From Microbacterium sp. LWH3-1.2 (GTDB lineage Bacteria > Actinomycetota > Actinomycetes > Actinomycetales > Microbacteriaceae), in the NCBI RefSeq assembly GCF_040675855.1, contig NZ_JBEGIK010000001.1, forward strand, positions 3,870,358 to 3,934,357: DNA of 64,000 nucleotides, read 5' to 3'. The stretch's first letter is position 1; every line of letters starts with the position of its first letter. This document shows positions 1-64,000 of the stretch, one piece after another. The position numbers were made by a program, and so were the translations under genes. The notes under the pieces are model-generated. The model searched no databases, was not told where the DNA came from, and was given only the letters and a program-made list of their open reading frames with translations.

Positions 1-33
1 GGTCTCCGAAGAGGCCGACTCCCTAGTGTTTTG

Positions 34-107
34 TAGCAGGAGCGGGGCTTGAACCCGCGACCTCACGATTATGAGTCGTGCGCTCTCACCAACTGAGCTA
101 CCCTGCC
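34..107 (-). tRNA. tRNA-Met (CAT)
   Basis: On the minus strand this folds as a complete cloverleaf. The acceptor stem GGCAGGG pairs with TCCTGCT (G-U at the ends) before discriminator A. The anticodon stem ACGA/TCGT holds the loop CTCATAA with anticodon CAT, and the T arm contains GGTTCAAGC. The CCA end is not encoded (CAA follows the discriminator). A CAT anticodon could also be a lysidine-modified Ile2 tRNA, but the loop context is that of elongator or initiator Met. tRNA-Thr lies 34 nt upstream in the same orientation, so both are probably co-transcribed. Confidence 0.93.
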
Positions 108-141
108 ATACGCATCCAACGGTCACGAAATGGATGCCGCG

Positions 142-213
142 AGCCCCGAGTCAGGATTGAACTGACGACCCCTTCCTTACCATGGAAGTGCTCTGCCACT
201 GAGCTATCGGGGC
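142..213 (-). tRNA. tRNA-Thr (GGT)
   Basis: The minus strand gives a full cloverleaf. The acceptor GCCCCGA pairs with TCGGGGC before discriminator T. The anticodon stem CTTCC/GGAAG holds the loop ATGGTAA with anticodon GGT, which reads ACC and ACU. The T loop contains GTTCAAT. CCA is not encoded. It lies between the M23 peptidase gene and tRNA-Met, all leftward. Confidence 0.94.
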
Positions 214-275
214 GTGCTGCCCGCCAACAGGCAACTAGAAGAGAATACCAGAGCCGCGGCATCCTTCCGAACCAG

Positions 276-2213
276 TCAACCCACCGTGTGGGTCCCGTCG
301 GTGTACTCCTGGAGCCACGGCCACGGGTCGATGGCGGTGGTGCCGTTCTTGAGGATCTCGAAGTGCGTGTGGGCGCCGTACGAGCGGCCCGTGTTGCCGG
401 TGCGGCCGATGACCGTGCCCACGGTGACGCGCTGGCCGGCGCTGACCTGCAGGGACCCGTACTGCATGTGCGCGTAATGGCTCGAGACCATCTGCCCGTC
501 GACGATGTGGTCGATGATGACGTGCACGCCGTATGCGCCACCGGCCTCGGAGGCGACGCGTACAGTGCCGTCGGCGATCGCCTGCACCGGTGCGCCGTTG
601 CCGGGCGTGAAGTCGATGCCCTCGTGCATGCGTCCGGAGCGCATGCCGAACCCGTACGACATGGTCACGCCGACCGCGAAGGGCCACTGGATGTTCGAGT
701 TCGGGTTGTTGTGGAACAGGTTCGAGAAGTTGCGGATGCCCGCCTCCGACGCCAGCTGGGCCGTCGTCGTCGTCGAGTAGTTCTCGGTGCGCTGGAGGGT
801 GTCGCTCTGCGCGTCCCCCGGCGCCACGTAGGCCTGGATCTCGGCCTCGTCGATCACGGGAGCGGAGTCGTCGCCTGCTGCGAGCACCGAGAGCGCGGCA
901 TCCGTCCCGTTGACGGCGGCGACCGCTTCCGCCGGAGTCGTCATGCCGACGGCCATGAGGCCGACGATGCCGAAGACGCCCACCGAGAACGACGCGGTGG
1001 CGACGCGCTTGAAGGCGGAGCCACGACGGGCCTGCGGGCGGCGGAGCGCTGTGTGCGGCGCAGTCTCACCCTCCGCTTCGGGCGCGGGCTGCTGGACGGG
1101 GGTCTCGCCGGTGAAGGCGAACAGGCGGGATGCGGCTTCGAACTCGTCGATTCCGGATGCTGCGGGCTCGGGGATGGGCCCGGTCAGAGGCTCGATCCGC
1201 TCCGTGCGGGGGCGCGACGCGCGCGCCTCGACAGGCCGCGAGGCCCCGGAGGCGGTAGAGCCCGCGGTCGCCGTCGGCTGCGCGGTGGTGGCGGTCTGCG
1301 ACGGTGTTGCGGCCCGGGGCGCGGACGTCGTCTGCGGCGTGACCTGCTCCGGGGTGGACGCCGGTGACTCCACGGGCGCTGCGGTCGGCTGGGGCGCGGC
1401 GGCCTCGACGGTGGATGCGGTCGTCGCGACCGTCTCGGCGGCCTCAGCGGCGAGGAGCCTCGCGAACGTGTCGGCCATCCATGTGGAGGCGCCCTCGGCC
1501 GGCGACGCACTCGCGGCGGCAGGGACGGCGGTGGCGGAGGCCGGCGACTCGGCGCTGGCGACAGGCTCGAGGAGCTCGAACGGCTCGGCGGAAGCGAGCA
1601 CGGTCTCGAGCAGTGGGGCCGGCTCTACGCGGGTCGGCAGCTCGGCTTCGAAGGCCGCGGCCGGACGCTCCGGCCGGGCCGGAGCGGCGGGGGCGATCGG
1701 CGGCACGACCGCGACGGGCAGCTCACCTGTCTGCGTGCGGCGGGAGCGGCGGCTCACCTGGTCGACACCGGGTGCGGCCGAAGACACGGCGGTCGCCGAG
1801 GAACGGGCGCGGGCTCGGAGCGCGGCGGCCTCGACGACCGGGCCGGTCCCGGCCGGGAACTCGACCGACGACGGGGCGGGGGCCACCGGCGCGACGGGCG
1901 CCGTCGCCGGCGCGGGGGCCTGAGCCGGAGCTGCCGGAGCGGCCGCCGGGGGTGCCGGAGCTTCAGGGGCCGAAGTCAGGTACGTCGTCGCCTCGGGCTT
2001 CGCCGCGGGGGTGGCGGCAGCATCCGCCCGAATCGAAGCGACCGGACGACCCCACACGACCGCGGGACGCTCGGGAGCGGTGCTCGCGGCCTGCCGCCGT
2101 GCGGTCGCACGGCCTGCCCCGGGAGCCTCCGGCGTCGCCTGGGCAGGCGCTGCGGAGGGTCGGCTGGAGCGGCGCGTTGGCGCAGATCCGGCCTGGGGGG
2201 CGTCGAAAGGCAA
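276..2213 (-). CDS. Membrane-anchored M23 family metallopeptidase (LytM-type endopeptidase)
   Basis: This is a cell-wall peptidase of the LytM/lysostaphin type, predicted to cut peptidoglycan cross-links outside the membrane. The last ~135 of 645 residues carry the zinc motifs HEGIDF, HYAHM and HTHFEI, and the C-terminus ends in a DPWPWL motif. Roughly residues 1-400 are Ala/Pro/Thr-rich and probably disordered; one hydrophobic segment near residue 410-430 separates them from the exported catalytic part. That cytoplasmic tail is very long for the family. The TTG start is forced by an in-frame stop 18 nt upstream and lacks a clear Shine-Dalgarno; a downstream GTG is possible. A short GGGTA/TACCC palindrome lies about 110 nt upstream, in a GC-rich leader. 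The family call is firm, the start is weak. Confidence 0.88.
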   Translation of the reverse strand: MPFDAPQAGSAPTRRSSRPSAAPAQATPEAPGAGRATARRQAASTAPERPAVVWGRPVASIRADAAATPAAKPEATTYLTSAPEAPAPPAAAPAAPAQAPAPATAPVAPVAPAPSSVEFPAGTGPVVEAAALRARARSSATAVSSAAPGVDQVSRRSRRTQTGELPVAVVPPIAPAAPARPERPAAAFEAELPTRVEPAPLLETVLASAEPFELLEPVASAESPASATAVPAAASASPAEGASTWMADTFARLLAAEAAETVATTASTVEAAAPQPTAAPVESPASTPEQVTPQTTSAPRAATPSQTATTAQPTATAGSTASGASRPVEARASRPRTERIEPLTGPIPEPAASGIDEFEAASRLFAFTGETPVQQPAPEAEGETAPHTALRRPQARRGSAFKRVATASFSVGVFGIVGLMAVGMTTPAEAVAAVNGTDAALSVLAAGDDSAPVIDEAEIQAYVAPGDAQSDTLQRTENYSTTTTAQLASEAGIRNFSNLFHNNPNSNIQWPFAVGVTMSYGFGMRSGRMHEGIDFTPGNGAPVQAIADGTVRVASEAGGAYGVHVIIDHIVDGQMVSSHYAHMQYGSLQVSAGQRVTVGTVIGRTGNTGRSYGAHTHFEILKNGTTAIDPWPWLQEYTDGTHTVG

Positions 2214-2408
2214 AGCGGAAGCGGGCTCTCAGGTCGTGCCGCGAGGGGGGTGTTCGCGACAAGGCGGTCTTCGGGCAAAGGACCCCTCCGCCGTTCGGGT
2301 GGCGAAGGTAACGATCGGGTAAACCCTACCCCGGGCGTCCTGGGAATGCCATGTACGGCTTGGATTTCACGACGCGCGTTTCGTGAGGATTCGATGAGAA
2401 CCGCGTCA

Positions 2409-3215
2409 TCACTCGAGCCCCGCCGCCTCGGCCAGGCGGTCGAAGATGGACGGTGTGGCGGCCACGACGAGGGGTGCGCGCGGACCGCCATCGGGCTCCG
2501 CGCGGCCGAACCGGCCGCCCGCCTCGGTCACGAGGAGGGACCCCGCCGCGAGATCCCACGGGGCGAGCCCGCGCTCGAAGTAGCCGTCGAGGCGTCCGGC
2601 CGCGACGTACGCGAGGTCGCTCGCCGCCGATCCGCCGCGCCGCAGATCGCGCGCCGGCACCGCGGGCATCACGCGGCCGATGAGCTCGATGTCGCCGGGT
2701 CGCGTCGCCGGGTCGTAGCCGAAGCCGGTCGCGAGGAGCGCGCCGGCACCGCCGACCTCAGGGTTGACGGCGAGCCGGTTCACACCCAGCCACGCGCCCT
2801 CATTGCGCGCGGCGTGGAAGATCTCGCCGAGCACCGGGGTGTAGACGACGCCCGCCAGCGCCTCCCACTCGCCGGGGGTCGGCTCACCTTGCACGGCCGC
2901 GATGCTGACCGCGTACGACGGGATGCCGTACGCGTAGTTGACGGTGCCGTCGATCGGGTCGACGACCCACGTCACGCCGCTCGCACCCTGAGCTCCGCCG
3001 GTCTCCTCGCCGAGGAACCCGTCGTCGGGCCGGGCCGCCGTCAGGCGGGCCCGGATCAGTGCCTCGACCTCTCGATCTGCCTCCGTCACGATGTCGGCGA
3101 GGGCGGTCTTGGTCGCCGCGATCGCGACGCCGGCTTCGCGGAGCGACCGCGCGAGCTCCCCGGCTTCGCGGGCGATGTCGATGGCAAGGGATTCGAGGTC
3201 GTGCTCGAGGCTCAT
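2409..3215 (-). CDS. Inositol monophosphatase family protein
   Basis: A 268-residue Mg-dependent sugar-phosphate phosphatase of the SuhB/IMPase superfamily, normal in length. Metal ligands are visible: Glu70/Glu71 in GEET, Asp86 and Asp89 in DPIDGT, and the late PWDLAAG motif that supplies the last Asp. The substrate could be inositol-1-phosphate, histidinol phosphate or another small phosphomonoester; members of this family are hard to separate by eye. The ATG at 3215 follows GGAGG at unusually short spacing. An upstream in-frame start at 3317 would run into the divergent promoter and is disfavoured. The divergent neighbour is an FAD oxidoreductase. Confidence 0.85.
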   Translation of the reverse strand: MSLEHDLESLAIDIAREAGELARSLREAGVAIAATKTALADIVTEADREVEALIRARLTAARPDDGFLGEETGGAQGASGVTWVVDPIDGTVNYAYGIPSYAVSIAAVQGEPTPGEWEALAGVVYTPVLGEIFHAARNEGAWLGVNRLAVNPEVGGAGALLATGFGYDPATRPGDIELIGRVMPAVPARDLRRGGSAASDLAYVAAGRLDGYFERGLAPWDLAAGSLLVTEAGGRFGRAEPDGGPRAPLVVAATPSIFDRLAEAAGLE

Positions 3216-3302
3216 GCCTCCACGGTAACGAACCGGCGGCGACGCCCCGCCACCGGGCGGGCGAACCACATTCGACATCGCGGCGAGAGGACGAGGGCTG
3301 GG

Positions 3303-3308
3303 TAGCGT
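3303..3308 (+). promoter_or_regulatory. -10 box TAGCGT for leaderless FAD oxidoreductase mRNA
   Basis: TAGCGT ends 7 nt before the ATG at 3316, the geometry of leaderless actinobacterial transcripts. The alternative GTG at 3307 lies inside this box, which argues for the ATG as start. Confidence 0.5.
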
Positions 3309-3315
3309 GGTGCGC

Positions 3316-4908
3316 ATGGTCGCTGCCGCCCGCCCCTCCGGCTATGACGTCGCCATCGTCGGCGGCGGTCACAACGCCCTCGTCGCCGCCGCGTACCTGG
3401 CACGGGCCGGATGCTCGGTCGTCGTCCTCGAACGGCTGGACCACGTCGGCGGCGCCGCGGTGTCGGAGCGGCCGTGGGCCGGCGTCGACGCGCGGATCTC
3501 GCGGTACTCGTACCTCGTCAGCCTGCTGCCGCAGGGCATCATCGACGACCTCCGCCTCGAGATCCGTCTCCTCCGCCGCCGCTACTCGTCCTACACCCCG
3601 GATCCGGCGAGCCCGTCGCGCGGGATCCTGATCGATACGGCGGACGCTGCGGCCACCGCCGACTCGTTCAGCCGAGTCACCGGGGGCCCCGCAGAAGCAC
3701 GGCGGTTCGCCGACTTCTCCCACCGGATCGAACCGGTCGCGCGCCTCCTCTTCCCCTCGATGATGCGGCCGCTTGCTCGCGAACACGAGGTGCTGACGGA
3801 GCTCGGAGATGCCCGGCTCTGGTCCGACCTCTTCGAGCGTCCGCTGGGTGACATGCTGCGGTCATCGTTCGACACGGACATCACCCGCGGCATCGCCCTC
3901 ACCGACGGGCTCATCGGCACCTTCGCCTCGGCCGACGACGAGAGCCTGCGCCAGAACCGATGCTTCCTCTACCACGTGATCGGCGGCGGAACCGGGCACT
4001 GGGACGTGCCCGTCGGCGGCATGGGCGGCGTGACGGCGGAGCTGTCGCGCGCCGCGCGCCAGGCGGGCGCCGAGCTGCGTACGAACACCGAGGTGACCGC
4101 CGTGGCACCAGGCGGCGAGATCACGCTCGCCGATGGTGGTTCCATCCATGCGCGACTGGCGCTGAGCGGTGTCGGCCCCGCCGTGCTCGCGCGGCTGCTC
4201 GCAGCGAGCGGCGCCGGCGCCTCGCTCGGCAGCGCCCCGGCGCCCGAGGGCGCGCAGCTGAAGGTGAACATGCTGCTGAAGCGCCTCCCCCGCCTGCGCG
4301 ACGACCGCGTCGCCACCGAGGCCGCGTTCGCCGGCACGTTCCACGTCAACGAGACCATGACCCAGCTCGACGACGCGTACCGGGCGGCCGCGAGCGGCGG
4401 CATCCCCGATCCCCTCCCGGCCGAGATCTACTGCCACTCCCTCACCGACCCGACGATCCTCGGCCCAGGGCTCCGCGCATCGGGCGCGCAGACCCTCACG
4501 CTCTTCGGCCTGCAGGTGCCGCACCGCCTCCTCGACGGACGGGACACGGATGCTGCGCGCGCCGCGCTCCTGGAAGCGGCCCAGCGCTCACTCGACGCGG
4601 TGCTGGGCGAGCCCCTCGCCGACTGCATCTACGAGGCCCCTGACGGCACGCCGTGCGTCGAGGCGCGGACCACCGCCGACCTCGAGCTGTCGCTCGGTAT
4701 GGTCGGCGGCGACATCTTCCACGGGCCGCTCTCGTGGCCGTGGGCGGGCGATGACGAGCCTCTCGACACGCCCGCTCGACGGTGGGGCGTCGCGACGGAG
4801 CATCCGGACGTGCTGCTGTGCGGCTCGGGCGCGCGCCGCGGCGGCGCGGTCAGCGGCCTCGGCGGCCACAACGCCGCCATGGCCGCGCTCGAGCTGCTCG
4901 CCCGCTGA
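3316..4908 (+). CDS. NAD(P)/FAD-dependent oxidoreductase, phytoene-desaturase-like (PYROXD2 family)
   Basis: A 530-residue flavoprotein of the COG1233 group (phytoene desaturase/PYROXD2-like). The N-terminal Rossmann motif GGGHNALVAAAYLARAG lies about residues 12-30 and ends in the acidic ribose-binding Glu of VVLE. The C-terminal FAD-closing motif is CGSGARRGGAVSGLGGHNA. No other carotenoid gene is nearby, so a role in carotenoid synthesis is not supported; in most actinobacteria these proteins have no assigned substrate. It is transcribed alone, with a likely leaderless start, and converges on the membrane protein gene ending at 4920. Confidence 0.82.
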   Translation: MVAAARPSGYDVAIVGGGHNALVAAAYLARAGCSVVVLERLDHVGGAAVSERPWAGVDARISRYSYLVSLLPQGIIDDLRLEIRLLRRRYSSYTPDPASPSRGILIDTADAAATADSFSRVTGGPAEARRFADFSHRIEPVARLLFPSMMRPLAREHEVLTELGDARLWSDLFERPLGDMLRSSFDTDITRGIALTDGLIGTFASADDESLRQNRCFLYHVIGGGTGHWDVPVGGMGGVTAELSRAARQAGAELRTNTEVTAVAPGGEITLADGGSIHARLALSGVGPAVLARLLAASGAGASLGSAPAPEGAQLKVNMLLKRLPRLRDDRVATEAAFAGTFHVNETMTQLDDAYRAAASGGIPDPLPAEIYCHSLTDPTILGPGLRASGAQTLTLFGLQVPHRLLDGRDTDAARAALLEAAQRSLDAVLGEPLADCIYEAPDGTPCVEARTTADLELSLGMVGGDIFHGPLSWPWAGDDEPLDTPARRWGVATEHPDVLLCGSGARRGGAVSGLGGHNAAMAALELLAR

Positions 4909-4919
4909 CCGTCCCGCGC

Positions 4920-5906
4920 TCAGGGACGCGGCGGCAGCGGCGGAGGCGGCGGGTAGCCCTCGTACCCGGACGGCGTCCTCGACGGCTCGGGAGCCGCCGA
5001 CTCGGAGGCCGCAGGCTCGGGAGTCGGCGCGGCGAGCTCCGCCGGCGCCGGCTCGATCCGCGTGAACACGTGCGCGCCCGGCGACGGGTACCCCGTGTAG
5101 TACGCGTTCCAGTCCGGCGAGCCGTCCGGGAGCATCGGGAGCGGCGTGACCGCGTCGACGTACGTCGGCCACGGCAGGAGGTCCTGCGCGGCCGGCGCGA
5201 TGGCGGCCGGCGTCGTCGGCGAGGTGGCCGTGTGATGCACGGCGTACGAACGGGGCCGCTTCGGCGCGAACAGCACGTTGACGAGGGGAACGAGCGCCGT
5301 GCCCACGGCGGCGAGGATCGCGACCGCGACGACGATGCGCCAGTAGATGTCGGCGAAGTACAGCCACTCCCAGAACGCCAGCGGGATGATCAGCAGCGCC
5401 GCGAGTCCTACGACCAGCGCGATCGTGAGGACGACAACCGTGCGGGTGAAAGGGGTGTCGTGGCGCTGGAAAGCCTTGATGTACAGGCGCACGTGCAGCA
5501 GCACGAGCTGCAGGATCAGCACGATCAGCAGGAACTGGATGACCCGCGAGACCCCCAGCCACGGAAAGCGGTCGGGCATCCAGATCATGATGGCGCCGAT
5601 GAGGAGGGCGACGATCCACGACGCCATGCTCGCCAGGGCGAACCAGCTCGGCCGACGGGGCGCCAGGTGCGCGTCGAGGATGGCGACGCCGGCGAACGCG
5701 GCGAGCAGCAGGATCGTCAGGAACGCCCGGCCGATGAGGCCGTTCTGCGATCCGATCAGCACCCAGACGACGCAGACCAGCGCCGCGGCGATGAGGGCGC
5801 CGATCGCGACCCAGATGGCGGCGCGCAGCAACGGCGAGGGCGAGGCATCCGTCCGTCCGGCTTCCCCTCTCGGAGCGGGCGTCGCATAGGGGTCGGGCGC
5901 AGTCAT
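4920..5906 (-). CDS. Six-pass membrane protein of unknown function
   Basis: A 328-residue protein that I do not recognise. It has a short polar N-terminus, then six hydrophobic segments between about residues 27 and 230, then a Pro/Ala-rich cytoplasmic-type tail ending in PPPPPLPPRP. Loops are short and no catalytic motif is visible. The ATG at 5906 has GAGAGGAA five bases upstream. The reading frame stays open for another 145 codons upstream without a stop; that extension looks like a separate coding fragment and is described apart. The gene converges on the FAD oxidoreductase with an 11-bp gap. Confidence 0.75.
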   Translation of the reverse strand: MTAPDPYATPAPRGEAGRTDASPSPLLRAAIWVAIGALIAAALVCVVWVLIGSQNGLIGRAFLTILLLAAFAGVAILDAHLAPRRPSWFALASMASWIVALLIGAIMIWMPDRFPWLGVSRVIQFLLIVLILQLVLLHVRLYIKAFQRHDTPFTRTVVVLTIALVVGLAALLIIPLAFWEWLYFADIYWRIVVAVAILAAVGTALVPLVNVLFAPKRPRSYAVHHTATSPTTPAAIAPAAQDLLPWPTYVDAVTPLPMLPDGSPDWNAYYTGYPSPGAHVFTRIEPAPAELAAPTPEPAASESAAPEPSRTPSGYEGYPPPPPLPPRP

Positions 5907-6341
5907 GGCGTTCCTCTCGTGACGCGGGCGGGGTGCCTGCACCGCCCATCCTGACACGCCGACCCGGGCCGCGTGGGAGGTGATCGCGGCCGGGGTCGCC
6001 GACTGGATGGGAACGGATGCCTCGGCCACGGTGCGTCCGAGATCCTCGACGAGCTCGGCACCCGTGAGGGCGAGCAGGGCGCTGCACGGAACGAAGAGCT
6101 CGATGCCGCGCACTCCCCCGCCGATGACGATCTCGGGCGCGACGCCGTACCGCTCGCGGAACGCTGCCGTGTCGGCGAGCGACGCGTCGATCGCGGCGAC
6201 GGCACGGTCGCCGCCACGGCGGGATCGCTGCGCGAGGCCGCCGGCGACGACAGGGCTGACGAGCTCGGGATGCCGCGTCGCGGCCTCCGGGGTGAGGGCG
6301 CCCGTGGCCGTCCAGATCATCGCCTCAGGCCGGCGCCGCAA
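5907..6341 (-). pseudogene. Coding-like fragment in frame with the downstream membrane protein; weak YbaK/EbsC resemblance
   Basis: An open frame of about 145 codons with strong GC3 bias, beginning at a TTG 40 nt beyond tRNA-Tyr and running without stop into the next gene. The stretch around IDASL, VIGGGVRGIEL and ALTGAELVEDL reminds me of the C-terminal half of YbaK/EbsC aminoacyl-tRNA deacylases, but the N-terminal half with the catalytic Lys is absent. It may be a gene remnant truncated by the tRNA-side rearrangement, or the true N-terminus of the membrane protein. The antisense frame is Ser/Ala-rich and shadow-like, so minus-strand coding is favoured. No Shine-Dalgarno is evident. Confidence 0.35.
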
Positions 6342-6347
6342 ACCACG

Positions 6348-6372
6348 AAGCGCCCCGCGATGCGGGACGCTT
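6348..6372 (-). terminator. Hairpin terminator downstream of tRNA-Tyr
   Basis: On the minus strand AAGCGTCCCGC and GCGGGGCGCTT form an 11-bp stem (one U-G pair) around the loop ATC, 9 nt after the tRNA. The tail is only weakly T-rich. Confidence 0.55.
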
Positions 6373-6380
6373 TCGGATGG

Positions 6381-6462
6381 TGGCGAGTGAGGGATTCGAA
6401 CCCCCGAAGTCTAAGACGGCTGATTTACAGTCAGATCCCTTTGGCCGCTTGGGTAACTCGCC
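6381..6462 (-). tRNA. tRNA-Tyr (GTA)
   Basis: A class II tRNA on the minus strand. The acceptor GGCGAGT pairs with ACTCGCC, the anticodon stem CTGA/TCAG encloses CTGTAAA with anticodon GTA, and there is a long variable arm and the T loop GTTCGAA. A CCA end is encoded just beyond (6378-6380), unlike the two tRNAs at the window start. Confidence 0.95.
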
Positions 6463-6551
6463 AGGTGCGCACCCGTCCGACTTTTCCAGACGACCGGAGG
6501 CGCGATCCACCATCTTACGCGTAGATCCTCGAGGTCAGAAATCGAGAGCGC

Positions 6552-7463
6552 TCACGTGCCCATGCGGTCGAGATCCAGGGTCTCGAGCGCGCTCGGCGTG
6601 CGCAGCAGCGCCCCCTCGAACCGGCACGTCGCGGCGGCTGCGTCCATCGCCGAGACCAGCACGGCGTCCCACTCCTCCGCGCTGTCGGGCGTCCCCGCGA
6701 CGAGCGCGGCGATCGTGGCGGCGAAGGCGGCGTCGCCGGCGCCCATCGTGTCGACGATGCGGCCCGGAAGGTTCGAGATCGGCCGTGTCACCACGATGTC
6801 GCCGGCCTCGATCGTGGCGCCGGCGGCACCCTCGGTCGCCAGCACGGCGCGGGCACCGAGGTCGATGAGGCGGGCGCGCATTGCGTCGAGCCTCTCGTCG
6901 TGCAGCAGCGCGGCGTCGTCTTCGCCGACCTTCACGAGCGCGGCACCGGCCGCAAGAGCCTCGAAGCCCCGCACGAACTCGTCCTTGTCGTGCAGCATGC
7001 CCGCGCGCGGGTTGGGGTCGACCGCGACGGACGCGTCGGCCCCGGCGACCGCTTCGGCCAGCTCGGCCGCCTGCTCGGGGTCGTCGAAGGCGAAGCAGCT
7101 CACGACCACGAGGTCGGCGCCCGCGAAGGCCTGGCGCTCGGCCTCGCCGAAGCGGATCCGGCGTCGCTGCGACGCCTCGTTGAACTCGTACACGGGCTCC
7201 CCCGCACCGGAGCGGGTGCTCACGGCGCGCGCAGTGCCCAGCAGCGACGGGGTCGCGAGCAGGCCCACGCCGAAGTCGGCGAGGTAGCGCCGCACGCGCG
7301 ATGCGGGCTCATCGTCACCCAGCATCGCGACGAGGGTGGCCGGCACGCCGAGCCGCGCGAGCCCGACCGCGACGTTGAGCGCAGCCCCGCCGACGAACTC
7401 CCGCACGCCGTGGTCGTCGCGCAGCTCGTCGATGAGCGCGTCGCCCACCACGATGACGGTCAT
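6552..7463 (-). CDS. PfkB family carbohydrate kinase
   Basis: A 303-residue ribokinase/fructokinase-type ATP:sugar phosphotransferase. The PfkB N-terminal signature GGAALNVAVGLARLG is near residue 25 and the C-terminal signature DTMGAGDAAF, with the catalytic Asp of GAGD, is near residue 240. The length is typical and the sugar cannot be told. The ATG overlaps the stop of the upstream FBP-domain gene by 4 bp (ATGA), so translation is coupled; a longer in-frame start inside that gene is therefore rejected. Confidence 0.88.
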   Translation of the reverse strand: MTVIVVGDALIDELRDDHGVREFVGGAALNVAVGLARLGVPATLVAMLGDDEPASRVRRYLADFGVGLLATPSLLGTARAVSTRSGAGEPVYEFNEASQRRRIRFGEAERQAFAGADLVVVSCFAFDDPEQAAELAEAVAGADASVAVDPNPRAGMLHDKDEFVRGFEALAAGAALVKVGEDDAALLHDERLDAMRARLIDLGARAVLATEGAAGATIEAGDIVVTRPISNLPGRIVDTMGAGDAAFAATIAALVAGTPDSAEEWDAVLVSAMDAAAATCRFEGALLRTPSALETLDLDRMGT

Positions 7464-7960
7464 CGCCTCACTCCTGCGGTCTCGAGCACGCGGCCGACGA
7501 AGGCCTCGGTGCGCCGGCGCGTGCCGTCGATCTTCATGTCGACGCTCGCGCGCACCTCGTTCGGCGCGAGCGGTGGCGCCAGGCGCACGTTCTCGTGGCA
7601 CGACAGATCGGCGCAGATGTACGTGCCGACGCTGTCGCCGTGCACGCCGGCCTCACCGGCCTTGCGTGCCGTGTACATGGTGACCTGGTCGGCCGGCTGC
7701 ATCGTGTGGCACAGGTTGCAGAGCGCCGCGCGGGCGTGGGACGAGCCCTCCGCGCCGCGCAGCACGACACCGGCGGGTTCTCCGTCGATCTCGGCGACCA
7801 GGTAGCCCCGGCCCCGCGTGCGCGGGTCGCGCCACGCCAGGAAGTCGAGATGGTCCCAGTCTGTGAGCACGAAGTCGTGAGGCAGGGTGACGAGACGCAG
7901 CTCGTCGGCGGAGGCGTTCACGAATGCGGAACGCAACTCATCTTCGGTCAGTGGGCGCAT
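7460..7960 (-). CDS. FBP domain-containing protein (zinc-binding, treble-clef type)
   Basis: A 166-residue protein matching the actinobacterial FBP domain, named after the C-terminal part of elongation-factor-G-binding/fibronectin-binding proteins. The CNLCH motif and a later C-x4-C pair (CADLSC) near residues 85-125 look like a zinc treble clef; in that family the domain binds ribosome-associated EF-G. No other part of an EF-G-binding protein is present. The ATG at 7960 has GAGGAGG at good spacing. It is the first gene of a two-gene unit with the PfkB kinase, and no functional link between them is obvious. Confidence 0.75.
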   Translation of the reverse strand: MRPLTEDELRSAFVNASADELRLVTLPHDFVLTDWDHLDFLAWRDPRTRGRGYLVAEIDGEPAGVVLRGAEGSSHARAALCNLCHTMQPADQVTMYTARKAGEAGVHGDSVGTYICADLSCHENVRLAPPLAPNEVRASVDMKIDGTRRRTEAFVGRVLETAGVRR

Positions 7961-7993
7961 GGCACCTCCTCGCCCGCCCAGTCTACGAAGGAC

Positions 7994-8046
7994 GACGGAT
8001 GCCGCCACCCCGCGTCTTCGCGGCGCGCGGAGCGGCAGCATCCGTC
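7994..8046 (-). terminator. Long hairpin downstream of malG (probable operon terminator)
   Basis: GACGGATGC (7994-8002) pairs with GCATCCGTC (8038-8046) and encloses an inner CCGCG-TCTT-CGCGG stem-loop, 21 nt after the malG stop. There is no strong T tract, so it may act as an mRNA 3' stabiliser instead. Confidence 0.42.
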
Positions 8047-8066
8047 CTGCGACGCGCTCTGCGCGA

Positions 8067-9077
8067 TCAGCCCTTCGTGGCTCCGGCGGTGAGGCCGCCG
8101 ACGATGTACCTCTGCAGCAGCAGGAAGACGATGACGACCGGAATCGCGGCCATCACCGCCCCCGCGGCGAAGCCCGACCAGTCCGCGTAGCGCGGGTTCG
8201 ACACGAGCTTGGTCAGACCGACGACGAGCGTCTGCTTGTCGGGATCGATGAGCAGCACGCTCGCGATCATGTACTCGTTCACGATGCCGATGAACGACAG
8301 CAGTCCGACGACGGCGAGGATGGGTGCGACCAGGCGCAGGATGATCGTGAAGAAGATGCGCGCGTGGCCGGCCCCGTCGATCTTCGCCGCCTCGTCGAGC
8401 TCCTTCGGGATCGTGTTGAAGAAGCCGTACATGAGGTAGGTGTTCACGCCCAGCGCGCCGCCGAGGTAGATCAGGATCAGACCGCTCAGCGTGTTGAGTC
8501 CGATCGCCGGGAACCAGTCGCTGATGGAGCTGAACATGAGGAAGATCGCCACGACGGCAAGCATCTGCGGGAACATCTGCACGACCACGATCGTGATGAG
8601 GCCCACACGGCGGCCCGTGAAGCGCATGCGCGAGAAGGCGTACGCGGCCAGTGCCCCGATGAACACCATCGTGAATCCGGTGATCAGCGCCACGATCATG
8701 GTGTTGAGGAACCACTGCGGGTACGGGATCTGCGGGTCGGTGAGGATGCGCACGTAGCTGTCGATGCCGACCGCCGAGAACAGCTGATTGGTGCCGGTGA
8801 GGGTGCCGCTCGGGTTCAGCGACGCCGACAGCACGTAGAGCAGCGGAAAGATCGCGAATGCCGACACCACGATCGCGACGAGGTGCCGCCAGCCGGTGTC
8901 GGCGAACCACTTGCCGAACGGGCGACGGCGCACCGGCCGTTCGGCACGTGGCGAGGGCGCCATGCCCGGGGCCGCGGTCTCGAACTGCTCGGCGGCGCTG
9001 CCGCCGGCGACGGCGAGGGTCGCGTTCTGCGTGACGGTCTTGTCGGGATGGGCGAGACGGTCCTGAGATTCCGACAT
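8067..9077 (-). CDS. malG: Maltose-type ABC transporter permease MalG
   Basis: A 336-residue inner-membrane permease of the CUT1 sugar transporter class. Six transmembrane segments follow an N-terminal cytoplasmic extension of about 65 residues. The EAA loop reads ELDEAAKIDGAGHARIFF. The ORF start at 9077 has GAGGAG 10 nt upstream and lies one base after the malF stop, so the two are translated together. It partners MalF in importing maltose or maltodextrin delivered by the MalE protein encoded upstream. No ATPase gene is in the cluster; actinobacteria usually use a shared MsiK-type ATPase, which I infer here. Confidence 0.9.
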   Translation of the reverse strand: MSESQDRLAHPDKTVTQNATLAVAGGSAAEQFETAAPGMAPSPRAERPVRRRPFGKWFADTGWRHLVAIVVSAFAIFPLLYVLSASLNPSGTLTGTNQLFSAVGIDSYVRILTDPQIPYPQWFLNTMIVALITGFTMVFIGALAAYAFSRMRFTGRRVGLITIVVVQMFPQMLAVVAIFLMFSSISDWFPAIGLNTLSGLILIYLGGALGVNTYLMYGFFNTIPKELDEAAKIDGAGHARIFFTIILRLVAPILAVVGLLSFIGIVNEYMIASVLLIDPDKQTLVVGLTKLVSNPRYADWSGFAAGAVMAAIPVVIVFLLLQRYIVGGLTAGATKG

Positions 9078-9078
9078 G

Positions 9079-10698
9079 TCAGTTCAGCTCCTCGAGGGCC
9101 TTGGTCTTACGGAAACTGATCACCGCGATGACGGCGACCACGATGAAGATCAGGATCGTGAACGCCGAGGCGAGACCGTAGTCGCGGTTCTGCCCGGTGA
9201 AGGCGACCTTGTACACCATCGAGATGAGCAGGTCGGTGTGTCCCGCCGGTATCGCCGTGTCCTCGAATCGCGGACCGCCTCCGGTGAGCATGTAGATCAG
9301 GTTGAAGTTGTTGAAGTTGAAGGCGAACGACGCGATCAAGAGCGGCGTCACCGTGACGAGCAGGAGCGGCAGCTTGATGCGGCGGAAGATCTGCCACGGG
9401 CTCGCACCGTCCATCACGCCGGCTTCATTGACCTCTTCGGGGATGCCCTGCAGCGCTCCCATGCACACGAGGAACATGTACGGGAAGCCGAGCCAGAGGT
9501 TGACCAGCAGGACCGAGAACTTCGCGATCCACGGGTCGGTCAGCCAGCCGATCTCGGCTCCGCCCAGAAGGACCTGGTTGATGAACCCGAAGCTCTTGTT
9601 CATCATGCCCGCCCAGATGAGGGCCGACAGGAACGCCGGGAACGCATAGGGCAGGATCAGCATGATCCGGTACCCGTTCTTGAACCGCATCCGCGTGTTC
9701 TGGAAGAGCATCGCCAGCAGCAGACCGAGGAAGAAGGTCGTGGCCACCGAGACGATCGCGAAGACGAAGGTCCATGCCGTCACCGCCAGCAGCGGGCCGC
9801 GGATCGTCGTGTCGGTCAGGGCGCGCACGAAGTTGTCGAAGCCGACGAAGACCTGCCATCCGGGCAGCAGCTGTTCGCCGGACTCGGACGTGAAGGCGCC
9901 CTCGCCATCGTCTGTATAGACCGTCCCGGTCGTGGTGTCGGTCATCGTGTCGGCGGATGCGTCGTATACGAGGGTGGAGGTGTAGAGGTACCCCTTCTGG
10001 CCGTCCTGGGTGCGGATCGCCCCGTCATTGGGGTCGTCGGTGTACGGCACCGCGAGCTCTTCCACCTCGTTGCTGCGCGCGAGCACGTCCGCGAAGGTGA
10101 GCGTGGTCCAGCCGTCGACGGCGACGGCCTTGCCGCCCTCCATGGTGGCGTCGACCGGTTCGAGCGGCTTCAGGTTCGTGCCGAGCGACGCTTCGCCGTC
10201 GGTGGGGTCGGTCACCAGGAGGCCGAGTTCGCCGACGCGCTCGACGACGGTCACGTCGAACGTCGGCGAGTCCTCGACACGGACGAGGGATGACCGCATG
10301 AGGGACGCGATCGCCTGGTCCTTGGAGCCGTTGTGGCCGGTGCCGTAGTTGGTGAGGCCGATGTAGGCGGTGTAGCTCAGGGTGAAGATCTGGAACACGA
10401 CCAGCAGGATGATGCCCGGGGTCAGATACTTCGCCGGGATCTGCTTGCGGGAGAAGTAGATCCAGTTGACGAGGATCGTCACGGCCGTCACCAGCGTGAG
10501 GACGAGCCACTCGTTGTGCAGGAAGAGGACGAAGACGGCATAGAGCGCGACGGCGTCCACGATCGCCAGCATCACGATCTTGAGGACCAGCCAGCGGAGA
10601 CGGCCTCCGGCGGCGTCGGCCATGCGGGCGGCGCTGCGCTGCCTCGGCGTCTGCGGCGGGGCCTTCTCGTCAGTCGCGGTCGAGAGAGTATCGGTCAT
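9079..10698 (-). CDS. malF: Maltose-type ABC transporter permease MalF
   Basis: A 539-residue permease. The length and a large hydrophilic insert between the early and late membrane segments (roughly residues 115-275, Thr/Asp-rich) match the MalF P2 extracytoplasmic domain that contacts the binding protein. The EAA loop reads EEVNEAGVMDGASPWQIF. The ATG at 10698 follows GAGGA. The gene is separated from malE by an 82-nt spacer holding a perfect stem-loop, and is followed by malG with a 1-nt gap. Confidence 0.9.
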   Translation of the reverse strand: MTDTLSTATDEKAPPQTPRQRSAARMADAAGGRLRWLVLKIVMLAIVDAVALYAVFVLFLHNEWLVLTLVTAVTILVNWIYFSRKQIPAKYLTPGIILLVVFQIFTLSYTAYIGLTNYGTGHNGSKDQAIASLMRSSLVRVEDSPTFDVTVVERVGELGLLVTDPTDGEASLGTNLKPLEPVDATMEGGKAVAVDGWTTLTFADVLARSNEVEELAVPYTDDPNDGAIRTQDGQKGYLYTSTLVYDASADTMTDTTTGTVYTDDGEGAFTSESGEQLLPGWQVFVGFDNFVRALTDTTIRGPLLAVTAWTFVFAIVSVATTFFLGLLLAMLFQNTRMRFKNGYRIMLILPYAFPAFLSALIWAGMMNKSFGFINQVLLGGAEIGWLTDPWIAKFSVLLVNLWLGFPYMFLVCMGALQGIPEEVNEAGVMDGASPWQIFRRIKLPLLLVTVTPLLIASFAFNFNNFNLIYMLTGGGPRFEDTAIPAGHTDLLISMVYKVAFTGQNRDYGLASAFTILIFIVVAVIAVISFRKTKALEELN

Positions 10699-10717
10699 CG
10701 ATCATCCTCATCATCGG

Positions 10718-10751
10718 GACCGGGACGGATGCCTCGGCATCCGTCCCGGTC
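10718..10751 (-). promoter_or_regulatory. Perfect 16-bp stem-loop in malE-malF spacer
   Basis: GACCGGGACGGATGCC (10718-10733) and GGCATCCGTCCCGGTC (10736-10751) are exact complements around a 2-nt centre. There is no T tract. The position right after the binding protein gene matches the malE-malF intergenic hairpins of enterobacteria, which keep malE mRNA more abundant than the permease part. That role is inferred here. Confidence 0.6.
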
Positions 10752-10780
10752 GCCTGTCGCGGTCGTGAGACCGCAGGGTG

Positions 10781-12010
10781 TTACTTGATGGCGGCGCTCA
10801 CGTCGTCGGTGAGCTTCTGCCACGTCGCCGTCGGGTCGGCGCCGTTGATGATCGCGGCCTCGGCGATTCCCCAGTACTGCCACACGGCACCCATCGCCGG
10901 GATGGCGGGCATCGGGACGGCGTCGGCACCGACGGTCTGGAATCCGGCGATGATCGGGTCGGCGGCCGCCGTGTCGGCAGCGGCGGTGAGGGCGGGCAGC
11001 ACGTTGCCGGCCTTGAAGAGCTCGAGCTGGACGTCCTCGGTTCCGATGTAGTTGACGAGGAAGTCGTTCGCGGCGACCTTGTTGTCGGACTCGGAGCTCA
11101 CGAAGAAACCCTTGACGCCCGCGAACGGCTGAGCGGCGGCGTCGGTCGGGCTCGGGATCGGGTCGATCGCGACGTTGATGCCCGCGTCGGTCGCGACGCC
11201 GACGTTCCACGGGCCAGTCAGCCAGAAGGCCGCCTCGCCCTCGGTGAACTTCGTCTTGGCGATGTCGCCGTCGACGTCGGTGTTGACGTTGCCGGCCGCG
11301 CCCTGCGCGCCGAGCCAGGTGGCGAACTGGAAGCCGCCCTCGTTGCCGATCTGCAGGTCGGCCGGGTCGTAGTTGCCCTCGGCGTCGGTGCCGAACACCG
11401 GCGCCCCGAACGCGGTCTGGAACGGGTACAGGTGGTACGGGTCGCCCTCGACGCCCTGCTGGACGACGAACGGGGAGGTGAGGCCGGCGGCCTGGCCCTT
11501 CGCGATCATGTCGTCGAAGCTCGTGGCCGGCTCGGGGATGATGTCGGCGTTGCGGAGGATCGCGATGTTCTCGACGGCGTACGGGAGCATGTAGGTCGTG
11601 CCCTCGTAGGTCGACGCCTGCAGCGCGACCGGGAGGTAGTCGCCGGCGGTGTCGCCGAGCTCGATCGGAGCCACCACGCCGTTGGTCGACAGCTCGCCGA
11701 GCCAGTCGTGGGCGCCCATGACCACGTCGGGGCCCTTGCCCGTCGGAGCCTGCTGGATGAAGTCGTCCTTGATCTTGCCGGTGTCCTTGCCCACCAGGTC
11801 GACCTTGACGCCGGTCTTCTCGCTGTACGCGTCGGCCGCGCCCTTCAGCGCATCGACGCGCTCGGAGTCGACCCAGACGGTCAGCGTCGACGTGGCGTCG
11901 CCCTCGTCGGTCGAACCGGCGTCGTTTGCGCTGCCCGCGCAGCCCGCGAGGACGATCGATGCGACGGCGAGACCGCCGAGCGCGAGCCAGCTCTTCTTGT
12001 TCACCTTCAT
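10781..12010 (-). CDS. malE: Maltose/maltodextrin ABC transporter substrate-binding lipoprotein MalE
   Basis: A 409-residue family 1 sugar-binding lipoprotein. The signal peptide ends in the lipobox VLAGC (Cys near 24), followed by a Ser/Asp/Thr linker. The segment VVMGAHDWLGELSTNGVVAP corresponds to the WAHD/G-G-Y region that lines the maltodextrin site in MalE, which is why I favour maltodextrin over other sugars. The ATG at 12010 has GAGAGG about 10 nt upstream. A LacI-family operator lies 84 bp upstream. It is the first gene of malE-malF-malG. Confidence 0.9.
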   Translation of the reverse strand: MKVNKKSWLALGGLAVASIVLAGCAGSANDAGSTDEGDATSTLTVWVDSERVDALKGAADAYSEKTGVKVDLVGKDTGKIKDDFIQQAPTGKGPDVVMGAHDWLGELSTNGVVAPIELGDTAGDYLPVALQASTYEGTTYMLPYAVENIAILRNADIIPEPATSFDDMIAKGQAAGLTSPFVVQQGVEGDPYHLYPFQTAFGAPVFGTDAEGNYDPADLQIGNEGGFQFATWLGAQGAAGNVNTDVDGDIAKTKFTEGEAAFWLTGPWNVGVATDAGINVAIDPIPSPTDAAAQPFAGVKGFFVSSESDNKVAANDFLVNYIGTEDVQLELFKAGNVLPALTAAADTAAADPIIAGFQTVGADAVPMPAIPAMGAVWQYWGIAEAAIINGADPTATWQKLTDDVSAAIK

Positions 12011-12093
12011 CGGTGCAGTGCCTCTCTGGAGTGCTGAGTGAGTCCGGCCGCACTGCCGGTCGCGACGGTGCGGGTTCGACTCTCGCTGCGAAA

Positions 12094-12107
12094 TGCAAGC
12101 GCTTACA
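12094..12107. promoter_or_regulatory. LacI-family operator upstream of malE
   Basis: TGCAAGCGCTTACA contains the symmetric AAGCGCTT core typical of LacI/GalR/MalR operators. It sits between divergent malE and yajQ. No LacI-type regulator gene is in the window, so the repressor must be encoded elsewhere. Confidence 0.65.
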
Positions 12108-12260
12108 TTTGTAACTCAGCACTCGTCATATGGCAACACCGGGTTCGGATCGATATCTCGCCGTGACTTTCAGGGCCCGTTTGGAATCGCTTGCACGGAG
12201 GCGGCGACGAGAATGGCGTGCAGCAGCACCCGTTCTCCCGCGCCGCGCGACAGCCGCAGA

Positions 12261-12266
12261 TAGACT
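12261..12266 (+). promoter_or_regulatory. -10 box TAGACT for yajQ
   Basis: TAGACT lies 7 nt before the yajQ ATG; no Shine-Dalgarno is present, consistent with a leaderless mRNA. Confidence 0.5.
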
Positions 12267-12273
12267 GCCCGCC

Positions 12274-12762
12274 ATGGCAGATTCTTCGTTCGACATCGTC
12301 AGCAAGGTCGACCACCAGGAGGCGGAGAACGCCCTCAACCAGGCCCGCAAAGAGATCGAGCAGCGCTACGACTTCAAGGGCACCGGGGCCTCCATCGAGT
12401 GGAGCGGCGAGTCCGTGCTCATCAAGGCGAGCACCGAGGACCGCGCGAACGCCGTCCTCGACGTCTTCCAGTCCAAGCTCATCAAGCGGGGCATCTCCCT
12501 GAAGAGCCTCGACTCGGGCGAACCCTTCGCCAGCGGCAAGGAGTACCGCATCGTCTCGACCATCAAGGACGGCATCTCGTCGGAGAACGCGAAGAAGATC
12601 TCGAAGATCATCCGCGACGAGGGCCCCAAGTCGGTGAAGTCGCAGATCCAGGGCGACGAGCTGCGCGTGCAGTCGAAGTCCCGCGACGACCTGCAGGAGG
12701 TGCAGCGCCTGCTCAAGGCCGCCGACCTCGACGTCGACCTCCAGTTCGTCAACTACCGCTGA
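12274..12762 (+). CDS. yajQ: YajQ family nucleotide-binding protein
   Basis: A 162-residue UPF0234/YajQ protein. The family has two ferredoxin-like domains; members bind RNA/nucleotides, and c-di-GMP in Xanthomonas. Recognised from the start [13 protein letters not shown], the [10 protein letters not shown] motif, the [14 protein letters not shown] block and the C-terminal DLQFVNYR. The length is standard. The ATG at 12274 follows a TAGACT -10 box by 7 nt; upstream in-frame starts lie before that box and are rejected. The 3' end overlaps the convergent integrase gene by 10 bp, so the accessory island abuts an intact yajQ. Confidence 0.93.
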
Positions 12763-13886
12763 CGCGAGCCGCTGACCTGGGGTTTTTTGGTTTCAGTCCG
12801 CACGGAGTCCGCAGAATTGCGGATCTCCGTCATGAACGACGCGGTTGCGGACCGTGTTTTGTCCTCCGCGGACGGCCAGAGGTGGCTATAGACGTTCAGC
12901 GTGATGGACGGCGTGGAGTGTCCGAGCGCGCGCTGCACGGTGACGACATCGCAGCCCTGCGCGATCAGGTTCGACGCGAACGTGTGGCGAAGCGTGTGCA
13001 GGGTGATCTCGTCAGAGAGGCCAATGGCTTGCCGGATGCGGCGCCACTCCTCCGCAGCGTTGTTGCGGTGCCAGAGCCGGCCGAGCGGGGTGACGAAGAG
13101 CTGCTCGTCGTGATCGGTGACGTTCTGGCGTTGGACGTGAGCGGCCAGTGACGCCATCAGCTCGTCGGGGACGTAGACCGTGCGCTCGGATTCGTACTTG
13201 GGCGGCACGATCTGGGCGGTGGTGTTCGTCGCGCCCTGCACCTGGCGGGCGACGCTGATCGAGCGCCCGAGAAAGTTCACATCCCGCAGCTGCAGCCCGG
13301 CAGCCTCGCCGAGCCGCAAGCCGGCGAAGACGCAGACCTCGACGAAGCCGCGGAAGTCAGCGGCCGCCTCGAGCGCGGCGTTGACCTCCTCCGCGGACAT
13401 GATCCGCATGGCGGCCTCGGCCTTCCGACCCCGAGGGGCTTTGACGCCCACGGCCGGGCTCGACGCGATGACCTTGTCGGCGACGGCAGCGCGGAACGAC
13501 ATCTGCACGTAGTTGAGGCGCGTCCTGATGGTGGAAGCTGCCAGCCCGCGTTTCGACTCCGCGGCCACCCACGCCTGGACATGCGACGACTTGATGCCCG
13601 CGATCGGGCCGTCGCGCCACGGGACGCTCTGCACCGCGACGGCCGCCGCCTCGTGGGTGCCCACCGCCCAGGACTGTCGCTCCATCCACCGGGTCGCCCA
13701 TTCGTCCCAGGTGATTCGTCCCGCTTTGGGGTCGACATACTGCCCGGTGACGACGGCGGCCGCGACTTCGTCGAGCCACCGTTGCGCATCGCGCTTGAGA
13801 GTGAAGTGACGGGCGTGCTCCCGTCCGGCGTCATCGCGGTAGCGGGCGCGCCAGACGCCGTCAGTTCTCTGCTTGATCGATGCCAT
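12753..13886 (-). CDS. Tyrosine recombinase / phage-type integrase
   Basis: A 377-residue site-specific recombinase with an N-terminal arm-binding/AP2-like part (about 1-55), SAM-like core-binding domain (about 60-150) and catalytic domain. The catalytic set is visible: Arg191 in GLRLGE, His297 and Arg300 in HTLRH, His323 in LGHST and Tyr333 in NVYSH. The ATG at 13886 has GGAGGAA five bases upstream. The start lies within the 3' end of the XRE gene (26-bp overlap), giving a coupled regulator-integrase unit. It is probably active by sequence. No att repeat was found, and no tRNA sits beside it. Confidence 0.92.
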
Positions 13887-14457
13887 CGTCTTCCTCCGCC
13901 CGGTCGCCGCGGTCGCGTTTGGCCTCCTCGATCACCTCGCGGACGCGCGCGAGGAAGGCGTCGGTGTGGACGCTGGAGGCGGCATGGGTTCTGTTCAACC
14001 ATCCACCCGCTTCGCTGATGCCGCGTTGGTTCGCCTCGGCGCGGGCGAGCCCGTCCAGCGCGGCGTCGATGGCACTTCGGGTCACGATGGTGAGCGAATC
14101 TTTGGGCCACTCGGACTCGGGTCGGTCGTCGATCGCGCGGGCGAGCCTCAGTTGTGCATCGAATGCCACTCCGGCGAGTTCGGCGATCTCGTCGAGCAGG
14201 TTGGCGAAGTCGACCACTTCGGCGTGGAGGTCGAGCTCTTGAGGTGTTGCGAGCAGCAGATCCGGATTGATCCGCAGCACAACGCCGAGTCCTTCCGCTT
14301 CGGTGAGGCGCAACGGTCGCTCACCCTTCTCGACCGACCACACAGTGGCTTGGGACCACTTGAAACCTCGCGCGCGCATAGCCTCGGCGAGATCCTTCTG
14401 GCTCATGCCGTTTCTGATGCGGGTGAGGTTCGTGCCGATCTGCTCGTCTGTCGCCAT
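13861..14457 (-). CDS. XRE-family helix-turn-helix regulator
   Basis: A 198-residue protein. The first ~65 residues form an XRE/Cro-C1 HTH (GTNLTRIRNGMSQKDLAEAM, then WSQATVWSVEKGERPL). The rest is helical and acidic at the end, without a recognised domain. It is likely the control gene of the integrase island: it is divergent from the small HTH gene and directly precedes the integrase, overlapping it by 26 bp. A promoter with TACAAT lies 25 nt upstream of the ATG. Repressor or activator role is unknown. Confidence 0.8.
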   Translation of the reverse strand: MATDEQIGTNLTRIRNGMSQKDLAEAMRARGFKWSQATVWSVEKGERPLRLTEAEGLGVVLRINPDLLLATPQELDLHAEVVDFANLLDEIAELAGVAFDAQLRLARAIDDRPESEWPKDSLTIVTRSAIDAALDGLARAEANQRGISEAGGWLNRTHAASSVHTDAFLARVREVIEEAKRDRGDRAEEDDGIDQAEN

Positions 14458-14481
14458 GGTCGGATGCTACTACGCACGGCT

Positions 14482-14510
14482 ATTGTAGGCGACTAGAGAT
14501 TGTGGTTCAC
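14482..14510 (-). promoter_or_regulatory. Promoter for XRE regulator (GTGAAC-N17-TACAAT)
   Basis: On the minus strand GTGAAC (14510-14505) and TACAAT (14487-14482) are separated by 17 nt, a good sigma-70-type pair. It lies in the divergent spacer shared with the small HTH gene. Confidence 0.55.
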
Positions 14511-14552
14511 TAAGCTATCCAGTTGGCTTCAACTAGCAAGGCGGGTGATGAG

Positions 14553-14735
14553 ATGGATCGCATTCTGTTCCTGGACGAGGTGGCCGAGCGCCTGCGGCGG
14601 ACTCCAGCGCAGCTGAGGTGGATGCTGCACACGGGCTCGGCACCGAAGTCGGCAATGATCGCCGGCAGGCGGTGCTGGCGGGAGTCTGACGTGGAGAAGT
14701 TCATCGCGGACGCGTTCGCTGACTCGCAGGGCTGA
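14553..14735 (+). CDS. Small MerR/AlpA-like helix-turn-helix protein (possible excisionase)
   Basis: A 60-residue basic protein with the HTH_17 pattern: FLDEVAERLRRTPAQLRWML as the helix pair, then GRRCWRESDVEKF as the wing and C-terminal helix. This layout is shared by recombination directionality factors and AlpA-type regulators. The ATG at 14553 is preceded by GGCGGG at about 9 nt; a TTG 30 nt upstream is possible but weaker. Placement opposite the XRE-integrase pair suggests an excision factor; function is inferred. Confidence 0.65.
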   Translation: MDRILFLDEVAERLRRTPAQLRWMLHTGSAPKSAMIAGRRCWRESDVEKFIADAFADSQG

Positions 14736-14991
14736 GGACGGTACGACGTCCGCACCTCCACAGCGTTGCTGATAGGTCGTGGGGTGGGCATCGGCTCGAT
14801 AGGCGGCAAGCCACGGCCGGAGCGTGGGAGATGTCAATGTGGAGCACGCGCAGCGGAGCGAGCATGAACGACATTGACCTCGCCAAGCGCAGGCTGAGGA
14901 TGGGCCGTCGAGGCGATGGCCTGTCGTGATCGCGTGCGAGTTCCGCTGACGACGCGGCCCTGACCGCCGCTGGGCGGTAAGGAGGTCCGTG
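14736..14991. other. Gene-poor segment of the integrase island
   Basis: No supported gene is visible. A 21-codon ATG frame at 14863 lacks a Shine-Dalgarno and is probably chance. The stretch leads into the IS110-like fragment, whose AAGGAGG ribosome site is at 14979-14985. Confidence 0.4.
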
Positions 14992-15135
14992 ATGTTTGCT
15001 TCAAGCGCCGCTGGCGCCTTCGACCCTCGTCGTGGCCGTTGATCCGGGGAAGGTGATGAATCGCGTCTGGGTCAGTGACGGGGCGGGCCCGGTGACCGAG
15101 CCGGTCTCGATGCCTGTCTCGCGCCGGGCCGCGCA
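14992..15135 (+). mobile_element. 5' fragment of an IS110-family transposase gene (frameshifted, truncated)
   Basis: AAGGAGG precedes an ATG at 14992 whose frame ends after 16 codons. One base over, the frame reads [18 protein letters not shown] and then a segment with [12 protein letters not shown]. The VAVDPGK motif carrying the first catalytic Asp of the DEDD domain, and the following TEPVS block, match the N-terminus of actinobacterial IS110-type transposases. The fragment stops after about 45 codons at a junction with selO-derived DNA near 15131. No second half is present, so the element is dead. Confidence 0.6.
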
Positions 15136-15314
15136 GCATCGGCCCGACGACGCCAAAGCCGTCGACGCGTGACATCGAGGTGGGGCCGATCCCCTTCAGA
15201 TGCAGATCGCGCAGGCGCCCCGACCCGTCGCGGCGATCGCCGAGAAGCGCCGCGCGACCGTCGCCGAGGATCGGCTTGTACACCCCCCCCACTGAGGGAA
15301 GGCCTCCGCCCAGA
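15131..15314 (-). pseudogene. Truncated selO fragment
   Basis: The minus strand encodes [19 protein letters not shown], then [19 protein letters not shown] and VVGPMLR. This is clearly homologous to residues about 110-165 of the intact SelO encoded at 39608-41119. An eight-G run at 15284-15291 replaces the six expected and shifts frame. Just upstream, 15297-15313 is identical over 17 bases to the part of intact selO that encodes WAEAF, far downstream in that gene, so pieces are deleted and reordered. Its other end joins the IS110-like fragment. Confidence 0.75.
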
Positions 15315-15347
15315 CGCGCTCGAGCACCGGCGCTTCATGCGCGAGGG

Positions 15348-16553
15348 TCACGCGCGCTGTCGCTGCAGCGCGCGTCCCAGCCGCGCCGCGGCCTCAGTGA
15401 GCTGGTCCTGAGAAGTGTCCCCGAAGGCGAGTCGCAGATGGCGTGCAGCATCCGTCCCGGGTCCTGAGGGGAAGAAGGCGCCGCGCTGATATTCGACGCC
15501 CTCGGCGCTCGCGTCGGCGGCGAGGCGGTCGGCGTCGACGCTCGCATCACGCAGCCGCGGCCACAGGAACAGGCCGCCGCCGGGCACCTCGACGTCGAAG
15601 GCACCGGGCGCCTCCCGATCGATCGCCTCCGCGAGCGTGCGGGCACGCGACGCGTACGTCGCCCGCGCGCGGTCGAGGGTCCGATCGAAGAGGCCGGGAT
15701 CCTGCGTCAGCAGCTCGGCCACGACGGCCTGCACGAACGTGGACGAGTGCGAGTCCTGACGGCTCCGCAGCGCGACGATGTCGGGCGTCAGCGACTCCGG
15801 CAGCACGAGCCATCCCAGCCGCAGTCCGGGGCCGAGGGTCTTCGTGAATGTGTTGATGTGAATGACGCGCTCGGAGTGGTTGAACGGCTCCTCCTTCGGC
15901 GCCCGACCGCTGAACCGCAGCTCACGATAGGGGTTGTCGGCGAACACGACGAAGCCGTAGTGCTCCGCGAGCCGCACCAGCTCGCGGCGGCCCTCGAGCG
16001 GCAGCGATCCCTGCGTCGGGTTGTGGAAGTCGGGCACCGTGTACAGCGCCGCCGGACGCGCGCCGCCCTTCAGGAGCCCGCTCAGCTCCTCGATGTCGAT
16101 GCCGTGCGCACCCACCCGCACCGGAAGCGTGCGCCCAGCCGACAGCTCGAGGCCCCGCAGGAACAGCGGGAAGATCGGGTTGTCGACCGCCACGAGGTCG
16201 CCGCGCTCGACGGTCGTCTGGATCGCGAGCGCGAGCCCGTGGAAGCCGCCGTTGGTCACGACGATGCGCGAGACCGGCACGCCCTCGCGGGCCGCGATCC
16301 ACTCCCGCAGCGCCGGAATACCCTCCGTCCGCGAGTACTGCAGTGCCGGCAGTCCGGGTTGTGACAGCACACGAGCGGTCGCCTCGGCGAGCTCGCGCGC
16401 GGGCAGCACGGCGGGATCCGGGATGCCGCCGAGCAGCTCGATCGCATCGGCTCGGCGCTCGCGGAGCGTCTGGTCGCCGAAGCCCTTCGGAGCGGTGAAC
16501 GCGCTCACCAGCGCGGTGCGGCGATCGAGTGCGGGCAGCGTGTCGAGGGTCAT
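15348..16553 (-). CDS. PLP-dependent aminotransferase class I/II (2-aminoadipate/MocR catalytic type)
   Basis: A 401-residue fold-type I aminotransferase resembling the catalytic half of MocR regulators and 2-aminoadipate/aromatic aminotransferases; no HTH domain is present. Visible sites are PDFHNPTQ at 174-181 (the Asn of the PLP-ring region), Asp206 in ADNPYRE, and the Schiff-base Lys238 in FTKTLGPGLRLGW. The ATG at 16553 has GGAG upstream. It is the last gene of the leftward transporter cluster, 15 nt after the dual ATPase, so it probably acts on an imported peptide-derived or modified amino acid. Substrate unknown. Confidence 0.85.
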   Translation of the reverse strand: MTLDTLPALDRRTALVSAFTAPKGFGDQTLRERRADAIELLGGIPDPAVLPARELAEATARVLSQPGLPALQYSRTEGIPALREWIAAREGVPVSRIVVTNGGFHGLALAIQTTVERGDLVAVDNPIFPLFLRGLELSAGRTLPVRVGAHGIDIEELSGLLKGGARPAALYTVPDFHNPTQGSLPLEGRRELVRLAEHYGFVVFADNPYRELRFSGRAPKEEPFNHSERVIHINTFTKTLGPGLRLGWLVLPESLTPDIVALRSRQDSHSSTFVQAVVAELLTQDPGLFDRTLDRARATYASRARTLAEAIDREAPGAFDVEVPGGGLFLWPRLRDASVDADRLAADASAEGVEYQRGAFFPSGPGTDAARHLRLAFGDTSQDQLTEAAARLGRALQRQRA

Positions 16554-16568
16554 TCCAGACTCCAGTTC

Positions 16569-18194
16569 TCAGGCGGTGCGAGCGAGTTCGGTGGGGATGC
16601 GCGATTCCGGACGCGGGATCGCCGACAGCAGGGTCTTCGTGTACTCGTCCTGCGGGTCGGAGAAGACCCGCTCGACGGGGCCGCTCTCGACGACTCGGCC
16701 GCTGCGCAGCACCGAGATCGAGTCGGCGACCTGCCGCACGAGCGCGAGGTCGTGCGAGACGAAGAGGTACGTGAGCCCGCGCTCGGCCTGCAGCGTCAGC
16801 AGCACATCGAGGATGTCGGCCTGCACGCTGACGTCCAGGGCGCTCGTCGGCTCGTCGAGCACGATGACGTCGGGCTCGAGCACGAGCGCGCGCGCGATGG
16901 CGACGCGCTGCCGCTGACCACCCGACAGCTCGGCGGGCCGGCGCCGGGCGTGGGCGGGCGTCAGGCCGACGGCGGCGAGCGTCTCCGACACGCGGGCGGC
17001 CCGTTCGCGACGCGCGCCGACGCGATACCGATCGAGCGGCTCGCGCGCGATGGCGCCGACGCGCCACGCGGGGTCGAGCGAGGTGAACGGGTTCTGGTAC
17101 ACGAGCTGCAGATGACGACGGATGCCGCGGACCGCCTCCGCGCTGCGATCGACGACCGAGTCCCCGTCGACGAGAAGCGCGCCGTCATCCGGCCGCTCGA
17201 GGCCGAGGAGGGTCCGGAGGGCGGTCGTCTTGCCGGAGCCGGACTCGCCCACGAGGGCATGGGTGGTGCCGGCGGGCACGGCGAACGACACGTCGTCAAG
17301 GGCCTTCAATGCCCTCCCGTCGGCGGAGAACGTCTTCGTGAGGCCGCACACCTCGATGCGCAGCGGCGGACCGACTTCGGGCAACCGCTGCGCGCGGAGC
17401 GGCGCGTAGCGCTCCGGATTGAGGGCGGGAGCATCCGCCTGCAGTCGCAGCGTGTAGTCCGAACCGGGCTGGGCGAAGACGTCACGGGTGGCCCCGGCAT
17501 CCTGGACGCGGCCGTCTTTCAGGACCACGATGCGGTCGGTGCGCTCCCCGGCGATGGCGAGGTCGTGCGTGATCAGCAGCAGGCCGATGCCGCGCTCGGT
17601 CTGCAGCTGGGTCAGCAGGTCGAGTATGCGCTTCTGGATCGTGACGTCGAGCGCGCTGGTGGGCTCATCGGCCACGATGAGCGAGGGCGCCGGGATCAGC
17701 GCGAGGCCGATGAGCACGCGCTGCAGCATGCCGCCCGACAGCTGATGCGGGTAGGAGTCGTAGACCCGCTGCGGGTCGGGGAGCCCGACCTTCTCGAACG
17801 TGTCGAGGATCAGCAGCCGTCGAGCCTTCGCATCGCGGGGCTCGACGAGCGCCGCAGCCTCGTGCGCCTGCGCCCCGATGCGGCGCACCGGATTGAGTGC
17901 GTTCGCCGGGTCCTGCGGCACGAAGCCGATCTGCCGGCCGCGCAGCGGCCGGAAGCGGCGCTCGGGCAGCGCGAGCGTCTCTGTTCCCTGGAACTCGACG
18001 CGTCCGCGCGCCCGCGATCCGTCGGGCAGCAGCCGCAGGATCGAGCGCGCGATCGTGGACTTGCCGGATCCGGACTCACCGATCAGCGCGAGGCTCTCAC
18101 CGCGCGCCAGGCGGAAGCCGACGTCGAAGACGACGGGCGTCGATCCGTACGAGACCGACAGGCCGTCGACGCGGAGGAGGTCGGGAGAGGTCAT
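16569..18194 (-). CDS. Dual-ATPase ABC transporter protein (DppD-DppF fusion type)
   Basis: A 541-residue protein with two ABC ATPase domains. Walker A GESGSGKST is at 39-47 and a second GESGSGKTT near 317; signatures are LSGGMLQRV near 150 and LSGGQRQRV near 437, each followed by a Walker B ending in DEPTSALDV. It energises a peptide/nickel-class importer together with the two permeases upstream. The ATG at 18194 follows GAAGGAT, 22 nt after the DppC-type stop. Fused D/F ATPases are common in actinobacteria. A similar fusion is encoded at 50678-52321. Confidence 0.92.
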   Translation of the reverse strand: MTSPDLLRVDGLSVSYGSTPVVFDVGFRLARGESLALIGESGSGKSTIARSILRLLPDGSRARGRVEFQGTETLALPERRFRPLRGRQIGFVPQDPANALNPVRRIGAQAHEAAALVEPRDAKARRLLILDTFEKVGLPDPQRVYDSYPHQLSGGMLQRVLIGLALIPAPSLIVADEPTSALDVTIQKRILDLLTQLQTERGIGLLLITHDLAIAGERTDRIVVLKDGRVQDAGATRDVFAQPGSDYTLRLQADAPALNPERYAPLRAQRLPEVGPPLRIEVCGLTKTFSADGRALKALDDVSFAVPAGTTHALVGESGSGKTTALRTLLGLERPDDGALLVDGDSVVDRSAEAVRGIRRHLQLVYQNPFTSLDPAWRVGAIAREPLDRYRVGARRERAARVSETLAAVGLTPAHARRRPAELSGGQRQRVAIARALVLEPDVIVLDEPTSALDVSVQADILDVLLTLQAERGLTYLFVSHDLALVRQVADSISVLRSGRVVESGPVERVFSDPQDEYTKTLLSAIPRPESRIPTELARTA

Positions 18195-18216
18195 GGGCGA
18201 TCCTTCTGTCGGGCGG

Positions 18217-19062
18217 TCAGGAGGTCTTGCGCAGCCAGCGGCTGATGCGGTTGATCGAGAGGACCGTGGCGACGGTGACGAGCGCGGGATACAGGACCAG
18301 CCACGGCGCGCGGGGGTAGTCCTTGCCCGACGAGATGAGCAGGCCCCAGTCCGACGCGGGTGGCGGATCGCCGTAGCCGAGGAACGCGAGTCCCGCGATC
18401 ACGAGGATCGACAGGCCGAACTGCAGCACGGCGAGCGTCAGCACCGAGCGAGAGGCGTTGGGCAGCACATGTCGGAACAGGATGTGGCCGCGGGAGCCTC
18501 CCTGCAGAGCGGATGCCTCGACGAAGACCGCGCGCCGGGTCTTGATGACCTCGGACCGCATGACGCGCGCGAAGACTGCGACCGCCGAGACGCCCGTAGC
18601 GATGGCGGCGTTGATGGTCTGGAAGCCGAGCGAGCTGACGATCACGACGGCGAGCAGGAAGCTGGGGATCGCGAGCAGCACATCGACGACGCGTGCGAGC
18701 GCGACATCCGTCCACCCCGCGAAGAAGCCCGCGACCAGACCGATCGCACCGCCCACGAAGACCCCGATCCCCACAGCCACGAGCGCGCTCAGCACGGAGG
18801 ACTGCGTGCCGAATACGACGCGGGCGAATTGGTCGCGGCCCAGCTGGTCGGTGCCGAAGAAGTGCTCGAGGCTGGGCGGCAGGAACTTGTCGGCCGGGAC
18901 GCCGGCCGCGGGGTCGTACGACGTGAAGAGCGTGGGCACCGTCGACCAGGCGATCACGACCGCCAGGGCGAGAAACGAGGCGATGACGGTCGGCGGGACG
19001 ACCGTCGCAAGGGCGTGGGTGGCCGTGATGTGGCGTCTGATCGTGAGGGCTGCGCCGGTCAT
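18217..19062 (-). CDS. Peptide-type ABC transporter permease (DppC/OppC family)
   Basis: A 281-residue permease with about six membrane segments. The N-terminal pattern FFGTDQLGRDQFARVVFG is diagnostic for the DppC family, and the EAA-type loop ASALQGGSRGHILFRHVLPN is present. The ATG overlaps the DppB-type stop by 4 bp (ATGA). It forms the heteromeric channel with the DppB-type permease. Confidence 0.9.
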   Translation of the reverse strand: MTGAALTIRRHITATHALATVVPPTVIASFLALAVVIAWSTVPTLFTSYDPAAGVPADKFLPPSLEHFFGTDQLGRDQFARVVFGTQSSVLSALVAVGIGVFVGGAIGLVAGFFAGWTDVALARVVDVLLAIPSFLLAVVIVSSLGFQTINAAIATGVSAVAVFARVMRSEVIKTRRAVFVEASALQGGSRGHILFRHVLPNASRSVLTLAVLQFGLSILVIAGLAFLGYGDPPPASDWGLLISSGKDYPRAPWLVLYPALVTVATVLSINRISRWLRKTS

Positions 19063-20081
19063 ATGACGCTCACCTCCTCCTGGAGAGTGGTCCGGATCGG
19101 CTGCTCGGTGGTGGGGTCGGAGTCGCGCGAGCGGAGGCTGTGCTCGAGGCTCACGCGCGGATCGAGCAGGGGGTAGGCGAGGTCGGCGATGAGGTTCACG
19201 ACCACGAAGACGACGGCGGCGAGCGAAACGACGGCCTGCAGCACCGGCAAGTCTTGACTGGCGACGGCCCGCTGAACGAGCGTGCCGATGCCGGTGCGTC
19301 CGAAGATGGTCTCCGTGATGAGCGAGCCGCCGAGCAACTCGCCGACGATGAGCGCCAGCACCGTGATAGTGGGCAGTGCGGAAGGCTTGACGAGGTGCCG
19401 GGCAAACAGGCGGGTGCGGCGCAGGCCTTGCGAGCGGGCCACGGCCACGTACTCCTGGCGCGACTCATGGTCCAGGTTGGCGATGAGCACCTCGGCGAGC
19501 TGCGCCGAGACGGGGATGCCGAGTGCCACCGCCGCGAAGAAGGTGGACCACGGGCTCTCGGCGTCGATGATGCGGAACAGTCCGAGGCCGAAGGCGAACA
19601 CCTGGATGAGCAGGAGGCCGATGACGAAGTTCGGCACCGACAGGAACAGCGACGGCAGTGCGCGGAGCAGGCCCTGCCCGTACTCCCCGGGGAGCACCTG
19701 CGTGCCCCACGCGATGAGTGCCGCGAGGATGATCGCGACGATGAGTGCCGTCGTGGCGAGGATGAGCGTAGAGGGCAGCGCCTCGGCGATGAGCTGGCTG
19801 ACCGGCAGGTTGGAGCGCAGCGAGATGCCGAAGTCGCCGATGAGGAATCGGGTGAGCGCGGTCCACAGCTGGGTGAGCAGCGGCTCGTCGAGCCCGTAGT
19901 AGGCGATGATGCGATCGATGTCGTCCTGCGTGAACCCGCTGTCGGGGCTCTTCAGTGTGCTCGACACCGGGTCGCCGGGAAGCACGCTGATCACGATGAA
20001 GGTGAAGACGTAGGCGAGCAGTACCACGACGACCGCCTGCGCCGTGCGCGAGAGCGCGAACCGCGCGTAAGGGGATTTCAT
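19059..20081 (-). CDS. Peptide-type ABC transporter permease (DppB/OppB family)
   Basis: A 340-residue permease. The first membrane segment is followed by VLPGDPVSSTL, which matches the LPGDP motif of DppB. The cytoplasmic loop reads YVAVARSQGLRRTRLFARHL and is followed by KPSALP. The start at 20081 is preceded by a short spacer that contains a strong stem-loop. It is coupled to the DppC-type gene by a 4-bp overlap. Confidence 0.9.
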   Translation of the reverse strand: MKSPYARFALSRTAQAVVVVLLAYVFTFIVISVLPGDPVSSTLKSPDSGFTQDDIDRIIAYYGLDEPLLTQLWTALTRFLIGDFGISLRSNLPVSQLIAEALPSTLILATTALIVAIILAALIAWGTQVLPGEYGQGLLRALPSLFLSVPNFVIGLLLIQVFAFGLGLFRIIDAESPWSTFFAAVALGIPVSAQLAEVLIANLDHESRQEYVAVARSQGLRRTRLFARHLVKPSALPTITVLALIVGELLGGSLITETIFGRTGIGTLVQRAVASQDLPVLQAVVSLAAVVFVVVNLIADLAYPLLDPRVSLEHSLRSRDSDPTTEQPIRTTLQEEVSVI

Positions 20082-20108
20082 CTCGGCATCCTCGGAAGTC
20101 GAAGGGGT

Positions 20109-20142
20109 GCTGGGGCGCCGCCGTGCGCGGCGGCGCCCCAGC
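20109..20142 (-). promoter_or_regulatory. 15-bp stem-loop directly after binding-protein gene
   Basis: GCTGGGGCGCCGCCG (20109-20123) pairs perfectly with CGGCGGCGCCCCAGC (20128-20142) around a 4-nt loop, 4 nt beyond the binding-protein stop. The absence of a T tract favours partial termination or 3' protection of the binding-protein mRNA. Confidence 0.6.
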
Positions 20143-20146
20143 GGGA

Positions 20147-21808
20147 TCAGCGGTCCGCCCAGGCGGTGTAGTAGTTCGCGTAGGCGAGGCCGTTGTAGGT
20201 GACGTCGTGCAGGTCCGGCGTCTGCACGTACACGCGCTGCACGATCTGTGTGATCGGCACGAAGTAGCCCTTCTCGAGGACGTACTGCTGCAGGTCGTCG
20301 AACACGGCCGCGCGGGAGTCGCGGTCGGTGGCCGACGCGACCTGGGCCGAGAGGTCGTTGAGGGTCGCGTCGCTCGTGCCGACCTTGAACCAGTCCTCGT
20401 CACCCGGGTTGCTGGCCGTCAGCACACCGGGGATGGTGCCGATGTCGACGAAGCTGCGGGTGATCTCCGTGGCGGCGAGGGTCTTGTTGTTGATGACTTT
20501 CTCGCCGTAGGTGACCACGTCGTACGCCTCGATGTCGACCTTGAAGCCGATCTCTGCGAGCTGCTGGGCGACGAGCTCGTCGATCGCCTTCGACGTGGCG
20601 AGGTACGGGTTCGCGTACAGCGTCAGGGCGAGCCGCTGACCGTCCTTCTCGCGCACGCCGTCGGCGCCTTCGACCCAGCCGGCGTCGTCGAGCAGCTGCG
20701 CGGACTCCTCCGGGTCGTAGGCGAACGCGTCAGTGTGGTCGGTCGCCTCCGGCACGTTGCTCTGCACGAACGACTCGGCGGCATGCCAGTCCTCGGTGTA
20801 GACGGTGGAGAGGATCTCGTCGCGGTCGATGCCGTGAGAGAACGCCTGGCGCACCGCTTCCTCGCCGAACGGTGCGGCCGTGACGTTGAGCGCGTAGCCG
20901 TTGACGAACCCGAGGTAGCGGGGTACCGAGACGAAGAAGCCTTCGTCCTTCAGGGCGTCGAGCTCCTGCGGCGACGCGTTGTACGCGACATCCGCCTGCC
21001 CGGACTGGACGGACCCGGTGCGCAGCGTGGGCTCGGCGACGATCTTGTAGGTGATCGAGTCGAGGTAGGCCGGGCCGGTGTGGTCGAGCGCCTCCGGGCC
21101 CCAGTCGTAGTCATCGCGCTTCTTGAGCACGACGCTGTCGCCCTCCTTCCACGACTCCACCACGAAAGGGCCGCTGCCGATGTCGTTCGACAGGTCGGCC
21201 TGCTCCTCTGCTGGAAGGGCGAGGGTCTCCGGCGAGATGAGGATCGAGCCGTGGTAAGCGAGCGTGGGGATGAAGCTCAGCGTCGCCTTGGAGAACGTCA
21301 CCTTGACCGTTGTATCGTCGACGGCCTCGGCCCCGACGTAGTTGGCCGAGGGGAACAGGCCGATGCGGGCGATGCCCTTGTCGGGTGCGCCCTTGGCCCA
21401 GATGTCGATGTTCGCGACGACGGCCGCGGCATCCAGCGGTGTGCCGTCGGAGAACGTGACGCCGGCCTTCAAGTGGATGGTGAACTCCGTTGCGGCGTCG
21501 TTCTGCTCCCAGCTCTCGGCGACCCAGGGGCTGAGCTCGCCCTCGCCGTCGACGTAGATCAGCTTGTCGGTCACGTGCCCCCAGACGTGGCCCTGGTAGC
21601 TCGAGATCGAGCTGGAGTTGGGGATCCAGGTGGCGCCGAGCGAGTCGATGAGGAAGGTGATGTCGCCGCCTTCCTGGGGCTCGTCGGAGCCGGTGCTCGC
21701 CTGCGGCGCGATGCCGCTGGCGCAGCCCGCGATCAGGGCGATGGTGGCGAGCGCCGTGGTGACAGTGAGCGCGGCCCGCTGGAGCGGATGTCTGGTTCGG
21801 GTGGTCAT
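20147..21808 (-). CDS. ABC transporter substrate-binding lipoprotein, family 5 (peptide/nickel type)
   Basis: A 553-residue SBP family 5 lipoprotein. The signal peptide ends at the lipobox LIAGC near residue 29. Family features include FTIHLKAGVTFSDGTPLDAA, the SGPFVVESW block and FSHGIDRDEILSTV. The ligand cannot be told; companions (FAD-linked oxidase, aminotransferase) suggest an amino-acid or peptide-like compound. It is followed by a stem-loop and then the permease genes, in the order SBP-B-C-DF-aminotransferase. Confidence 0.9.
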   Translation of the reverse strand: MTTRTRHPLQRAALTVTTALATIALIAGCASGIAPQASTGSDEPQEGGDITFLIDSLGATWIPNSSSISSYQGHVWGHVTDKLIYVDGEGELSPWVAESWEQNDAATEFTIHLKAGVTFSDGTPLDAAAVVANIDIWAKGAPDKGIARIGLFPSANYVGAEAVDDTTVKVTFSKATLSFIPTLAYHGSILISPETLALPAEEQADLSNDIGSGPFVVESWKEGDSVVLKKRDDYDWGPEALDHTGPAYLDSITYKIVAEPTLRTGSVQSGQADVAYNASPQELDALKDEGFFVSVPRYLGFVNGYALNVTAAPFGEEAVRQAFSHGIDRDEILSTVYTEDWHAAESFVQSNVPEATDHTDAFAYDPEESAQLLDDAGWVEGADGVREKDGQRLALTLYANPYLATSKAIDELVAQQLAEIGFKVDIEAYDVVTYGEKVINNKTLAATEITRSFVDIGTIPGVLTASNPGDEDWFKVGTSDATLNDLSAQVASATDRDSRAAVFDDLQQYVLEKGYFVPITQIVQRVYVQTPDLHDVTYNGLAYANYYTAWADR

Positions 21809-21891
21809 GCTGTGTCCTTGCTGTGCGGGGTGGGGATCGGCTATGGAGCGTCGCCGACGTGATCGGGACCGGTCGGCCCGGGGTCGAGGGG

Positions 21892-23316
21892 TCAGAGGGC
21901 TTTGCCGGGGTTGAGCAGCTCGAACGGATCGAAGGCCGCCTTCACCGCGAGTTGCGCCTCGCGATTGCGAGGCGAGAGCTCGAGCGCGGCGAGCTCGCGC
22001 TTGACGGTGCCGATGCCGTGCTCGCCGCTGACCGTCCCGCCGAGCGACAGCGCGAGACGCACCAGCGCGTCGGCGGCGTCGTGCAGCTCCGCCGGCGGGC
22101 TCAGCGGGTCGGCGCCGTCGGGGATCGCCTTTGTGATGACGGGGTGCAGGTTGCCGTCGCCGGCATGCGCAACTGCCCCGATCTCGACGCCGAAGCGCTG
22201 CTCGAGTTCCGGTAGGGCGGCGTAGATGTCAGGAATCCGCGACTTCGGCACGGCGATATCGCCGCCGACGAACCACGAACGCTCGTCGAAGCCGCGGCCG
22301 CCTCGGCGCAGCGCCCAGAGGGCCTCGGCTTCGGCATCCTCCTCCTGCTGCACCCGCCCGCCGACGGCTTCGAGCGCATCGCGGAGGTCGGCGAACTGCT
22401 CGCCGATCCCGTAGCCATCGAGCTCGATCAGCAGCAGCGAGCCGCCCCGGCGGCTCAGACCCGTGCCGCGGTGGCGATCGATGTTCACGAGGGTGCGGCC
22501 GTCCAGGAACTCGATGACGGCAGGACGCACCGGGCTGCGTGTGATGGCGGACAGAGCGGATGCCCCGGCCTCGGTCGTGTCGAAGAACGCCGACACGGTG
22601 CGGCGGGCGACCGGAGTCGGGCGCAGCCGCACGGTCGCGCGCACCACGATCCCGAGCACCCCCTCCGAGCCCACGAAAAGAGACACCAGATCGAGCCCCG
22701 TAACGCCCTTGATCGATCGGTGACCGATGGTGATCAGCTCGCCGTCGGCGAGGACGACATCCAGAGCGAGCACCGACTCGCGCGTCACGCCGTACTTCGC
22801 GCAGCGCAAGCCTCCGGCGTTGGTGGCGATGTTTCCGCCGATCGTCGAGATCTCGTAGCTCGCGGGATCCGGCGCGTAGAACAGACCCCACGGGGCGAGG
22901 TGCTCGTTGAGCGCGGCGTTGAGCACACCCGGCTCAACGATCGCGACCTCGTCGAGCGGGGCGACCTCCACGATGCGGTCGAGTCGCTCCGTCGACACCA
23001 CGAGCTGTCCCGCCGTCGCGGAGGCGCCGCCGGACAGGCCCGTTCCCGCGCCCCGGGGCACGATCGTCACGCCGTGGTGCGCTGCCGCCCGGACGACGTC
23101 CTGCACCTCCTCGGCAGTCGAGGGGAGCGCGACGGCCGGACCGGATGCCGCGTCCCCGTGCGCACGCCGCGTCGCGGCGTCGTCGAGGTAGCCGACCGTC
23201 TCGACTGATGGTGCGAGTACCGCGATGTGCGGGAAGCTGGTGGCGAGGTCGTCGAGCACGGCACCGAGCGCACTCGTATGCGCGGTGGGTTCGCTGACGG
23301 GAGCCGGAGCAGCCAT
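21892..23316 (-). CDS. FAD-linked 2-hydroxyacid dehydrogenase/oxidase (GlcD / D-lactate dehydrogenase family)
   Basis: A 474-residue FAD_binding_4 plus FAD-oxidase C-terminal protein. The FAD-binding stretch PRGAGTGLSGGASATAGQLV lies near residues 90-110, and the C-terminal GDGNLHPV and GTVSGEHGIG motifs are diagnostic for GlcD/DLD enzymes. The expected reaction is oxidation of a D-2-hydroxyacid to a 2-oxoacid, whose product the downstream aminotransferase could use. The ATG at 23316 has GAAAGGC six bases upstream. It is the first gene of the leftward cluster; the 83-nt gap to the binding-protein gene allows one transcript. Confidence 0.87.
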   Translation of the reverse strand: MAAPAPVSEPTAHTSALGAVLDDLATSFPHIAVLAPSVETVGYLDDAATRRAHGDAASGPAVALPSTAEEVQDVVRAAAHHGVTIVPRGAGTGLSGGASATAGQLVVSTERLDRIVEVAPLDEVAIVEPGVLNAALNEHLAPWGLFYAPDPASYEISTIGGNIATNAGGLRCAKYGVTRESVLALDVVLADGELITIGHRSIKGVTGLDLVSLFVGSEGVLGIVVRATVRLRPTPVARRTVSAFFDTTEAGASALSAITRSPVRPAVIEFLDGRTLVNIDRHRGTGLSRRGGSLLLIELDGYGIGEQFADLRDALEAVGGRVQQEEDAEAEALWALRRGGRGFDERSWFVGGDIAVPKSRIPDIYAALPELEQRFGVEIGAVAHAGDGNLHPVITKAIPDGADPLSPPAELHDAADALVRLALSLGGTVSGEHGIGTVKRELAALELSPRNREAQLAVKAAFDPFELLNPGKAL

Positions 23317-23822
23317 GGGGTGCCTTTCGCAGGGATACTGATCGCAGGGAATCTGAGCGGAGCAGGTACCCCTCCGCGGCTTCCCCAGAAGGTACGAGAG
23401 GTCCTCGGGGCCGTGCGCAGACGCATGTCACGCGACGTCCGAGTAGGTCACGCCTCGTCGCACACCGTCATGCGGCGACATCTGTTGGACTCGGCTCGTT
23501 GGCCAGGTGTCGGGCGCCCGGGGTGCAATTCGTCCTGGGCGCGGCGCGGAACACCAGCTCAGCTGGCGATGCGTGATTTTGGGGGAGCGCGCTAACTCGT
23601 CAGCAATCGCGAGGATTCCTCCGCGCGCCGAGGTGTCGCGACGGCGGTCTGCATGCCCGCTGAGGGGGCCGCCCAATCGTGTCAAGCATGCCGGTCACCC
23701 TCACGTGATCCGATTCTCCCCGCTTGAGATGCGGGCTGACCTCTCGACGTAGTGAGCTTGAAATCTTGCCATGCCGGCGCTCGCCGGCTACCCTCAAGGT
23801 CCCCAACGGAAGGATGTTGATT
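23317..23822. other. Long intergenic region upstream of the oxidase gene
   Basis: No convincing gene on either strand; the open frames are Arg/Ser-rich shadows. It should hold the promoter of the leftward oxidase cluster, but I could not assign -35/-10 boxes. At its right end lies a separate rightward promoter (23766-23794). Confidence 0.4.
23766..23794 (+). promoter_or_regulatory. Promoter TTGCCA-N17-TACCCT
   Basis: TTGCCA (23766-23771) and TACCCT (23789-23794) with exactly 17-nt spacing, followed within 30 nt by GGAAGG, a very short ORF and a terminator hairpin. Confidence 0.5.
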
Positions 23823-23843
23823 ATGAGCACCCACGATCGTTGA
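23823..23843 (+). CDS. Six-codon ORF (MSTHDR), possible leader peptide
   Basis: ATG-AGC-ACC-CAC-GAT-CGT-TGA, with GGAAGG 9-15 nt upstream. An in-frame ATG nine nucleotides earlier would give nine codons but sits against the Shine-Dalgarno. It is enclosed by a good promoter and a terminator hairpin 12 nt after its stop. It may be a leader/attenuator peptide or a chance ORF in a small RNA. No run of one amino acid points to a ligand. Confidence 0.3.
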   Translation: MSTHDR

Positions 23844-23855
23844 AATACCAAAGCG

Positions 23856-23886
23856 AGCCCCCGCCCGACCTGGTCGAGCGGGGGCT
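23856..23886 (+). terminator. Rho-independent-type terminator hairpin
   Basis: AGCCCCCGC (23856-23864) pairs with GCGGGGGCT (23878-23886), with an inner GACC/GGTC extension, followed by TTCGTCT. It closes the tiny transcription unit beginning near 23800. Confidence 0.65.
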
Positions 23887-24140
23887 TCGTCTGAGCAGCG
23901 AACAGTCAGCACGGCAAGGGCAGCAAGGTGCGAGGCATCGAGTGCACGCGCGGGCTGGATCCCTGACCGGGCAGAGTGAAAGCCAGGCCTCTGCAGACGC
24001 TCCCGGTCACCACGACTCTCTCGATCGACGTCATCACGTGGGTCTTGGGGCACGCGGCGACCCGACGCAGTCTGATGTCCAACTGATGCAGCGCATAGAT
24101 CGGGCAGGATGAAGGAGTTTTCACCCGACAGGAGGCCGCC

Positions 24141-24338
24141 GTGCCACTCATCCCGCAGCAGGACATTCTCGTCATCACCGGCCCTTACAGGCCAGCGCGC
24201 GGAGGGTCGTTCGAGGGCGCGGCGGTCGAGAAGCTCAGAGCGGCGCTGGAGGGCTATCCGCCCTGCCGGATCATCACGTTCCACATCAGTGGCTCGATGC
24301 ACAGCGTCATACTCACTGCGGTGATCGAGACCATCTGA
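24141..24338 (+). CDS. Hypothetical 65-residue protein
   Basis: I do not recognise this protein. The GTG start is supported by AGGAGG six bases upstream. It is small and compact, with an N-terminal LVITGPY beta-like stretch, a middle helix EGAAVEKLRAALEG and a C-terminal beta-like IITFHISGSMHSVILTAVI. No membrane or catalytic motif is evident. Its stop shares one base with the ATG of the next gene (TGATG), so the two are translated together. Confidence 0.6.
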   Translation: MPLIPQQDILVITGPYRPARGGSFEGAAVEKLRAALEGYPPCRIITFHISGSMHSVILTAVIETI

Positions 24339-24901
24339 TGAGTGAGCCGCGTCCGTACGACGAGCGCCCCGCTGCGCGCCCGGTTCCGCCCGCTGCCGTT
24401 CCGGGTGGGAGCGTTCCGCCGAATGCCAAGGTGCCGCCTAAGAAGAGCATGGGCTGCTTCGCGATCGGTTGCCTTGGTGTGATCGTCGTGATCGTGCTCG
24501 CGATCCTGATTCCGGTCATCGGGAACGCGATCGGGAGTGCGTCGAACGGCGGCGACTCTTCGACGACAACGACGAGCGGACCGTCGCCGGGCGGGAACAG
24601 CGGCGGAGGCTCTGGCGGATCGAGCGATCCAATCGAGCAAGCGCGGGTCGTTCTCCGCGGCGCGTACTCCTACGACACCGTCAAGGCTGCGACGGATGCC
24701 GCGCTCGCTGCGACGAACACACCGATCTCCGATGAGAACTACTCGCGCGCGTGGAGCGCGGTGCTAGAAGTGACGGACAATCTCACCGGCGTCGCGCCGA
24801 TGGACGTGATGGCGTGCGTCGCGGAACTTGGTCCGTCGTCGGGGATGGACTTCCCAGACACGACGGCGATCTGCGCGACGAGTATCCACCTCGACGGTTA
24901 A
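24338..24901 (+). CDS. Hypothetical single-pass membrane protein
   Basis: A 187-residue protein. The N-terminal ~38 residues are Pro/Arg-rich and cytoplasmic. One membrane helix follows (about 39-66, GCFAIGCLGVIVVIVLAILI), then a Ser/Thr/Gly linker and a C-terminal extracytoplasmic domain of about 90 residues with a regular helical pattern (VKAATDAALAATN) and two Cys that could form a disulfide. Ltp family-like helices are possible but not established. It is coupled to the 65-residue gene upstream. Confidence 0.65.
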   Translation: MSEPRPYDERPAARPVPPAAVPGGSVPPNAKVPPKKSMGCFAIGCLGVIVVIVLAILIPVIGNAIGSASNGGDSSTTTTSGPSPGGNSGGGSGGSSDPIEQARVVLRGAYSYDTVKAATDAALAATNTPISDENYSRAWSAVLEVTDNLTGVAPMDVMACVAELGPSSGMDFPDTTAICATSIHLDG

Positions 24902-25060
24902 CCGATCCTTCTACGGGCAATGAACGGATGCGGTCCGATTCGTGCGAGGGTTAGCGCGTGCCATTGGGATCCGTATTCGGGCAATGCCCGCAAGCGGGAC
25001 TGTCACGTGCGTCGGGATCCCTGTCCGGGCAGCGCCCGGTAGCGGTTGGCCTGCGGGCGT
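24902..25060 (+). repeat. Three imperfect copies of a GGATCC-centred repeat
   Basis: Copies begin near 24904, 24967 and 25017. Each has GATCC, then 4-5 variable bases, then CGGGCAATG or CGGGCAGCG; copies 2 and 3 continue into CCCG and an AGCGG. Two related GGATCCCTCT sequences flank the serine recombinase gene at 30367 and 31118. This is an eye alignment only. Confidence 0.4.
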
Positions 25061-25108
25061 TGTCACGATTTCGGAGGCCGGTCGACTACGGGTTGAGATG
25101 GGATCGGA

Positions 25109-25620
25109 TTAGCCGATGTCGCGATCGCGGTCGCGGTCGCGAGCCGTCGTCTGGTCCCTGCTTGTCTGGGCCAGTCTGGGGCGAAGTCCGATGCTGCGAG
25201 GCGTCATCGCACGGATCGGATCGGCGACCGTGACGCTGACCCGGGCGGGGATGCCGATGCCGTCGCGCTCGGACGTGATCGCCTCGAGTTCGACGAGCGG
25301 GGGCACGGTCTCGACGCCGAGGACGTCCGGCGCCGACTCGGCGAGGGCCGCCAGCCGGGTCGGTGTCATTCCTGCACCTCGTCGACGGTCTGCACGTACG
25401 CGCCGGTGTACTCGCTGCCGTCGGCGCGGTCGAACCCCGCGGCCGCTAGACCGGTATGGCTTACCTGGTACGACGACGTGATCGCGACCGCGCGCCGCGT
25501 CGGGGGTACTCCCGGTGGGCGCCGGATGGCGTCGGGGTCTTCCAGGAGGAGCCGGCCGACCACAGCGACGAGCTCATGTCGTTTCGGGCGACTCCAGCGG
25601 GGTCCCGAGACCGCCGTCCA
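25109..25620 (-). pseudogene. Two overlapping coding-like fragments of unknown origin
   Basis: A minus-strand frame ending at 25366 reads LVAVVGRLLLEDPDAIRRPP, and later SYQVSHTGLAAAGF and YTGAYVQTVDEVQE, with strong GC3 bias. Its stop overlaps an ATG (25369) beginning MTPTRLAALAESAPDVLGVE, which stays coding-like to about residue 56 (near 25200) before running into a GCGGTC microrepeat. Upstream of about 25620 the first frame loses coding character. The ATGA coupling and codon bias suggest remnants of a phage-type or mobile operon. No family recognised. Confidence 0.4.
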
Positions 25621-25777
25621 GCACGATGGGGCCGGCGGCGAGGGGGCGCGAGGAAGGAGGACACCGCGTCGGTCTAGAAGCGGCGCCGTTCCAGCGTCCG
25701 CCCAGCGTTGCCTATGAGCTCGCTGTGACGGGCCGATTCTTAGCGGCTCCTCAGAATCGTGTCTCCACGATGAACGC
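25621..25777. other. Upstream region of the ferric-reductase-like operon
   Basis: No gene seen. It presumably holds the promoter of the rightward flavoprotein operon; no clear -10/-35 pair was found. Confidence 0.35.
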
Positions 25778-27220
25778 ATGACCACTCTCGCTCCGCGGAC
25801 GCGCACAATCCCGGCATCCTCCGTGTCCGCTCCCACGGCGCCGGCTGTTCCGCTCGCCCACCGCCCCGCACGGCGCGCCCTCTGGCATGCCGCGGCGACC
25901 GCGGTCATCTGGCTCACGAGCCTGTTCGTCGTCGCGCTGTGGGTCGCCGGTGGAGGGGTGACGGCGATCCTGGGTTTCAACGCCGAGACCCTGACGACGC
26001 TCGGACGGCTTACGGGCCTGGTCGGCGCGAACCTCCTTCTCTACCAAGTCGTGCTGATGGCACGGATCCCGCTGTTCGAGCGGGGCTTCGGGCGTGGCGC
26101 GATCACCCGCATGCATCGCTTCGTCGGGTTCTGGTCGTTCTGGCTCATGGGAGCCCACATCGTGCTCCTCGTGCTCGGGTACGCAGCGACCGCCGCCGTG
26201 AACCCGTTCGTGCAGCTCTGGGAGTTCATCTGGGACTACCCCGGGATGCTGCTCGCCACGGCCGGTGCGCTCCTGATCCTGCTCGTCGTCGTCACCTCGA
26301 TCCGCCGCGCGCGGAAGAAGCTGCGCTACGAGTACTGGCACCTGCTGCACCTGTACGCGTACGTAGGCATCTTCCTGGCACTGCCGCACCAGCTGTGGAC
26401 GGGCGCGGATTTCCTCTCCTCGCCCGCGGCGACCGTCTACTGGTGGACGCTCTGGGCGGTGGCGGCGGCGTCCGTCCTCGTCTTCCGGGTCGGCATCCCG
26501 CTGGTCCGCTCCGCGCGCCACGACGTGCGGGTGCACGCGGTCGAACCCGACGGCGACAACGGCGTGACCGTGCACATGGCGGGACGCGATCTGCACCGCC
26601 TCGGCGCGCGGGCGGGCCAGTTCTTCGTGTGGCGCTTCATGGACGGAGCCGGCTGGACGCGCGGTCACCCATTCTCCCTGTCCGGCGCGCCGGACGGCAG
26701 GTCGCTGCGGATCTCGGCGCGCATTTCCGGGGATGGCACGCAGCGTCTCACCCGGCTGCCCCCCGGAACCCGGGTGCTCATCGAGGGACCGTACGGCCAC
26801 ATGACCGGTGACGCACGGAAGGGGACGAAGCTCCTCATGATCGGCGCCGGCGCAGGAGTCGCGCCGCTCGTGTCACTCCTGGAGGAGCAGGCCTACCGCC
26901 CCGGCGACGCGATCCTGCTGACCCGCGACCACACCGAGCGCGACGCGCTCCGCCAGGGCGCGATCGCGCGACTGGTCGCCGAGCGGGGCGTGCGACACGC
27001 CGCACTGTCCGGTCCCCGCAACCCCGGCGCATCGTCGTGGCTGGACGCCGGCCACGCGGCGTGGCGGGGGCCGGATCTCATCCGCTACCTCGCCCCCGAC
27101 ATCGCCGCGTGCGACGTGTACGTGTGCGGTCCCGTCCCGTGGATGGACGCCGTGATCGCCGACCTGAGGCAGGCGGGCGTCCGGGCCGACCGCATCCACT
27201 CCGAAGCCTTCACCATCTGA
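25778..27220 (+). CDS. Ferric-reductase-like transmembrane flavoprotein (ferredoxin reductase family)
   Basis: A 480-residue membrane oxidoreductase. The N-terminal half has about six hydrophobic helices with paired His (MHRFVGFW, MGAHIV, WHLLHLYAY, LPHQLW) suited to two b-type hemes. The C-terminal half is a ferredoxin-NADP reductase module: GHPFSLSG for FAD, EGPYG, GAGAGVAPL for NAD(P)H and CGPVPWMDAV. Electrons should move from cytosolic NAD(P)H through FAD and heme across the membrane. The FMN-binding exported protein and ApbE encoded next suggest a covalent-flavin acceptor. It is the first gene of the operon. Confidence 0.9.
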   Translation: MTTLAPRTRTIPASSVSAPTAPAVPLAHRPARRALWHAAATAVIWLTSLFVVALWVAGGGVTAILGFNAETLTTLGRLTGLVGANLLLYQVVLMARIPLFERGFGRGAITRMHRFVGFWSFWLMGAHIVLLVLGYAATAAVNPFVQLWEFIWDYPGMLLATAGALLILLVVVTSIRRARKKLRYEYWHLLHLYAYVGIFLALPHQLWTGADFLSSPAATVYWWTLWAVAAASVLVFRVGIPLVRSARHDVRVHAVEPDGDNGVTVHMAGRDLHRLGARAGQFFVWRFMDGAGWTRGHPFSLSGAPDGRSLRISARISGDGTQRLTRLPPGTRVLIEGPYGHMTGDARKGTKLLMIGAGAGVAPLVSLLEEQAYRPGDAILLTRDHTERDALRQGAIARLVAERGVRHAALSGPRNPGASSWLDAGHAAWRGPDLIRYLAPDIAACDVYVCGPVPWMDAVIADLRQAGVRADRIHSEAFTI

Positions 27221-27240
27221 ACCCGCTCGAGGAGCACACC

Positions 27241-27801
27241 ATGAAGAGAATCGTCTACGCCGTCCTGGCCACTCTGAGCGGCCTGGTCCTGCTGTTCAGC
27301 TACCGCACCTCCCTCGACGCGGTGCAGCCGCTCGCCGTGGCGGACACGGCTGCGACCACCGGGACGACCGCGGCCCCGAGCACCGGAACGCCGAGCTCGG
27401 ACGACGAGTCGAGCGAGTCCGGCGACGACGAGGCGAGCGAGGAGGGCAAGTCTTCCTCCATCGGATCCTCCTCGAGTTCGTCGGGTTCGCCCTCCGGGTC
27501 GACGACTCCGGCGAGCGGTCTGACCGACGGCGCGTACACCGGCGGCGCGGCGAACACGCGCTACGGCGCCGTGCAGGTGCAGATCACCGTGTCCGGAGGC
27601 GTTATCACCGACGTGCAGGTCCCGCAGTACCCGAATAGCAACCACGAAGACCAGCGGATCAACTCCCGCGCACTGCCGACCCTGATCGCCGAGTCGACGC
27701 AAGCGCAGAGCGCGCATATCGACATGGTGTCGGGCGCGACCTACACCAGCCAGGGCTACATCGCGTCGCTGCAGAGCGCGATCGACCAGGCGAGCGCCTG
27801 A
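27241..27801 (+). CDS. Exported FMN-binding domain protein
   Basis: A 186-residue protein with an N-terminal signal or anchor helix, a long Ser/Thr/Asp/Glu-rich linker (about 35-90) and an FMN_bind domain. The flavinylation motif SGATYTS is near residue 164-170, with the acceptor Thr near 167; ApbE attaches FMN through phosphoester to this Thr. The ATG at 27241 has GAGGAG upstream. It lies 20 nt after the ferric-reductase-like gene and shares one base with the apbE start. It is probably an extracytoplasmic electron carrier. Confidence 0.9.
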   Translation: MKRIVYAVLATLSGLVLLFSYRTSLDAVQPLAVADTAATTGTTAAPSTGTPSSDDESSESGDDEASEEGKSSSIGSSSSSSGSPSGSTTPASGLTDGAYTGGAANTRYGAVQVQITVSGGVITDVQVPQYPNSNHEDQRINSRALPTLIAESTQAQSAHIDMVSGATYTSQGYIASLQSAIDQASA

Positions 27802-28616
27802 TGATCGCGACCGGGTGCGCGGCCCTCACCCGTTCGGTACGCGTGGAAGAGATCATGGGGATGCCGATCAGCATCCACGTGCTGACCGCGGCGGTCCGCG
27901 ACGGGGACACCGAACGGGCCGTCGAAGCGTGCTTCGCCGAGCTTCGCGACATCGACCGGGTGTTCTCGACGTATCGCACCGACTCCGACATCAGCCGCAT
28001 GGCCCGCGGCGAGCTCGCTCTGCGGGACGCCGAACCCCGCGTCGCCGACGTGGAGGCGGCGTGCCGGGCGGCGGCGATCGAGACCGGCGGTCTGTTCTCC
28101 GCCACGTGGAACGGCACCTTCGATCCCACCGGGTTCGTGAAGGGGTGGGCCGTTGAGAACGCCGCCCGCCGCCACCTCGAGCCGATCCTCGGCGCCGTCG
28201 ACGCGGTCGGCATCAACGCCGGCGGCGACATGCAGCTGTTCACCGCCGAGCGCTCGGAGTGGGTCTGGAACGTGGGGATCGCCGACCCCCGGCACCCGGG
28301 ACAGGTCATCGCGACGCTCCCTGTTCGTACCGGGGCCGTGGCGACCTCCGGGTCGGCCGAGCGCGGCGCGCACATCGTCGATCCGCGGACCGGCTCTCCC
28401 GCTCACGGTGTCCGCAGCGCGACGGTGGTCGACACGAGCCTCGCGCGCGCCGACCTCTGGGCGACGACCGCCGTGATCGCCGGTTTCGAGGACCGCACGT
28501 GGATCCCCCGCTCGGGCACGCGGACCGGCATCCTGATCGCCGACGACGGCCGCGTCACGCGCTGGCTCGACGGCACCTCGGTCGATGTGGTCCCACAGGG
28601 TACGCTCCTGGGCTGA
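27801..28616 (+). CDS. apbE: FAD:protein FMN transferase (ApbE)
   Basis: A 271-residue ApbE protein. Motifs are GMPISIHV near the N-terminus, the FDPTGFVKGWAV block, NAGGDMQ and the late TSGSAERGAHIVDPRTGSPA segment that binds FAD/Mg. No signal peptide is obvious, which would place the reaction in the cytoplasm; alternatively the short hydrophobic start serves. The start overlaps the FMN-binding gene (TGATG), and the likely substrate is that neighbour's SGAT threonine. It ends 5 bp from the convergent histidine kinase. Confidence 0.92.
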   Translation: MIATGCAALTRSVRVEEIMGMPISIHVLTAAVRDGDTERAVEACFAELRDIDRVFSTYRTDSDISRMARGELALRDAEPRVADVEAACRAAAIETGGLFSATWNGTFDPTGFVKGWAVENAARRHLEPILGAVDAVGINAGGDMQLFTAERSEWVWNVGIADPRHPGQVIATLPVRTGAVATSGSAERGAHIVDPRTGSPAHGVRSATVVDTSLARADLWATTAVIAGFEDRTWIPRSGTRTGILIADDGRVTRWLDGTSVDVVPQGTLLG

Positions 28617-28621
28617 CCCGG

Positions 28622-29596
28622 TTAGGACGCGAGAGGCAGCCGCAGGAGGAACGTCGTTCCGGCATCCGAGGTGCTCTCCACCTCGACACCGCCGCCCGCC
28701 CGCACCGCGACATCGCGGACGAGCGAGAGCCCGAGGCCGAAGCTGCGCCGGCGTCCGCTCTCGGCCGACCGCGAGAACCGCTCGAACACATCCGCCGGGG
28801 CGATCCCGCGGATGCCACCACCCCGGTCGACGACCCGGATCGCCGCCGTGCCGCCCTCGCGCGCGACACGGACCGTCACCTCCGCTCCGCTCGGCGAGTG
28901 CTCAATCGCGTTGTCCAACAGCGCCACGAGGATCCGCGCGAACGTGACGGACGGCAGGGCGACCGTGACCGGACCCTCCGTCTCCGACCGCAGCGACACG
29001 CCCGCCTCAAGGGCCAGGGGCCGCACGGAGTGCACCGCGCTCGCGACGGCGTCGTCGACGGATGCCGAGGCCCCGGCGCTCGCGCCGCCCTCGGCTGCCA
29101 GCAGCAGGTCGCTCAGCACGTCGTTCATCATCGCGGCATCCGTCCGCAGCTCCCGCAGCGTGTCGTCGATGGGCTCCCCGCGGTCGTGCCGTCGCTGCAG
29201 AAGCTGGATCCGGCTCGTGAGGGCCGTCAGCGGGGTGCGAAGCTCGTGAGACGCGTCCGCGACGAAGTTGCGCTGCATCCTGAGCGCCTCCCCGAGTGGC
29301 CGCACCGACCGTCGCGCGGCAAACCAGGCGACGGCCGCAAGCAGCACGACGCCGATGACACCCAGCACGATCACGGGGGGGAGGACCCGGTCCACATCGA
29401 TCACGAAGTCGTCGTCACCGCCGGGCCGCGGGAATCCCCCGTCGTGCTCGCCGCCCTCCGGACGCCGGTTGAGGACGATGACCGCGAGGAGCAGTCCGAC
29501 GCCGGCGGCGATGATCAGCGCGGAGGCAACCGCGACCGTGAGCCCGATCGACACCGCGGCGCGCCGCACCCGCGTGCGGTCGTCCTGCGCGGTCAC
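28622..29596 (-). CDS. Sensor histidine kinase
   Basis: A 324-residue HisKA/HATPase_c kinase. Two membrane helices (about 17-43 and 73-94) bracket a short Asp/Gly-rich sensor loop of about 30 residues. His117 lies in ASHELRTPLT, the N box is LLDNAIEHS and the G boxes are DRGGGI and GLGLSLV. The GTG start at 29596 overlaps the response-regulator stop by 4 bp; the longer frame upstream is just shadow within the regulator. The tiny sensor loop suggests sensing in the membrane or through a partner. It converges on the flavoprotein operon and probably controls it (inference). Confidence 0.9.
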   Translation of the reverse strand: MTAQDDRTRVRRAAVSIGLTVAVASALIIAAGVGLLLAVIVLNRRPEGGEHDGGFPRPGGDDDFVIDVDRVLPPVIVLGVIGVVLLAAVAWFAARRSVRPLGEALRMQRNFVADASHELRTPLTALTSRIQLLQRRHDRGEPIDDTLRELRTDAAMMNDVLSDLLLAAEGGASAGASASVDDAVASAVHSVRPLALEAGVSLRSETEGPVTVALPSVTFARILVALLDNAIEHSPSGAEVTVRVAREGGTAAIRVVDRGGGIRGIAPADVFERFSRSAESGRRRSFGLGLSLVRDVAVRAGGGVEVESTSDAGTTFLLRLPLAS

Positions 29597-30273
29597 GACG
29601 GATTCCCTGCTCGGTAGCCGCGGGCGCGGACAGTCTCGATCATGTCGCGGGTCGACTTCCGCCGCACGTAGTGCACGTACGTGTCCACCGAGCTCGTCGT
29701 CTCGCCTTCGTGAAAGACCGAGCGCAGGATCTCCTCCCGCGAGAACACGTGCTCGGGGCTCGCGCTCAGGAGCTCCAGGAGCGCTGTTTCGGTGGCCGTC
29801 AGGGCGATGCGGTAGCCGCTCGGGTCGTACAGCGCTTGCGACGCGGGCGTGAACGTCCACTCGCCCAGACGGCGTCGCCCGGCATCCGCATCGAAGCCCC
29901 GCCGCAGGGAACGCAGTCGCGCGAGCAGCTCCTCGTAGTCGAAGGGCTTCACGAGGTAGTCGTTCGCTCCCTCGTCCAGGCCGCTCACGCGGTCCTGCAC
30001 CGAGCCGAGCGCGGTCAGCATCAGGATCGGCGTCGTGATGCGTGCCGTACGCACGGCGCGGATGAACTCGACCCCGTCCATGCCCGGCAGGCGCCGATCG
30101 ACGACCATGACGTCGTAGCGTCCGTTGAGCGCGAGCCGCAGCCCCGCCTCGCCGGTGGTCGCGTGATCGACGCGGTACGCGTCCGAGAGCACCTCGACGG
30201 TCATCGCGGCGATGCGCGCGTCGTCTTCGACGTACAGCAGCGCCCCACGGCCGGCCTCCGCATCCGAGTTCAT
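29593..30273 (-). CDS. OmpR/PhoB-family response regulator
   Basis: A 226-residue regulator. The receiver has an acidic pocket at Glu16-Asp17-Asp18, phospho-acceptor Asp59 in VVDRRLPGMDG, and Lys of the VKPFDYEEL motif. The C-terminal winged helix begins near residue 130 and includes LTATETALLELL and VDTYVHYVRRK. GGGAGG is seven bases before the ATG. It is first of the pair and translationally coupled to the kinase. Confidence 0.93.
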   Translation of the reverse strand: MNSDAEAGRGALLYVEDDARIAAMTVEVLSDAYRVDHATTGEAGLRLALNGRYDVMVVDRRLPGMDGVEFIRAVRTARITTPILMLTALGSVQDRVSGLDEGANDYLVKPFDYEELLARLRSLRRGFDADAGRRRLGEWTFTPASQALYDPSGYRIALTATETALLELLSASPEHVFSREEILRSVFHEGETTSSVDTYVHYVRRKSTRDMIETVRARGYRAGNPS

Positions 30274-30416
30274 CGCACCTCCCGTCGGGCTGGCTCCGAG
30301 ACTACGGCCCGAGCTGATGCACCGCCTGTGACGACCTCGGTTTCGGCGGATTCCGACCTGCGGAGCCGGATCCCTCTATGCGTAACACCCAGAAGCCATC
30401 CGTAATCGGGCGCCGG

Positions 30417-30450
30417 CCGAATCGGGAACCCATGCGGGCTGCCGATTCGG
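30417..30450. repeat. Inverted repeat CCGAATCGG / CCGATTCGG next to resolvase gene
   Basis: Two 9-bp arms (30417-30425 and 30442-30450) with a 16-nt centre, 22 bp past the 3' end of the serine recombinase gene. It could be a recombinase crossover subsite or a weak terminator; an 11-bp direct repeat CGGATCCCTCT lies at 30367 and 31118 on either side of the gene. Confidence 0.4.
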
Positions 30451-30472
30451 TTCCTGCGTGGCCCGAAGGTCG

Positions 30473-31081
30473 CTAGAAGACGTGCGCTTCGAACGAAGCG
30501 AAGAGTTGCTCGCGGCGATGCTGCAGCTCGCGATAGACCGTGGCACGCGAGACGCTGAAAAGTTCGGCGATTTCGGTCTGGGTGTATTCGCCGCGGTCGT
30601 GCACTTCAAACAAGAGGTTCCGCTGACTCTTCGACAGTTTCGGCTGCTTCCCCTTCAGCCTGCCCTTGGCGCGGGCGACGGCCATCCCCTCCCGTGTCCG
30701 CATGCTAATCAGGTCGCGCTCGAACTCCGCGACCATGGCGAGCACGTTGAACAACAGCCGCCCGACGGGATCAGTCGGGTCATACCGGCTCCCGCCGAGG
30801 CTGAGCGCGACTCCCTTCGTCGTCAATTCATCCGCGATCTCTCGAGCATCCCGTAGTGACCGAGCAAGCCGGTCAAGCTTCGTCACCACGAGGGTGTCGC
30901 CGGTTCGCACGGCGGCAAGTGCCTCACGCAGCCCTGGTCGGGCGCGATTCGCACCGGTCATCCCGTGGTCGACGAAGATGTGCTCGTCGTGCACGCCCAG
31001 ACGCAGCAGTCCGTCGCGTTGTGCGGTGAGGTCCTGATCTGTGGTCGAGACCCTGGCGTATCCAATCTGTATTCCATCCAT
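30473..31081 (-). CDS. Serine recombinase (resolvase/invertase family)
   Basis: A 202-residue small serine recombinase, normal for Tn3-type resolvases and invertases. The catalytic Ser12 is in YARVSTTDQD; conserved blocks are FVDHGMTGANRARPGL, TLVVTKLDRLARSL and the E-helix area FERDLISMRTREGM. The C-terminal HTH_7 is YTQTEIAELFSVSRATVYRE. The ATG at 31081 was chosen because family members begin two to six residues before IGYARVS; the upstream frame is Gly/Arg-rich. No transposase accompanies it, so it may serve element resolution or plasmid multimer control in the accessory block. Confidence 0.9.
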   Translation of the reverse strand: MDGIQIGYARVSTTDQDLTAQRDGLLRLGVHDEHIFVDHGMTGANRARPGLREALAAVRTGDTLVVTKLDRLARSLRDAREIADELTTKGVALSLGGSRYDPTDPVGRLLFNVLAMVAEFERDLISMRTREGMAVARAKGRLKGKQPKLSKSQRNLLFEVHDRGEYTQTEIAELFSVSRATVYRELQHRREQLFASFEAHVF

Positions 31082-31296
31082 CCACCCAGCGTCACCCCCG
31101 GCACCCGCCATGCCATTCGGATCCCTCTGCGAGCACCCGCGCGATCGGGTCCCCGCGTCGCGCATCCTGGCCGAGCGATCCGAGGAGGCAGGCGTTCGCC
31201 AGTCGTCGGGGTGATCTCCGCCCGTGGGGCTGCGCGCGATCAGGGCGCCTATCGGGCATGTCGATTCATCGCGGACTTATCGGAGGAAACGCCGTA
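31082..31296. other. Spacer between resolvase and TIR gene
   Basis: No gene seen. It contains one GGATCCCTCT repeat copy (31118-31128) and would hold the resolvase promoter. Confidence 0.35.
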
Positions 31297-31334
31297 CGCG
31301 AAGGGCGCATCACCGAGGTGATGCGCCCTTCGCG
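31297..31334. terminator. Perfect 18-bp inverted repeat downstream of TIR gene
   Basis: CGCGAAGGGCGCATCACC (31297-31314) and its exact complement (31317-31334) surround a 2-nt centre. It lies 39 nt beyond the TIR stop and could end both that transcript and read-through from the left. No T tract follows on either side. Confidence 0.55.
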
Positions 31335-31373
31335 TGCTGGACCGCTAGGCGGGAGCGGCGGTGACAGTGACCA

Positions 31374-32105
31374 CTAGTCGATCAATACCGTGTCAGCGAT
31401 CTTCGTCGCGACCACTTCCAACGACGGGTAGTCGGCGGTGGTCAACCCTGAGTGCGAGGCGAGCATCGGGCTAACGTCCAGCAGATCCTTGAACGTCACG
31501 CCGTGCGCGATCGGAATAACACGACCGGTCGAGAGCAACACCGACAACTCCCTATCCGCGATCCCCTCAGCGTTCAGGCTGCGAAGGAGAGCCGGTGTCA
31601 CAAGGACGATGCCAGCGCGGGAGTTCTTCAGACCCTTATCGATCTGTCGCATGAGCGGCGTACCGAGCGGTACGTCCTTCTCGCTGAACCACACCTTGAC
31701 GTCAAGACCGGTCAGAAGGTTGTAGAACTCGAGGGCGTCACCCTGGCGGTCGTCCCAGGCATGGCAGAGGAACAGGTCACGGCGGTCGATGTCAGTCTTT
31801 GCGAGTCGCACGACCTCCTCGCGAACCGGATTCAACGTCCGGTACTCAGCGGTGGAATACGTGACTGAGGACCGACGCGACCGGCTGGACGAACTACGCC
31901 CACCGCCTCCGCCGGACGACTTGCTGGCATAGCTCGGGTGACGCTTCGCGGGCGGAATCGTCGCGACAGTCGGTGCCGTGAAAGTGCGGGTGGGTCGCGG
32001 ATACTCGTAGTCGTACCGGTAGCGAGATGAACGTCCGCCGTGAACGGGGCAGTCGTCGCCGCCACCACGAATATGGCCTCGGATCGGTGCAGTGCATCGG
32101 GACAT
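31374..32105 (-). CDS. TIR-domain protein with N-terminal Cys/His cluster (putative anti-phage NADase)
   Basis: A 243-residue protein. Residues 1-24 carry a C-x6-H-x7-C-x2-H pattern (Cys4, His11, Cys19, His22) suited to zinc, followed by a Ser/Arg/Gly linker. A TIR domain spans about 108-225: DLFLCHAWDD (strand A/box 1), VKVWFSEKDVPLG with candidate catalytic Glu142, and SRAGIVLVTPALL. Bacterial TIR domains of this sort cleave NAD or make signalling nucleotides on infection. The ATG at 32105 has GAGGAGGAG eight bases upstream. No partner effector of Thoeris type (SIR2/SLOG) is adjacent, so it may act alone or with the Abi genes nearby. Confidence 0.85.
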   Translation of the reverse strand: MSRCTAPIRGHIRGGGDDCPVHGGRSSRYRYDYEYPRPTRTFTAPTVATIPPAKRHPSYASKSSGGGGGRSSSSRSRRSSVTYSTAEYRTLNPVREEVVRLAKTDIDRRDLFLCHAWDDRQGDALEFYNLLTGLDVKVWFSEKDVPLGTPLMRQIDKGLKNSRAGIVLVTPALLRSLNAEGIADRELSVLLSTGRVIPIAHGVTFKDLLDVSPMLASHSGLTTADYPSLEVVATKIADTVLID

Positions 32106-32366
32106 GGTGTGGCTCCTCCTCAGGAACCTTGCGCCGTAGACCAAGAGCCTCGCGGCGAGCCCTCGGTGGGCTCACCTCCGCGCGGCGGTACTAAGGTTGG
32201 AAGCGCCATCCCCTCCTACAGTTTTGGTGCAGTCAACCCCGACCCGGCTCCCCCGGTGATCGGGGTTGTCGTGCTTCGGCTGGGCCGTCGTTGGCTTGCT
32301 TCAAATACTACATATGGGTACCGACATTCGATAGAACCACAAGGGGTAGTAGTTACATCGGTGTGA
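32106..32366. other. Spacer with CAACCCCGA hairpin
   Basis: No gene seen. CAACCCCGA (32234-32242) pairs with TCGGGGTTG (32260-32268) around a CCGG-containing centre; this may be a terminator or a structured leader of the TIR transcript. The part from 32290 is AT-richer than its surroundings. Confidence 0.4.
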
Positions 32367-32533
32367 TTATCCACCGTTCTCCCCACGTGCAACACAGGTT
32401 GTCCACAGGAGATTGCACAGGAACTGCCGACACTACATCGTCGTGAATCCGCCGAAGTAGCGGACCTGCCTTCGACAGCCCACAGCCGCGGGTGTTAGTG
32501 GGCATGTCTGACACTCGTTTCCCCTGTGGATAG
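32367..32533. other. Cluster of DnaA-box-like 9-mers
   Basis: TTATCCACC (32367-32375), TTGTCCACA (32399-32407, the usual actinobacterial DnaA box) and TGTGGATAG (32525-32533, i.e. CTATCCACA on the minus strand). They lie in an AT-richer gene-free stretch. A fourth box is at 36445. Possible remnant of a plasmid origin; no rep gene is seen nearby. Confidence 0.4.
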
Positions 32534-32632
32534 CCGCGTCGGCGTGTCGCATGAGAGTACTTCCTGTGTTGGCTTGCCATGACCGGCACGTCGGCCAGTT
32601 CGAGAATCCTGCAGCCGAGCGGAGTGACACCC

Positions 32633-32638
32633 TAGGCT
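32633..32638 (+). promoter_or_regulatory. -10 box TAGGCT for the Abi/ApeA unit
   Basis: TAGGCT ends 6 nt before the GTG at 32645 with no Shine-Dalgarno, consistent with a leaderless mRNA. Confidence 0.45.
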
Positions 32639-32644
32639 CACGTC

Positions 32645-33595
32645 GTGCCAATCAGTGAGGAATACGTGCGTGAGGAACGCATCAAGCGACTGCGAAAGTT
32701 CGTCAGGACGGGCGAGAGTCACTTGCTCACTCTCCACGACGCCGTGAAACGCTACTTGCGGATGGTTCCGCAAGGGGCGGAGCCCTTCAAGGTCAAGGGC
32801 ATCGACGGGGATGTCGTGTTGCACCCACCCATCGTTTGGGATCGCGATCACCTGATCGCGCTCGGAATGTTCACCGACAACAAGCTGCACAACACATATG
32901 CGACGATCAGCAAGTGGTTGTTCAGTGATGCCGCGAATCTCTCGTTGCGTGACCTCAACGACGACCTCCTTGCGGAGTTCGAAGCGCTGAGCAATCCGAT
33001 CGACCTAACCGTTGGTCAGGGAAAAAAGACGGCTGAGGAGCAACTAGATCAGTTGGCTCTCGACATCGAGGCGCGCGTCGCCATCTTCGCGGCGCAGTTG
33101 AAGAGCGATGGCGAGCACGAAGACATCACCCCCGCCCTTCGGGATGCTCCTGGGGGGTGGCCGCACCTGCGAGGAATCATCGCCGATCCGGTGCTCGATG
33201 GCTATCTCGCGCAAATGAGAAGGCGGCGGACGAAGAGCGAGATATCGGCTGCGATCGGGGCAGCCAAGGAGGTCACCGAGGCGACCATCAAGCATGTCGC
33301 GAGCGCAACGGGCCTCACGCCGGCCAACCCAAACTCAACGAGCCTTGGCCAATGGTGGAAGCTCATTGAGCCGACGCTCGAAAGCGCCAAAATCGAGAAG
33401 GCGCTCGGCTCGAAGGACCTTGGACTTATCAAACTTCTGGCCAGTCAGGTCAATACGGTCTCGTCACTCGGCGAGTTGCGTAACAAGGTCGGCACCGGTC
33501 ACGGGAAGTCCGTGCACCCCGCGGGGCTCACGACGGCACACGCGCTGTTCGCGATCGACACTGCACACACCGTGACGCGCTACCTGACCAACTGA
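32645..33595 (+). CDS. Abortive infection family protein (Abi_C domain)
   Basis: A 316-residue protein. The C-terminal third (about 199-316) matches the Abi_C domain of AbiJ-type proteins: an SEISAAIGAAKEVTEATIKH helix, the LGQWWKLI segment, then LRNKVGTGHGKSVHP followed by a closing helix. LRNKxGxGHG is the hallmark of this domain. The N-terminal ~190 residues are helical and unassigned. Known family members provoke growth arrest on phage infection. The GTG start is leaderless. The ApeA/HEPN-like gene follows 10 nt after its stop, so both likely act together. Confidence 0.8.
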   Translation: MPISEEYVREERIKRLRKFVRTGESHLLTLHDAVKRYLRMVPQGAEPFKVKGIDGDVVLHPPIVWDRDHLIALGMFTDNKLHNTYATISKWLFSDAANLSLRDLNDDLLAEFEALSNPIDLTVGQGKKTAEEQLDQLALDIEARVAIFAAQLKSDGEHEDITPALRDAPGGWPHLRGIIADPVLDGYLAQMRRRRTKSEISAAIGAAKEVTEATIKHVASATGLTPANPNSTSLGQWWKLIEPTLESAKIEKALGSKDLGLIKLLASQVNTVSSLGELRNKVGTGHGKSVHPAGLTTAHALFAIDTAHTVTRYLTN

Positions 33596-33605
33596 GTGGA
33601 GCGTC

Positions 33606-35075
33606 GTGGATAAGTACCTACTGAGCGATTCACACGAATGGTCAGGGCATTGGTGGTTGCCTTCGGCGCCTGACGACCGAGTCGCGGGCGTGCTCTCGTT
33701 CGAGCCGGATGACGGGCTAACGCTTCGGCTGATCGGCGGATGGAGTATCGACTACGAGGAGCCAACCGAGTCGGTTATCGTGACGGCGAACCGGATGCCG
33801 CAGGCACCGCTGATCCACGGAGTGTCGCGCGGGGAGCTGATCACTCTCGCGGACGTCTTCTTCACGAAAATGGAACGGTTCCGCGTCGGACATCGAGGTC
33901 CCGCGGATTCGACCATCGCGCATGCGGAGACGGCGCTCGTAGGATGCCACCTGGACGACGCCGACTCGACCGTGTTTGAGGGCGCCATCGCGACCATCGA
34001 GAACATGTCGTCATGGTCTCGCCTGAGCGGCATGCGGTCCGAGGTGGGACGCGACGACGACGGACGCCGCACCAGCGGGATCACGAATGTGCAAGTCGGC
34101 CCGCTCGTGGCTGAAATTGGTGACGTTACGGCGACGCTCTTTCACATGCTGTGGCTGCCGCAGAGCGAGTTCACGCGGTGGGGAACTCGTGAGAGCTTGC
34201 GCGAGACGGCATCGCTCCAGATCACCTCTGGGCAGCCGCGGAGCCTCGCGGGCTGGACTGAAGAGTTGAGAAGCGCCGGGGACCTGATTTCCCTGTGTGG
34301 GCTGACCGCGTGTGGCTTGCTGTCGATCCGACTCCTCCTGCCTGCGACGCCTGAGCGCTACCGCGAGGGTGATCCCCGAGCAAGCGTCAGGAACGAGGTG
34401 TACGTCGTCCAGAAACGGATCACGCAGCCCAACCCGACGGCGTCGGCGCTCGAGGCTCGCCACTTCGTAGTCACCCTCGACGACTTTGACTTCGAGACGC
34501 TCATGCAGCGGTGGTTCGAGGTGCGTGAGACGTTCTCAGCTGCGCGAGGCATGATCCTCGGACTCAAGTACGTCCCGGGCGGCTACGTCGAGACTCAGTT
34601 GATTGCGGCCGTCGCCGCTGCGGAGTCGATGCATCGCGCACTCGCGCCAGCCTCACCGATCGATGATGACAAGTACCGTCGCCTTCGCAAGCTGCTCGTC
34701 GATGCGACTCCGCCAGAACTCGTGACATGGGTCCGGGACCGACTCCCGAGAAACGAGCCGTCCTTAAAGGACCGGCTCCTTGACCTCGCCCGCCGCCCCG
34801 GCGAGTTCATGAGCACACTTGTCCCAGATGCCGAAAAGTGGGCAAGGGCGGCACGCACATCGCGAGACCAGCTCGCTCACACAGGCGAGACCAAAGCGCA
34901 GAGTGTCGAGCAAATGGCTGCGGTCTCAGAGGTCACCGCGGCAGTGGTAGCGCTGAACTTGCTCTTCGAGCTGGGCGCGCCGATCGACGCGCTCGCTGAA
35001 GCGCTGAGCGCACAGCCTGACCTTCGCATCGCGTGCGACTTTGGCCAGGAGAACTTCTCCTCCGAGACGGGCTGA
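33606..35075 (+). CDS. ApeA-like HEPN anti-phage protein
   Basis: A 489-residue protein. The N-terminus (EWSGHWWLPSAPDDRVAGVL followed by beta-rich sequence) resembles the ApeA N-terminal domain. The C-terminal helical part ends in a HEPN-type RNase motif R-x4-H at Arg420-His425 (RDQLAH), preceded by ESMHRAL and KWARAARTSRD helices as in ApeA/HEPN proteins. ApeA is a defence RNase that stops phage growth. The GTG start has GTGGAG about six bases upstream. Codon bias is weaker than in the core genes, consistent with transfer. Family placement is from motif memory, not a search. Confidence 0.72.
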   Translation: MDKYLLSDSHEWSGHWWLPSAPDDRVAGVLSFEPDDGLTLRLIGGWSIDYEEPTESVIVTANRMPQAPLIHGVSRGELITLADVFFTKMERFRVGHRGPADSTIAHAETALVGCHLDDADSTVFEGAIATIENMSSWSRLSGMRSEVGRDDDGRRTSGITNVQVGPLVAEIGDVTATLFHMLWLPQSEFTRWGTRESLRETASLQITSGQPRSLAGWTEELRSAGDLISLCGLTACGLLSIRLLLPATPERYREGDPRASVRNEVYVVQKRITQPNPTASALEARHFVVTLDDFDFETLMQRWFEVRETFSAARGMILGLKYVPGGYVETQLIAAVAAAESMHRALAPASPIDDDKYRRLRKLLVDATPPELVTWVRDRLPRNEPSLKDRLLDLARRPGEFMSTLVPDAEKWARAARTSRDQLAHTGETKAQSVEQMAAVSEVTAAVVALNLLFELGAPIDALAEALSAQPDLRIACDFGQENFSSETG

Positions 35076-35380
35076 CTGACGAAGCGCCCCTTACGCCCGA
35101 CAACATCGCGCAGCTTTTGGACGCGGATGTCGAACTCGTCGAACGCGCACTGCATAGTCACCGCGGTCAACCAGGCAGGCCGCCGGTGAGCTCGCTGCGC
35201 AGGCGATCCGCGAACGACTGAAGGGCGCCGGAGAGAAGCCTCACCCGCAGCGCGGGAGCCGGTGGCGTCATAGCGCGCCCCGGGCCGCATTTCTCTCTAC
35301 TCTCAGTATCCCGGCGGTCGGGCCTTATGGTCATCGAGCGCCCGGATGTCGGTCCTGGGCCGGGCATCCGACGCGGCGGA
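35076..35380. other. Spacer with two marginal short ORFs
   Basis: A plus frame (GTG 35033 to 35221) reads LTDEAPLTPDNIAQLLDADV and then VELVERALHSH, coding-like and HTH-like, overlapping the end of the ApeA-like gene. A minus frame (35271-35167, 34 codons) reads LRVRLLSGALQSFADRLRSE. Both could be remnants; neither has a convincing ribosome site. Confidence 0.3.
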
Positions 35381-35932
35381 TTACCGCTCTTCGATGTCGA
35401 CCAACCACCCGGCGAATGAGCGAGTCGTACCTTCGCCGAGCGGACGGCTCATGCTGGCGCCGTCCGGTTGCAGCGGGGTATCCGGTTCTTCCGGCGGCAG
35501 CCGCACGCCGCGGGTCGGCTCCAGTTTGGCTGTGCCGGGCACAGGCACGATCTCAACCACGTACCGCGACGGTCTCGAGCCCGCAAACACGCCGCCGCCG
35601 AGGTCCCGGCCGACCAGTGGCCACTCCTCGCCGTCAGGCGGCATGACTGCGTCAGCCGGCGCGCCGTGGCCTGGACGACGCAGTGAGCGACGTTCCTCGA
35701 CTTCGTGCGCGACCATACTCACGGCGGTCACGCGGCCGCGCACTCGATCGGCGACTTCCTGTTCGTGATGCGACTCGACCGCGTCCACCGTTGCGATCAG
35801 TGCCGGACCGAGGAGGTCACCGAGCGACGGATCGGGGGTGCGTGTGGCGATGCCAAAGTCGACTTCGTCGCCGACAACGAATGCGTCACCACAGCACGCC
35901 CACTCCCACTCCGTCAGCCACACGTGCGTCAT
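35381..35932 (-). CDS. DUF6578-like protein
   Basis: A 183-residue protein beginning MTHVWLTEWEWACCGDAFVV, the pattern of the actinobacterial DUF6578 family (Trp-rich start, a CC pair, then GDEVDFGI). The C-terminal part is Pro-rich and ends in GWLVDIEER. Function unknown. The start at 35932 follows a TACGGT -10 box by 7 nt (leaderless); the frame open further upstream lies before that box and is rejected. Confidence 0.6.
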   Translation of the reverse strand: MTHVWLTEWEWACCGDAFVVGDEVDFGIATRTPDPSLGDLLGPALIATVDAVESHHEQEVADRVRGRVTAVSMVAHEVEERRSLRRPGHGAPADAVMPPDGEEWPLVGRDLGGGVFAGSRPSRYVVEIVPVPGTAKLEPTRGVRLPPEEPDTPLQPDGASMSRPLGEGTTRSFAGWLVDIEER

Positions 35933-35939
35933 GCAGCCC

Positions 35940-35945
35940 ACCGTA
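35940..35945 (-). promoter_or_regulatory. -10 box TACGGT for the DUF6578-like gene
   Basis: On the minus strand TACGGT lies 7 nt before the ATG, with no Shine-Dalgarno. Confidence 0.45.
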
Positions 35946-35993
35946 GCGAGCGGCGGCGGACCTATCTGCACCGCGGGCCCGGAGGTGGGTGTG

Positions 35994-36404
35994 CTACCGC
36001 GCGGCGGAGAGGCTTTCGCGGACTCGCGCGATTGCGGCCGCCCACGCTTCGGATCCGGCGTCGCTCCACAGTTCAGCGAGCTCCCCTTGCGGAGAGGCCG
36101 CGATCTCGAGCGCACTCAGCGCGACCGGCACGATCCCTTGTGGCGGATTCGGAAGTCGCTCCACGAACGCGGTAACGCTTTCCGTGTAGACGTCTGATTG
36201 AGTGGGTGCGCCACTGGCGTGCGCGACGACCTCGGCCGCTGCGATGGCAACACTGGCAACATCCGCGTCGATGGATGCCGGCTCCTCTTCGAGGACACCG
36301 GTGAGGGCATCCAGAACCAGGTCCCAATTCTCGGCCTCGTCGAGTTCCCACGCCCAGTCGGCCACGGTGTCGTTGCCGAACGGCTCTGCACTCCATGCAC
36401 CCAT
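35994..36404 (-). CDS. DUF4259 domain-containing protein
   Basis: A 136-residue acidic protein starting MGAWSAEPFGNDTVADWAWE, the characteristic DUF4259 opening (MG-W---PF-ND-A-DW). It is all-helical in appearance, with many Ala/Glu/Asp. Function unknown; members are scattered in accessory regions, sometimes near toxin or defence genes. A TACTGT -10 box 6 nt before the ATG indicates a leaderless transcript. It lies upstream of the DUF6578-like gene, in the same orientation, but each has its own promoter. Confidence 0.75.
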   Translation of the reverse strand: MGAWSAEPFGNDTVADWAWELDEAENWDLVLDALTGVLEEEPASIDADVASVAIAAAEVVAHASGAPTQSDVYTESVTAFVERLPNPPQGIVPVALSALEIAASPQGELAELWSDAGSEAWAAAIARVRESLSAAR

Positions 36405-36410
36405 GACGGC

Positions 36411-36416
36411 ACAGTA
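36411..36416 (-). promoter_or_regulatory. -10 box TACTGT for the DUF4259 gene
   Basis: On the minus strand TACTGT lies 6 nt before the ATG at 36404. Confidence 0.45.
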
Positions 36417-36444
36417 ACGTGCAGCAGGTGCCCGCGATGACAGC

Positions 36445-36453
36445 TGTGGACAA
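36445..36453 (-). other. DnaA-box-like site
   Basis: TGTGGACAA on the plus strand, i.e. TTGTCCACA on the minus strand, identical to the site at 32399. It lies in the 217-bp spacer before the relaxase gene, which otherwise holds nothing recognisable. Confidence 0.35.
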
Positions 36454-36621
36454 CGTCACTGACCGCGACCTTCAAGCGCGGATGGCGGTCCGCAATCGTG
36501 CGGACATGGGTTCGCCAGCGCGCGACTCGATAGCGCCACGCGTAGATGCTGACTCGGCCCAGATCGCTCGTTTAGCCCGCTCGCGAGTGCGCACACTCGG
36601 GGTTCATCTTGCGTGCCGGGC

Positions 36622-39366
36622 CTAGCGCGTGATTCCGTTCCCGAACGAGTTCAGTGGGCCGTATCCGACGGGTCGAGTAGCCGCTTCTCGTGAGGCTCGG
36701 CGGAGTTCGAGATGAGCGGCCGTAATCGACTCGGCGATAGTGATCTCGGCGGCACCCCGGAGCATCGTCGTGGCTACATCGTCGATCGCGGCTCGGTCGC
36801 TGTGGGCAACGCTGACAGCGACGTTGTGATGGCGACCGCGGGTGAGGCCGACGTAGAGTCCGGCGGCGTCGACGTCGGGCCCGACGAAGGCGGCGTCGGT
36901 GGTGTCGCCTTGGATGCCGTGCACGGTTGAGGCGTAGGCGAGTTGGACGTAGTCGAGGGCGTAATCATGGGTGATACGGCGGCGCTCGCCGGCGTCGCTG
37001 GGTGAGACTAGGTCGATCGCGTCGTCGCGGATGCCGTCGACGATCCAGGTGGCGCGGTTATCGATGCCGGTGCGAGGGTCGTTGCGGCGGGTCTGCACGG
37101 TATCTCCGACGAGGAGTCGTTGCTCATCGCGCCCCCACGCGAGGACCCTGGGGTCGAGTTCGCCGATGTCGACGCGGTGCTGCTGGATGAGTGTGCTGAC
37201 CGCGTCGGCTTCCGTGTTGCTGCCGCACACCAGTGCAACCCGCTGCCCATGAGCCCGGGCGTCGATGTACCCGTCGACCATGACGGTGCGCGCGGCTTCG
37301 GTGGACTCCACGCGGCGGACGTGGCCGCCGGCGGCGAGAGCGGTCGCGATGCGGAGTGCGTGCTGGTGGTCCCGAGGGTGGCGTAGCTGCAGTGTGAGGG
37401 CGGCGTAGGCAGGGTCGCGGAATCGGTGCACGGTATCCAGCTCGACGGTGGCGGTGGTGTGGCGCGTGGCGATCGCCATCGCCCCCGCGTGCCCGACGGG
37501 CAGGGCTTGGTGTGGGTCACCGACCAGGGCCAGGTCGACGCCGGTATCGAGCGCGAGTTCGGCGAGCGCGTCAGCAGTCTGCAGGTCGACCATGCCTGCC
37601 TCGTCCACCACGATCCGGTCCCTCGGATACAGCGGATACTGCTGCGGTCCGGGATAAACCGCCCCGGTGGTGGGGTCGATGTCGCGGACGGCAAGCCGTG
37701 TCCATACCTGTGCGCCAGCGACATCTCGGATCCATCGGTAGCCGTGGTCGTACAGCAGGGCGTGCAGGCTGGATGCGTCCGCGCCCACTTCCCGCGCAGC
37801 GACGGATGCGGCCTTGCGGGTGGGGGCCACGACGAGCATGCGGCGCCGCTGCGCGTACAGGGCGGCGTGCGCAGTGCGCAGCATCGTGGTCTTCCCGGCG
37901 CCGGCGGGGCCGGTGACGGTGACGAGCCGATCGGTGCCGGCGATAGCGCACGCCGCGACAAGCTGTGACCGGTCCAACCGGTCGATCCCCTCGACGGATG
38001 CAGCTGCCCGGCGCAACTCGTCGGGCAGCCGGGACCGACCAGGCGTCGCGAGAGCATCGAACCGACCCGCGAGCCGCACCTTCAACCGGCAGGTCTCCGT
38101 CGCCATGAGCTGTTTGATGTGCCCCGGCAAACTCTCTTCTGCGATCAGCCTCACCACGCGCTGGTAAGCGCAACGAACGACCTCCCCGACGGTCCCGTCG
38201 AGGTCGCTCCGGCCTGCCACGATCCCGGTTCCGGCGAGCGCGCGCAGCGCGCCAGCATGAAGGTCGAAGCTGCTGAACCGGCCGCTCGATGCCCGGGACC
38301 GCTCGTCGGCATCCACCACCGCTTGCGCGGCCAGCAGCTCCAGATCCAGCTCCGCAATCGTGATCGGGGCGACCGCGTGTGGTGCGCGGCGGTTCAGCAG
38401 GCCCGGGTCGAGCGTTGCCAGCTCGTCCCGGACAGCGCGCTCCCATGAGCCCTCATCCAATAGTGCGGGCTTGTTCGGCCGGGACACCGCCCACGCCCGC
38501 CGGTCGATCTGCGCCAGCACCTCCACGCTCGGGCGCGACCCACCGTGCGCCGACTGCCATGCGGCGATCAGCCGGCTACGGTTCGCCTCGATCTGCGCCG
38601 ACCGCCGCGACAGCGGGGCCACCGCCGATGCGAGCTCCGCGATCTCCCCGTCAGGACGGATCGTGTAGCCGTGGCGGGCAAGCGCCGCGATCCACTGAGG
38701 GTCGGTCCGCGCAGCGAGTTCGCCTTCGGCGTTGACGACGGTATGGAACTTCATCGCCACCCGTGAGTCAACGTTGGACCACCTGCCGTCCTCACCCTTG
38801 ACCTTCACGTTCAGCCACAAGTGCCGGTGGATATGCGGGTCCAGCGCGCGGGAGCGGCGGTGTTGCAGTTCCACCACCTCGAGGCGGGCGATCGACTCGC
38901 GGATGAGGCCGCCGTGTCCCCGGCGGGCGTTCAACTCGCGCTGCCACAGCATGATCGTGCGGTCGCGGATGCGGTCCTGCAACGCCTCGAACTCGGCCGC
39001 CAACTCCGAGTGCAGCACGGCGGCGATGCTGTACGACTTAGGGTGATTCAGCGTGCCATCCAGCAGCAGATCTGCCTCCGCACGCAGCTGTGGCCTCCCG
39101 CGCTCCTCACCCGTCACGGGGTCGTGGCCGGTCAGCCACGTTCGTAATGCGCTCGGCGGCAACTCGTCCGCACGGAGCTCGCCACCCTCGGCGATGAAAC
39201 GCGTGACGGCCGAGTCATGCGCGGCTTCGCTGTACGCCTCGAGCGCGTCGACGCCGTACGTCTCCTGCAGGTGCGCGTCGCAGACACCATCGAACGCGTA
39301 GGCAATCGCCTGTCGAACACCGCGAGAGTCACCGCCCCGCTTCCACCGCTCGAGCCCACCCCTCAT
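36622..39366 (-). CDS. TraA/MobF-like conjugative relaxase-helicase
   Basis: A 914-residue protein. The N-terminal TrwC-type relaxase part contains the HUH metal triad His178-His180-His182 in DPHIHRHLW. The helicase part has Walker A GPAGAGKTT near 484, Walker B RIVVDEAGMVD, then VGDPHQALPVG and the late YVGLTRGRHHNVAV (RecD/AAA_30 type). It should nick oriT and unwind DNA for transfer. The usual MobF N-terminus with a YY pair near residue 20 is not seen; Tyr23, Tyr37 and Tyr45 are the only early candidates. An in-frame TAG lies 12 nt upstream of the ATG, so no longer start exists. No other transfer gene is in the window. Confidence 0.85.
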   Translation of the reverse strand: MRGGLERWKRGGDSRGVRQAIAYAFDGVCDAHLQETYGVDALEAYSEAAHDSAVTRFIAEGGELRADELPPSALRTWLTGHDPVTGEERGRPQLRAEADLLLDGTLNHPKSYSIAAVLHSELAAEFEALQDRIRDRTIMLWQRELNARRGHGGLIRESIARLEVVELQHRRSRALDPHIHRHLWLNVKVKGEDGRWSNVDSRVAMKFHTVVNAEGELAARTDPQWIAALARHGYTIRPDGEIAELASAVAPLSRRSAQIEANRSRLIAAWQSAHGGSRPSVEVLAQIDRRAWAVSRPNKPALLDEGSWERAVRDELATLDPGLLNRRAPHAVAPITIAELDLELLAAQAVVDADERSRASSGRFSSFDLHAGALRALAGTGIVAGRSDLDGTVGEVVRCAYQRVVRLIAEESLPGHIKQLMATETCRLKVRLAGRFDALATPGRSRLPDELRRAAASVEGIDRLDRSQLVAACAIAGTDRLVTVTGPAGAGKTTMLRTAHAALYAQRRRMLVVAPTRKAASVAAREVGADASSLHALLYDHGYRWIRDVAGAQVWTRLAVRDIDPTTGAVYPGPQQYPLYPRDRIVVDEAGMVDLQTADALAELALDTGVDLALVGDPHQALPVGHAGAMAIATRHTTATVELDTVHRFRDPAYAALTLQLRHPRDHQHALRIATALAAGGHVRRVESTEAARTVMVDGYIDARAHGQRVALVCGSNTEADAVSTLIQQHRVDIGELDPRVLAWGRDEQRLLVGDTVQTRRNDPRTGIDNRATWIVDGIRDDAIDLVSPSDAGERRRITHDYALDYVQLAYASTVHGIQGDTTDAAFVGPDVDAAGLYVGLTRGRHHNVAVSVAHSDRAAIDDVATTMLRGAAEITIAESITAAHLELRRASREAATRPVGYGPLNSFGNGITR

Positions 39367-39372
39367 GCCGTC

Positions 39373-39378
39373 AGGCTA
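39373..39378 (-). promoter_or_regulatory. -10 box TAGCCT for the relaxase gene
   Basis: TAGCCT on the minus strand lies 6 nt before the ATG at 39366 (leaderless type). Confidence 0.45.
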
Positions 39379-39383
39379 CTGCC

Positions 39384-39409
39384 ATTGCTAGTCATTCACC
39401 ACTAGCAAT
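39384..39409. promoter_or_regulatory. Palindromic operator over the relaxase promoter
   Basis: ATTGCTAGT (39384-39392) and ACTAGCAAT (39401-39409) form an exact 9-bp inverted repeat with an 8-nt spacer, placed just upstream of the relaxase -10 box where the -35 region should be. It is probably the binding site of a transfer-gene repressor; no repressor gene is adjacent. Confidence 0.55.
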
Positions 39410-39443
39410 CACCGTTGGTGCCTGCGTGCATTCCCTACTTCTA

Positions 39444-39531
39444 TTCCATACTTCTCTCGCCTCGCTTCCGAACTTCTCGTGCCTCGATTCCGAACTTCTC
39501 TTGCCTCGGCGCGACTATCTCGTGGCCCAGC
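39444..39531 (+). repeat. 22-bp direct repeats (three good copies plus one degenerate)
   Basis: Units start at 39444, 39466, 39488 and (degenerate) 39510. The common pattern is TTCCGAACTTCTC, two variable bases, then GCCTCG; copy 1 has ATA for GAA. A partial TTCCCTACTTCT lies just left (39431). They sit between the relaxase gene and selO. Tandem 22-bp repeats are typical of plasmid iterons or relaxosome sites. Confidence 0.7.
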
Positions 39532-39607
39532 AGCACTCCGCTCGTGGATCGTCGGCACCGGACGGGATCCCCCGGGTGCCGACCAGCGATAGGAACGACG
39601 GGCCAAT

Positions 39608-41119
39608 TCAGGTGCCGCAGAACGTGCGGTGCGGTGGAGTGCCTGACGGGGCCGGCCGCGCGAACCGCAGGTATTCGCTACCCGGCCGCTCGGTGTAGGG
39701 GTTGCGTAGCAGCTTGACGAGCTGCTCGAAGGGAGCGAGGTCGCCCGCGTTCGCCGCCTGCAGTGCCCCTTCGACGATGTGGTTCCGGGCGATGTAGTGG
39801 GGATTCACCGCGCGCATCGTCGCGGCATCGGGCGCAAGCGCGCGCCACTGCACTAGCCAGGCATCGAGCTCTGGTAGCGGTCCGAGGAATCGATCTCGAA
39901 CAGCTCGTTCATCGCCCTCGGCCGCCGTCGCGAGATTCCGCCAGAATCCCGTGAAGTCCACCTTGTGCTCGGCGAGCAGAGTGAGCGCGTCGTGGGCGAG
40001 CGGGGCCGCGTCGGCCGCGCTAACCCCCGTATGCAGGCCCAGCTTCGTGCGGAAGGCCTCCGCCCAGCGTCGCTGGTACTGCGCATCAAAGCCGGCGACG
40101 ATCTCGGCAGCGACCGCCTCCCCCGCTGTCGTCTCATCAGCGAGCAGCGGCGACAGCGCTTCGCCGAGTCGCTCCAGATTCCACTGCATGATCGACGGCT
40201 GCCTGTCGTACGCGTAGCGCCCGAACCGGTCGATCGAGCTGAAGTACGCGCCCGGCTCATACGCGTCGAGGAAGGCGCAGGGCCCGTAGTCGACGGTCTC
40301 GGCGCCCACGAGCACGTTGTCGGTGCTGAGCACGCCGTGCACGAAGCCGATGCGCATCCAGTGCGCCGTGAGCGCGGCGACCGCACCGACGACCCCCTCC
40401 AGCAGTGCCCGATACGGATGCCGCGCCTCGGCCGCCTGCGGATAATGTCGCGTGATCACGTGGTCGGCGAGCCGGCGCAGCAGCGCCAGGTCTTCCTGGG
40501 CGCGCACGTACTCGAACGAGCCGAACCGCACGTGACCGGATGCCGTTCGCGCAAGAACAGCTCCGGGCAGGAGGGAGCCGTCGAGTTCTCGAGGTCTGCC
40601 CGTGGCGACCACCGCGAGCATGCGGGTCGTGGGAACTCCCAGGGCGTGCATGGCCTCGCCCATCAAGAATTCGCGCAGCATCGGGCCCACAACCGCGTAC
40701 CCATCAACGCGCGAGAGCGGCGTCGGCCCGATGCCCTTGAGGTGCACATCGCGAAGGCGACCGTGGCTGTCGCGACGCTCCCCGAGAAGCGCCGCGCGCC
40801 CGTCGCCTAGGACGGGCTTGAAGACGCCCCACTGGTGCCCGGCGTACAGCTGCGCAACGGGCGGCCGGCCCTCATGGAACGACTCGCCGGTAAGGAAGCG
40901 TACGCCTTCGGCGGAGCCGAGGTATGCAGGGTCGAGATCGACGTCGCGCGCGACCTCCTCTCCCAGTGCGAGAAGCCGGGGCTCGGGGGGTCGCACCGGG
41001 GTGACGGGGCGGGACAGCTCGGGGAACGACTCGGCCCAGGTCCGCTCCAGCCATGGCAGGCAGGCGGGCAGATCGAGCGTAGTGTTCGTCGCGGCGTGGG
41101 ACGCGGCATCCGTCATCAT
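39608..41119 (-). CDS. selO: Protein adenylyltransferase SelO
   Basis: A pseudokinase-fold AMP transferase that modifies proteins on Ser/Thr/Tyr and is linked to redox response. Motifs are QLYAGHQWGVFKPVLGDGRA (nucleotide loop), then KGIGPTPLSRVDG, the FVHGVLSTDNVLV active-site region, the ALAPD segment and the conserved C-terminal end TFCGT (selenocysteine/Cys site). The gene is full length, about 503 residues. The start is uncertain: ATG at 41119 or 41116 lack a Shine-Dalgarno, while a GTG at 41146 has GGGGGAG. A broken paralogous fragment lies at 15131-15314. Confidence 0.9.
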   Translation of the reverse strand: MMTDAASHAATNTTLDLPACLPWLERTWAESFPELSRPVTPVRPPEPRLLALGEEVARDVDLDPAYLGSAEGVRFLTGESFHEGRPPVAQLYAGHQWGVFKPVLGDGRAALLGERRDSHGRLRDVHLKGIGPTPLSRVDGYAVVGPMLREFLMGEAMHALGVPTTRMLAVVATGRPRELDGSLLPGAVLARTASGHVRFGSFEYVRAQEDLALLRRLADHVITRHYPQAAEARHPYRALLEGVVGAVAALTAHWMRIGFVHGVLSTDNVLVGAETVDYGPCAFLDAYEPGAYFSSIDRFGRYAYDRQPSIMQWNLERLGEALSPLLADETTAGEAVAAEIVAGFDAQYQRRWAEAFRTKLGLHTGVSAADAAPLAHDALTLLAEHKVDFTGFWRNLATAAEGDERAVRDRFLGPLPELDAWLVQWRALAPDAATMRAVNPHYIARNHIVEGALQAANAGDLAPFEQLVKLLRNPYTERPGSEYLRFARPAPSGTPPHRTFCGT

Positions 41120-41165
41120 GGGGTCGGCCCCCACCGCGCGCGCCACCCTGAACTCCCCCCGGCCG

Positions 41166-41690
41166 TCAATGTGCGACGGAGGCGTCCGCACCCAGCACGC
41201 GCTCCAGCGCGGGCCATTCCGTGTGTAGCCACCCCTCGACGACCTCTGCGCGGCGGTCGGTCTCGGACGCGGGAAACGCGATGCCTCGCGTCGGCGTGGA
41301 CGCTCCGAGTTCGATCAGCAGCGGACGCAGGCCGTGCTCGACGGCGAGCGCGTGCGTGGGCGCGCCGATGGTGAGCAGCGGAACCGCGGTCACGCCGTTC
41401 AGCTCGCCCGCCGTGAAGCGGTCCAGGAAGGCCTTGAGCAGCCCCGTGTAGGTCGCCTTGTACGTCGGGCTTGCGACGACCACGAGATCGGCCGCCGTCA
41501 CCCGGCGCCGCAGCTCGTCGATGGTGTCGTCGGGGAAGCGGAAGAGGAGCGATGCGACGTCGGCCAGGTCGATCGTGTCCGCCACCCGAGCTCCGGAGCG
41601 CGCGGCGATCCGCCCGGCGACCTCCTCCGCCACCAGGCGCGTGCGTGACGAGGGCTGAGGGTTCCCGACCAGGACGACGATGCTCGACAT
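41166..41690 (-). CDS. NAD(P)H-dependent FMN reductase (SsuE-like flavodoxin fold)
   Basis: A 174-residue protein of the FMN_red family. The phosphate loop GNPQPSSRTR is at residues 9-18, and VVVASPTYKATYTGLLKAFL near 71-90 is diagnostic of SsuE/MsuE-type reductases that supply FMNH2 to two-component monooxygenases. It lies divergent from a flavin reductase-LLM operon, consistent with feeding those monooxygenases. The start at 41690 is preceded by a G-run close to the ATG; an in-frame ATG 9 nt upstream is possible. Confidence 0.87.
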   Translation of the reverse strand: MSSIVVLVGNPQPSSRTRLVAEEVAGRIAARSGARVADTIDLADVASLLFRFPDDTIDELRRRVTAADLVVVASPTYKATYTGLLKAFLDRFTAGELNGVTAVPLLTIGAPTHALAVEHGLRPLLIELGASTPTRGIAFPASETDRRAEVVEGWLHTEWPALERVLGADASVAH

Positions 41691-41821
41691 GCCCCCCATG
41701 CAAGCCGATCGCCAGGGGATCAGAACCTTCGATGACGCCATGCGCCGCCGTATGACGGCGCGTTTCCTCGTGTTTCGTGCCGACCCCATCCTGGCCGGGG
41801 AGCCGCGCCTACCGTCGTGCC
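41691..41821. promoter_or_regulatory. Divergent promoter region with -10 box TACCGT (41810-41815)
   Basis: TACCGT ends 6 nt before the ATG at 41822 and suits a leaderless mRNA. A GCGCCG/CGGCGC stem around 41749-41764 followed by T-rich sequence could be an operator or attenuator. Confidence 0.4.
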
Positions 41822-42391
41822 ATGACCGCTCTCCCCAGTGCCTCCGCGACCGATCAGCATCCCGCGACGCGTTCGATCTGCGGCGCGATCTCCCCGCTGG
41901 AGTTTCGCACGCTGTTCCGTGGGCACCCCAGCGGCGTCGCCGTCATCACGGCGACCGGCTCCGGCGGTCCGGTCGCGCTCACCGCGTCGTCCGTATCGTC
42001 GGTCAGCGCCGATCCGCCCCTGCTGGTGTTCTCGGTGTCGTCGATCTCGTCGTCGACGCCGACGATCCTCGCGGCCGACTCCGTGGTCGTGCATCTGCTG
42101 GACGCCGACGATATCGATCTCGCGCGCCTGGGAGCAACGAGCGGCGTCGACCGCTTCGCCGACTCCGAGTCGTGGGCGCCGCTGCCCACCGGCGAGCCGG
42201 TCTTCCGCGGGGTGCGGGCGTGGGTGCGGTGCGCAGTGGTCAGTCGCATGGATGCCGGCGGCTCGACGGTCATCGCCGCACATGCGGTGCAGGCGCACAT
42301 CGCCCGGGAGGAGTCCGACGCCGGGGGTGGTGCACTGGTCTATCACAACCGCGGCTGGCACCGGCTGGGCGACCACTCCCGCGTGGGCTGA
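41822..42391 (+). CDS. Flavin reductase family protein (FMN-binding split barrel)
   Basis: A 189-residue protein of the flavin reductase (HpaC/NtaB-like) family. The core FRGHPSGVAVITATGSGGPV and TASSVSSVSADPPLLVFSVS segment binds flavin, and the end YHNRGWHRLG is typical. It reduces FMN with NAD(P)H for a partner monooxygenase. The ATG at 41822 follows a leaderless -10 box. It begins the rightward operon; the LLM gene follows 46 nt later. Confidence 0.87.
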   Translation: MTALPSASATDQHPATRSICGAISPLEFRTLFRGHPSGVAVITATGSGGPVALTASSVSSVSADPPLLVFSVSSISSSTPTILAADSVVVHLLDADDIDLARLGATSGVDRFADSESWAPLPTGEPVFRGVRAWVRCAVVSRMDAGGSTVIAAHAVQAHIAREESDAGGGALVYHNRGWHRLGDHSRVG

Positions 42392-42437
42392 CGTCCGCGA
42401 TCCATCATCCGAACCCGAGCTAGAGGAAAGAACGACC

Positions 42438-43661
42438 GTGACCGAACAGGTGCACATCGCCATCGCCTTCGAGCGCACCGGCTGGCATCCCGCCGCCTGG
42501 CGCGAGTCCACCGCGCGTCCCCACGAGCTGGCCTCGCCTGCCTACTGGCGCGATCTGCTGCGCACCGCCGATGACAGCGGAGTCGCGCTGGCGACGATCG
42601 AGGACGCGTTGTCGCTGACCGACCGCTTCGAGCCGCTCGAGGGCCTGCGGCGTGACCGTGTCCGCGGCCGCCTCGACGCCGTCCTGATCGCTTCCTTCGT
42701 CGCACCGCTGACACGCCGGATCGGTCTCGTACCGACCGTGACGACGGCGCACACCGAGCCGTTCCATGTCGCGACGGGCATCCAGACTCTCGACTTCGCC
42801 AGCCGCGGCCGCGCCGGCGTGCGCCTGGTCGCGGGAGCTTCCGCCGCGGAGCGGGCGAACTTCGGGCGCCGCGCCGCGGGCGTCGACGCGATCCCCGCCT
42901 CCGGCCGGGTCGAGGACTCCCCCGAGATCCTCGCGGCTTTCCGCGAGGCCAGCGAGTTCGCCGACGTCCTGTCGCGGCTGTGGGACTCCTGGCAGGACGA
43001 CGCCATCATCCGGGATGCCGCGACGGGCCGCTTCCTCGACGCCGACCGGGTGCACAACATCGAGTTCGAAGGCGAGTTCTTCGCGGTCACCGGGGCATCG
43101 ATCGTGCCGCGGTCGCCGCAGGGACGGCCACTGCTCACGGTCCTCGCGCACCAGACGGTGCCCTACCGGCTCGCCGCGGCGCATGCCGACCTCGTCTTCA
43201 CCACGCCCCACGAGGCAGGCGGCCGCCCCGGCTTCGAGCTGGACGCCATCCGCGCGGAACTGGATGCCGCGGCCGACGATCTGCGCACGGGCGACGAACG
43301 CCTGCGGGTCTACGCCGACCTCCTCGTGCTGATCGAAGACACCGAGCCGGCTGCACGCAGCGCGGCCGAGCGCCTCGATGAGTGGGACGGCGCGCCGCTC
43401 ACCTCCGACGCGCGCATCGTCGTGGGCACACCCGGCGACGTCGCCGACGCGGTGCGTGAACTGGCCGCCGCCGGTGTCGACGGGGTGCGCCTGCGGCCCG
43501 CCCGCCTGCCCGCCGACGTCGTGGCGATCGCCGAGAAGGTCGTGCCGCTGCTGCGGTCCACCCGCACGCTGCGCGAGGACGACGGCGCCGGCACGCTGCG
43601 TGCGCGCCTCGACCTCGCCCGCCCCGAGAGCCGCTACGTCCGAGAGAAGGTCGCGCTGTGA
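42438..43661 (+). CDS. LLM class flavin-dependent oxidoreductase
   Basis: A 407-residue luciferase-like monooxygenase. Family features are the TEPFHVATGIQTLDFASRGR segment, RLWDSWQDDAIIRDAATGRF and the FEGEFFAVTGASIVPRSPQG substrate-loop region. The GTG at 42438 has GAGGAAAG seven bases upstream; the open frame before it overlaps the flavin reductase and is shadow. Its stop overlaps the GTG of the NtaA-type gene by 4 bp. It is paralogous to the protein encoded at 62753-63814, which is followed by an NtaA-type gene in the same way. Confidence 0.88.
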   Translation: MTEQVHIAIAFERTGWHPAAWRESTARPHELASPAYWRDLLRTADDSGVALATIEDALSLTDRFEPLEGLRRDRVRGRLDAVLIASFVAPLTRRIGLVPTVTTAHTEPFHVATGIQTLDFASRGRAGVRLVAGASAAERANFGRRAAGVDAIPASGRVEDSPEILAAFREASEFADVLSRLWDSWQDDAIIRDAATGRFLDADRVHNIEFEGEFFAVTGASIVPRSPQGRPLLTVLAHQTVPYRLAAAHADLVFTTPHEAGGRPGFELDAIRAELDAAADDLRTGDERLRVYADLLVLIEDTEPAARSAAERLDEWDGAPLTSDARIVVGTPGDVADAVRELAAAGVDGVRLRPARLPADVVAIAEKVVPLLRSTRTLREDDGAGTLRARLDLARPESRYVREKVAL

Positions 43662-45022
43662 GCCGCAGCATCCGTCAGATCCACCTCGCCGCCCACTTCC
43701 CCGGCGTCAACAGCACCACCGTCTGGACCGACCCGACCGCGGGCAGCCAGATCGACTTCGCGTCGTTCGAGCACTTCGCCGCGACCGCCGAGCGCGGGCT
43801 GTTCGACTACGTCTTCCTCGCCGAGGGACTGCGCCTGCGCGAGCACAAAGGCCGAATCCACGAGCTCGACGTGCTGGGCCGCCCGAACACGTTGTCGATC
43901 CTCGCCGCGGTCGCCGCTATCACCGAGCACGTCGGGGTCGTCGGCACGCTCAACACGACGTTCAACGAGCCGTACGAGCTCGCGCGGCAGCTGGCGACCC
44001 TCGACCACCTGTCGGGCGGCCGTGCCGGCTGGAACGCGGTGACGAGCTCCGACGCCTTCCACGGCGCCAACTTCCGCCGCGGCGGATACCTCGACCACGC
44101 CGATCGTTACGAGCGGGCGCGTGAGTTCGCACAGCTCGCCAAGGAGCTCTGGGACTCCTGGCCTGAAGACGGCGTGCGGGCGGATGCCGCGACCGGCGTG
44201 TTCCTCGACGACGGCGTGCCCACACGTGTGCGCCACCGCGGCGCGCAGTTCGACGTCGACGCGCTGTTCGACGTGCCCCGCTCGCCGCAGGGCCGCCCGG
44301 TGATCGTGCAGGCCGGCGACTCGGCCGACGGCCGCGCGTTCGGCGCCGAGCACGCCGAGGTCATCTTCTCGCTGCATCAGGAGTTCGAGGACGCCCGGGA
44401 GTTCTACGACGACGTCAAGGGGCGGCTCGCCCACTACGGCCGCCAGGAGGACTCGCTCAAGATCCTCCCCGCCGCGACCTTCGCGATAGGCGACACCGAC
44501 GAGGAGGCCCGCGAGCGCTCACGCGAGATCGCGCTGCAGCAGGTGCGTCCCGAGGTCGCGCTCACCTACGTCGAGCAGGTCTGGGGCCGCGACCTCTCGG
44601 GCTACGACCCGGACGGGCCGCTGCCCGACGTCGAGCCCGACACCGGCAGCGAGACGGCGCGGGGCTGGGCGAACCGGCACGCGGCGGTGCGGGCACGCAT
44701 CGCGAAGCTGCGCGAGCTGTCGGAGGCCGAGGGGCTCAGCATCCGCGAGCTGGTCATCCGCCTCACCGCGCAGCACACCTTCGTCGGCACGCCCGCGCGC
44801 ATCGCGGCCGAGATCGATCGGTTCGTGCAGGAGCGCGCGACCGACGGCTTCACGATCGTCGGGCACCTGACTCCACACGGCCTCGACGAATTCGCCGAGC
44901 GCGTCGTGCCGCTGCTGCAGGAACGCGGCTCGTACCGCCGGTCATACGACGAGGGCGCGACGCTCCGCGACCTGCTCGGTCTCCCGGTACCGCACCCCGC
45001 ACCGGCACTCGCTGCGCGATGA
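43658..45022 (+). CDS. NtaA/SnaA/DszA-family FMN-dependent monooxygenase
   Basis: A 454-residue FMNH2-dependent monooxygenase of the group that includes NtaA, SnaA, DszA (sulfone C-S cleavage) and YtnJ/YxeK/SndE-like enzymes. Visible features are TVWTDPTAGSQIDFASFEHF, the ERGLFDYVFLAEGLRLREH block, TLSILAAVAAITEHVGVVGT and LSGGRAGWNAVTSS. Likely reaction: oxygenative cleavage of a C-S or C-N bond. The GTG overlaps the LLM stop (GTGA); its own stop overlaps the next ATG. Reduced FMN could come from the reductases at 41166 and 41822. Confidence 0.9.
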   Translation: MSRSIRQIHLAAHFPGVNSTTVWTDPTAGSQIDFASFEHFAATAERGLFDYVFLAEGLRLREHKGRIHELDVLGRPNTLSILAAVAAITEHVGVVGTLNTTFNEPYELARQLATLDHLSGGRAGWNAVTSSDAFHGANFRRGGYLDHADRYERAREFAQLAKELWDSWPEDGVRADAATGVFLDDGVPTRVRHRGAQFDVDALFDVPRSPQGRPVIVQAGDSADGRAFGAEHAEVIFSLHQEFEDAREFYDDVKGRLAHYGRQEDSLKILPAATFAIGDTDEEARERSREIALQQVRPEVALTYVEQVWGRDLSGYDPDGPLPDVEPDTGSETARGWANRHAAVRARIAKLRELSEAEGLSIRELVIRLTAQHTFVGTPARIAAEIDRFVQERATDGFTIVGHLTPHGLDEFAERVVPLLQERGSYRRSYDEGATLRDLLGLPVPHPAPALAAR

Positions 45023-46902
45023 GCGATCGCGCGCGCCTGCTGTTCGTCGGAGCGGGCCCCCGGGCCGCCATGCTCCTGGAACGCGTGCTGGCGCGCGCAG
45101 ACGGCCACACCCAGCTCGACATCGACCTCGTCGACCCGCACCCTCCCGGCGCCGGCCGCATCTGGCGCCACGCGCAGTCGCCACTGCTGAAACTCAACTC
45201 GATGGCGAGCGACGTCACGGTGTTCACCGACGACAGCTGCACCATCGACGGACCGGTGCGCCCTGGTCCCTCGCTGAGCGAGTGGCTCGAGCTCTGGCGC
45301 GCAGGCGAGCTGCCCGAGGTCGAGCTCGACGAACTGTCGGCCGCCGAGGCACGCACGCTCGCGCCCGAAGGCTTCCCGACGCGGCGCCTCCACAGTCATT
45401 ACCTCGACTGGTTCTTCCGCCGCACTGCGGCGAGCGCGCCAGAGGGTGTGACGATCCGTCTGCACACGGACACGGTGACGTCGGTGCGGCCGGCGCCGTC
45501 GGGGAGGCACCGCGTTTCGCTCGCGAGCGGTCGCGAAATCGTGACGGATGCTGTGGCTTACTGCCTGGGCCACACCGAGCGGGAGCCCGATCCGGCGTCT
45601 GCAGCGCTTGCGGCGGCCGCGCTGCGCGAGGGGCTCGTGTACGTGGGCCCGGCGTTCACCGCGGATGCGGACCTGTCCGTGCTGCCGGAGCAGGGGGACG
45701 TCATCGTGCGCGGAATGGGCCTCGCGGCCGTCGATCTCGTGGTGCTCCTCACCCAGGGACGCGGCGGCCGGTTCGACCGGGACGGCGACGGCGCCCTCCG
45801 CTACCTGGCGTCGGGACGCGAGCCCCGGCTGCACCTCGGCTCGCGCCGCGGCGTGCCATACCGCTCCAAGGTGACCTCGACGCTGCAGGGCGACGCGCCG
45901 CTGCGCGAGGTGCTCACGCCCGAGGCGATCACCGACCTGCAGCGCGCGGGACGGCCCCTCGACTTCGACCACGATGCCTGGCCGCTCATCGCCGGCGAAC
46001 TGCTGCACGGCCACTACCGCGAGCTGTTCACCGGCCATCCGGAACGGGTGGCCACCACCTGGGACGGCTTCCGGCCGGTGCTGCGGGCGCACGCGTGGGA
46101 CGACCCGGCGCTTCAGGATGCCATCGCCACGGTCGTGCCCGATCCCCTGGACCGGTTCGACGTCGCCGCATTCGATCGCCCATTCGCCGGCGCGGAATTC
46201 GCGGACACCGACGAGGCGCACCGCCAGGTGCGCGCCCACATCGCGGACGACCTGCAGCTGCGCACGAACCAGGAGCGCAGCCCCGCCCAGGGCGTCTTCA
46301 TGGCGGCGCTCCTGTCGTTCATGGCGCTGTCGGAGATCCCGAAGGAACGCTGGAACGCGCGCTCGCGCGCACACACGCTGCCGGTCCGCTGGCACACCTT
46401 CTTCAGCTACCTGGCGAGCGGACCGCCGCCGCATCGGCTCGAGGAACTGCTCGCCCTCGCCGATGCGGGGGTGGTGCGCTTCCTCGGCCCCGACGTCACC
46501 GTCACCGTCGAGCCACGCGGATTCGCGGCATCCAGCGCCCGCGTTCCCGGCGAGACGGTAGCCGGAGCGCTCGTCGACGCGTGGCTTCCGGCTGCCGATG
46601 CCCCCCTCAGCACGAATGTCGCGCTGCGCGAGCTCGCGACCGTGCACGGCACCGAGCTGCGGGTTGCCGATGAGGACTACGACGGCTCGCTCGGCCGCGT
46701 GCGGGTCGCCGAGAACGGGCGCGTGCTGCGACCCGACGGCTCGCCGCACGACACCCTCTTCGCCATCGGGCCGTTCACGTCCCAGACCGAGGCCGGCGCG
46801 TTCACCCGGCCCGCGGCGAACTCCCTGTCGCTGCGGCAGACCGACGCGGTCGCCGGTGCCATCGCGGCCCGCCTCGACCTCGCCGTGCCCGTCGCGCCGT
46901 AG
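45019..46902 (+). CDS. FAD/NAD(P)-binding protein (NAD_binding_9 family)
   Basis: A 627-residue flavoprotein. The N-terminal dinucleotide motif is LLFVGAGPRAAMLLERVL, followed by VDPHPPGAGRIW and a KLNSMASDVTVFTD segment typical of the NAD_binding_9 (HydroxyN-like) family. A second nucleotide motif VIVRGMGLAAVDLVVLLTQG is near residue 230. Members sit beside LLM monooxygenases in actinobacteria, but no substrate is established. It is coupled to the NtaA-type gene by ATGA and is the last gene before a 177-bp control region. Confidence 0.8.
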   Translation: MSDRARLLFVGAGPRAAMLLERVLARADGHTQLDIDLVDPHPPGAGRIWRHAQSPLLKLNSMASDVTVFTDDSCTIDGPVRPGPSLSEWLELWRAGELPEVELDELSAAEARTLAPEGFPTRRLHSHYLDWFFRRTAASAPEGVTIRLHTDTVTSVRPAPSGRHRVSLASGREIVTDAVAYCLGHTEREPDPASAALAAAALREGLVYVGPAFTADADLSVLPEQGDVIVRGMGLAAVDLVVLLTQGRGGRFDRDGDGALRYLASGREPRLHLGSRRGVPYRSKVTSTLQGDAPLREVLTPEAITDLQRAGRPLDFDHDAWPLIAGELLHGHYRELFTGHPERVATTWDGFRPVLRAHAWDDPALQDAIATVVPDPLDRFDVAAFDRPFAGAEFADTDEAHRQVRAHIADDLQLRTNQERSPAQGVFMAALLSFMALSEIPKERWNARSRAHTLPVRWHTFFSYLASGPPPHRLEELLALADAGVVRFLGPDVTVTVEPRGFAASSARVPGETVAGALVDAWLPAADAPLSTNVALRELATVHGTELRVADEDYDGSLGRVRVAENGRVLRPDGSPHDTLFAIGPFTSQTEAGAFTRPAANSLSLRQTDAVAGAIAARLDLAVPVAP

Positions 46903-46928
46903 CTCGACGCCCCCTCTCCGGCACCTCT

Positions 46929-46990
46929 GTGTGACGCCGCGTGACGGCGTGTGACCGCGCGCAACCGACCTTCACGGCGTGTGACACGCG
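46929..46990. promoter_or_regulatory. Repeated GTGTGAC sites upstream of the peptide-type ABC operon
   Basis: GTGTGACGCCGCGTGAC (46929-46945), GGCGTGTGAC (46946-46955) and the near-palindrome GCGTGTGACACGCG (46977-46990). The first copy matches the site at 62676-62693 in the other transporter control region. Likely operator for a shared regulator. Confidence 0.55.
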
Positions 46991-47079
46991 CCCTCGGGGT
47001 CGGCGCCGCACTTCAGAGACGCTGAGGTCACGAGCCGGCATCCCCGCCGCGACTTCCCGCCACAGCTTCTGGAGACACC

Positions 47080-48696
47080 ATGTCGTTCACCCGACCCCGC
47101 ACCGCCGCGCTCGCGGCGATCGGCGTCGTCGCGCTCACGCTGACCGCGTGCGCGACCGGCGCCGGCGACCCCGCCCCGAACGCATCCGCCGAGGCGGAGC
47201 CCGTCACGGGGGGCAACCTGACCTTCGCGATCTCAGTCGACAGCCAGTGCATCGACCCGCAGCAGGTCGGCAACAACGACGCCATCGCGATCGCTCGACA
47301 GACCGTCGCTTCGCTCACGATCCAGGACCCTGAGACGGGTGAGATCCTGCCGTGGCTTGCCGAGGAGTGGGAGGTCAACGGCGACGCGACGAGTTTCACG
47401 TTCACCCTCCAGGACGGCCCCACGTACGCCGACGGCGAACCGATCGACGCGGCATCCGTCAAGACGAATTTCGAGGCGATCCAGGCGCTGGGGGCGAAGG
47501 CGACGCTCGGCTCGTCGTACCTCGCCGACCTCGAGAGCATCGACGTGGTCGACGACCAGACGGTGACCATCAACTTCACCGAGCCGAATGCGCAGTTCCT
47601 GCAGGCGACGTCGACCTTCACCCTCGGCCTGCTGTCGCCGGCCACCGCCGCGGTAAGCCAGGCCGACCGCTGCCTCGGCGACTACATCGGCTCGGGTCCG
47701 TTCTCGGTGCAGAGCTACACGCCGAACGAGGGCGCCGTGCTCGAGCGCCGCGAGGGCTACGAGTGGGGCCCGTCGACCGCCGGCCACACCGGCGAGGCCT
47801 ACCTCGACACCATCACGTACAAGGTAGTCCCCGAGTCTGGTAACCGCACCGGCAGCCTGCAGTCGGGTCAGATCGATGCGACCACGGGCATCGCGACGGC
47901 CGACGCCGTGCTGTTCGAGGGCGACGACTTCTGGTCGGTCAACCGCGCCAACCCCGGTTCGGTCTACAACCTGTACGCGAACCAGTCGACCGAGAAGCTC
48001 GCCGACGAGAACGTGCGCCTCGCGATCCAGAAGGGCATCGACCGCGAGCAGATCACCTCGACCCTGCTCGGCCCCGACGACCTGCCCGCCGTGTCGCCGC
48101 TCGCCTCGTCGACCCCGTACTTCACCGACCTGAGCGACGTGCTGGAGTACGACCCGGACGCCGCCGCCGAGTTGCTCGAGGAGTCGGGCTGGACCGAGGG
48201 CGACGACGGCATCCGCGAGAAGGACGGCGAGAAGCTCAGCTTCCACGTGACGTACTGGCAGTCGCCCAAGGAGGTGCTCGAGTTCGTGCAGCAGCAGCTG
48301 CGCCAGATCGGCGTCGACCTGCAGCTGACCTTCGCCAGCATTGCCGACGTCACCGCCGCGAACGCCGACGGCACGTACGACTTCTCGTACGGCAACCTGA
48401 CGCGGGCCGATCCCGACGTGCTGCGCACGGTGTTCTCGGTAAGCGGCACCAGCAACGCCACCAAGCGCACCGAGCCCGCCAAGATCGACGAGCTGCTCGA
48501 CGAGCAGGCCGCGATCATCGACCCGGCAGAGCGTCAGAAAGTCGTCGACGAGGCCGCCGAGCTGCTGATCACCGGCGGCTACTCGATCCCGATCTACCAG
48601 CTGTCGACCACGATCACGGCCGCGTCGAAGGTGCAGGGTCTGACGTTCGAGGCGTCCAGCCGCCTGGACTTCTACGACGCCTGGATCGCCGAGTAA
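47080..48696 (+). CDS. ABC transporter substrate-binding lipoprotein, family 5
   Basis: A 538-residue SBP family 5 protein. The lipobox LTAC is near residue 24 and an Ala/Glu-rich linker follows. Family blocks are FTFTLQDGPTYADGEPIDAA, GSGPFSVQSYTPNEGAVLER and ENVRLAIQKGIDREQITSTL. The ATG at 47080 has GGAGA five bases upstream, after a region with GTGTGAC repeats. It leads the operon SBP-DppB-DppC-DppDF-M20-DUF1684-LLM-MFS. The ligand is unknown; the M20 enzyme and monooxygenases suggest a modified amino acid or peptide. Confidence 0.9.
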   Translation: MSFTRPRTAALAAIGVVALTLTACATGAGDPAPNASAEAEPVTGGNLTFAISVDSQCIDPQQVGNNDAIAIARQTVASLTIQDPETGEILPWLAEEWEVNGDATSFTFTLQDGPTYADGEPIDAASVKTNFEAIQALGAKATLGSSYLADLESIDVVDDQTVTINFTEPNAQFLQATSTFTLGLLSPATAAVSQADRCLGDYIGSGPFSVQSYTPNEGAVLERREGYEWGPSTAGHTGEAYLDTITYKVVPESGNRTGSLQSGQIDATTGIATADAVLFEGDDFWSVNRANPGSVYNLYANQSTEKLADENVRLAIQKGIDREQITSTLLGPDDLPAVSPLASSTPYFTDLSDVLEYDPDAAAELLEESGWTEGDDGIREKDGEKLSFHVTYWQSPKEVLEFVQQQLRQIGVDLQLTFASIADVTAANADGTYDFSYGNLTRADPDVLRTVFSVSGTSNATKRTEPAKIDELLDEQAAIIDPAERQKVVDEAAELLITGGYSIPIYQLSTTITAASKVQGLTFEASSRLDFYDAWIAE

Positions 48697-48735
48697 GCGC
48701 GCACGGGCACACCGAAAGGGATGAGGGACGAGAAC

Positions 48736-49692
48736 ATGTGGGGTCGATACATCGCCCGGAGGATCGGGCAGGGCGTGATCGTCTTGTGGGCCGCGTACAC
48801 GATCTCGTTCCTTATCCTTTACCTCCTTCCCGGCGACGCCGCGACCCTGTTCGCGGGCGGCGGCGACCAGGAGGCCATCGACCCCGAGCTCGTGGCGCAG
48901 CTGCGCAGCGAGCTCGGGCTCGACCGCCCGCTGTACGAGCAGTACCTCGTCGCCCTGGGCAAGGCGCTCACCGGGGACTTCGGCGTCTCGACGCAGACCG
49001 GGCGCCCGGCATCCGATCTTCTCCTCGAGTCACTGCCCCCGACGCTCGCGCTCACAGCGTTCGCGTTCGTCCTGTCGGTCGTGTTCGGCATCGTCCTTGC
49101 GCTGTCGGCGTCGCTCGCCCGCGCGCAGTGGCTGCGCAACCTGCTGTCGTCGCTGCCGCCGCTGGGCGTCTCGATCCCGGTGTTCTGGATCGGACTCCTG
49201 CTGTTGCAGGCCTTCTCGTTCCGCATCCGGCTCTTCCCGTCGATGGGCAACGAAGGATTCGAGAGCCTCGTGCTGCCCGCGATCACGATCGCGATCCCCT
49301 CGGGCGCGTTCATCGCGCAGCTGCTGTCACGCAGCCTGCGGTCGACTCTCGCCCAGCCGTACGTCGAGATCGTGCGCGCCAAGGGGGCGAGCGAGCGCCG
49401 CGTGCAGCTCGGCCACGCGTTCCGCAACGCGGCGATCCCGTCTCTCACGATGGTCGGCGTGCTCATCGGCGGCCTGCTCTCGGGCGCCGTCGTCACCGAG
49501 ACCGTGTTCTCGCGCCTCGGCATCGGCCGCCTCGTCGTGACCGCCGTCAACAACCGTGACGTGCCCGTGGTCCAGACCGTGGTCGTCTTCGCCGCCCTCG
49601 TGTTCGTGGTCGCGAACCTCGTCGTCGACCTCGTCTACCCCCTTATCGACCGCCGCATCACGCTCGCCCGCACGGCGTTCGTCGCAGCCTGA
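48736..49692 (+). CDS. Peptide-type ABC transporter permease (DppB family)
   Basis: A 318-residue permease with LYLLPGDAATLF after the first helix, GVSTQTGRPASDLLLESLPP, and the cytoplasmic loop PYVEIVRAKGASERRVQLGH. The start at 48736 (MWGRYIARRIG) has GAGGGACGAG upstream and fits family members; an in-frame ATG at 48721 is possible but abuts its own purine run. It is followed 11 nt later by the DppC-type gene. Confidence 0.9.
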   Translation: MWGRYIARRIGQGVIVLWAAYTISFLILYLLPGDAATLFAGGGDQEAIDPELVAQLRSELGLDRPLYEQYLVALGKALTGDFGVSTQTGRPASDLLLESLPPTLALTAFAFVLSVVFGIVLALSASLARAQWLRNLLSSLPPLGVSIPVFWIGLLLLQAFSFRIRLFPSMGNEGFESLVLPAITIAIPSGAFIAQLLSRSLRSTLAQPYVEIVRAKGASERRVQLGHAFRNAAIPSLTMVGVLIGGLLSGAVVTETVFSRLGIGRLVVTAVNNRDVPVVQTVVVFAALVFVVANLVVDLVYPLIDRRITLARTAFVAA

Positions 49693-49703
49693 CAGGAGCA
49701 GCC

Positions 49704-50681
49704 ATGACCGTCGAGAACGTGCTCTCCCCGCCCGCGCGCACCCTCGAGCCGCACGACCCGTTCGTCGAGTCGATCGTCCATCCCAACGCGGATCCGTCGG
49801 GCAGCCCGCACGCGGCGACCCTCGAGGAAGAGCGAACGGATGCCGCCACCCGCCGCTCTGCGCTGAAGCCGGTCGTCGCGCTGCTGAAGCAGCCGACCCT
49901 GGTCGCGTCGATCCTCGTGCTCACCCTCGTTACCCTGTGGGCGGTGGTGCCTTCGTGGTTCACGGCCTGGGACCCCAACGTGGGAGTCCCTCAGGATCGG
50001 CTGCTTCCGCCGAGCCCCGAGCACATCTTCGGGACCGACAACCTCGGTCGCGATCTCTACGCCCGCGTGGTCTATGGGGCGTCGACGTCGCTGGCCGCGA
50101 CCTCCGTTGCCGTTATCGTCGGCCTCGCCGTCGGGTCGCTGTTCGGCCTGCTCGCCGGCTTCCTCCGCGGGTTCGTGGACGACGCGATCATGCGCTTCAT
50201 GGACGTGCTGCTCGCGATCCCGAGCCTGCTCCTGTCGCTGGCGCTCATCACCGCGCTCGGCTTCGGCACGCTCAACGTCGCGATCGCGGTCGGACTCGCG
50301 AGCATCGCATCCTTCTCCCGGGTCATGCGCGCCGAGGTGCTGCAGATCGCCACCGCCGTCTACGTCGAGGCCGCCCGCGTCTCGGGGGTGCGCTGGTACA
50401 CCGTGCTGCGCCGTCACGTGCTGCCCAACGCGTCCGGCCCGGTCGTCGCGCTGGCCGCCCTCGAGTTCGGAGTCATGGTGCTCGCGATCTCGTCACTGTC
50501 GTTCCTCGGCTTCGGCGCGCCGCCGCCCACGCCCGAGTGGGGCTCGCTCGTCGCGGGCGGACGCGACTACCTCGCCGTGGCGTGGTGGCTCACGACGCTG
50601 CCGGGCCTCGTGATCGTCGCCGTCGTGCTGTCGGCCAACCGCATCTCGCGCGCCCTCGAGCGCAATGGAGGAATCCGATGA
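49704..50681 (+). CDS. Peptide-type ABC transporter permease (DppC family)
   Basis: A 325-residue permease. It has a long polar N-terminus (~70 residues), the IFGTDNLGRDLYARVVYGAS motif and the loop EAARVSGVRWYTVLRRHVLP, then FLGFGAPPPTPEWGSLV near the end. AGGAGC lies six bases before the ATG. Its stop overlaps the ATPase ATG (ATGA). Confidence 0.92.
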   Translation: MTVENVLSPPARTLEPHDPFVESIVHPNADPSGSPHAATLEEERTDAATRRSALKPVVALLKQPTLVASILVLTLVTLWAVVPSWFTAWDPNVGVPQDRLLPPSPEHIFGTDNLGRDLYARVVYGASTSLAATSVAVIVGLAVGSLFGLLAGFLRGFVDDAIMRFMDVLLAIPSLLLSLALITALGFGTLNVAIAVGLASIASFSRVMRAEVLQIATAVYVEAARVSGVRWYTVLRRHVLPNASGPVVALAALEFGVMVLAISSLSFLGFGAPPPTPEWGSLVAGGRDYLAVAWWLTTLPGLVIVAVVLSANRISRALERNGGIR

Positions 50682-52321
50682 GCGCGCTCCTGGAAGTCTC
50701 GAACCTGTCGGTCTCATACACGCTGGGCGGGCGGCCGCGCCCGGCCGTCCGCGACGTGAGCTTCACCGTCGACCGCGGCGAGGTCGTAACGATCGTGGGC
50801 GAGTCGGGCTCGGGCAAGAGCACCACCGCGCACGCCGTGATCCACCTGCTCGCCTCCAACGCCTCCGTCGACGCCGGCTCGATCGTCTTCGACGGCACCG
50901 ACCTGACCGGGCTCTCGCGCCGGGCGTGGCGTGAGGTGCGCGGGCGCGCGATCGGGCTCATCCCGCAGGACCCGACGACGAGCCTCAACCCGGTCAAGCG
51001 CGTCGGACGCCAGGTAGGCGAGCCGCTCGTCATCCACGGGCTCGCCACGCGCCGAGGCGCCGATGCGCGGGCCGTCGAGCTGCTGCGCCTCGCCGGCATC
51101 GGCGAGCCCGAAGCCCGCGCCAAGCAGTTCCCGCACCAGTTCTCGGGCGGAATGAAGCAGCGCGCGCTCATCGCGACGGCACTGGCGGCCGAGCCGCAGC
51201 TCGTGATCGCGGACGAGCCGACCAGCGCCCTCGACGTCACGGTGCAGAAGCAGATCCTCGACCACATCGACACGCTGGCGTCGACGCTCGACACCGCCGT
51301 GCTGCTCATCACCCACGACCTCGGCGTCGCCGCCGACCGCGCCGACCGCATCATCGTGATGCAGAACGGCGAGATCGTCGAGACGGGGACCGCGCGCCAG
51401 GTGCTCGAGAGCCCCCGGCATGCGTATACCCGCGCGCTCATCGCCGCGGCACCCGGGCTCCGCGGCGAGACGGTGCGCGTCGCCGAGCGACCGCTTCGGA
51501 CGGAACAGGGTGACGCCACCCGGGCGCTCCTCGAGGTCACGGGTCTGCGCAAGGAATTCTCTCTTCCGGGACGCGGGAAGCTCGTCGCGGTCGACGACGT
51601 GTCGTTCCGCGTGGACCGGGGTGAGACGCTCGCGATCGTGGGCGAGTCGGGTTCGGGCAAGAGCACCACGGCGCGACTGGCGCTGCGCCTCGAGAAGCCG
51701 TCGGCGGGCAGCATCCGTTTCGACGGCGAGGACCTGGTCGCCGCGGGCCGCGAGGAGCTGCGCGCACTGCGCCGGCGGTTCCAGCTCGTCTATCAGAGCC
51801 CGTTCGCCTCGCTCGACCCGCGGTTCACGCTCGCTGAGGTGATCGACGAGCCGCTGCGCGCCTATGGCGTCGACAAGGCGGAGCGGGCGCGCCGCGTTCG
51901 CGACCTGATCGACCAGGTGGCGCTGCCGGCGGGGACCGCGTCGCGGCGCCCGGCCGAGCTCTCGGGCGGCCAGCGGCAGCGGGTTGCGATCGCGCGCGCG
52001 CTCGCGCTGCGGCCCGACCTCGTCGTTCTCGACGAGGCCGTGTCGGCGCTCGACGTGTCGGTGCAGGCCCAGATCCTCGACCTGCTCGCGGCGGTGCAGC
52101 GCGACTCGGGGGTGTCGTACCTGTTCATCAGCCACGATCTCGCGGTTGTCCGCGAGATCTCCGACCGCGTGGCGGTGATGCAGCAGGGCAGGGTCGTCGA
52201 GCAGGGCAAGACCGCGCAGGTGCTCCGTACGCCGCGCGAGGAGTACACGCGACGGCTGATCGAGGCGATTCCGGGGTCGACCCTGTCGCCGCCGGTGCTC
52301 GCGGAAGGGGCCGCGGCATGA
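50678..52321 (+). CDS. Dual-ATPase ABC transporter protein (DppD-DppF fusion type)
   Basis: A 547-residue protein with two ABC ATPases. Walker A GESGSGKST is at 41-49 and again near 325; signatures are FSGGMKQRA near 155 and LSGGQRQRV near 428. The first Walker B ends in DEPTSALDV, whereas the second reads DEAVSALDV, a mild departure. It is coupled to the permease upstream and to the M20 gene downstream (both ATGA). The open frame that extends 374 codons further upstream is shadow within the permease genes. Confidence 0.92.
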   Translation: MSALLEVSNLSVSYTLGGRPRPAVRDVSFTVDRGEVVTIVGESGSGKSTTAHAVIHLLASNASVDAGSIVFDGTDLTGLSRRAWREVRGRAIGLIPQDPTTSLNPVKRVGRQVGEPLVIHGLATRRGADARAVELLRLAGIGEPEARAKQFPHQFSGGMKQRALIATALAAEPQLVIADEPTSALDVTVQKQILDHIDTLASTLDTAVLLITHDLGVAADRADRIIVMQNGEIVETGTARQVLESPRHAYTRALIAAAPGLRGETVRVAERPLRTEQGDATRALLEVTGLRKEFSLPGRGKLVAVDDVSFRVDRGETLAIVGESGSGKSTTARLALRLEKPSAGSIRFDGEDLVAAGREELRALRRRFQLVYQSPFASLDPRFTLAEVIDEPLRAYGVDKAERARRVRDLIDQVALPAGTASRRPAELSGGQRQRVAIARALALRPDLVVLDEAVSALDVSVQAQILDLLAAVQRDSGVSYLFISHDLAVVREISDRVAVMQQGRVVEQGKTAQVLRTPREEYTRRLIEAIPGSTLSPPVLAEGAAA

Positions 52322-53697
52322 GCGCCCAGGGCTCGCTGGCGCTGCAGACGACCGAGCTGCTGCAGGAGCTGATCCGCAACGCGGCCGTCAACGACGGCAC
52401 GCCCGACTCAGGCCACGAGCACCTGCAGGTGCGCGCGCTTCAGGGGTTCTTCGAGGGGTCGGGGGTCGAAGGCGTGGTGGTGGAGCCGCATCCGGGCCGC
52501 GCCTCGCTCATCATCCGCATCGAGGGCACGGATCCTACCGCGCCGTCGCTCGCCCTCGTCGGCCACACCGACGTCGTGCCGGTCGAGCCGGCGGGCTGGT
52601 CGCGTGATCCGTTCGCGGGCGAGATCGTCGACGGCGTGCTGTGGGGCCGGGGCGCGATCGACATGCTCAACCTCACCGCCGCCTACGCCGTCGTGACCCG
52701 AGCCATCGCGACGGGCGGCTTCCGTCCGCGCGGCGACCTCATCTTCGCCGCCGTCGCCGACGAGGAGAACGGCAGCCGCTTCGGTGTGGGCTGGCTCACC
52801 GAGCACCGTCTCGACCTCATCGACGCCGACTACGTGCTGACCGAGTCCGGCGGCGCCCACGCCGGCGCACGGCCGCACCTCGGCGTCATGGTCGGCGAAA
52901 AGGGAGGCGCCGGACGGCTGCTGCGCGTGACCGGTGCGCCGGGCCACGGCTCGGCCCCCTGGGGATCCCGCAATGCCGCCGTCATCGCGGCCGAGGCGGT
53001 GACCCGCCTCGCACGGCACCGCGGCACGACAGTCATCACGCCGCAATGGCGCGCGTACGCCGAGGCACTCGACCTCGAACCCGCGACCCGCACCGCCCTG
53101 ACCGACCCCGCGCGGTTCTACAACGGCCTGCCACACCTCGGTAGCCTCGGCGGGTTCGCGCACGCCTCGACGCACACGACGATCTCGCCGACTATCGTCC
53201 GCGCCGGCGAGAAGGGCAACGTCATTCCGGGCACGGCGACGGTGCAGCTCGACATTCGCGTCCTACCCGATGTCACCCGGGAGGACGTCGAGGGGCTCAT
53301 CCGCGACGCGCTCGGGGACCTCATCGAGCACATCGAGATCGAGGGCGACTGGTTCGGCGAGTCGACGGCCTCGCCGATCGACACTCCCCTGTTCGACGCC
53401 CTCGGCAGCGCCGTGCGCCGCGCTTACCCGACGGCGGAGCTCCTGCCGATGCTCGGGGTGGGCGGCACCGACGGCCGGTTCTACCGTCGCCGCGGCATCC
53501 CGGCCTACGGCTTCGGCGTGCTCAGCGAGCGCTGGGACTACGGCACCTTCCGCCGCCTGTTCCACGGCAACGACGAGCGCATCGACCTCGACTCGATCGC
53601 CCTCACGGTCGACGCACTCGACCACGCCGTGCGCACGTTCCACGCCAACACCAGCACCGCGACCAGGACCCGCACTCCCGAGGAGGCCGCGGTATGA
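52318..53697 (+). CDS. M20 family metallopeptidase / deacylase
   Basis: A 459-residue dinuclear zinc hydrolase of the M20 (ArgE/DapE/CPG2) family. Ligand and catalytic motifs are His83 in GHTDVVP, Asp115 in GRGAIDM and Glu149/Glu150 in ADEENGS; the dimerisation domain has GAPGHGSAPWGSRNA. Such enzymes remove N-acyl groups or cut dipeptides. Within this cluster a role in deacetylating an N-acetyl amino acid, as SndB/YxeP do for N-acetylcysteine derivatives, is plausible. The start is coupled to the ATPase gene. Confidence 0.9.
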   Translation: MSAQGSLALQTTELLQELIRNAAVNDGTPDSGHEHLQVRALQGFFEGSGVEGVVVEPHPGRASLIIRIEGTDPTAPSLALVGHTDVVPVEPAGWSRDPFAGEIVDGVLWGRGAIDMLNLTAAYAVVTRAIATGGFRPRGDLIFAAVADEENGSRFGVGWLTEHRLDLIDADYVLTESGGAHAGARPHLGVMVGEKGGAGRLLRVTGAPGHGSAPWGSRNAAVIAAEAVTRLARHRGTTVITPQWRAYAEALDLEPATRTALTDPARFYNGLPHLGSLGGFAHASTHTTISPTIVRAGEKGNVIPGTATVQLDIRVLPDVTREDVEGLIRDALGDLIEHIEIEGDWFGESTASPIDTPLFDALGSAVRRAYPTAELLPMLGVGGTDGRFYRRRGIPAYGFGVLSERWDYGTFRRLFHGNDERIDLDSIALTVDALDHAVRTFHANTSTATRTRTPEEAAV

Positions 53698-53714
53698 AGT
53701 GTCCTCCCGGCTTC

Positions 53715-53793
53715 ACAGACTTCGCAGGGTCGCGCCCTTCTCGCACCGGACCGCCGGATCTCTGCGAGCTCCGCGCGAATCTGCGAAGTCTGT
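53715..53793. repeat. 79-nt extended inverted repeat between M20 and DUF1684 genes
   Basis: Outer arms ACAGACTTCGCAG (53715-53727) and CTGCGAAGTCTGT (53781-53793) are exact complements. Inside, CGCGC/GCGCG, CTCGCA/TGCGAG and CCGG/CCGG can pair as well, giving about 24-28 bp with small internal loops. It is placed inside the operon, 18 nt after the M20 stop. Confidence 0.7.
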
Positions 53794-53855
53794 AAACCCA
53801 ACCGCGGCCTGAGTTCGCGGCATCCGCCATCCGGCTGTACCCACGAGGAGCACCC

Positions 53856-54728
53856 ATGACCACCACCCTCAACACCGATGTCGACCGCGCGCAGTTCGGG
53901 CGCGACTGGGAGGACTGGCACCGCACGCACGAGACGCGGCGCGCCGACTCCCTCGGCTTCTTCGCGATCACCGGTCTGCACTGGCTCGGCGGCGACCCGG
54001 TCACCGTGCCCGGCGCTCCCGGCACCTGGCGGCTGAGCGCCGACGGCGTGGTCGTCGAGCTCGCCGAGGGCGAGAGCCTGACCCTCGACGGCCGGGCGAT
54101 CAGCGGCACGCACGCGTTCGGCGAGATCGCCGAACGTGGCAGCGTCACCCCGACGTTCACCGACGGCGAGGTCGCCGGGGCGGTCGAGATCGCGGTCCGC
54201 GGTGGTCACACGATCCTGCGCCCGCGCCGGGCCGATCACCCGTTCCTCGCGGAGTACTCGGGCACCCCGACGTACGTGCCGAACCCGCGGTGGCGGGTCG
54301 CGGCCCGCTTCCGCCCCTTCGAGGCGCCGATCCCGACCGAGGTCGGCGCCGCGGTGGACGGCCTCACCCACGTGTACGACGCCCCGGGCGTGCTGGAGTT
54401 CTCGTGGCGCGGCGAGGAGTTCACGCTCCTCGCGTTCGCCGGCAAGGCGCCGGGCGACCTGCTCGTGCTGTTCACCGACGCGACGAGCGGGCTCACCACC
54501 TACGCCGCGAACCGCTCGGTGGGGGTGGATGCGCCGGATGCCGACGGCTGGACGACGATCGACTTCAACCGCGCCGTCAACCTGCCCTGCGCGTACACCG
54601 ACTTCGCGACCTGCCCGCTGCCGCCCACGGGCAACCGCCTGCCGATCGGCATCGAGGCGGGCGAGAAGAAGCCGCTGTCGCGCGTGGTCTCGAACGCCGC
54701 GCTCGTGGCACCGGGGGTGGCCGCATGA
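53856..54728 (+). CDS. DUF1684 domain-containing protein
   Basis: A 290-residue beta-rich protein of the DUF1684 family, recognised from WHRTHETRRADSLGFFAITG and the C-terminal DFNRAVNLPCAYTDFATCPL followed by PPTGNRLPIGIEAGEK. Function unknown, cytoplasmic, no signal. GAGGAGC lies six bases before the ATG. It is coupled to the next LLM gene by ATGA overlap, suggesting a joint role in the flavin-monooxygenase pathway. Confidence 0.85.
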   Translation: MTTTLNTDVDRAQFGRDWEDWHRTHETRRADSLGFFAITGLHWLGGDPVTVPGAPGTWRLSADGVVVELAEGESLTLDGRAISGTHAFGEIAERGSVTPTFTDGEVAGAVEIAVRGGHTILRPRRADHPFLAEYSGTPTYVPNPRWRVAARFRPFEAPIPTEVGAAVDGLTHVYDAPGVLEFSWRGEEFTLLAFAGKAPGDLLVLFTDATSGLTTYAANRSVGVDAPDADGWTTIDFNRAVNLPCAYTDFATCPLPPTGNRLPIGIEAGEKKPLSRVVSNAALVAPGVAA

Positions 54729-55810
54729 GGTTCCAGCTGCTCGACATCGTCCCCTACCGCGCCGATCCGATCACAGGCCGCCAGGTCTCGCCGGCGGAGC
54801 GCTTCGCCGAGACCCTGCAGCAGGCGGTCCGCGCCGAAGAGCTGGGAGTGGATGCCATCGCCATCGGCGAGCGCCATGCCGGCCATTTCCTCTCCTCGTC
54901 GCCGACGGTGCTGCTCAGCGCGATCGCGGCCCGGACCCGCCGCATCCGTCTCAATTCCGGCGTCACGGTGCTCTCGGTGCTGGATCCGGTGCGCGTCGCT
55001 GAGGACTACGCGACGATCGACCAGCTGTCGGGCGGGCGGCTCGACCTCACGATCGGCAAGGGCAACGAGGTGGCGCAGTTCCCGCTGTTCGGGCTCGACA
55101 TCGACGATCAGTGGGAGCTCCTCGCGGAGAAGTACGAGCTGCTGCGCACCCTGTGGCGTGAGGAGGACGTGACGTGGCCCGGAACGGAGTTCACGCGGCC
55201 GCTCACGGGCGTCACGACCCTGCCACGCCCGTTCGACGGTGCGCCGCGGGTGTGGCACGGCTCGGCGACGACGCTGTTCTCGGCGGGCCTGGCCGCCCGC
55301 TTCGGCGACCCGCTGTTCAGCGCGAACGCGATCCAGCCGCTCGAGAACTACGGCGTGCTCGTCGACCACTACCGCTCGGAGTACGCGCGGCACGGTCACG
55401 ACCCGGCGGCCGCGTTCGTCGCCGCGGGATCCGGGGCGCTGTTCATCGCCGACACCACGCAGGAGGCCATCGCCCAGTACGGCCCGGTGTATAACGCGAT
55501 CGTCGCGGCCACCAACGTGCCCGGCAACAACACCCCGTTCCGCGACATCGAGCACGCTGTCGCCGAGGGGCCCGCGCTCGTCGGCACGCCGCAGCAGGTG
55601 ATCGACAAGATCGCACGCTTCCACGGCCGGCTCGAACACGATCTGCAGTCGATCAGCCTGCCCACGACGGTGCCGTTCGAACGCCAGCTGGAGATCCTGG
55701 AGCGCTTCGCCCTCGAGGTCGCCCCGGTGCTGCGGCGGGAGTTCCCGACGGCGCTGTGGACGGATGCCGACCCCCTCGGCCGGCGATCGCTCGAGCTCGC
55801 CGCGGCGTGA
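54725..55810 (+). CDS. LLM class flavin-dependent oxidoreductase
   Basis: A 361-residue luciferase-like monooxygenase. Features are DAIAIGERHAGHFLSSSPTV, a TRRIRLNSGVTVLSVLDPVR strand, DQLSGGRLDLTIGKGNEVAQ (flavin phosphate contact) and GTPQQVIDKIARFHGR near the end. It is distinct from the two longer LLM paralogues at 42438 and 62753. The ATG overlaps the DUF1684 stop; the frame open upstream is shadow. The MFS gene follows after 12 nt. Confidence 0.9.
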   Translation: MRFQLLDIVPYRADPITGRQVSPAERFAETLQQAVRAEELGVDAIAIGERHAGHFLSSSPTVLLSAIAARTRRIRLNSGVTVLSVLDPVRVAEDYATIDQLSGGRLDLTIGKGNEVAQFPLFGLDIDDQWELLAEKYELLRTLWREEDVTWPGTEFTRPLTGVTTLPRPFDGAPRVWHGSATTLFSAGLAARFGDPLFSANAIQPLENYGVLVDHYRSEYARHGHDPAAAFVAAGSGALFIADTTQEAIAQYGPVYNAIVAATNVPGNNTPFRDIEHAVAEGPALVGTPQQVIDKIARFHGRLEHDLQSISLPTTVPFERQLEILERFALEVAPVLRREFPTALWTDADPLGRRSLELAAA

Positions 55811-55822
55811 GTCCGGGGCCTC

Positions 55823-57295
55823 GTGACGATTGAGGGCGCGGGCGCCGTCCGGGGGTCCCGGACGCGGCTCGCGCTCTGGGCGTGCCTGGCCGCTGGCTTT
55901 GCCACGCTCTTCGATGCCACCGTCATCACCTACGCGGCGCCCGCGGTGAGCTCGTCGCTCGGCGGGTCCACGGCGGGGGTGCAATGGCTGCTCGCGTCGT
56001 TCTCGCTCACCTTCGGGCTCGGCCTCATCCCGTCGGGGAGGCTCGGCGACGTCTACGGTCGCCGGTTGCTGTTCCTCGTCGGCCTCGGGATCTTCTTCGT
56101 CGGCGGCGTGGTGGCGGTCGCCGCCCCCACGATCGTCGTGCTCGTGGCGGCGCGATTCGTCCAGGGCCTCGGTGCCGGCGTCATCAGCGCGCAGGTGCTC
56201 GGCGCGATCCAGGACCTCTACACGGGCGCGTCGCGGCTGCGTTCTCTCGCCGCGTACACGGCCGTCGGCGGTCTGGCCGGGGTGCTGGGCCCGGTTCTCG
56301 CCGCGCTCCTCCTCGGGGCCCTTCCCGCCGACATCGCCTGGCGCGTGGTGCTGCTGACGCCGCTTCCGCTCGTGATCGCGGCTGTCGTGCTCGGATGGCG
56401 AGGGATGCCGGGCCCCCGCGCCTCGGCCGCGTCCGGGCGGGTCTGGATCGATCTGCCCGGGATCGTGCTGCTGTGCCTGGTCGTCGTGGCCCTGACCCTG
56501 CCGGTGGTGGAGCCGGGCCTGTCGGGACGGTCGGGGCTGGCCGTGGCCGGGGCGGCCGTGCTGCTCGGGCTGGCGCTCGTCCTGTGGGAGAAGCGGTACG
56601 CCCGGCGCGGGCGGCTCCCGCTGTTCGCGCCGGCGTTGGTGCGATCGCGCGGCTTCGTGGTGGGCAACGTGGTCGCCCTGCTGTGGTTCGGCAGCGGGAT
56701 GGCTGCCGGATCGGCGGTCACCCTGTATTTCCTGCTGTCTCCGGCGCTCTCGGCGCTGGCGATCGCCCTCGTGTTTGCGCCCGGGGCCCTGGCGCGGCTC
56801 GGCGGCTCGCTGTTCAGTCTGCGTGTGGTCGGGCGGATCGGGTCGTCCGCGACGGTGGCGCTGGGGCTGGGACTGCAGGCCGCCCTGTTCGCGGGCCTGG
56901 CGGTCGCGGCGCCGCTGCTGCCGAACGGGGTGCTGTTCGTGGTCGCCGCGGCAGCCCAGATCGGGCTCGGAATCGGCGGCGGCCTCGTGGAACCCGTGGT
57001 CCGCGCCACCACGCTCTCGTTCGCGCCGGCCGAGCTGCACGGGGTCGCCGCCTCGTTCCTTCAGCTCACTCAGCGATTGGCGGCGACGTTCCTGGTCGCC
57101 CTGGCCACCGGCGTCCTCCTCACCTCGTCGGGCATCTCGACCGCCGCGACCTTGCAGGCTGCGCTGGTGACGTGTGCGGTGGGCTCTGCGGTCGCCCTGG
57201 TCGCGTCTGCAGACCCTGTGTTCCGGCGGGCGGGCACACGCGCTGAAGCGGCGGTGCCCCTGCTGGACAGCTCGCGGAGCACCACCCGGACGTGA
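55823..57295 (+). CDS. MFS transporter (DHA2-like)
   Basis: A 490-residue permease with about 14 hydrophobic segments. DHA2-type features are FDATVITYAAPAVSSSLGG in the first helix pair, GRLGDVYGRRLLF (motif A) and RFVQGLGAGVISAQVLGAI. It probably exports a product or toxic intermediate of the cluster; drug export is also possible. The GTG start at 55823 has only a weak G-rich region upstream. It ends 15 bp from the convergent GNAT gene. Confidence 0.85.
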   Translation: MTIEGAGAVRGSRTRLALWACLAAGFATLFDATVITYAAPAVSSSLGGSTAGVQWLLASFSLTFGLGLIPSGRLGDVYGRRLLFLVGLGIFFVGGVVAVAAPTIVVLVAARFVQGLGAGVISAQVLGAIQDLYTGASRLRSLAAYTAVGGLAGVLGPVLAALLLGALPADIAWRVVLLTPLPLVIAAVVLGWRGMPGPRASAASGRVWIDLPGIVLLCLVVVALTLPVVEPGLSGRSGLAVAGAAVLLGLALVLWEKRYARRGRLPLFAPALVRSRGFVVGNVVALLWFGSGMAAGSAVTLYFLLSPALSALAIALVFAPGALARLGGSLFSLRVVGRIGSSATVALGLGLQAALFAGLAVAAPLLPNGVLFVVAAAAQIGLGIGGGLVEPVVRATTLSFAPAELHGVAASFLQLTQRLAATFLVALATGVLLTSSGISTAATLQAALVTCAVGSAVALVASADPVFRRAGTRAEAAVPLLDSSRSTTRT

Positions 57296-57310
57296 GCATC
57301 GGCTCCCGCC

Positions 57311-58405
57311 TCACTCCGACGGAGCGAGCTCCTTCGCGAAGCACTGCGAGAAGGGGAACGCCTTGTACGGCTCGAAGATCGGGATCGGGCGGTATCCGAT
57401 CCGCTCGTAGAGGACCACCGCCTCGTGCTGACGGTCACCGGTCTGCAGGATCAAGCGGCCCGCGCCGCGATCCTGCGCGATGCGCTCGAGCTCGCTCATC
57501 AGTGCCCGGCTCACCCCCGTGCCGCGTGCGCGCGGCTTCACGAACACGCGCTTCACCTCCAGGTCGCGCGTGCCGTCGTGGACGAGATCCCGCAGCGCCG
57601 CGTGACCGACGGCCGCACCAGACTCGTCGACGGCGAGCACTGTTGCGACGATGGTGCCGGGGTCGACCGCGAACGCACGCTGCGCTTCCTCGGCGACGGG
57701 TGCAGCATGGGCCAGCCGATCCGCGTAGCGAGGCGCAATCTCGCCGTCCATCTCGGAGCGCAGGGCCTCGGCGCGCGGGTCGTCCCACGGGACGGTCTCG
57801 AGCGTCCACGCACGTTCGGCCGGTGGCGTGTCCGCGGGCTCGGGTGCCAGGTCGTAGCCGAACGTGAACAGCTCGATCCAGCGGCCGGGCTGCACTTCCC
57901 ACGCACCCTCGCGCTCCGGCAGCCGCTCGAAGCCCAGCTTCGCGTAGAGCGCGTGGGCGCCGGTCATCTCGGGACCGCTGTTCATCACGACGCGGTGCGA
58001 ACCACGCTCGCGCGCGAGGTCGATGACGTGGCGGGTGAGCGCCTCGCCGATGCCTCGGCCGCGGGCGGCAGGGGCCACGGCGAGTTGCCGGAAGTCCGTC
58101 TCACCGGGTCGGGCGACCTCCGCGAGCGGCCGGTTCGGACGCGCGATCCACACCGTCCCGAGGACCTCGCCGCTCGGCTCGACCGCCACCCACACGTCGC
58201 CCCCGCGCACGCGGCTCGCGACATCGCGAAGCGAGGCGACGTACTCGTCGGAGAGCTTCCCGTAGCTCGACAGGTACGCCTGTGCGGTCACCTCGCCGGC
58301 GCGCTGGTACTCCTCGGTGCGCACCCGGCGGATGGTGATGTCAGCGGGGACGGATGCCCCAGCCACGGCCCCGTCGTCGGTCGCGGCGACCGATCCCCCG
58401 CTCAC
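57311..58405 (-). CDS. Tandem-GNAT N-acetyltransferase
   Basis: A 364-residue protein with two GNAT domains. Acetyl-CoA loops are QLAVAPAARGRGIGEAL near residues 120-136 and RVFVKPRARGTGVSRALM near 305-322, each followed by the helix-strand pair ending in LGFERLP and IGYRPIP. One copy may be structural. The GTG start at 58405 overlaps the LLM stop by 4 bp; the upstream frame lies inside that gene. In an S-substituted cysteine salvage pathway this would acetylate the amino group (inference from context). Confidence 0.87.
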   Translation of the reverse strand: MSGGSVAATDDGAVAGASVPADITIRRVRTEEYQRAGEVTAQAYLSSYGKLSDEYVASLRDVASRVRGGDVWVAVEPSGEVLGTVWIARPNRPLAEVARPGETDFRQLAVAPAARGRGIGEALTRHVIDLARERGSHRVVMNSGPEMTGAHALYAKLGFERLPEREGAWEVQPGRWIELFTFGYDLAPEPADTPPAERAWTLETVPWDDPRAEALRSEMDGEIAPRYADRLAHAAPVAEEAQRAFAVDPGTIVATVLAVDESGAAVGHAALRDLVHDGTRDLEVKRVFVKPRARGTGVSRALMSELERIAQDRGAGRLILQTGDRQHEAVVLYERIGYRPIPIFEPYKAFPFSQCFAKELAPSE

Positions 58406-59553
58406 GCGAGCACCTCCGCCGGGGCAGCCCGCTTCTCGCGCCCGCCCGTCTCGGCGGTCCCCCACGCATCAGCGAGGAGCGCGTACGAGCGTTCGCGGTC
58501 ATCGGGGTCGTGCGTGATCGTGGTGACGAGCAGCTCGTCGGCGCCCGTGACGCGCTGCAGCGTCTCCAGCCGCTCGACGACGCTGTCGGTCGAGCCGACG
58601 AATTGCGTCTCGACGCGGTCGCGCACGACCTCGAACTCTTCGTGGGAGAGCGGGTTGACGCTGGCGTCGAGCGGCGACGGGAAAGGGACGGCCCCTTGAC
58701 CGGCGCGGATGCTGTGCACCCATCGACCGTAACCCGCGGCGAGCCGGCGGGCTTCGGCATCGGTATCCGCGACGACCACGTCCACCGACACGATCACGTG
58801 CGGCGCTGCGATGCGGCCAGGGCGAAACGACGCACGGTACTCGGCGACGGCGTCGAGGATGAAGGCGGGGGCGACGTGGTAGGTGGCGCCGAACGGCAAT
58901 CCGAGTTGGCCGGCGAGCCGGGCGCTCGGCCCGGCCGTCGAACCGTGGATCCAGATGGTGATGTCCGCTCCCTCGGCGGGAGTGGCGTGGATCGCCACCT
59001 TCTCCGGGGAGGCGTAGGTTCCGTCGATGAAGGCGAGGATGTCGGCCACATCCTGCTCGAACCGGTCGGCGTCGTCGGTGCGCCCGAGCAGGCGCGCCTG
59101 GACGACGAATCGCTCGGAGTCGAAAGCGAGGGGCCGCTGAGGCGGCAGGAGCAGCCCGTCCACCACCCGCTGCTCGGCCGAATCCTCCATCGGGGGATGC
59201 TGCACCGTGCTGCGATTGCCGGAGCGGCCGATTCCGAGGTCGAGGCGTCCGGGGTGCAGCGCGGCCACGACGCCCGCGGCTTCGGCCACCTGCACGGGCG
59301 AGTAGTTGCCGATGATGGTCGCCGCCGTGCCGACGCGGATGCGGTCGGTCGCAGCGGCGATCGCCGCGAGCAGGACGTGCGGCGCGGACCCCGACAGGCC
59401 CGGATTGAAGTGATGCTCGGCGAGCCAGTAGCGGTGGTAGCCCAGCCGCTCGGTGTGTCGGGCGAGCGCGATCGAGGCGCGCAGCCCGTCCGCGGCCGTC
59501 TGCCCCGCTCCGAACGGGGACAGGTCGAGGACGGAGAGGGGGACGCGGGACAT
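58402..59553 (-). CDS. LLM class flavin-dependent oxidoreductase (MsnO8-like)
   Basis: A 383-residue luciferase-like monooxygenase beginning VPLSVLDLSPFGAGQTAADG, the start pattern of the MsnO8 subgroup, with the YHRYWLAEHHFNPGLSGSAP motif and GRLDLGIGRSGNRSTVQHPP. The ATG at 59553 has AGGAGC upstream. It is coupled to the GNAT gene downstream. A strong terminator at 59586-59614 separates it from the transporter operon upstream, so it has its own promoter in a 40-nt gap or receives read-through. Confidence 0.9.
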   Translation of the reverse strand: MSRVPLSVLDLSPFGAGQTAADGLRASIALARHTERLGYHRYWLAEHHFNPGLSGSAPHVLLAAIAAATDRIRVGTAATIIGNYSPVQVAEAAGVVAALHPGRLDLGIGRSGNRSTVQHPPMEDSAEQRVVDGLLLPPQRPLAFDSERFVVQARLLGRTDDADRFEQDVADILAFIDGTYASPEKVAIHATPAEGADITIWIHGSTAGPSARLAGQLGLPFGATYHVAPAFILDAVAEYRASFRPGRIAAPHVIVSVDVVVADTDAEARRLAAGYGRWVHSIRAGQGAVPFPSPLDASVNPLSHEEFEVVRDRVETQFVGSTDSVVERLETLQRVTGADELLVTTITHDPDDRERSYALLADAWGTAETGGREKRAAPAEVLA

Positions 59554-59585
59554 GAGGAGCTCCTGGGTGTGCGCAAAGGGAAAGA

Positions 59586-59614
59586 GGCCGGGCCCGCTCT
59601 GAGCGGGCCCGGCC
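59586..59614 (-). terminator. Rho-independent terminator of the amino-acid ABC operon
   Basis: GGCCGGGCCCGCTC (59586-59599) and GAGCGGGCCCGGCC (59601-59614) form a 14-bp stem, 12 nt after the binding-protein stop. On the minus strand it is followed by TCTTTCCCTTT. Confidence 0.85.
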
Positions 59615-59626
59615 GGGGTCGTGCGA

Positions 59627-60622
59627 TCAGGACTTGGGCAGTCCGGCGGGGTTGATCTCGCTGGTCTCGACGCGCTCCGACTGGAGGTCCCAGATCTTCA
59701 GGACCTCGTCGTACTGCCCGTTCTCGATGAGGGCGTTGAGCGCGATGTTGACGGGCTCGATGAGGCCGTTGCCCTTGGCCGTGGCGGCGGCGATGCTCGC
59801 CGTCAGCGGCCAGCCGCCGGGCACGAGGCCGACGAGCTTGGTGTCGCCGGTCTCACGCGCGGCCCACGCGGAGGTCGCGTTCGGGCCGAAGGTGGCGTCG
59901 ATGCGGCCCGATTGCAGCGCCAGCACGGTGGCGGCGTTGTCGTCGAAGTACTGCAGCTCGGCGGGCTCCTCGCCCGCGGCCTCGAGCTCCTCGTTCCAGG
60001 CCAGCAGCACCTGCTCCTGGTTCGTGCCCGAGCCGACCGCGATCTTGAGGCCGGTGATGTCGGCGGCCTCCTCGATCTTCTCGATGTCGCTGTCGCTCGT
60101 CACATAGAAGCCGAGCAGGTCCTCGCGGTAGCTCGCGAAGTCGTACAGCTCCTTGCGCTCCTCGGTGACGGTGACGTTCGACGTGATGAGGTCGTACTTG
60201 CCCGACTGGATGCCGAGCGGCCAGTCCGCCCACGCAACCACCACCGGGTTGTACTCGAGGCCGAGTGCGTCGGCGATCAGCGCGCCGATGTTCGGCTCGG
60301 TGCCGGCGGGGTTCGTCTCGCCCTCGGGGATGTAGCCCAGCGGCGGGACGTAGGCGGAATGCGCCACAGTGAGCTTGCCCGGCTCGACCGGCTCGAAGCC
60401 GCTCGCCTCGAGCGCATCGACGGCCTCCGCGACGGGCTCGTCGAGACGGACCCACTGGATCTCGTCGGTCGCGACGTTCGCCAACTCCTCAGTCTTCTCG
60501 GGGGCGCCGGCGGCCTCGGCGGGCTGGTTCTGGTTGACGCCCCAGACGATGCCGCCGACGATCGCGGCCACCGCGACGGCTCCGACACCGATCGCGATGC
60601 CCTGCTTCTTGCTCAGTGCCAT
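59627..60622 (-). CDS. ABC transporter substrate-binding protein, family 3 (amino-acid type)
   Basis: A 331-residue exported binding protein. The N-terminal hydrophobic helix (about 8-28) lacks a lipobox Cys and may stay as a membrane anchor. Family 3 signs are YNPVVVAWADWPLGIQSGKY, DLITSNVTVTEERKELYDFA and GLKIAVGSGTNQEQVLL. The ligand is probably an amino acid or S-containing derivative, as for YxeM/TcyJ-type proteins, given the neighbours. It is last in the leftward operon permease-ATPase-SBP and is followed by a strong terminator. Confidence 0.88.
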   Translation of the reverse strand: MALSKKQGIAIGVGAVAVAAIVGGIVWGVNQNQPAEAAGAPEKTEELANVATDEIQWVRLDEPVAEAVDALEASGFEPVEPGKLTVAHSAYVPPLGYIPEGETNPAGTEPNIGALIADALGLEYNPVVVAWADWPLGIQSGKYDLITSNVTVTEERKELYDFASYREDLLGFYVTSDSDIEKIEEAADITGLKIAVGSGTNQEQVLLAWNEELEAAGEEPAELQYFDDNAATVLALQSGRIDATFGPNATSAWAARETGDTKLVGLVPGGWPLTASIAAATAKGNGLIEPVNIALNALIENGQYDEVLKIWDLQSERVETSEINPAGLPKS

Positions 60623-60671
60623 GTGATTGCTTCCTTTTCTCGGGTGAGTGCTCGATGTCGAGATCTCGGTT

Positions 60672-61460
60672 TCAGGCCAGGACCTTCGCGAGGAAGTCCT
60701 GGACGCGGGGGTGCTCCGGTGTGACGAGGACCTCGGCGGGCGGGCCCTGCTCGATGACGCGGCCGCCGTCGAGGAAGACGACCCGGTCGGCGACCTCGCG
60801 GGCGAATCCGACCTCGTGGGTGACGATGACGAGGGTCGTGCCGAGCTGCGCGAGGTCCCGGATGACGTCGAGGACCTCGCCCACGAGCTCCGGGTCGAGC
60901 GCGCTGGTCGGCTCGTCGAAGAGGATCACCTTGGGCTTGAGGGCGAGGGCGCGCGCGATCGCGACGCGCTGCTGCTGTCCGCCCGACAGCTGCCGGGGGT
61001 AGTGCTCGGCCTTGTCGGCCAGCCCGACGCGGTCGAGAAGGCCGAGGGCGAGCTCTCGGGCGTCGTCCTTGGAGAGTCGGCCGAGCGCGACCGGCGCCTC
61101 GGTGACGTTCTCGAGCGCGGTCAGGTGCGGGAAGAGATTGAAGTTCTGGAAGACGATGCCGATCTGCGTTCGCCGCTCCAGCACCTCACGCTCGCGCAGC
61201 TCGTAGAGCTTGTCGCCGCGCAGCTCGTAGCCGATCAGCTGGCCGTCGACCGTGACCGAGCCGCGGTCGACGCTCTCGAGGTGGTTGATCGTGCGCAGCA
61301 GGGTCGACTTGCCCGAGCCGCTCGGCCCGAGGATCGCCACGACCTCGCCCGGCTCGACAGTCAGGTCGATGCCGCGCAGCACCTCGACTCCGCCGTAGCT
61401 CTTGTGGACGTTGTGGATCTCGACGAGGCCCGTCGTGGGGGCATCCGTGACGGTTGTCAT
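60672..61460 (-). CDS. Amino-acid ABC transporter ATPase (GlnQ/HisP/TcyN type)
   Basis: A 262-residue PAAT-family ATPase. Walker A GPSGSGKST is near residue 44, the Q loop FQNFNLFPHLTALENVTEAP near 90, signature LSGGQQQRV near 147 and Walker B ILFDEPTSALDPELV near 168. The ATG at 61460 lies one base after the permease stop. It couples with the permease at 61462 and the family 3 binding protein. Confidence 0.93.
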   Translation of the reverse strand: MTTVTDAPTTGLVEIHNVHKSYGGVEVLRGIDLTVEPGEVVAILGPSGSGKSTLLRTINHLESVDRGSVTVDGQLIGYELRGDKLYELREREVLERRTQIGIVFQNFNLFPHLTALENVTEAPVALGRLSKDDARELALGLLDRVGLADKAEHYPRQLSGGQQQRVAIARALALKPKVILFDEPTSALDPELVGEVLDVIRDLAQLGTTLVIVTHEVGFAREVADRVVFLDGGRVIEQGPPAEVLVTPEHPRVQDFLAKVLA

Positions 61461-61461
61461 G

Positions 61462-62547
61462 TCAGCGCCCTCCGAACTTCGCGTCGTTGCTCGAACCCTG
61501 CGATGCCGCAGTGGTCAGGGGCGCAGCATCCGTCCCCTCCAGAGGAGGTGGTGAGGCGTCGCTGTCGCCGAGACGTGCCCACTGCACGGCGATCCAGTGG
61601 CGCGCACGCTGGACGGGTGTCGGGGGCAGCACGCGCACGGTGCCGCGGGCGTAGTGCCGCTCGATGTAGTACTGCGCGATGCTCAGGATCGTGGTGATGA
61701 TCGTGTACCACACCACGGCGACCAGGAGCAGCGGGATCACGCGGCTGTTGCGGTTGTAGATGACCTGCACGGCGTAGAACACCTCGGGGATCGCGATCAC
61801 GAACACGACCGACGCGCCCTTGACGAGGCCGATCACCTCGTTGGTGGCGTTCGGCACGATGGACCGCATCGCCTGCGGCAGGATGATGCGGGTCAGCCGG
61901 CGGCGCGGAGGGATGCCGAGTGCCGCGGCCGCCTCAAGCTGGCCCTGGTCGACCGACAGCAGGCCGCCGCGGATGATCTCCGCCGAGTACGCCGCCTGGT
62001 TGAGGCTGAGTCCGAGGATCGCCGCGGCGAAAGCGCTGATCAGCTGCACGGTGGGGAACTCGACGATCCAGAAGTCGGTCGTGAACGGGGTGCCGAGGCC
62101 GAGGGTCGGATACAGGTACCCGAGGTTGTACCAGACGATGATCTGCACGACGAGGGGCACCGAGCGGAAGAACCAGATGAACAGCCAGGCCGCCGAGTTG
62201 AGCAGCGGAGACTTGGCGAGGCGGGCGAGGGCGAGGAGGGTGCCGAGGAAGAAGCCGATGGTCGCCGAGATCACGGTGAGCGCCAGCGTGATGCCGACGC
62301 CCTGGAGCACGGGCTCCGAGAGGAAGTAGTGGGCGAAGACGTCCCACTCGTAGTTCTCGTTCGTCACCAGCGACCACGCGAACTGGGCGACGACGAACAG
62401 CACCACGACGCCGATCGACCAGCGGAACCAGTGCCGAGTGTGGACCACGCGGAGATCGCCGAGGTCGACGCGCGACGAGCCCGCCGACGACGGCGCGGCC
62501 TCGGCGGCGTCTGCGGCGCCTGCCTGGCGCGGAAGTGTGTCGGTCAT
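61462..62547 (-). CDS. Amino-acid ABC transporter permease (HisM/YxeN type)
   Basis: A 361-residue PAAT permease, longer than usual (~220) through N- and C-terminal polar extensions. The core contains GVGITLALTVISATIGFFLG, FIWFFRSVPLVVQIIVWYN and the EAA loop QGQLEAAAALGIPPRRRLTR ahead of IILPQAMRSI. The ATG at 62547 has GAGGAG seven bases before it; an open frame further upstream lies in the control region and lacks coding character. It is the first gene of the leftward operon, divergent from the LLM gene at 62753. Confidence 0.9.
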   Translation of the reverse strand: MTDTLPRQAGAADAAEAAPSSAGSSRVDLGDLRVVHTRHWFRWSIGVVVLFVVAQFAWSLVTNENYEWDVFAHYFLSEPVLQGVGITLALTVISATIGFFLGTLLALARLAKSPLLNSAAWLFIWFFRSVPLVVQIIVWYNLGYLYPTLGLGTPFTTDFWIVEFPTVQLISAFAAAILGLSLNQAAYSAEIIRGGLLSVDQGQLEAAAALGIPPRRRLTRIILPQAMRSIVPNATNEVIGLVKGASVVFVIAIPEVFYAVQVIYNRNSRVIPLLLVAVVWYTIITTILSIAQYYIERHYARGTVRVLPPTPVQRARHWIAVQWARLGDSDASPPPLEGTDAAPLTTAASQGSSNDAKFGGR

Positions 62548-62675
62548 GAGGTGCTCCTCGGTCAGCGGCGCGGAGGTTCGGGGTGCGGGAGGTGCGCCGG
62601 TACGAGGACGGTAGGCCGGTGAAGGCCCGATCGCCGAGCCGAGGGCGCCGTCGAGCGACACGGATCGTGACGATC

Positions 62676-62693
62676 TGACACGCGACGTCACAC
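62676..62693. promoter_or_regulatory. Operator-like site TGACACGCGACGTCACAC between divergent operons
   Basis: On the minus strand this reads GTGTGACGTCGCGTGTCA, an interrupted palindrome, and matches GTGTGACGCCGCGTGAC at 46929-46945. A related CGGATCGTGACGATC lies just left. It is placed to control both the leftward transporter and the rightward LLM operon. Confidence 0.6.
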
Positions 62694-62739
62694 GGCGGAA
62701 TCCGCCGACGCACGCAGGCCCCGTGTGCCGGCGAGGACC

Positions 62740-62745
62740 TAGCTT
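62740..62745 (+). promoter_or_regulatory. -10 box TAGCTT for the LLM/NtaA operon
   Basis: TAGCTT ends 7 nt before the ATG at 62753, leaderless type. The GTG at 62723 lies upstream of the box and is not the start. Confidence 0.5.
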
Positions 62746-62752
62746 GGCTCGC

Positions 62753-63814
62753 ATGTCCGACACCCCGTTCGCCGTCGCGCTCGAGCTGGACGCCGACGGC
62801 GCCCGCCCCGCGGCACCGCCAGTTTCCGCCGCCCTCTCCGCGCGCCGCCTGGCCGTCCGCGGCGCGGCCGCCGAGCGCTTCGGCTTCACCGCCGTGACGT
62901 TCGACGACTCACCGCTGCCGGTCGCCGATGCGGTCGCGCGGCTCGATGCCGTGCAGCGCGCCGCGTTCCTCGCGCCGCTCACGTCGGCCATCGGCCTCGT
63001 GCCGGTCGCGCACGTCGCCTACAGCGAGCCGTTCCACGTCGCGACGCAGCTCGCGAGCCTCGACTGGGCCTCGAACGGACGCGCGGGCTGGATCGCCGCA
63101 GCCTCTGGGACCGCGCGCGAGGCCGCGGCCTACGGTCGTGAGGCGCTTTCAGGCGACCATCTCCGCCGTGCGCAAGAGGACGTGATCGAGGTCGCTCGCC
63201 GCCTTTGGGACTCGTGGGAGGACGACGCTGTCATCCAGGACGCAGCGAGCGGCCGCTACCTCGACGCCGACAAGCTCCACTACATCGACTTCGAGGGCGA
63301 GAGCTTCTCGGTGAAGGGTCCGCTCATCACGCCCAGGCCACCGCAGGGGCAGCTGGTCGTGGTGGCGCCGGCCGGCACCGCGGGTGCGGACGTCGCGCTG
63401 GTCACGGGTACCGACCTGGCGGAGATCACGGGTGCTGCATCCCGCGCCCGTGCCGCGGGTGCGCCGCTCGTCTGGGCGGAGGTCGAGGTGGTGCTCGAGG
63501 CGCGCGGCGTGTCCGCGACGCGGCGGCTCGAGACCCTCGGCGGCTGGACGGACGCCGGGCGCGTGCGCTACTCGGGCGACGCGAACGGTCTCGTCGCGCT
63601 GACCGCTGGACTGGCAGCATCCGTCGATGGTGTACGTCTGCACGTCGCAGAGCTCGATGTCGATCTCGAGGAGGTGGGTCGCGCGGTGCTGCCGGCGCTG
63701 CGAGAGCGGATCGGCTTCCGTTCGCCGCGGGCGGGCGAGACCCTCCGCGATGCCCTCGGCCTCGAGCGCAGCGTGAGCCGCTACGCCGCCACCGCCGTGA
63801 AGGAGTTCGCATGA
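62753..63814 (+). CDS. LLM class flavin-dependent oxidoreductase
   Basis: A 353-residue luciferase-like monooxygenase, a shorter paralogue of the protein at 42438-43661. Shared blocks are SEPFHVATQLASLDWASNGR, RLWDSWEDDAVIQDAASGRY and FEGESFSVKGPLITPRPPQG. It differs by a shortened middle region after the PPQG block. It begins the rightward operon under the shared GTGTGACG site and is coupled by ATGA to an NtaA-type gene. Confidence 0.88.
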   Translation: MSDTPFAVALELDADGARPAAPPVSAALSARRLAVRGAAAERFGFTAVTFDDSPLPVADAVARLDAVQRAAFLAPLTSAIGLVPVAHVAYSEPFHVATQLASLDWASNGRAGWIAAASGTAREAAAYGREALSGDHLRRAQEDVIEVARRLWDSWEDDAVIQDAASGRYLDADKLHYIDFEGESFSVKGPLITPRPPQGQLVVVAPAGTAGADVALVTGTDLAEITGAASRARAAGAPLVWAEVEVVLEARGVSATRRLETLGGWTDAGRVRYSGDANGLVALTAGLAASVDGVRLHVAELDVDLEEVGRAVLPALRERIGFRSPRAGETLRDALGLERSVSRYAATAVKEFA

Positions 63815-64000
63815 CCACGTCCCGTCGCATCCAGTTCGGTGTGTTCTTCCAGGGGGTCAACTTCGGCACCATCTGGTCGAGCGACCGCAGCGGCTCGCAG
63901 TACGACTTCGAGTCGTTCCGCCGCATCGCGCAGACCGCCGAGCGCGGGCTCTTCTCGGCGTTCTTCCTCGGCGAGGGGTTGCGACTTCGTGAGCACTTCG
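63811..64000 (+). CDS. NtaA/SnaA/DszA-family monooxygenase (5' part, cut by window end)
   Basis: The first 63 codons are present: ATG overlapping the LLM stop, then QFGVFFQGVNFGTIWSSDRS, SQYDFESFRRIAQTAERGLF and FLGEGLRLREHF. This aligns with the start of the enzyme at 43658-45022 (DFASFEHFAATAERGLFDYV, FLAEGLRLREH). It completes a second LLM-NtaA pair. The C-terminal part lies outside the window. Confidence 0.88.
   Translation, partial: MTTSRRIQFGVFFQGVNFGTIWSSDRSGSQYDFESFRRIAQTAERGLFSAFFLGEGLRLREHF

Follow-up and report, generated by a model that had tools for sequence, protein, structure and literature searches.

Candidate abortive-infection genes beside a MobF-type relaxase and an oriT-like site in Microbacterium sp. 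LWH3-1.2

In the 64,000-nucleotide stretch of Microbacterium sp. LWH3-1.2 DNA analysed here (the window), genes for a TIR-domain protein, an Abi_C protein and an ApeA protein lie beside a relaxase gene and an oriT-like site. We moderately favour the view that they make up two or three abortive-infection modules that are independent of each other and form the cargo of an integrative mobilizable element, the defence genes presumably travelling with the relaxase. Judged from their sequences, the genes of the cluster probably kill or stall the phage-infected cell. The enzyme activities, phage defence, nicking and transfer that make up this proposal are predictions. The first module would be a stand-alone TIR enzyme acting on NAD+, and the second an abiC-apeA operon whose two products, both HEPN or HEPN-like, have different N-terminal parts of their own; AbiC and ApeA would cut RNA upon sensed infection, so that the cell stops before phage release. 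The two ends of the vehicle would be formed by a tyrosine integrase with an HTH gene and by the relaxase with the oriT-like site. Nicking by the relaxase is predicted at ATGCACGCAGGCAC or close to it, and the channel would come from a related element bearing a T4SS, no T4SS belonging to the element itself having been seen in the part of the window that was searched.

An earlier note on this DNA had proposed a compact anti-phage defence island, and all the genes that it named proved to be open reading frames in their places. The features are as follows, with Pfam scores and cut-offs in bits.

12753 to 13886, minus strand: tyrosine integrase adjoining yajQ, the proposed far end of the element (Phage_integrase, 86.8)
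13861 to 14457, minus strand: HTH regulator adjoining the integrase (HTH_31, 26.1, just under the cut-off of 27; matched in genome G439)
30473 to 31165, minus strand: serine resolvase (Resolvase, 143.4, cut-off 23.3)
31296 to 31335: perfect 19-bp inverted repeat between the TIR and resolvase genes (repeat scan)
31374 to 32105, minus strand: TIR protein, ThsB-like, with a Cys/His N-terminus (TIR_2, 43.3, cut-off 28; PADLOC ThsB)
32645 to 33595, plus strand: Abi_C protein, here AbiC (Abi_C, 42.1, cut-off 24)
33606 to 35075, plus strand: ApeA protein (ApeA_NTD1, 109.6, cut-off 25.5; HEPN_Apea, 56.6, cut-off 24.4; also PADLOC)
35381 to 35932, minus strand: DUF6578 protein, inferred start, open frame to 36115 (58.3, cut-off 27.8)
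35994 to 36404, minus strand: DUF4259 protein (78.9, cut-off 22.8)
36622 to 39366, minus strand: TrwC/MobF-type relaxase-helicase (TrwC, 101.8, cut-off 25; AAA_30)
39418 to 39431, minus strand: oriT-like core ATGCACGCAGGCAC, with a CACC-AAC-GGTG hairpin from its end
39444 to 39509: three 22-bp tandem repeats beside the core (repeat scan)
39578: right edge of the insert, where homology with genome G347 (91.5%) begins, 30 bp past the selO stop

The domain calls of the earlier note were borne out: the TIR-domain, Abi_C and ApeA/HEPN-like proteins, the two small DUF proteins and the nearby serine resolvase and relaxase-helicase all scored above the Pfam cut-offs, the TIR, Abi_C, ApeA and HEPN domains that it proposed to seek with profiles and PADLOC were all found, and its motifs SEKD, LRNKVGTGHG and RDQLAH are present in the translations. 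The DUF6578 protein probably starts at 35932, in which case it does not overlap the DUF4259 protein. The 19-bp inverted repeat is likely to serve as a terminator between the TIR and resolvase genes. G+C content is 0.59-0.64 across 31-35 kb compared with about 0.70 around it, so that this stretch of genes is poorer in G+C. Among the proteins of the locus the closest named relative is an ApeA, at 79% identity.

The TIR protein probably begins at the ATG at 32105, which has AGGAGG just upstream, while the open frame reaches 32144. A sequence search of solved structures placed AbTIR, a protein named as an NAD(+) hydrolase, among its closest relatives, and the Glu of its WFSEKD stretch aligned with the Glu of WYDEF in AbTIR, which we take to be the catalytic residue. 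Domain and aligned Glu, the features of a TIR NADase, are both present. These two features are shared with Thoeris ThsB and the AbTIR-type NADases; the window protein differs from them in having no adjoining ThsA and in its Cys/His N-terminal stretch and Ser/Gly-rich linker. The match to the PADLOC ThsB model PDLC00424 (2.5e-72) would suit an orphan ThsB whose partner ThsA is encoded at another place, as in Thoeris. We consider this unlikely: ThsA was missing among the neighbours of the TIR gene (eight proteins scanned with Pfam, seven with PADLOC). The ThsA profile PF18185 had no match in the same genome, but the control likewise matched in no genome, so that this absence says little about a ThsA elsewhere. 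The Cys/His N-terminus recurs in three of the four TIR relatives fetched from the genus (L062, L063 and L064), two of which (L062, L064) also have a resolvase-like gene no more than three ORFs away; AbiC and ApeA are absent from all four of these loci. In genome G437 a relaxase copy with its oriT-like site has another TIR gene (L104, 5436-6263) directly upstream.

A gap of 10 bp separates the end of abiC (33595) from the start of apeA (33606) on the same strand, and within the gene set only this pair looks like one transcription unit. AbiC shares with the AbiJ / Abi_C family a C-terminal Abi_C domain (residues 261-315 in Pfam) with the motif R279-N-x5-H286, whose R279, N280 and H286 are invariant in 25 sequences. 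It differs in that the rest of the protein has no Pfam domain match and that the PADLOC AbiJ profile reaches residues 263-315 only (E 0.0055), short of a whole-protein AbiJ. A structural model of AbiC gave weak fold matches to HEPN proteins, LsoA and RnlA among them; many of the matches for residues 1-158 were unrelated helical proteins and were left out. The C-terminal half is thus possibly HEPN-type, and because the modelled Abi_C weakly resembles HEPN RNases, both products of an abiC-apeA operon may be HEPN proteins. The sequence search of solved structures returned nothing credible for AbiC and no match for ApeA. ApeA matches PADLOC PDC-S58 (7.7e-44) and resembles ApeA / PDC-S58 in carrying ApeA_NTD1 and an Apea-like HEPN across nearly its whole length, with R420 and H425 of its R420-x4-H425 motif invariant in 24 sequences; unlike the known system it stands directly behind an Abi_C gene, a pair unseen elsewhere in the genomes searched.

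A two-gene operon in which one protein has LsoA and RnlA, each the toxin of a known pair, among its fold matches might also be a toxin-antitoxin pair, one protein restraining the other. Both AbiC and ApeA, however, keep HEPN-type motifs, and ApeA is absent from the five loci of AbiC relatives, so that we regard such a pair as quite unlikely. These five loci (L020-L024; three close, two weak) came from the genome contig scan; TIR and relaxase are absent from all of them as well, and L020 sits on a Pseudarthrobacter plasmid record. A tblastn search of PLSDB (72,556 records) gave no AbiC match, and none was found in viral contigs; ApeA matched in 10 PLSDB plasmid records, every one at less than 60% identity. 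At L021 a gene for a 415-aa protein (8744-9991) ends just before the Abi_C relative; neither Pfam (E 0.01) nor PADLOC (E 1e-5) gave a match for it, and its RNTIGH stretch may be a HEPN motif. Adjoining the ApeA relative at L061 is a gene (6251-7939) that matches PADLOC PDC-S25 (5.7e-125) and, more weakly, ThsA.

A single defence locus made up of the five genes had been proposed, with the comparison of related genomes as a check. In 149 genomes of the genus, that of the window included, ApeA was matched in 9, TIR in 14 and Abi_C in 7, strongly only in the genome of the window. Outside that genome no two of the three occurred on one contig. Three genomes had a pair on different contigs (ApeA on C1 and TIR on C3 in G300; Abi_C on C3 and TIR on C35 in G340; Abi_C on C12 and TIR on C101 in G401), with at least one match weak or partial in every case. 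A search of 299 genomes of the family for ApeA and Abi_C matched them in 15 and 4, respectively, and apart from the genome of the window they occurred jointly in G083 alone, on different contigs. None of 17 fetched relative loci (5 AbiC, 8 ApeA, 4 TIR) held two of the three. Since no two of them share a contig elsewhere, TIR, Abi_C and ApeA as one conserved locus is not supported. The defence-island reading is supported for its domains and mobility genes and not supported for five genes as a single locus.

The same counts bear on a single multi-gene system, in which a TIR sensor, two HEPN effectors and the DUF proteins would act together. The genes are physically close, abiC and apeA are co-directional, and about 860 bp downstream of one ApeA relative (L059) stands a different TIR-like gene. 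Set against the missing pairs in the other genus genomes, in the family and in the 17 loci, these points leave such a system very improbable. Among the ApeA loci, L056 has a resolvase 77-79% identical to that of the window about 3 kb off (12319-12986, two abutting matches), and L059 has a relaxase at 36% identity about 5 kb from ApeA.

The relaxase carries the features of a MobF relaxase, namely a TrwC domain, HUH histidines, Tyr and a helicase, and scored 87.9 bits with the NCBIfam MobF model, below its cut-off of 100. It was matched in 80 of the 149 genus genomes. Forty-one loci were examined, the window and 40 others, which include a second copy from the genome of the window; H178, H180 and H182 (the HUH histidines) and two tyrosines, Y23 and Y45, are invariant in all 41 copies. 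Upstream of the relaxase ATGCACGCAGGCAC is exact in 35 of these loci and has one change in the other 6. The exact 14-mer occurs 79 times in the 149 genus genomes, and the reversed control does not occur; in the 299 family genomes there are 38 copies, in 25 genomes and 15 of 85 genera, compared with 2 reversed. Within the genus a relaxase match follows 55 of the 79 sites at a distance of 50-220 bp; the remaining 24 have no relaxase beside them, at least two of the latter at a contig end (G426 C11, G437 C8) where a relaxase would be cut off. A full-length relaxase (at least 56% identity over more than 2,500 aligned bases) was present at 59 places, and the exact site accompanies it at 48 of them; the 11 others are the six one-change loci and five outside the loci read.

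GTG follows CAC at hairpin distance in 50 of 59 unique sites (10.7 in shuffles), and the fourth pair of the hairpin is C-G in 25 and T-A in 6 of these sites. Tandem repeats are not a general feature: they lie left of the site in 4 of 60 cases, that of the window among them, and in none of 55 control places. Bases left of the 60 unique sites show an excess of A over T extending through 50-150 nt (A 31%, T 11% in the first 50 nt), which is gone by 150-200 nt. The conserved site, its hairpin and the invariant relaxase residues fit an origin of transfer. The homology between the window and G439 ends within one base of the site, and this sharp end at the motif raised the possibility of a Helitron/IS91-type transposon. 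It was provisionally set aside because the shared A-over-T bias persists left of the motif and because a different small gene follows some relaxase-less sites, as expected for an oriT inside elements. A 111-aa protein is encoded after such sites in L121 (1574-1906, with no Pfam match), L130 and L133, and by eye in L170.

The integrase, HTH gene, relaxase and site adjoin one another in G439; 22 kb separate the matching blocks of the window (12.75-14.7 kb and 36.8-39.4 kb). Part of selO, matching the full gene at 39608-41191 over 54 residues at 78%, stands at 14834-15292, the left start of the 22-kb segment. No convincing pair of repeats was found for attachment sites (attL/attR). This last result, the presence of defence genes on both sides of the site and the different element that G347 holds at the same selO edge would agree with a hot spot, in which the defence genes and the relaxase landed independently in one chromosomal spot and the relaxase element carries none. 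The G347 element has a relaxase-less site beside selO and, by eye, the same 111-aa gene and an integrase, plus tRNA-Ser. A hot spot of this kind is a serious if rather improbable alternative; intact relaxase motifs in 41 of 41 copies and the recurrence of the association between relaxase and defence genes at other places in several genomes argue against it.

That recurrence was surveyed around the first ten of 20 loci on long contigs, each of the ten genomes also supplying one control stretch; all 79 proteins near the relaxase (150 aa or more) were compared with 90 control proteins. Pfam families near the relaxase included N6_Mtase (5), HsdM_N (5), Methylase_S (4), HSDR_N (4), SWI2_SNF2 (3), SMODS (3) and GmrSD_N (3). 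For the controls, the 25 listed of 119 results included one T1RH-like_C and one SWI2_SNF2, and every family outside these 25 had at most two members. PADLOC at 1e-10 matched 352 models near the relaxase, type I methyltransferase models with up to 6 members, compared with 96 in the controls, where MkoA alone had 2 members and the others, including REase_I, Specificity_I and PD-T4-6, had 1. The relaxase neighbourhoods of these ten loci are enriched in defence genes relative to the controls. The second relaxase copy in the genome of the window has HsdS, HsdM and a CBASS phospholipase and cyclase alongside; L081 has DrmA and DrmB, and L089 has HsdR, HsdM, a CBASS cyclase and E1-E2. Several relaxase loci, L078, L079, L080 and L084 among them, contain other cargo by eye. 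The relaxase had been mentioned only as context for the five genes; it does adjoin them, but of the parts described it is the one found repeatedly among defence genes.

A T4SS coupling-protein gene was found in 8 of the 41 relaxase loci, one member of its cluster having been scanned by profile; the stretch read of the other 33 held no member of that cluster. The oriT-like core is present also in loci with the coupling gene. Integrative mobilizable elements with a relaxase have been named iMOB and those without one iOriT, according to PMC11389934. The proposed element would resemble those described there in its integrase, relaxase, oriT-like site and unseen T4SS; the Microbacteriaceae differ in that one core is common to loci with the coupling gene, relaxase-only loci and relaxase-less loci, often among defence genes. 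A far-reaching extension, which we offer as distinctly speculative, is that this core is a shared mobility code of Microbacteriaceae on conjugative, relaxase-only and relaxase-less elements, and that a MobF-type relaxase, nicking and rejoining there, assembles and reshuffles defence islands.

Full-text literature searches gave nothing on MobF with defence islands in actinobacteria, nor on mobilizable elements with defense islands in Microbacterium, though the family may still have been described. By titles and the starts of abstracts, none of the papers matched on integrative relaxases in Microbacterium evidently concerns the present family, and GCACGCAGGCAC appeared only in work unrelated by title. 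If the cargo reading is correct, the 14-mer and one relaxase family would offer a simple handle for finding defence cargo in Microbacteriaceae, the possible two-HEPN operon and the Cys/His-headed TIR protein would be small candidate defence systems, and helper, mobilizable and relaxase-less elements would appear to use one common transfer site. Another gene, represented by L097 14526-15227 (protein cluster 1), occurs in 14 of the 41 relaxase loci and has an HTH match below the cut-off only.
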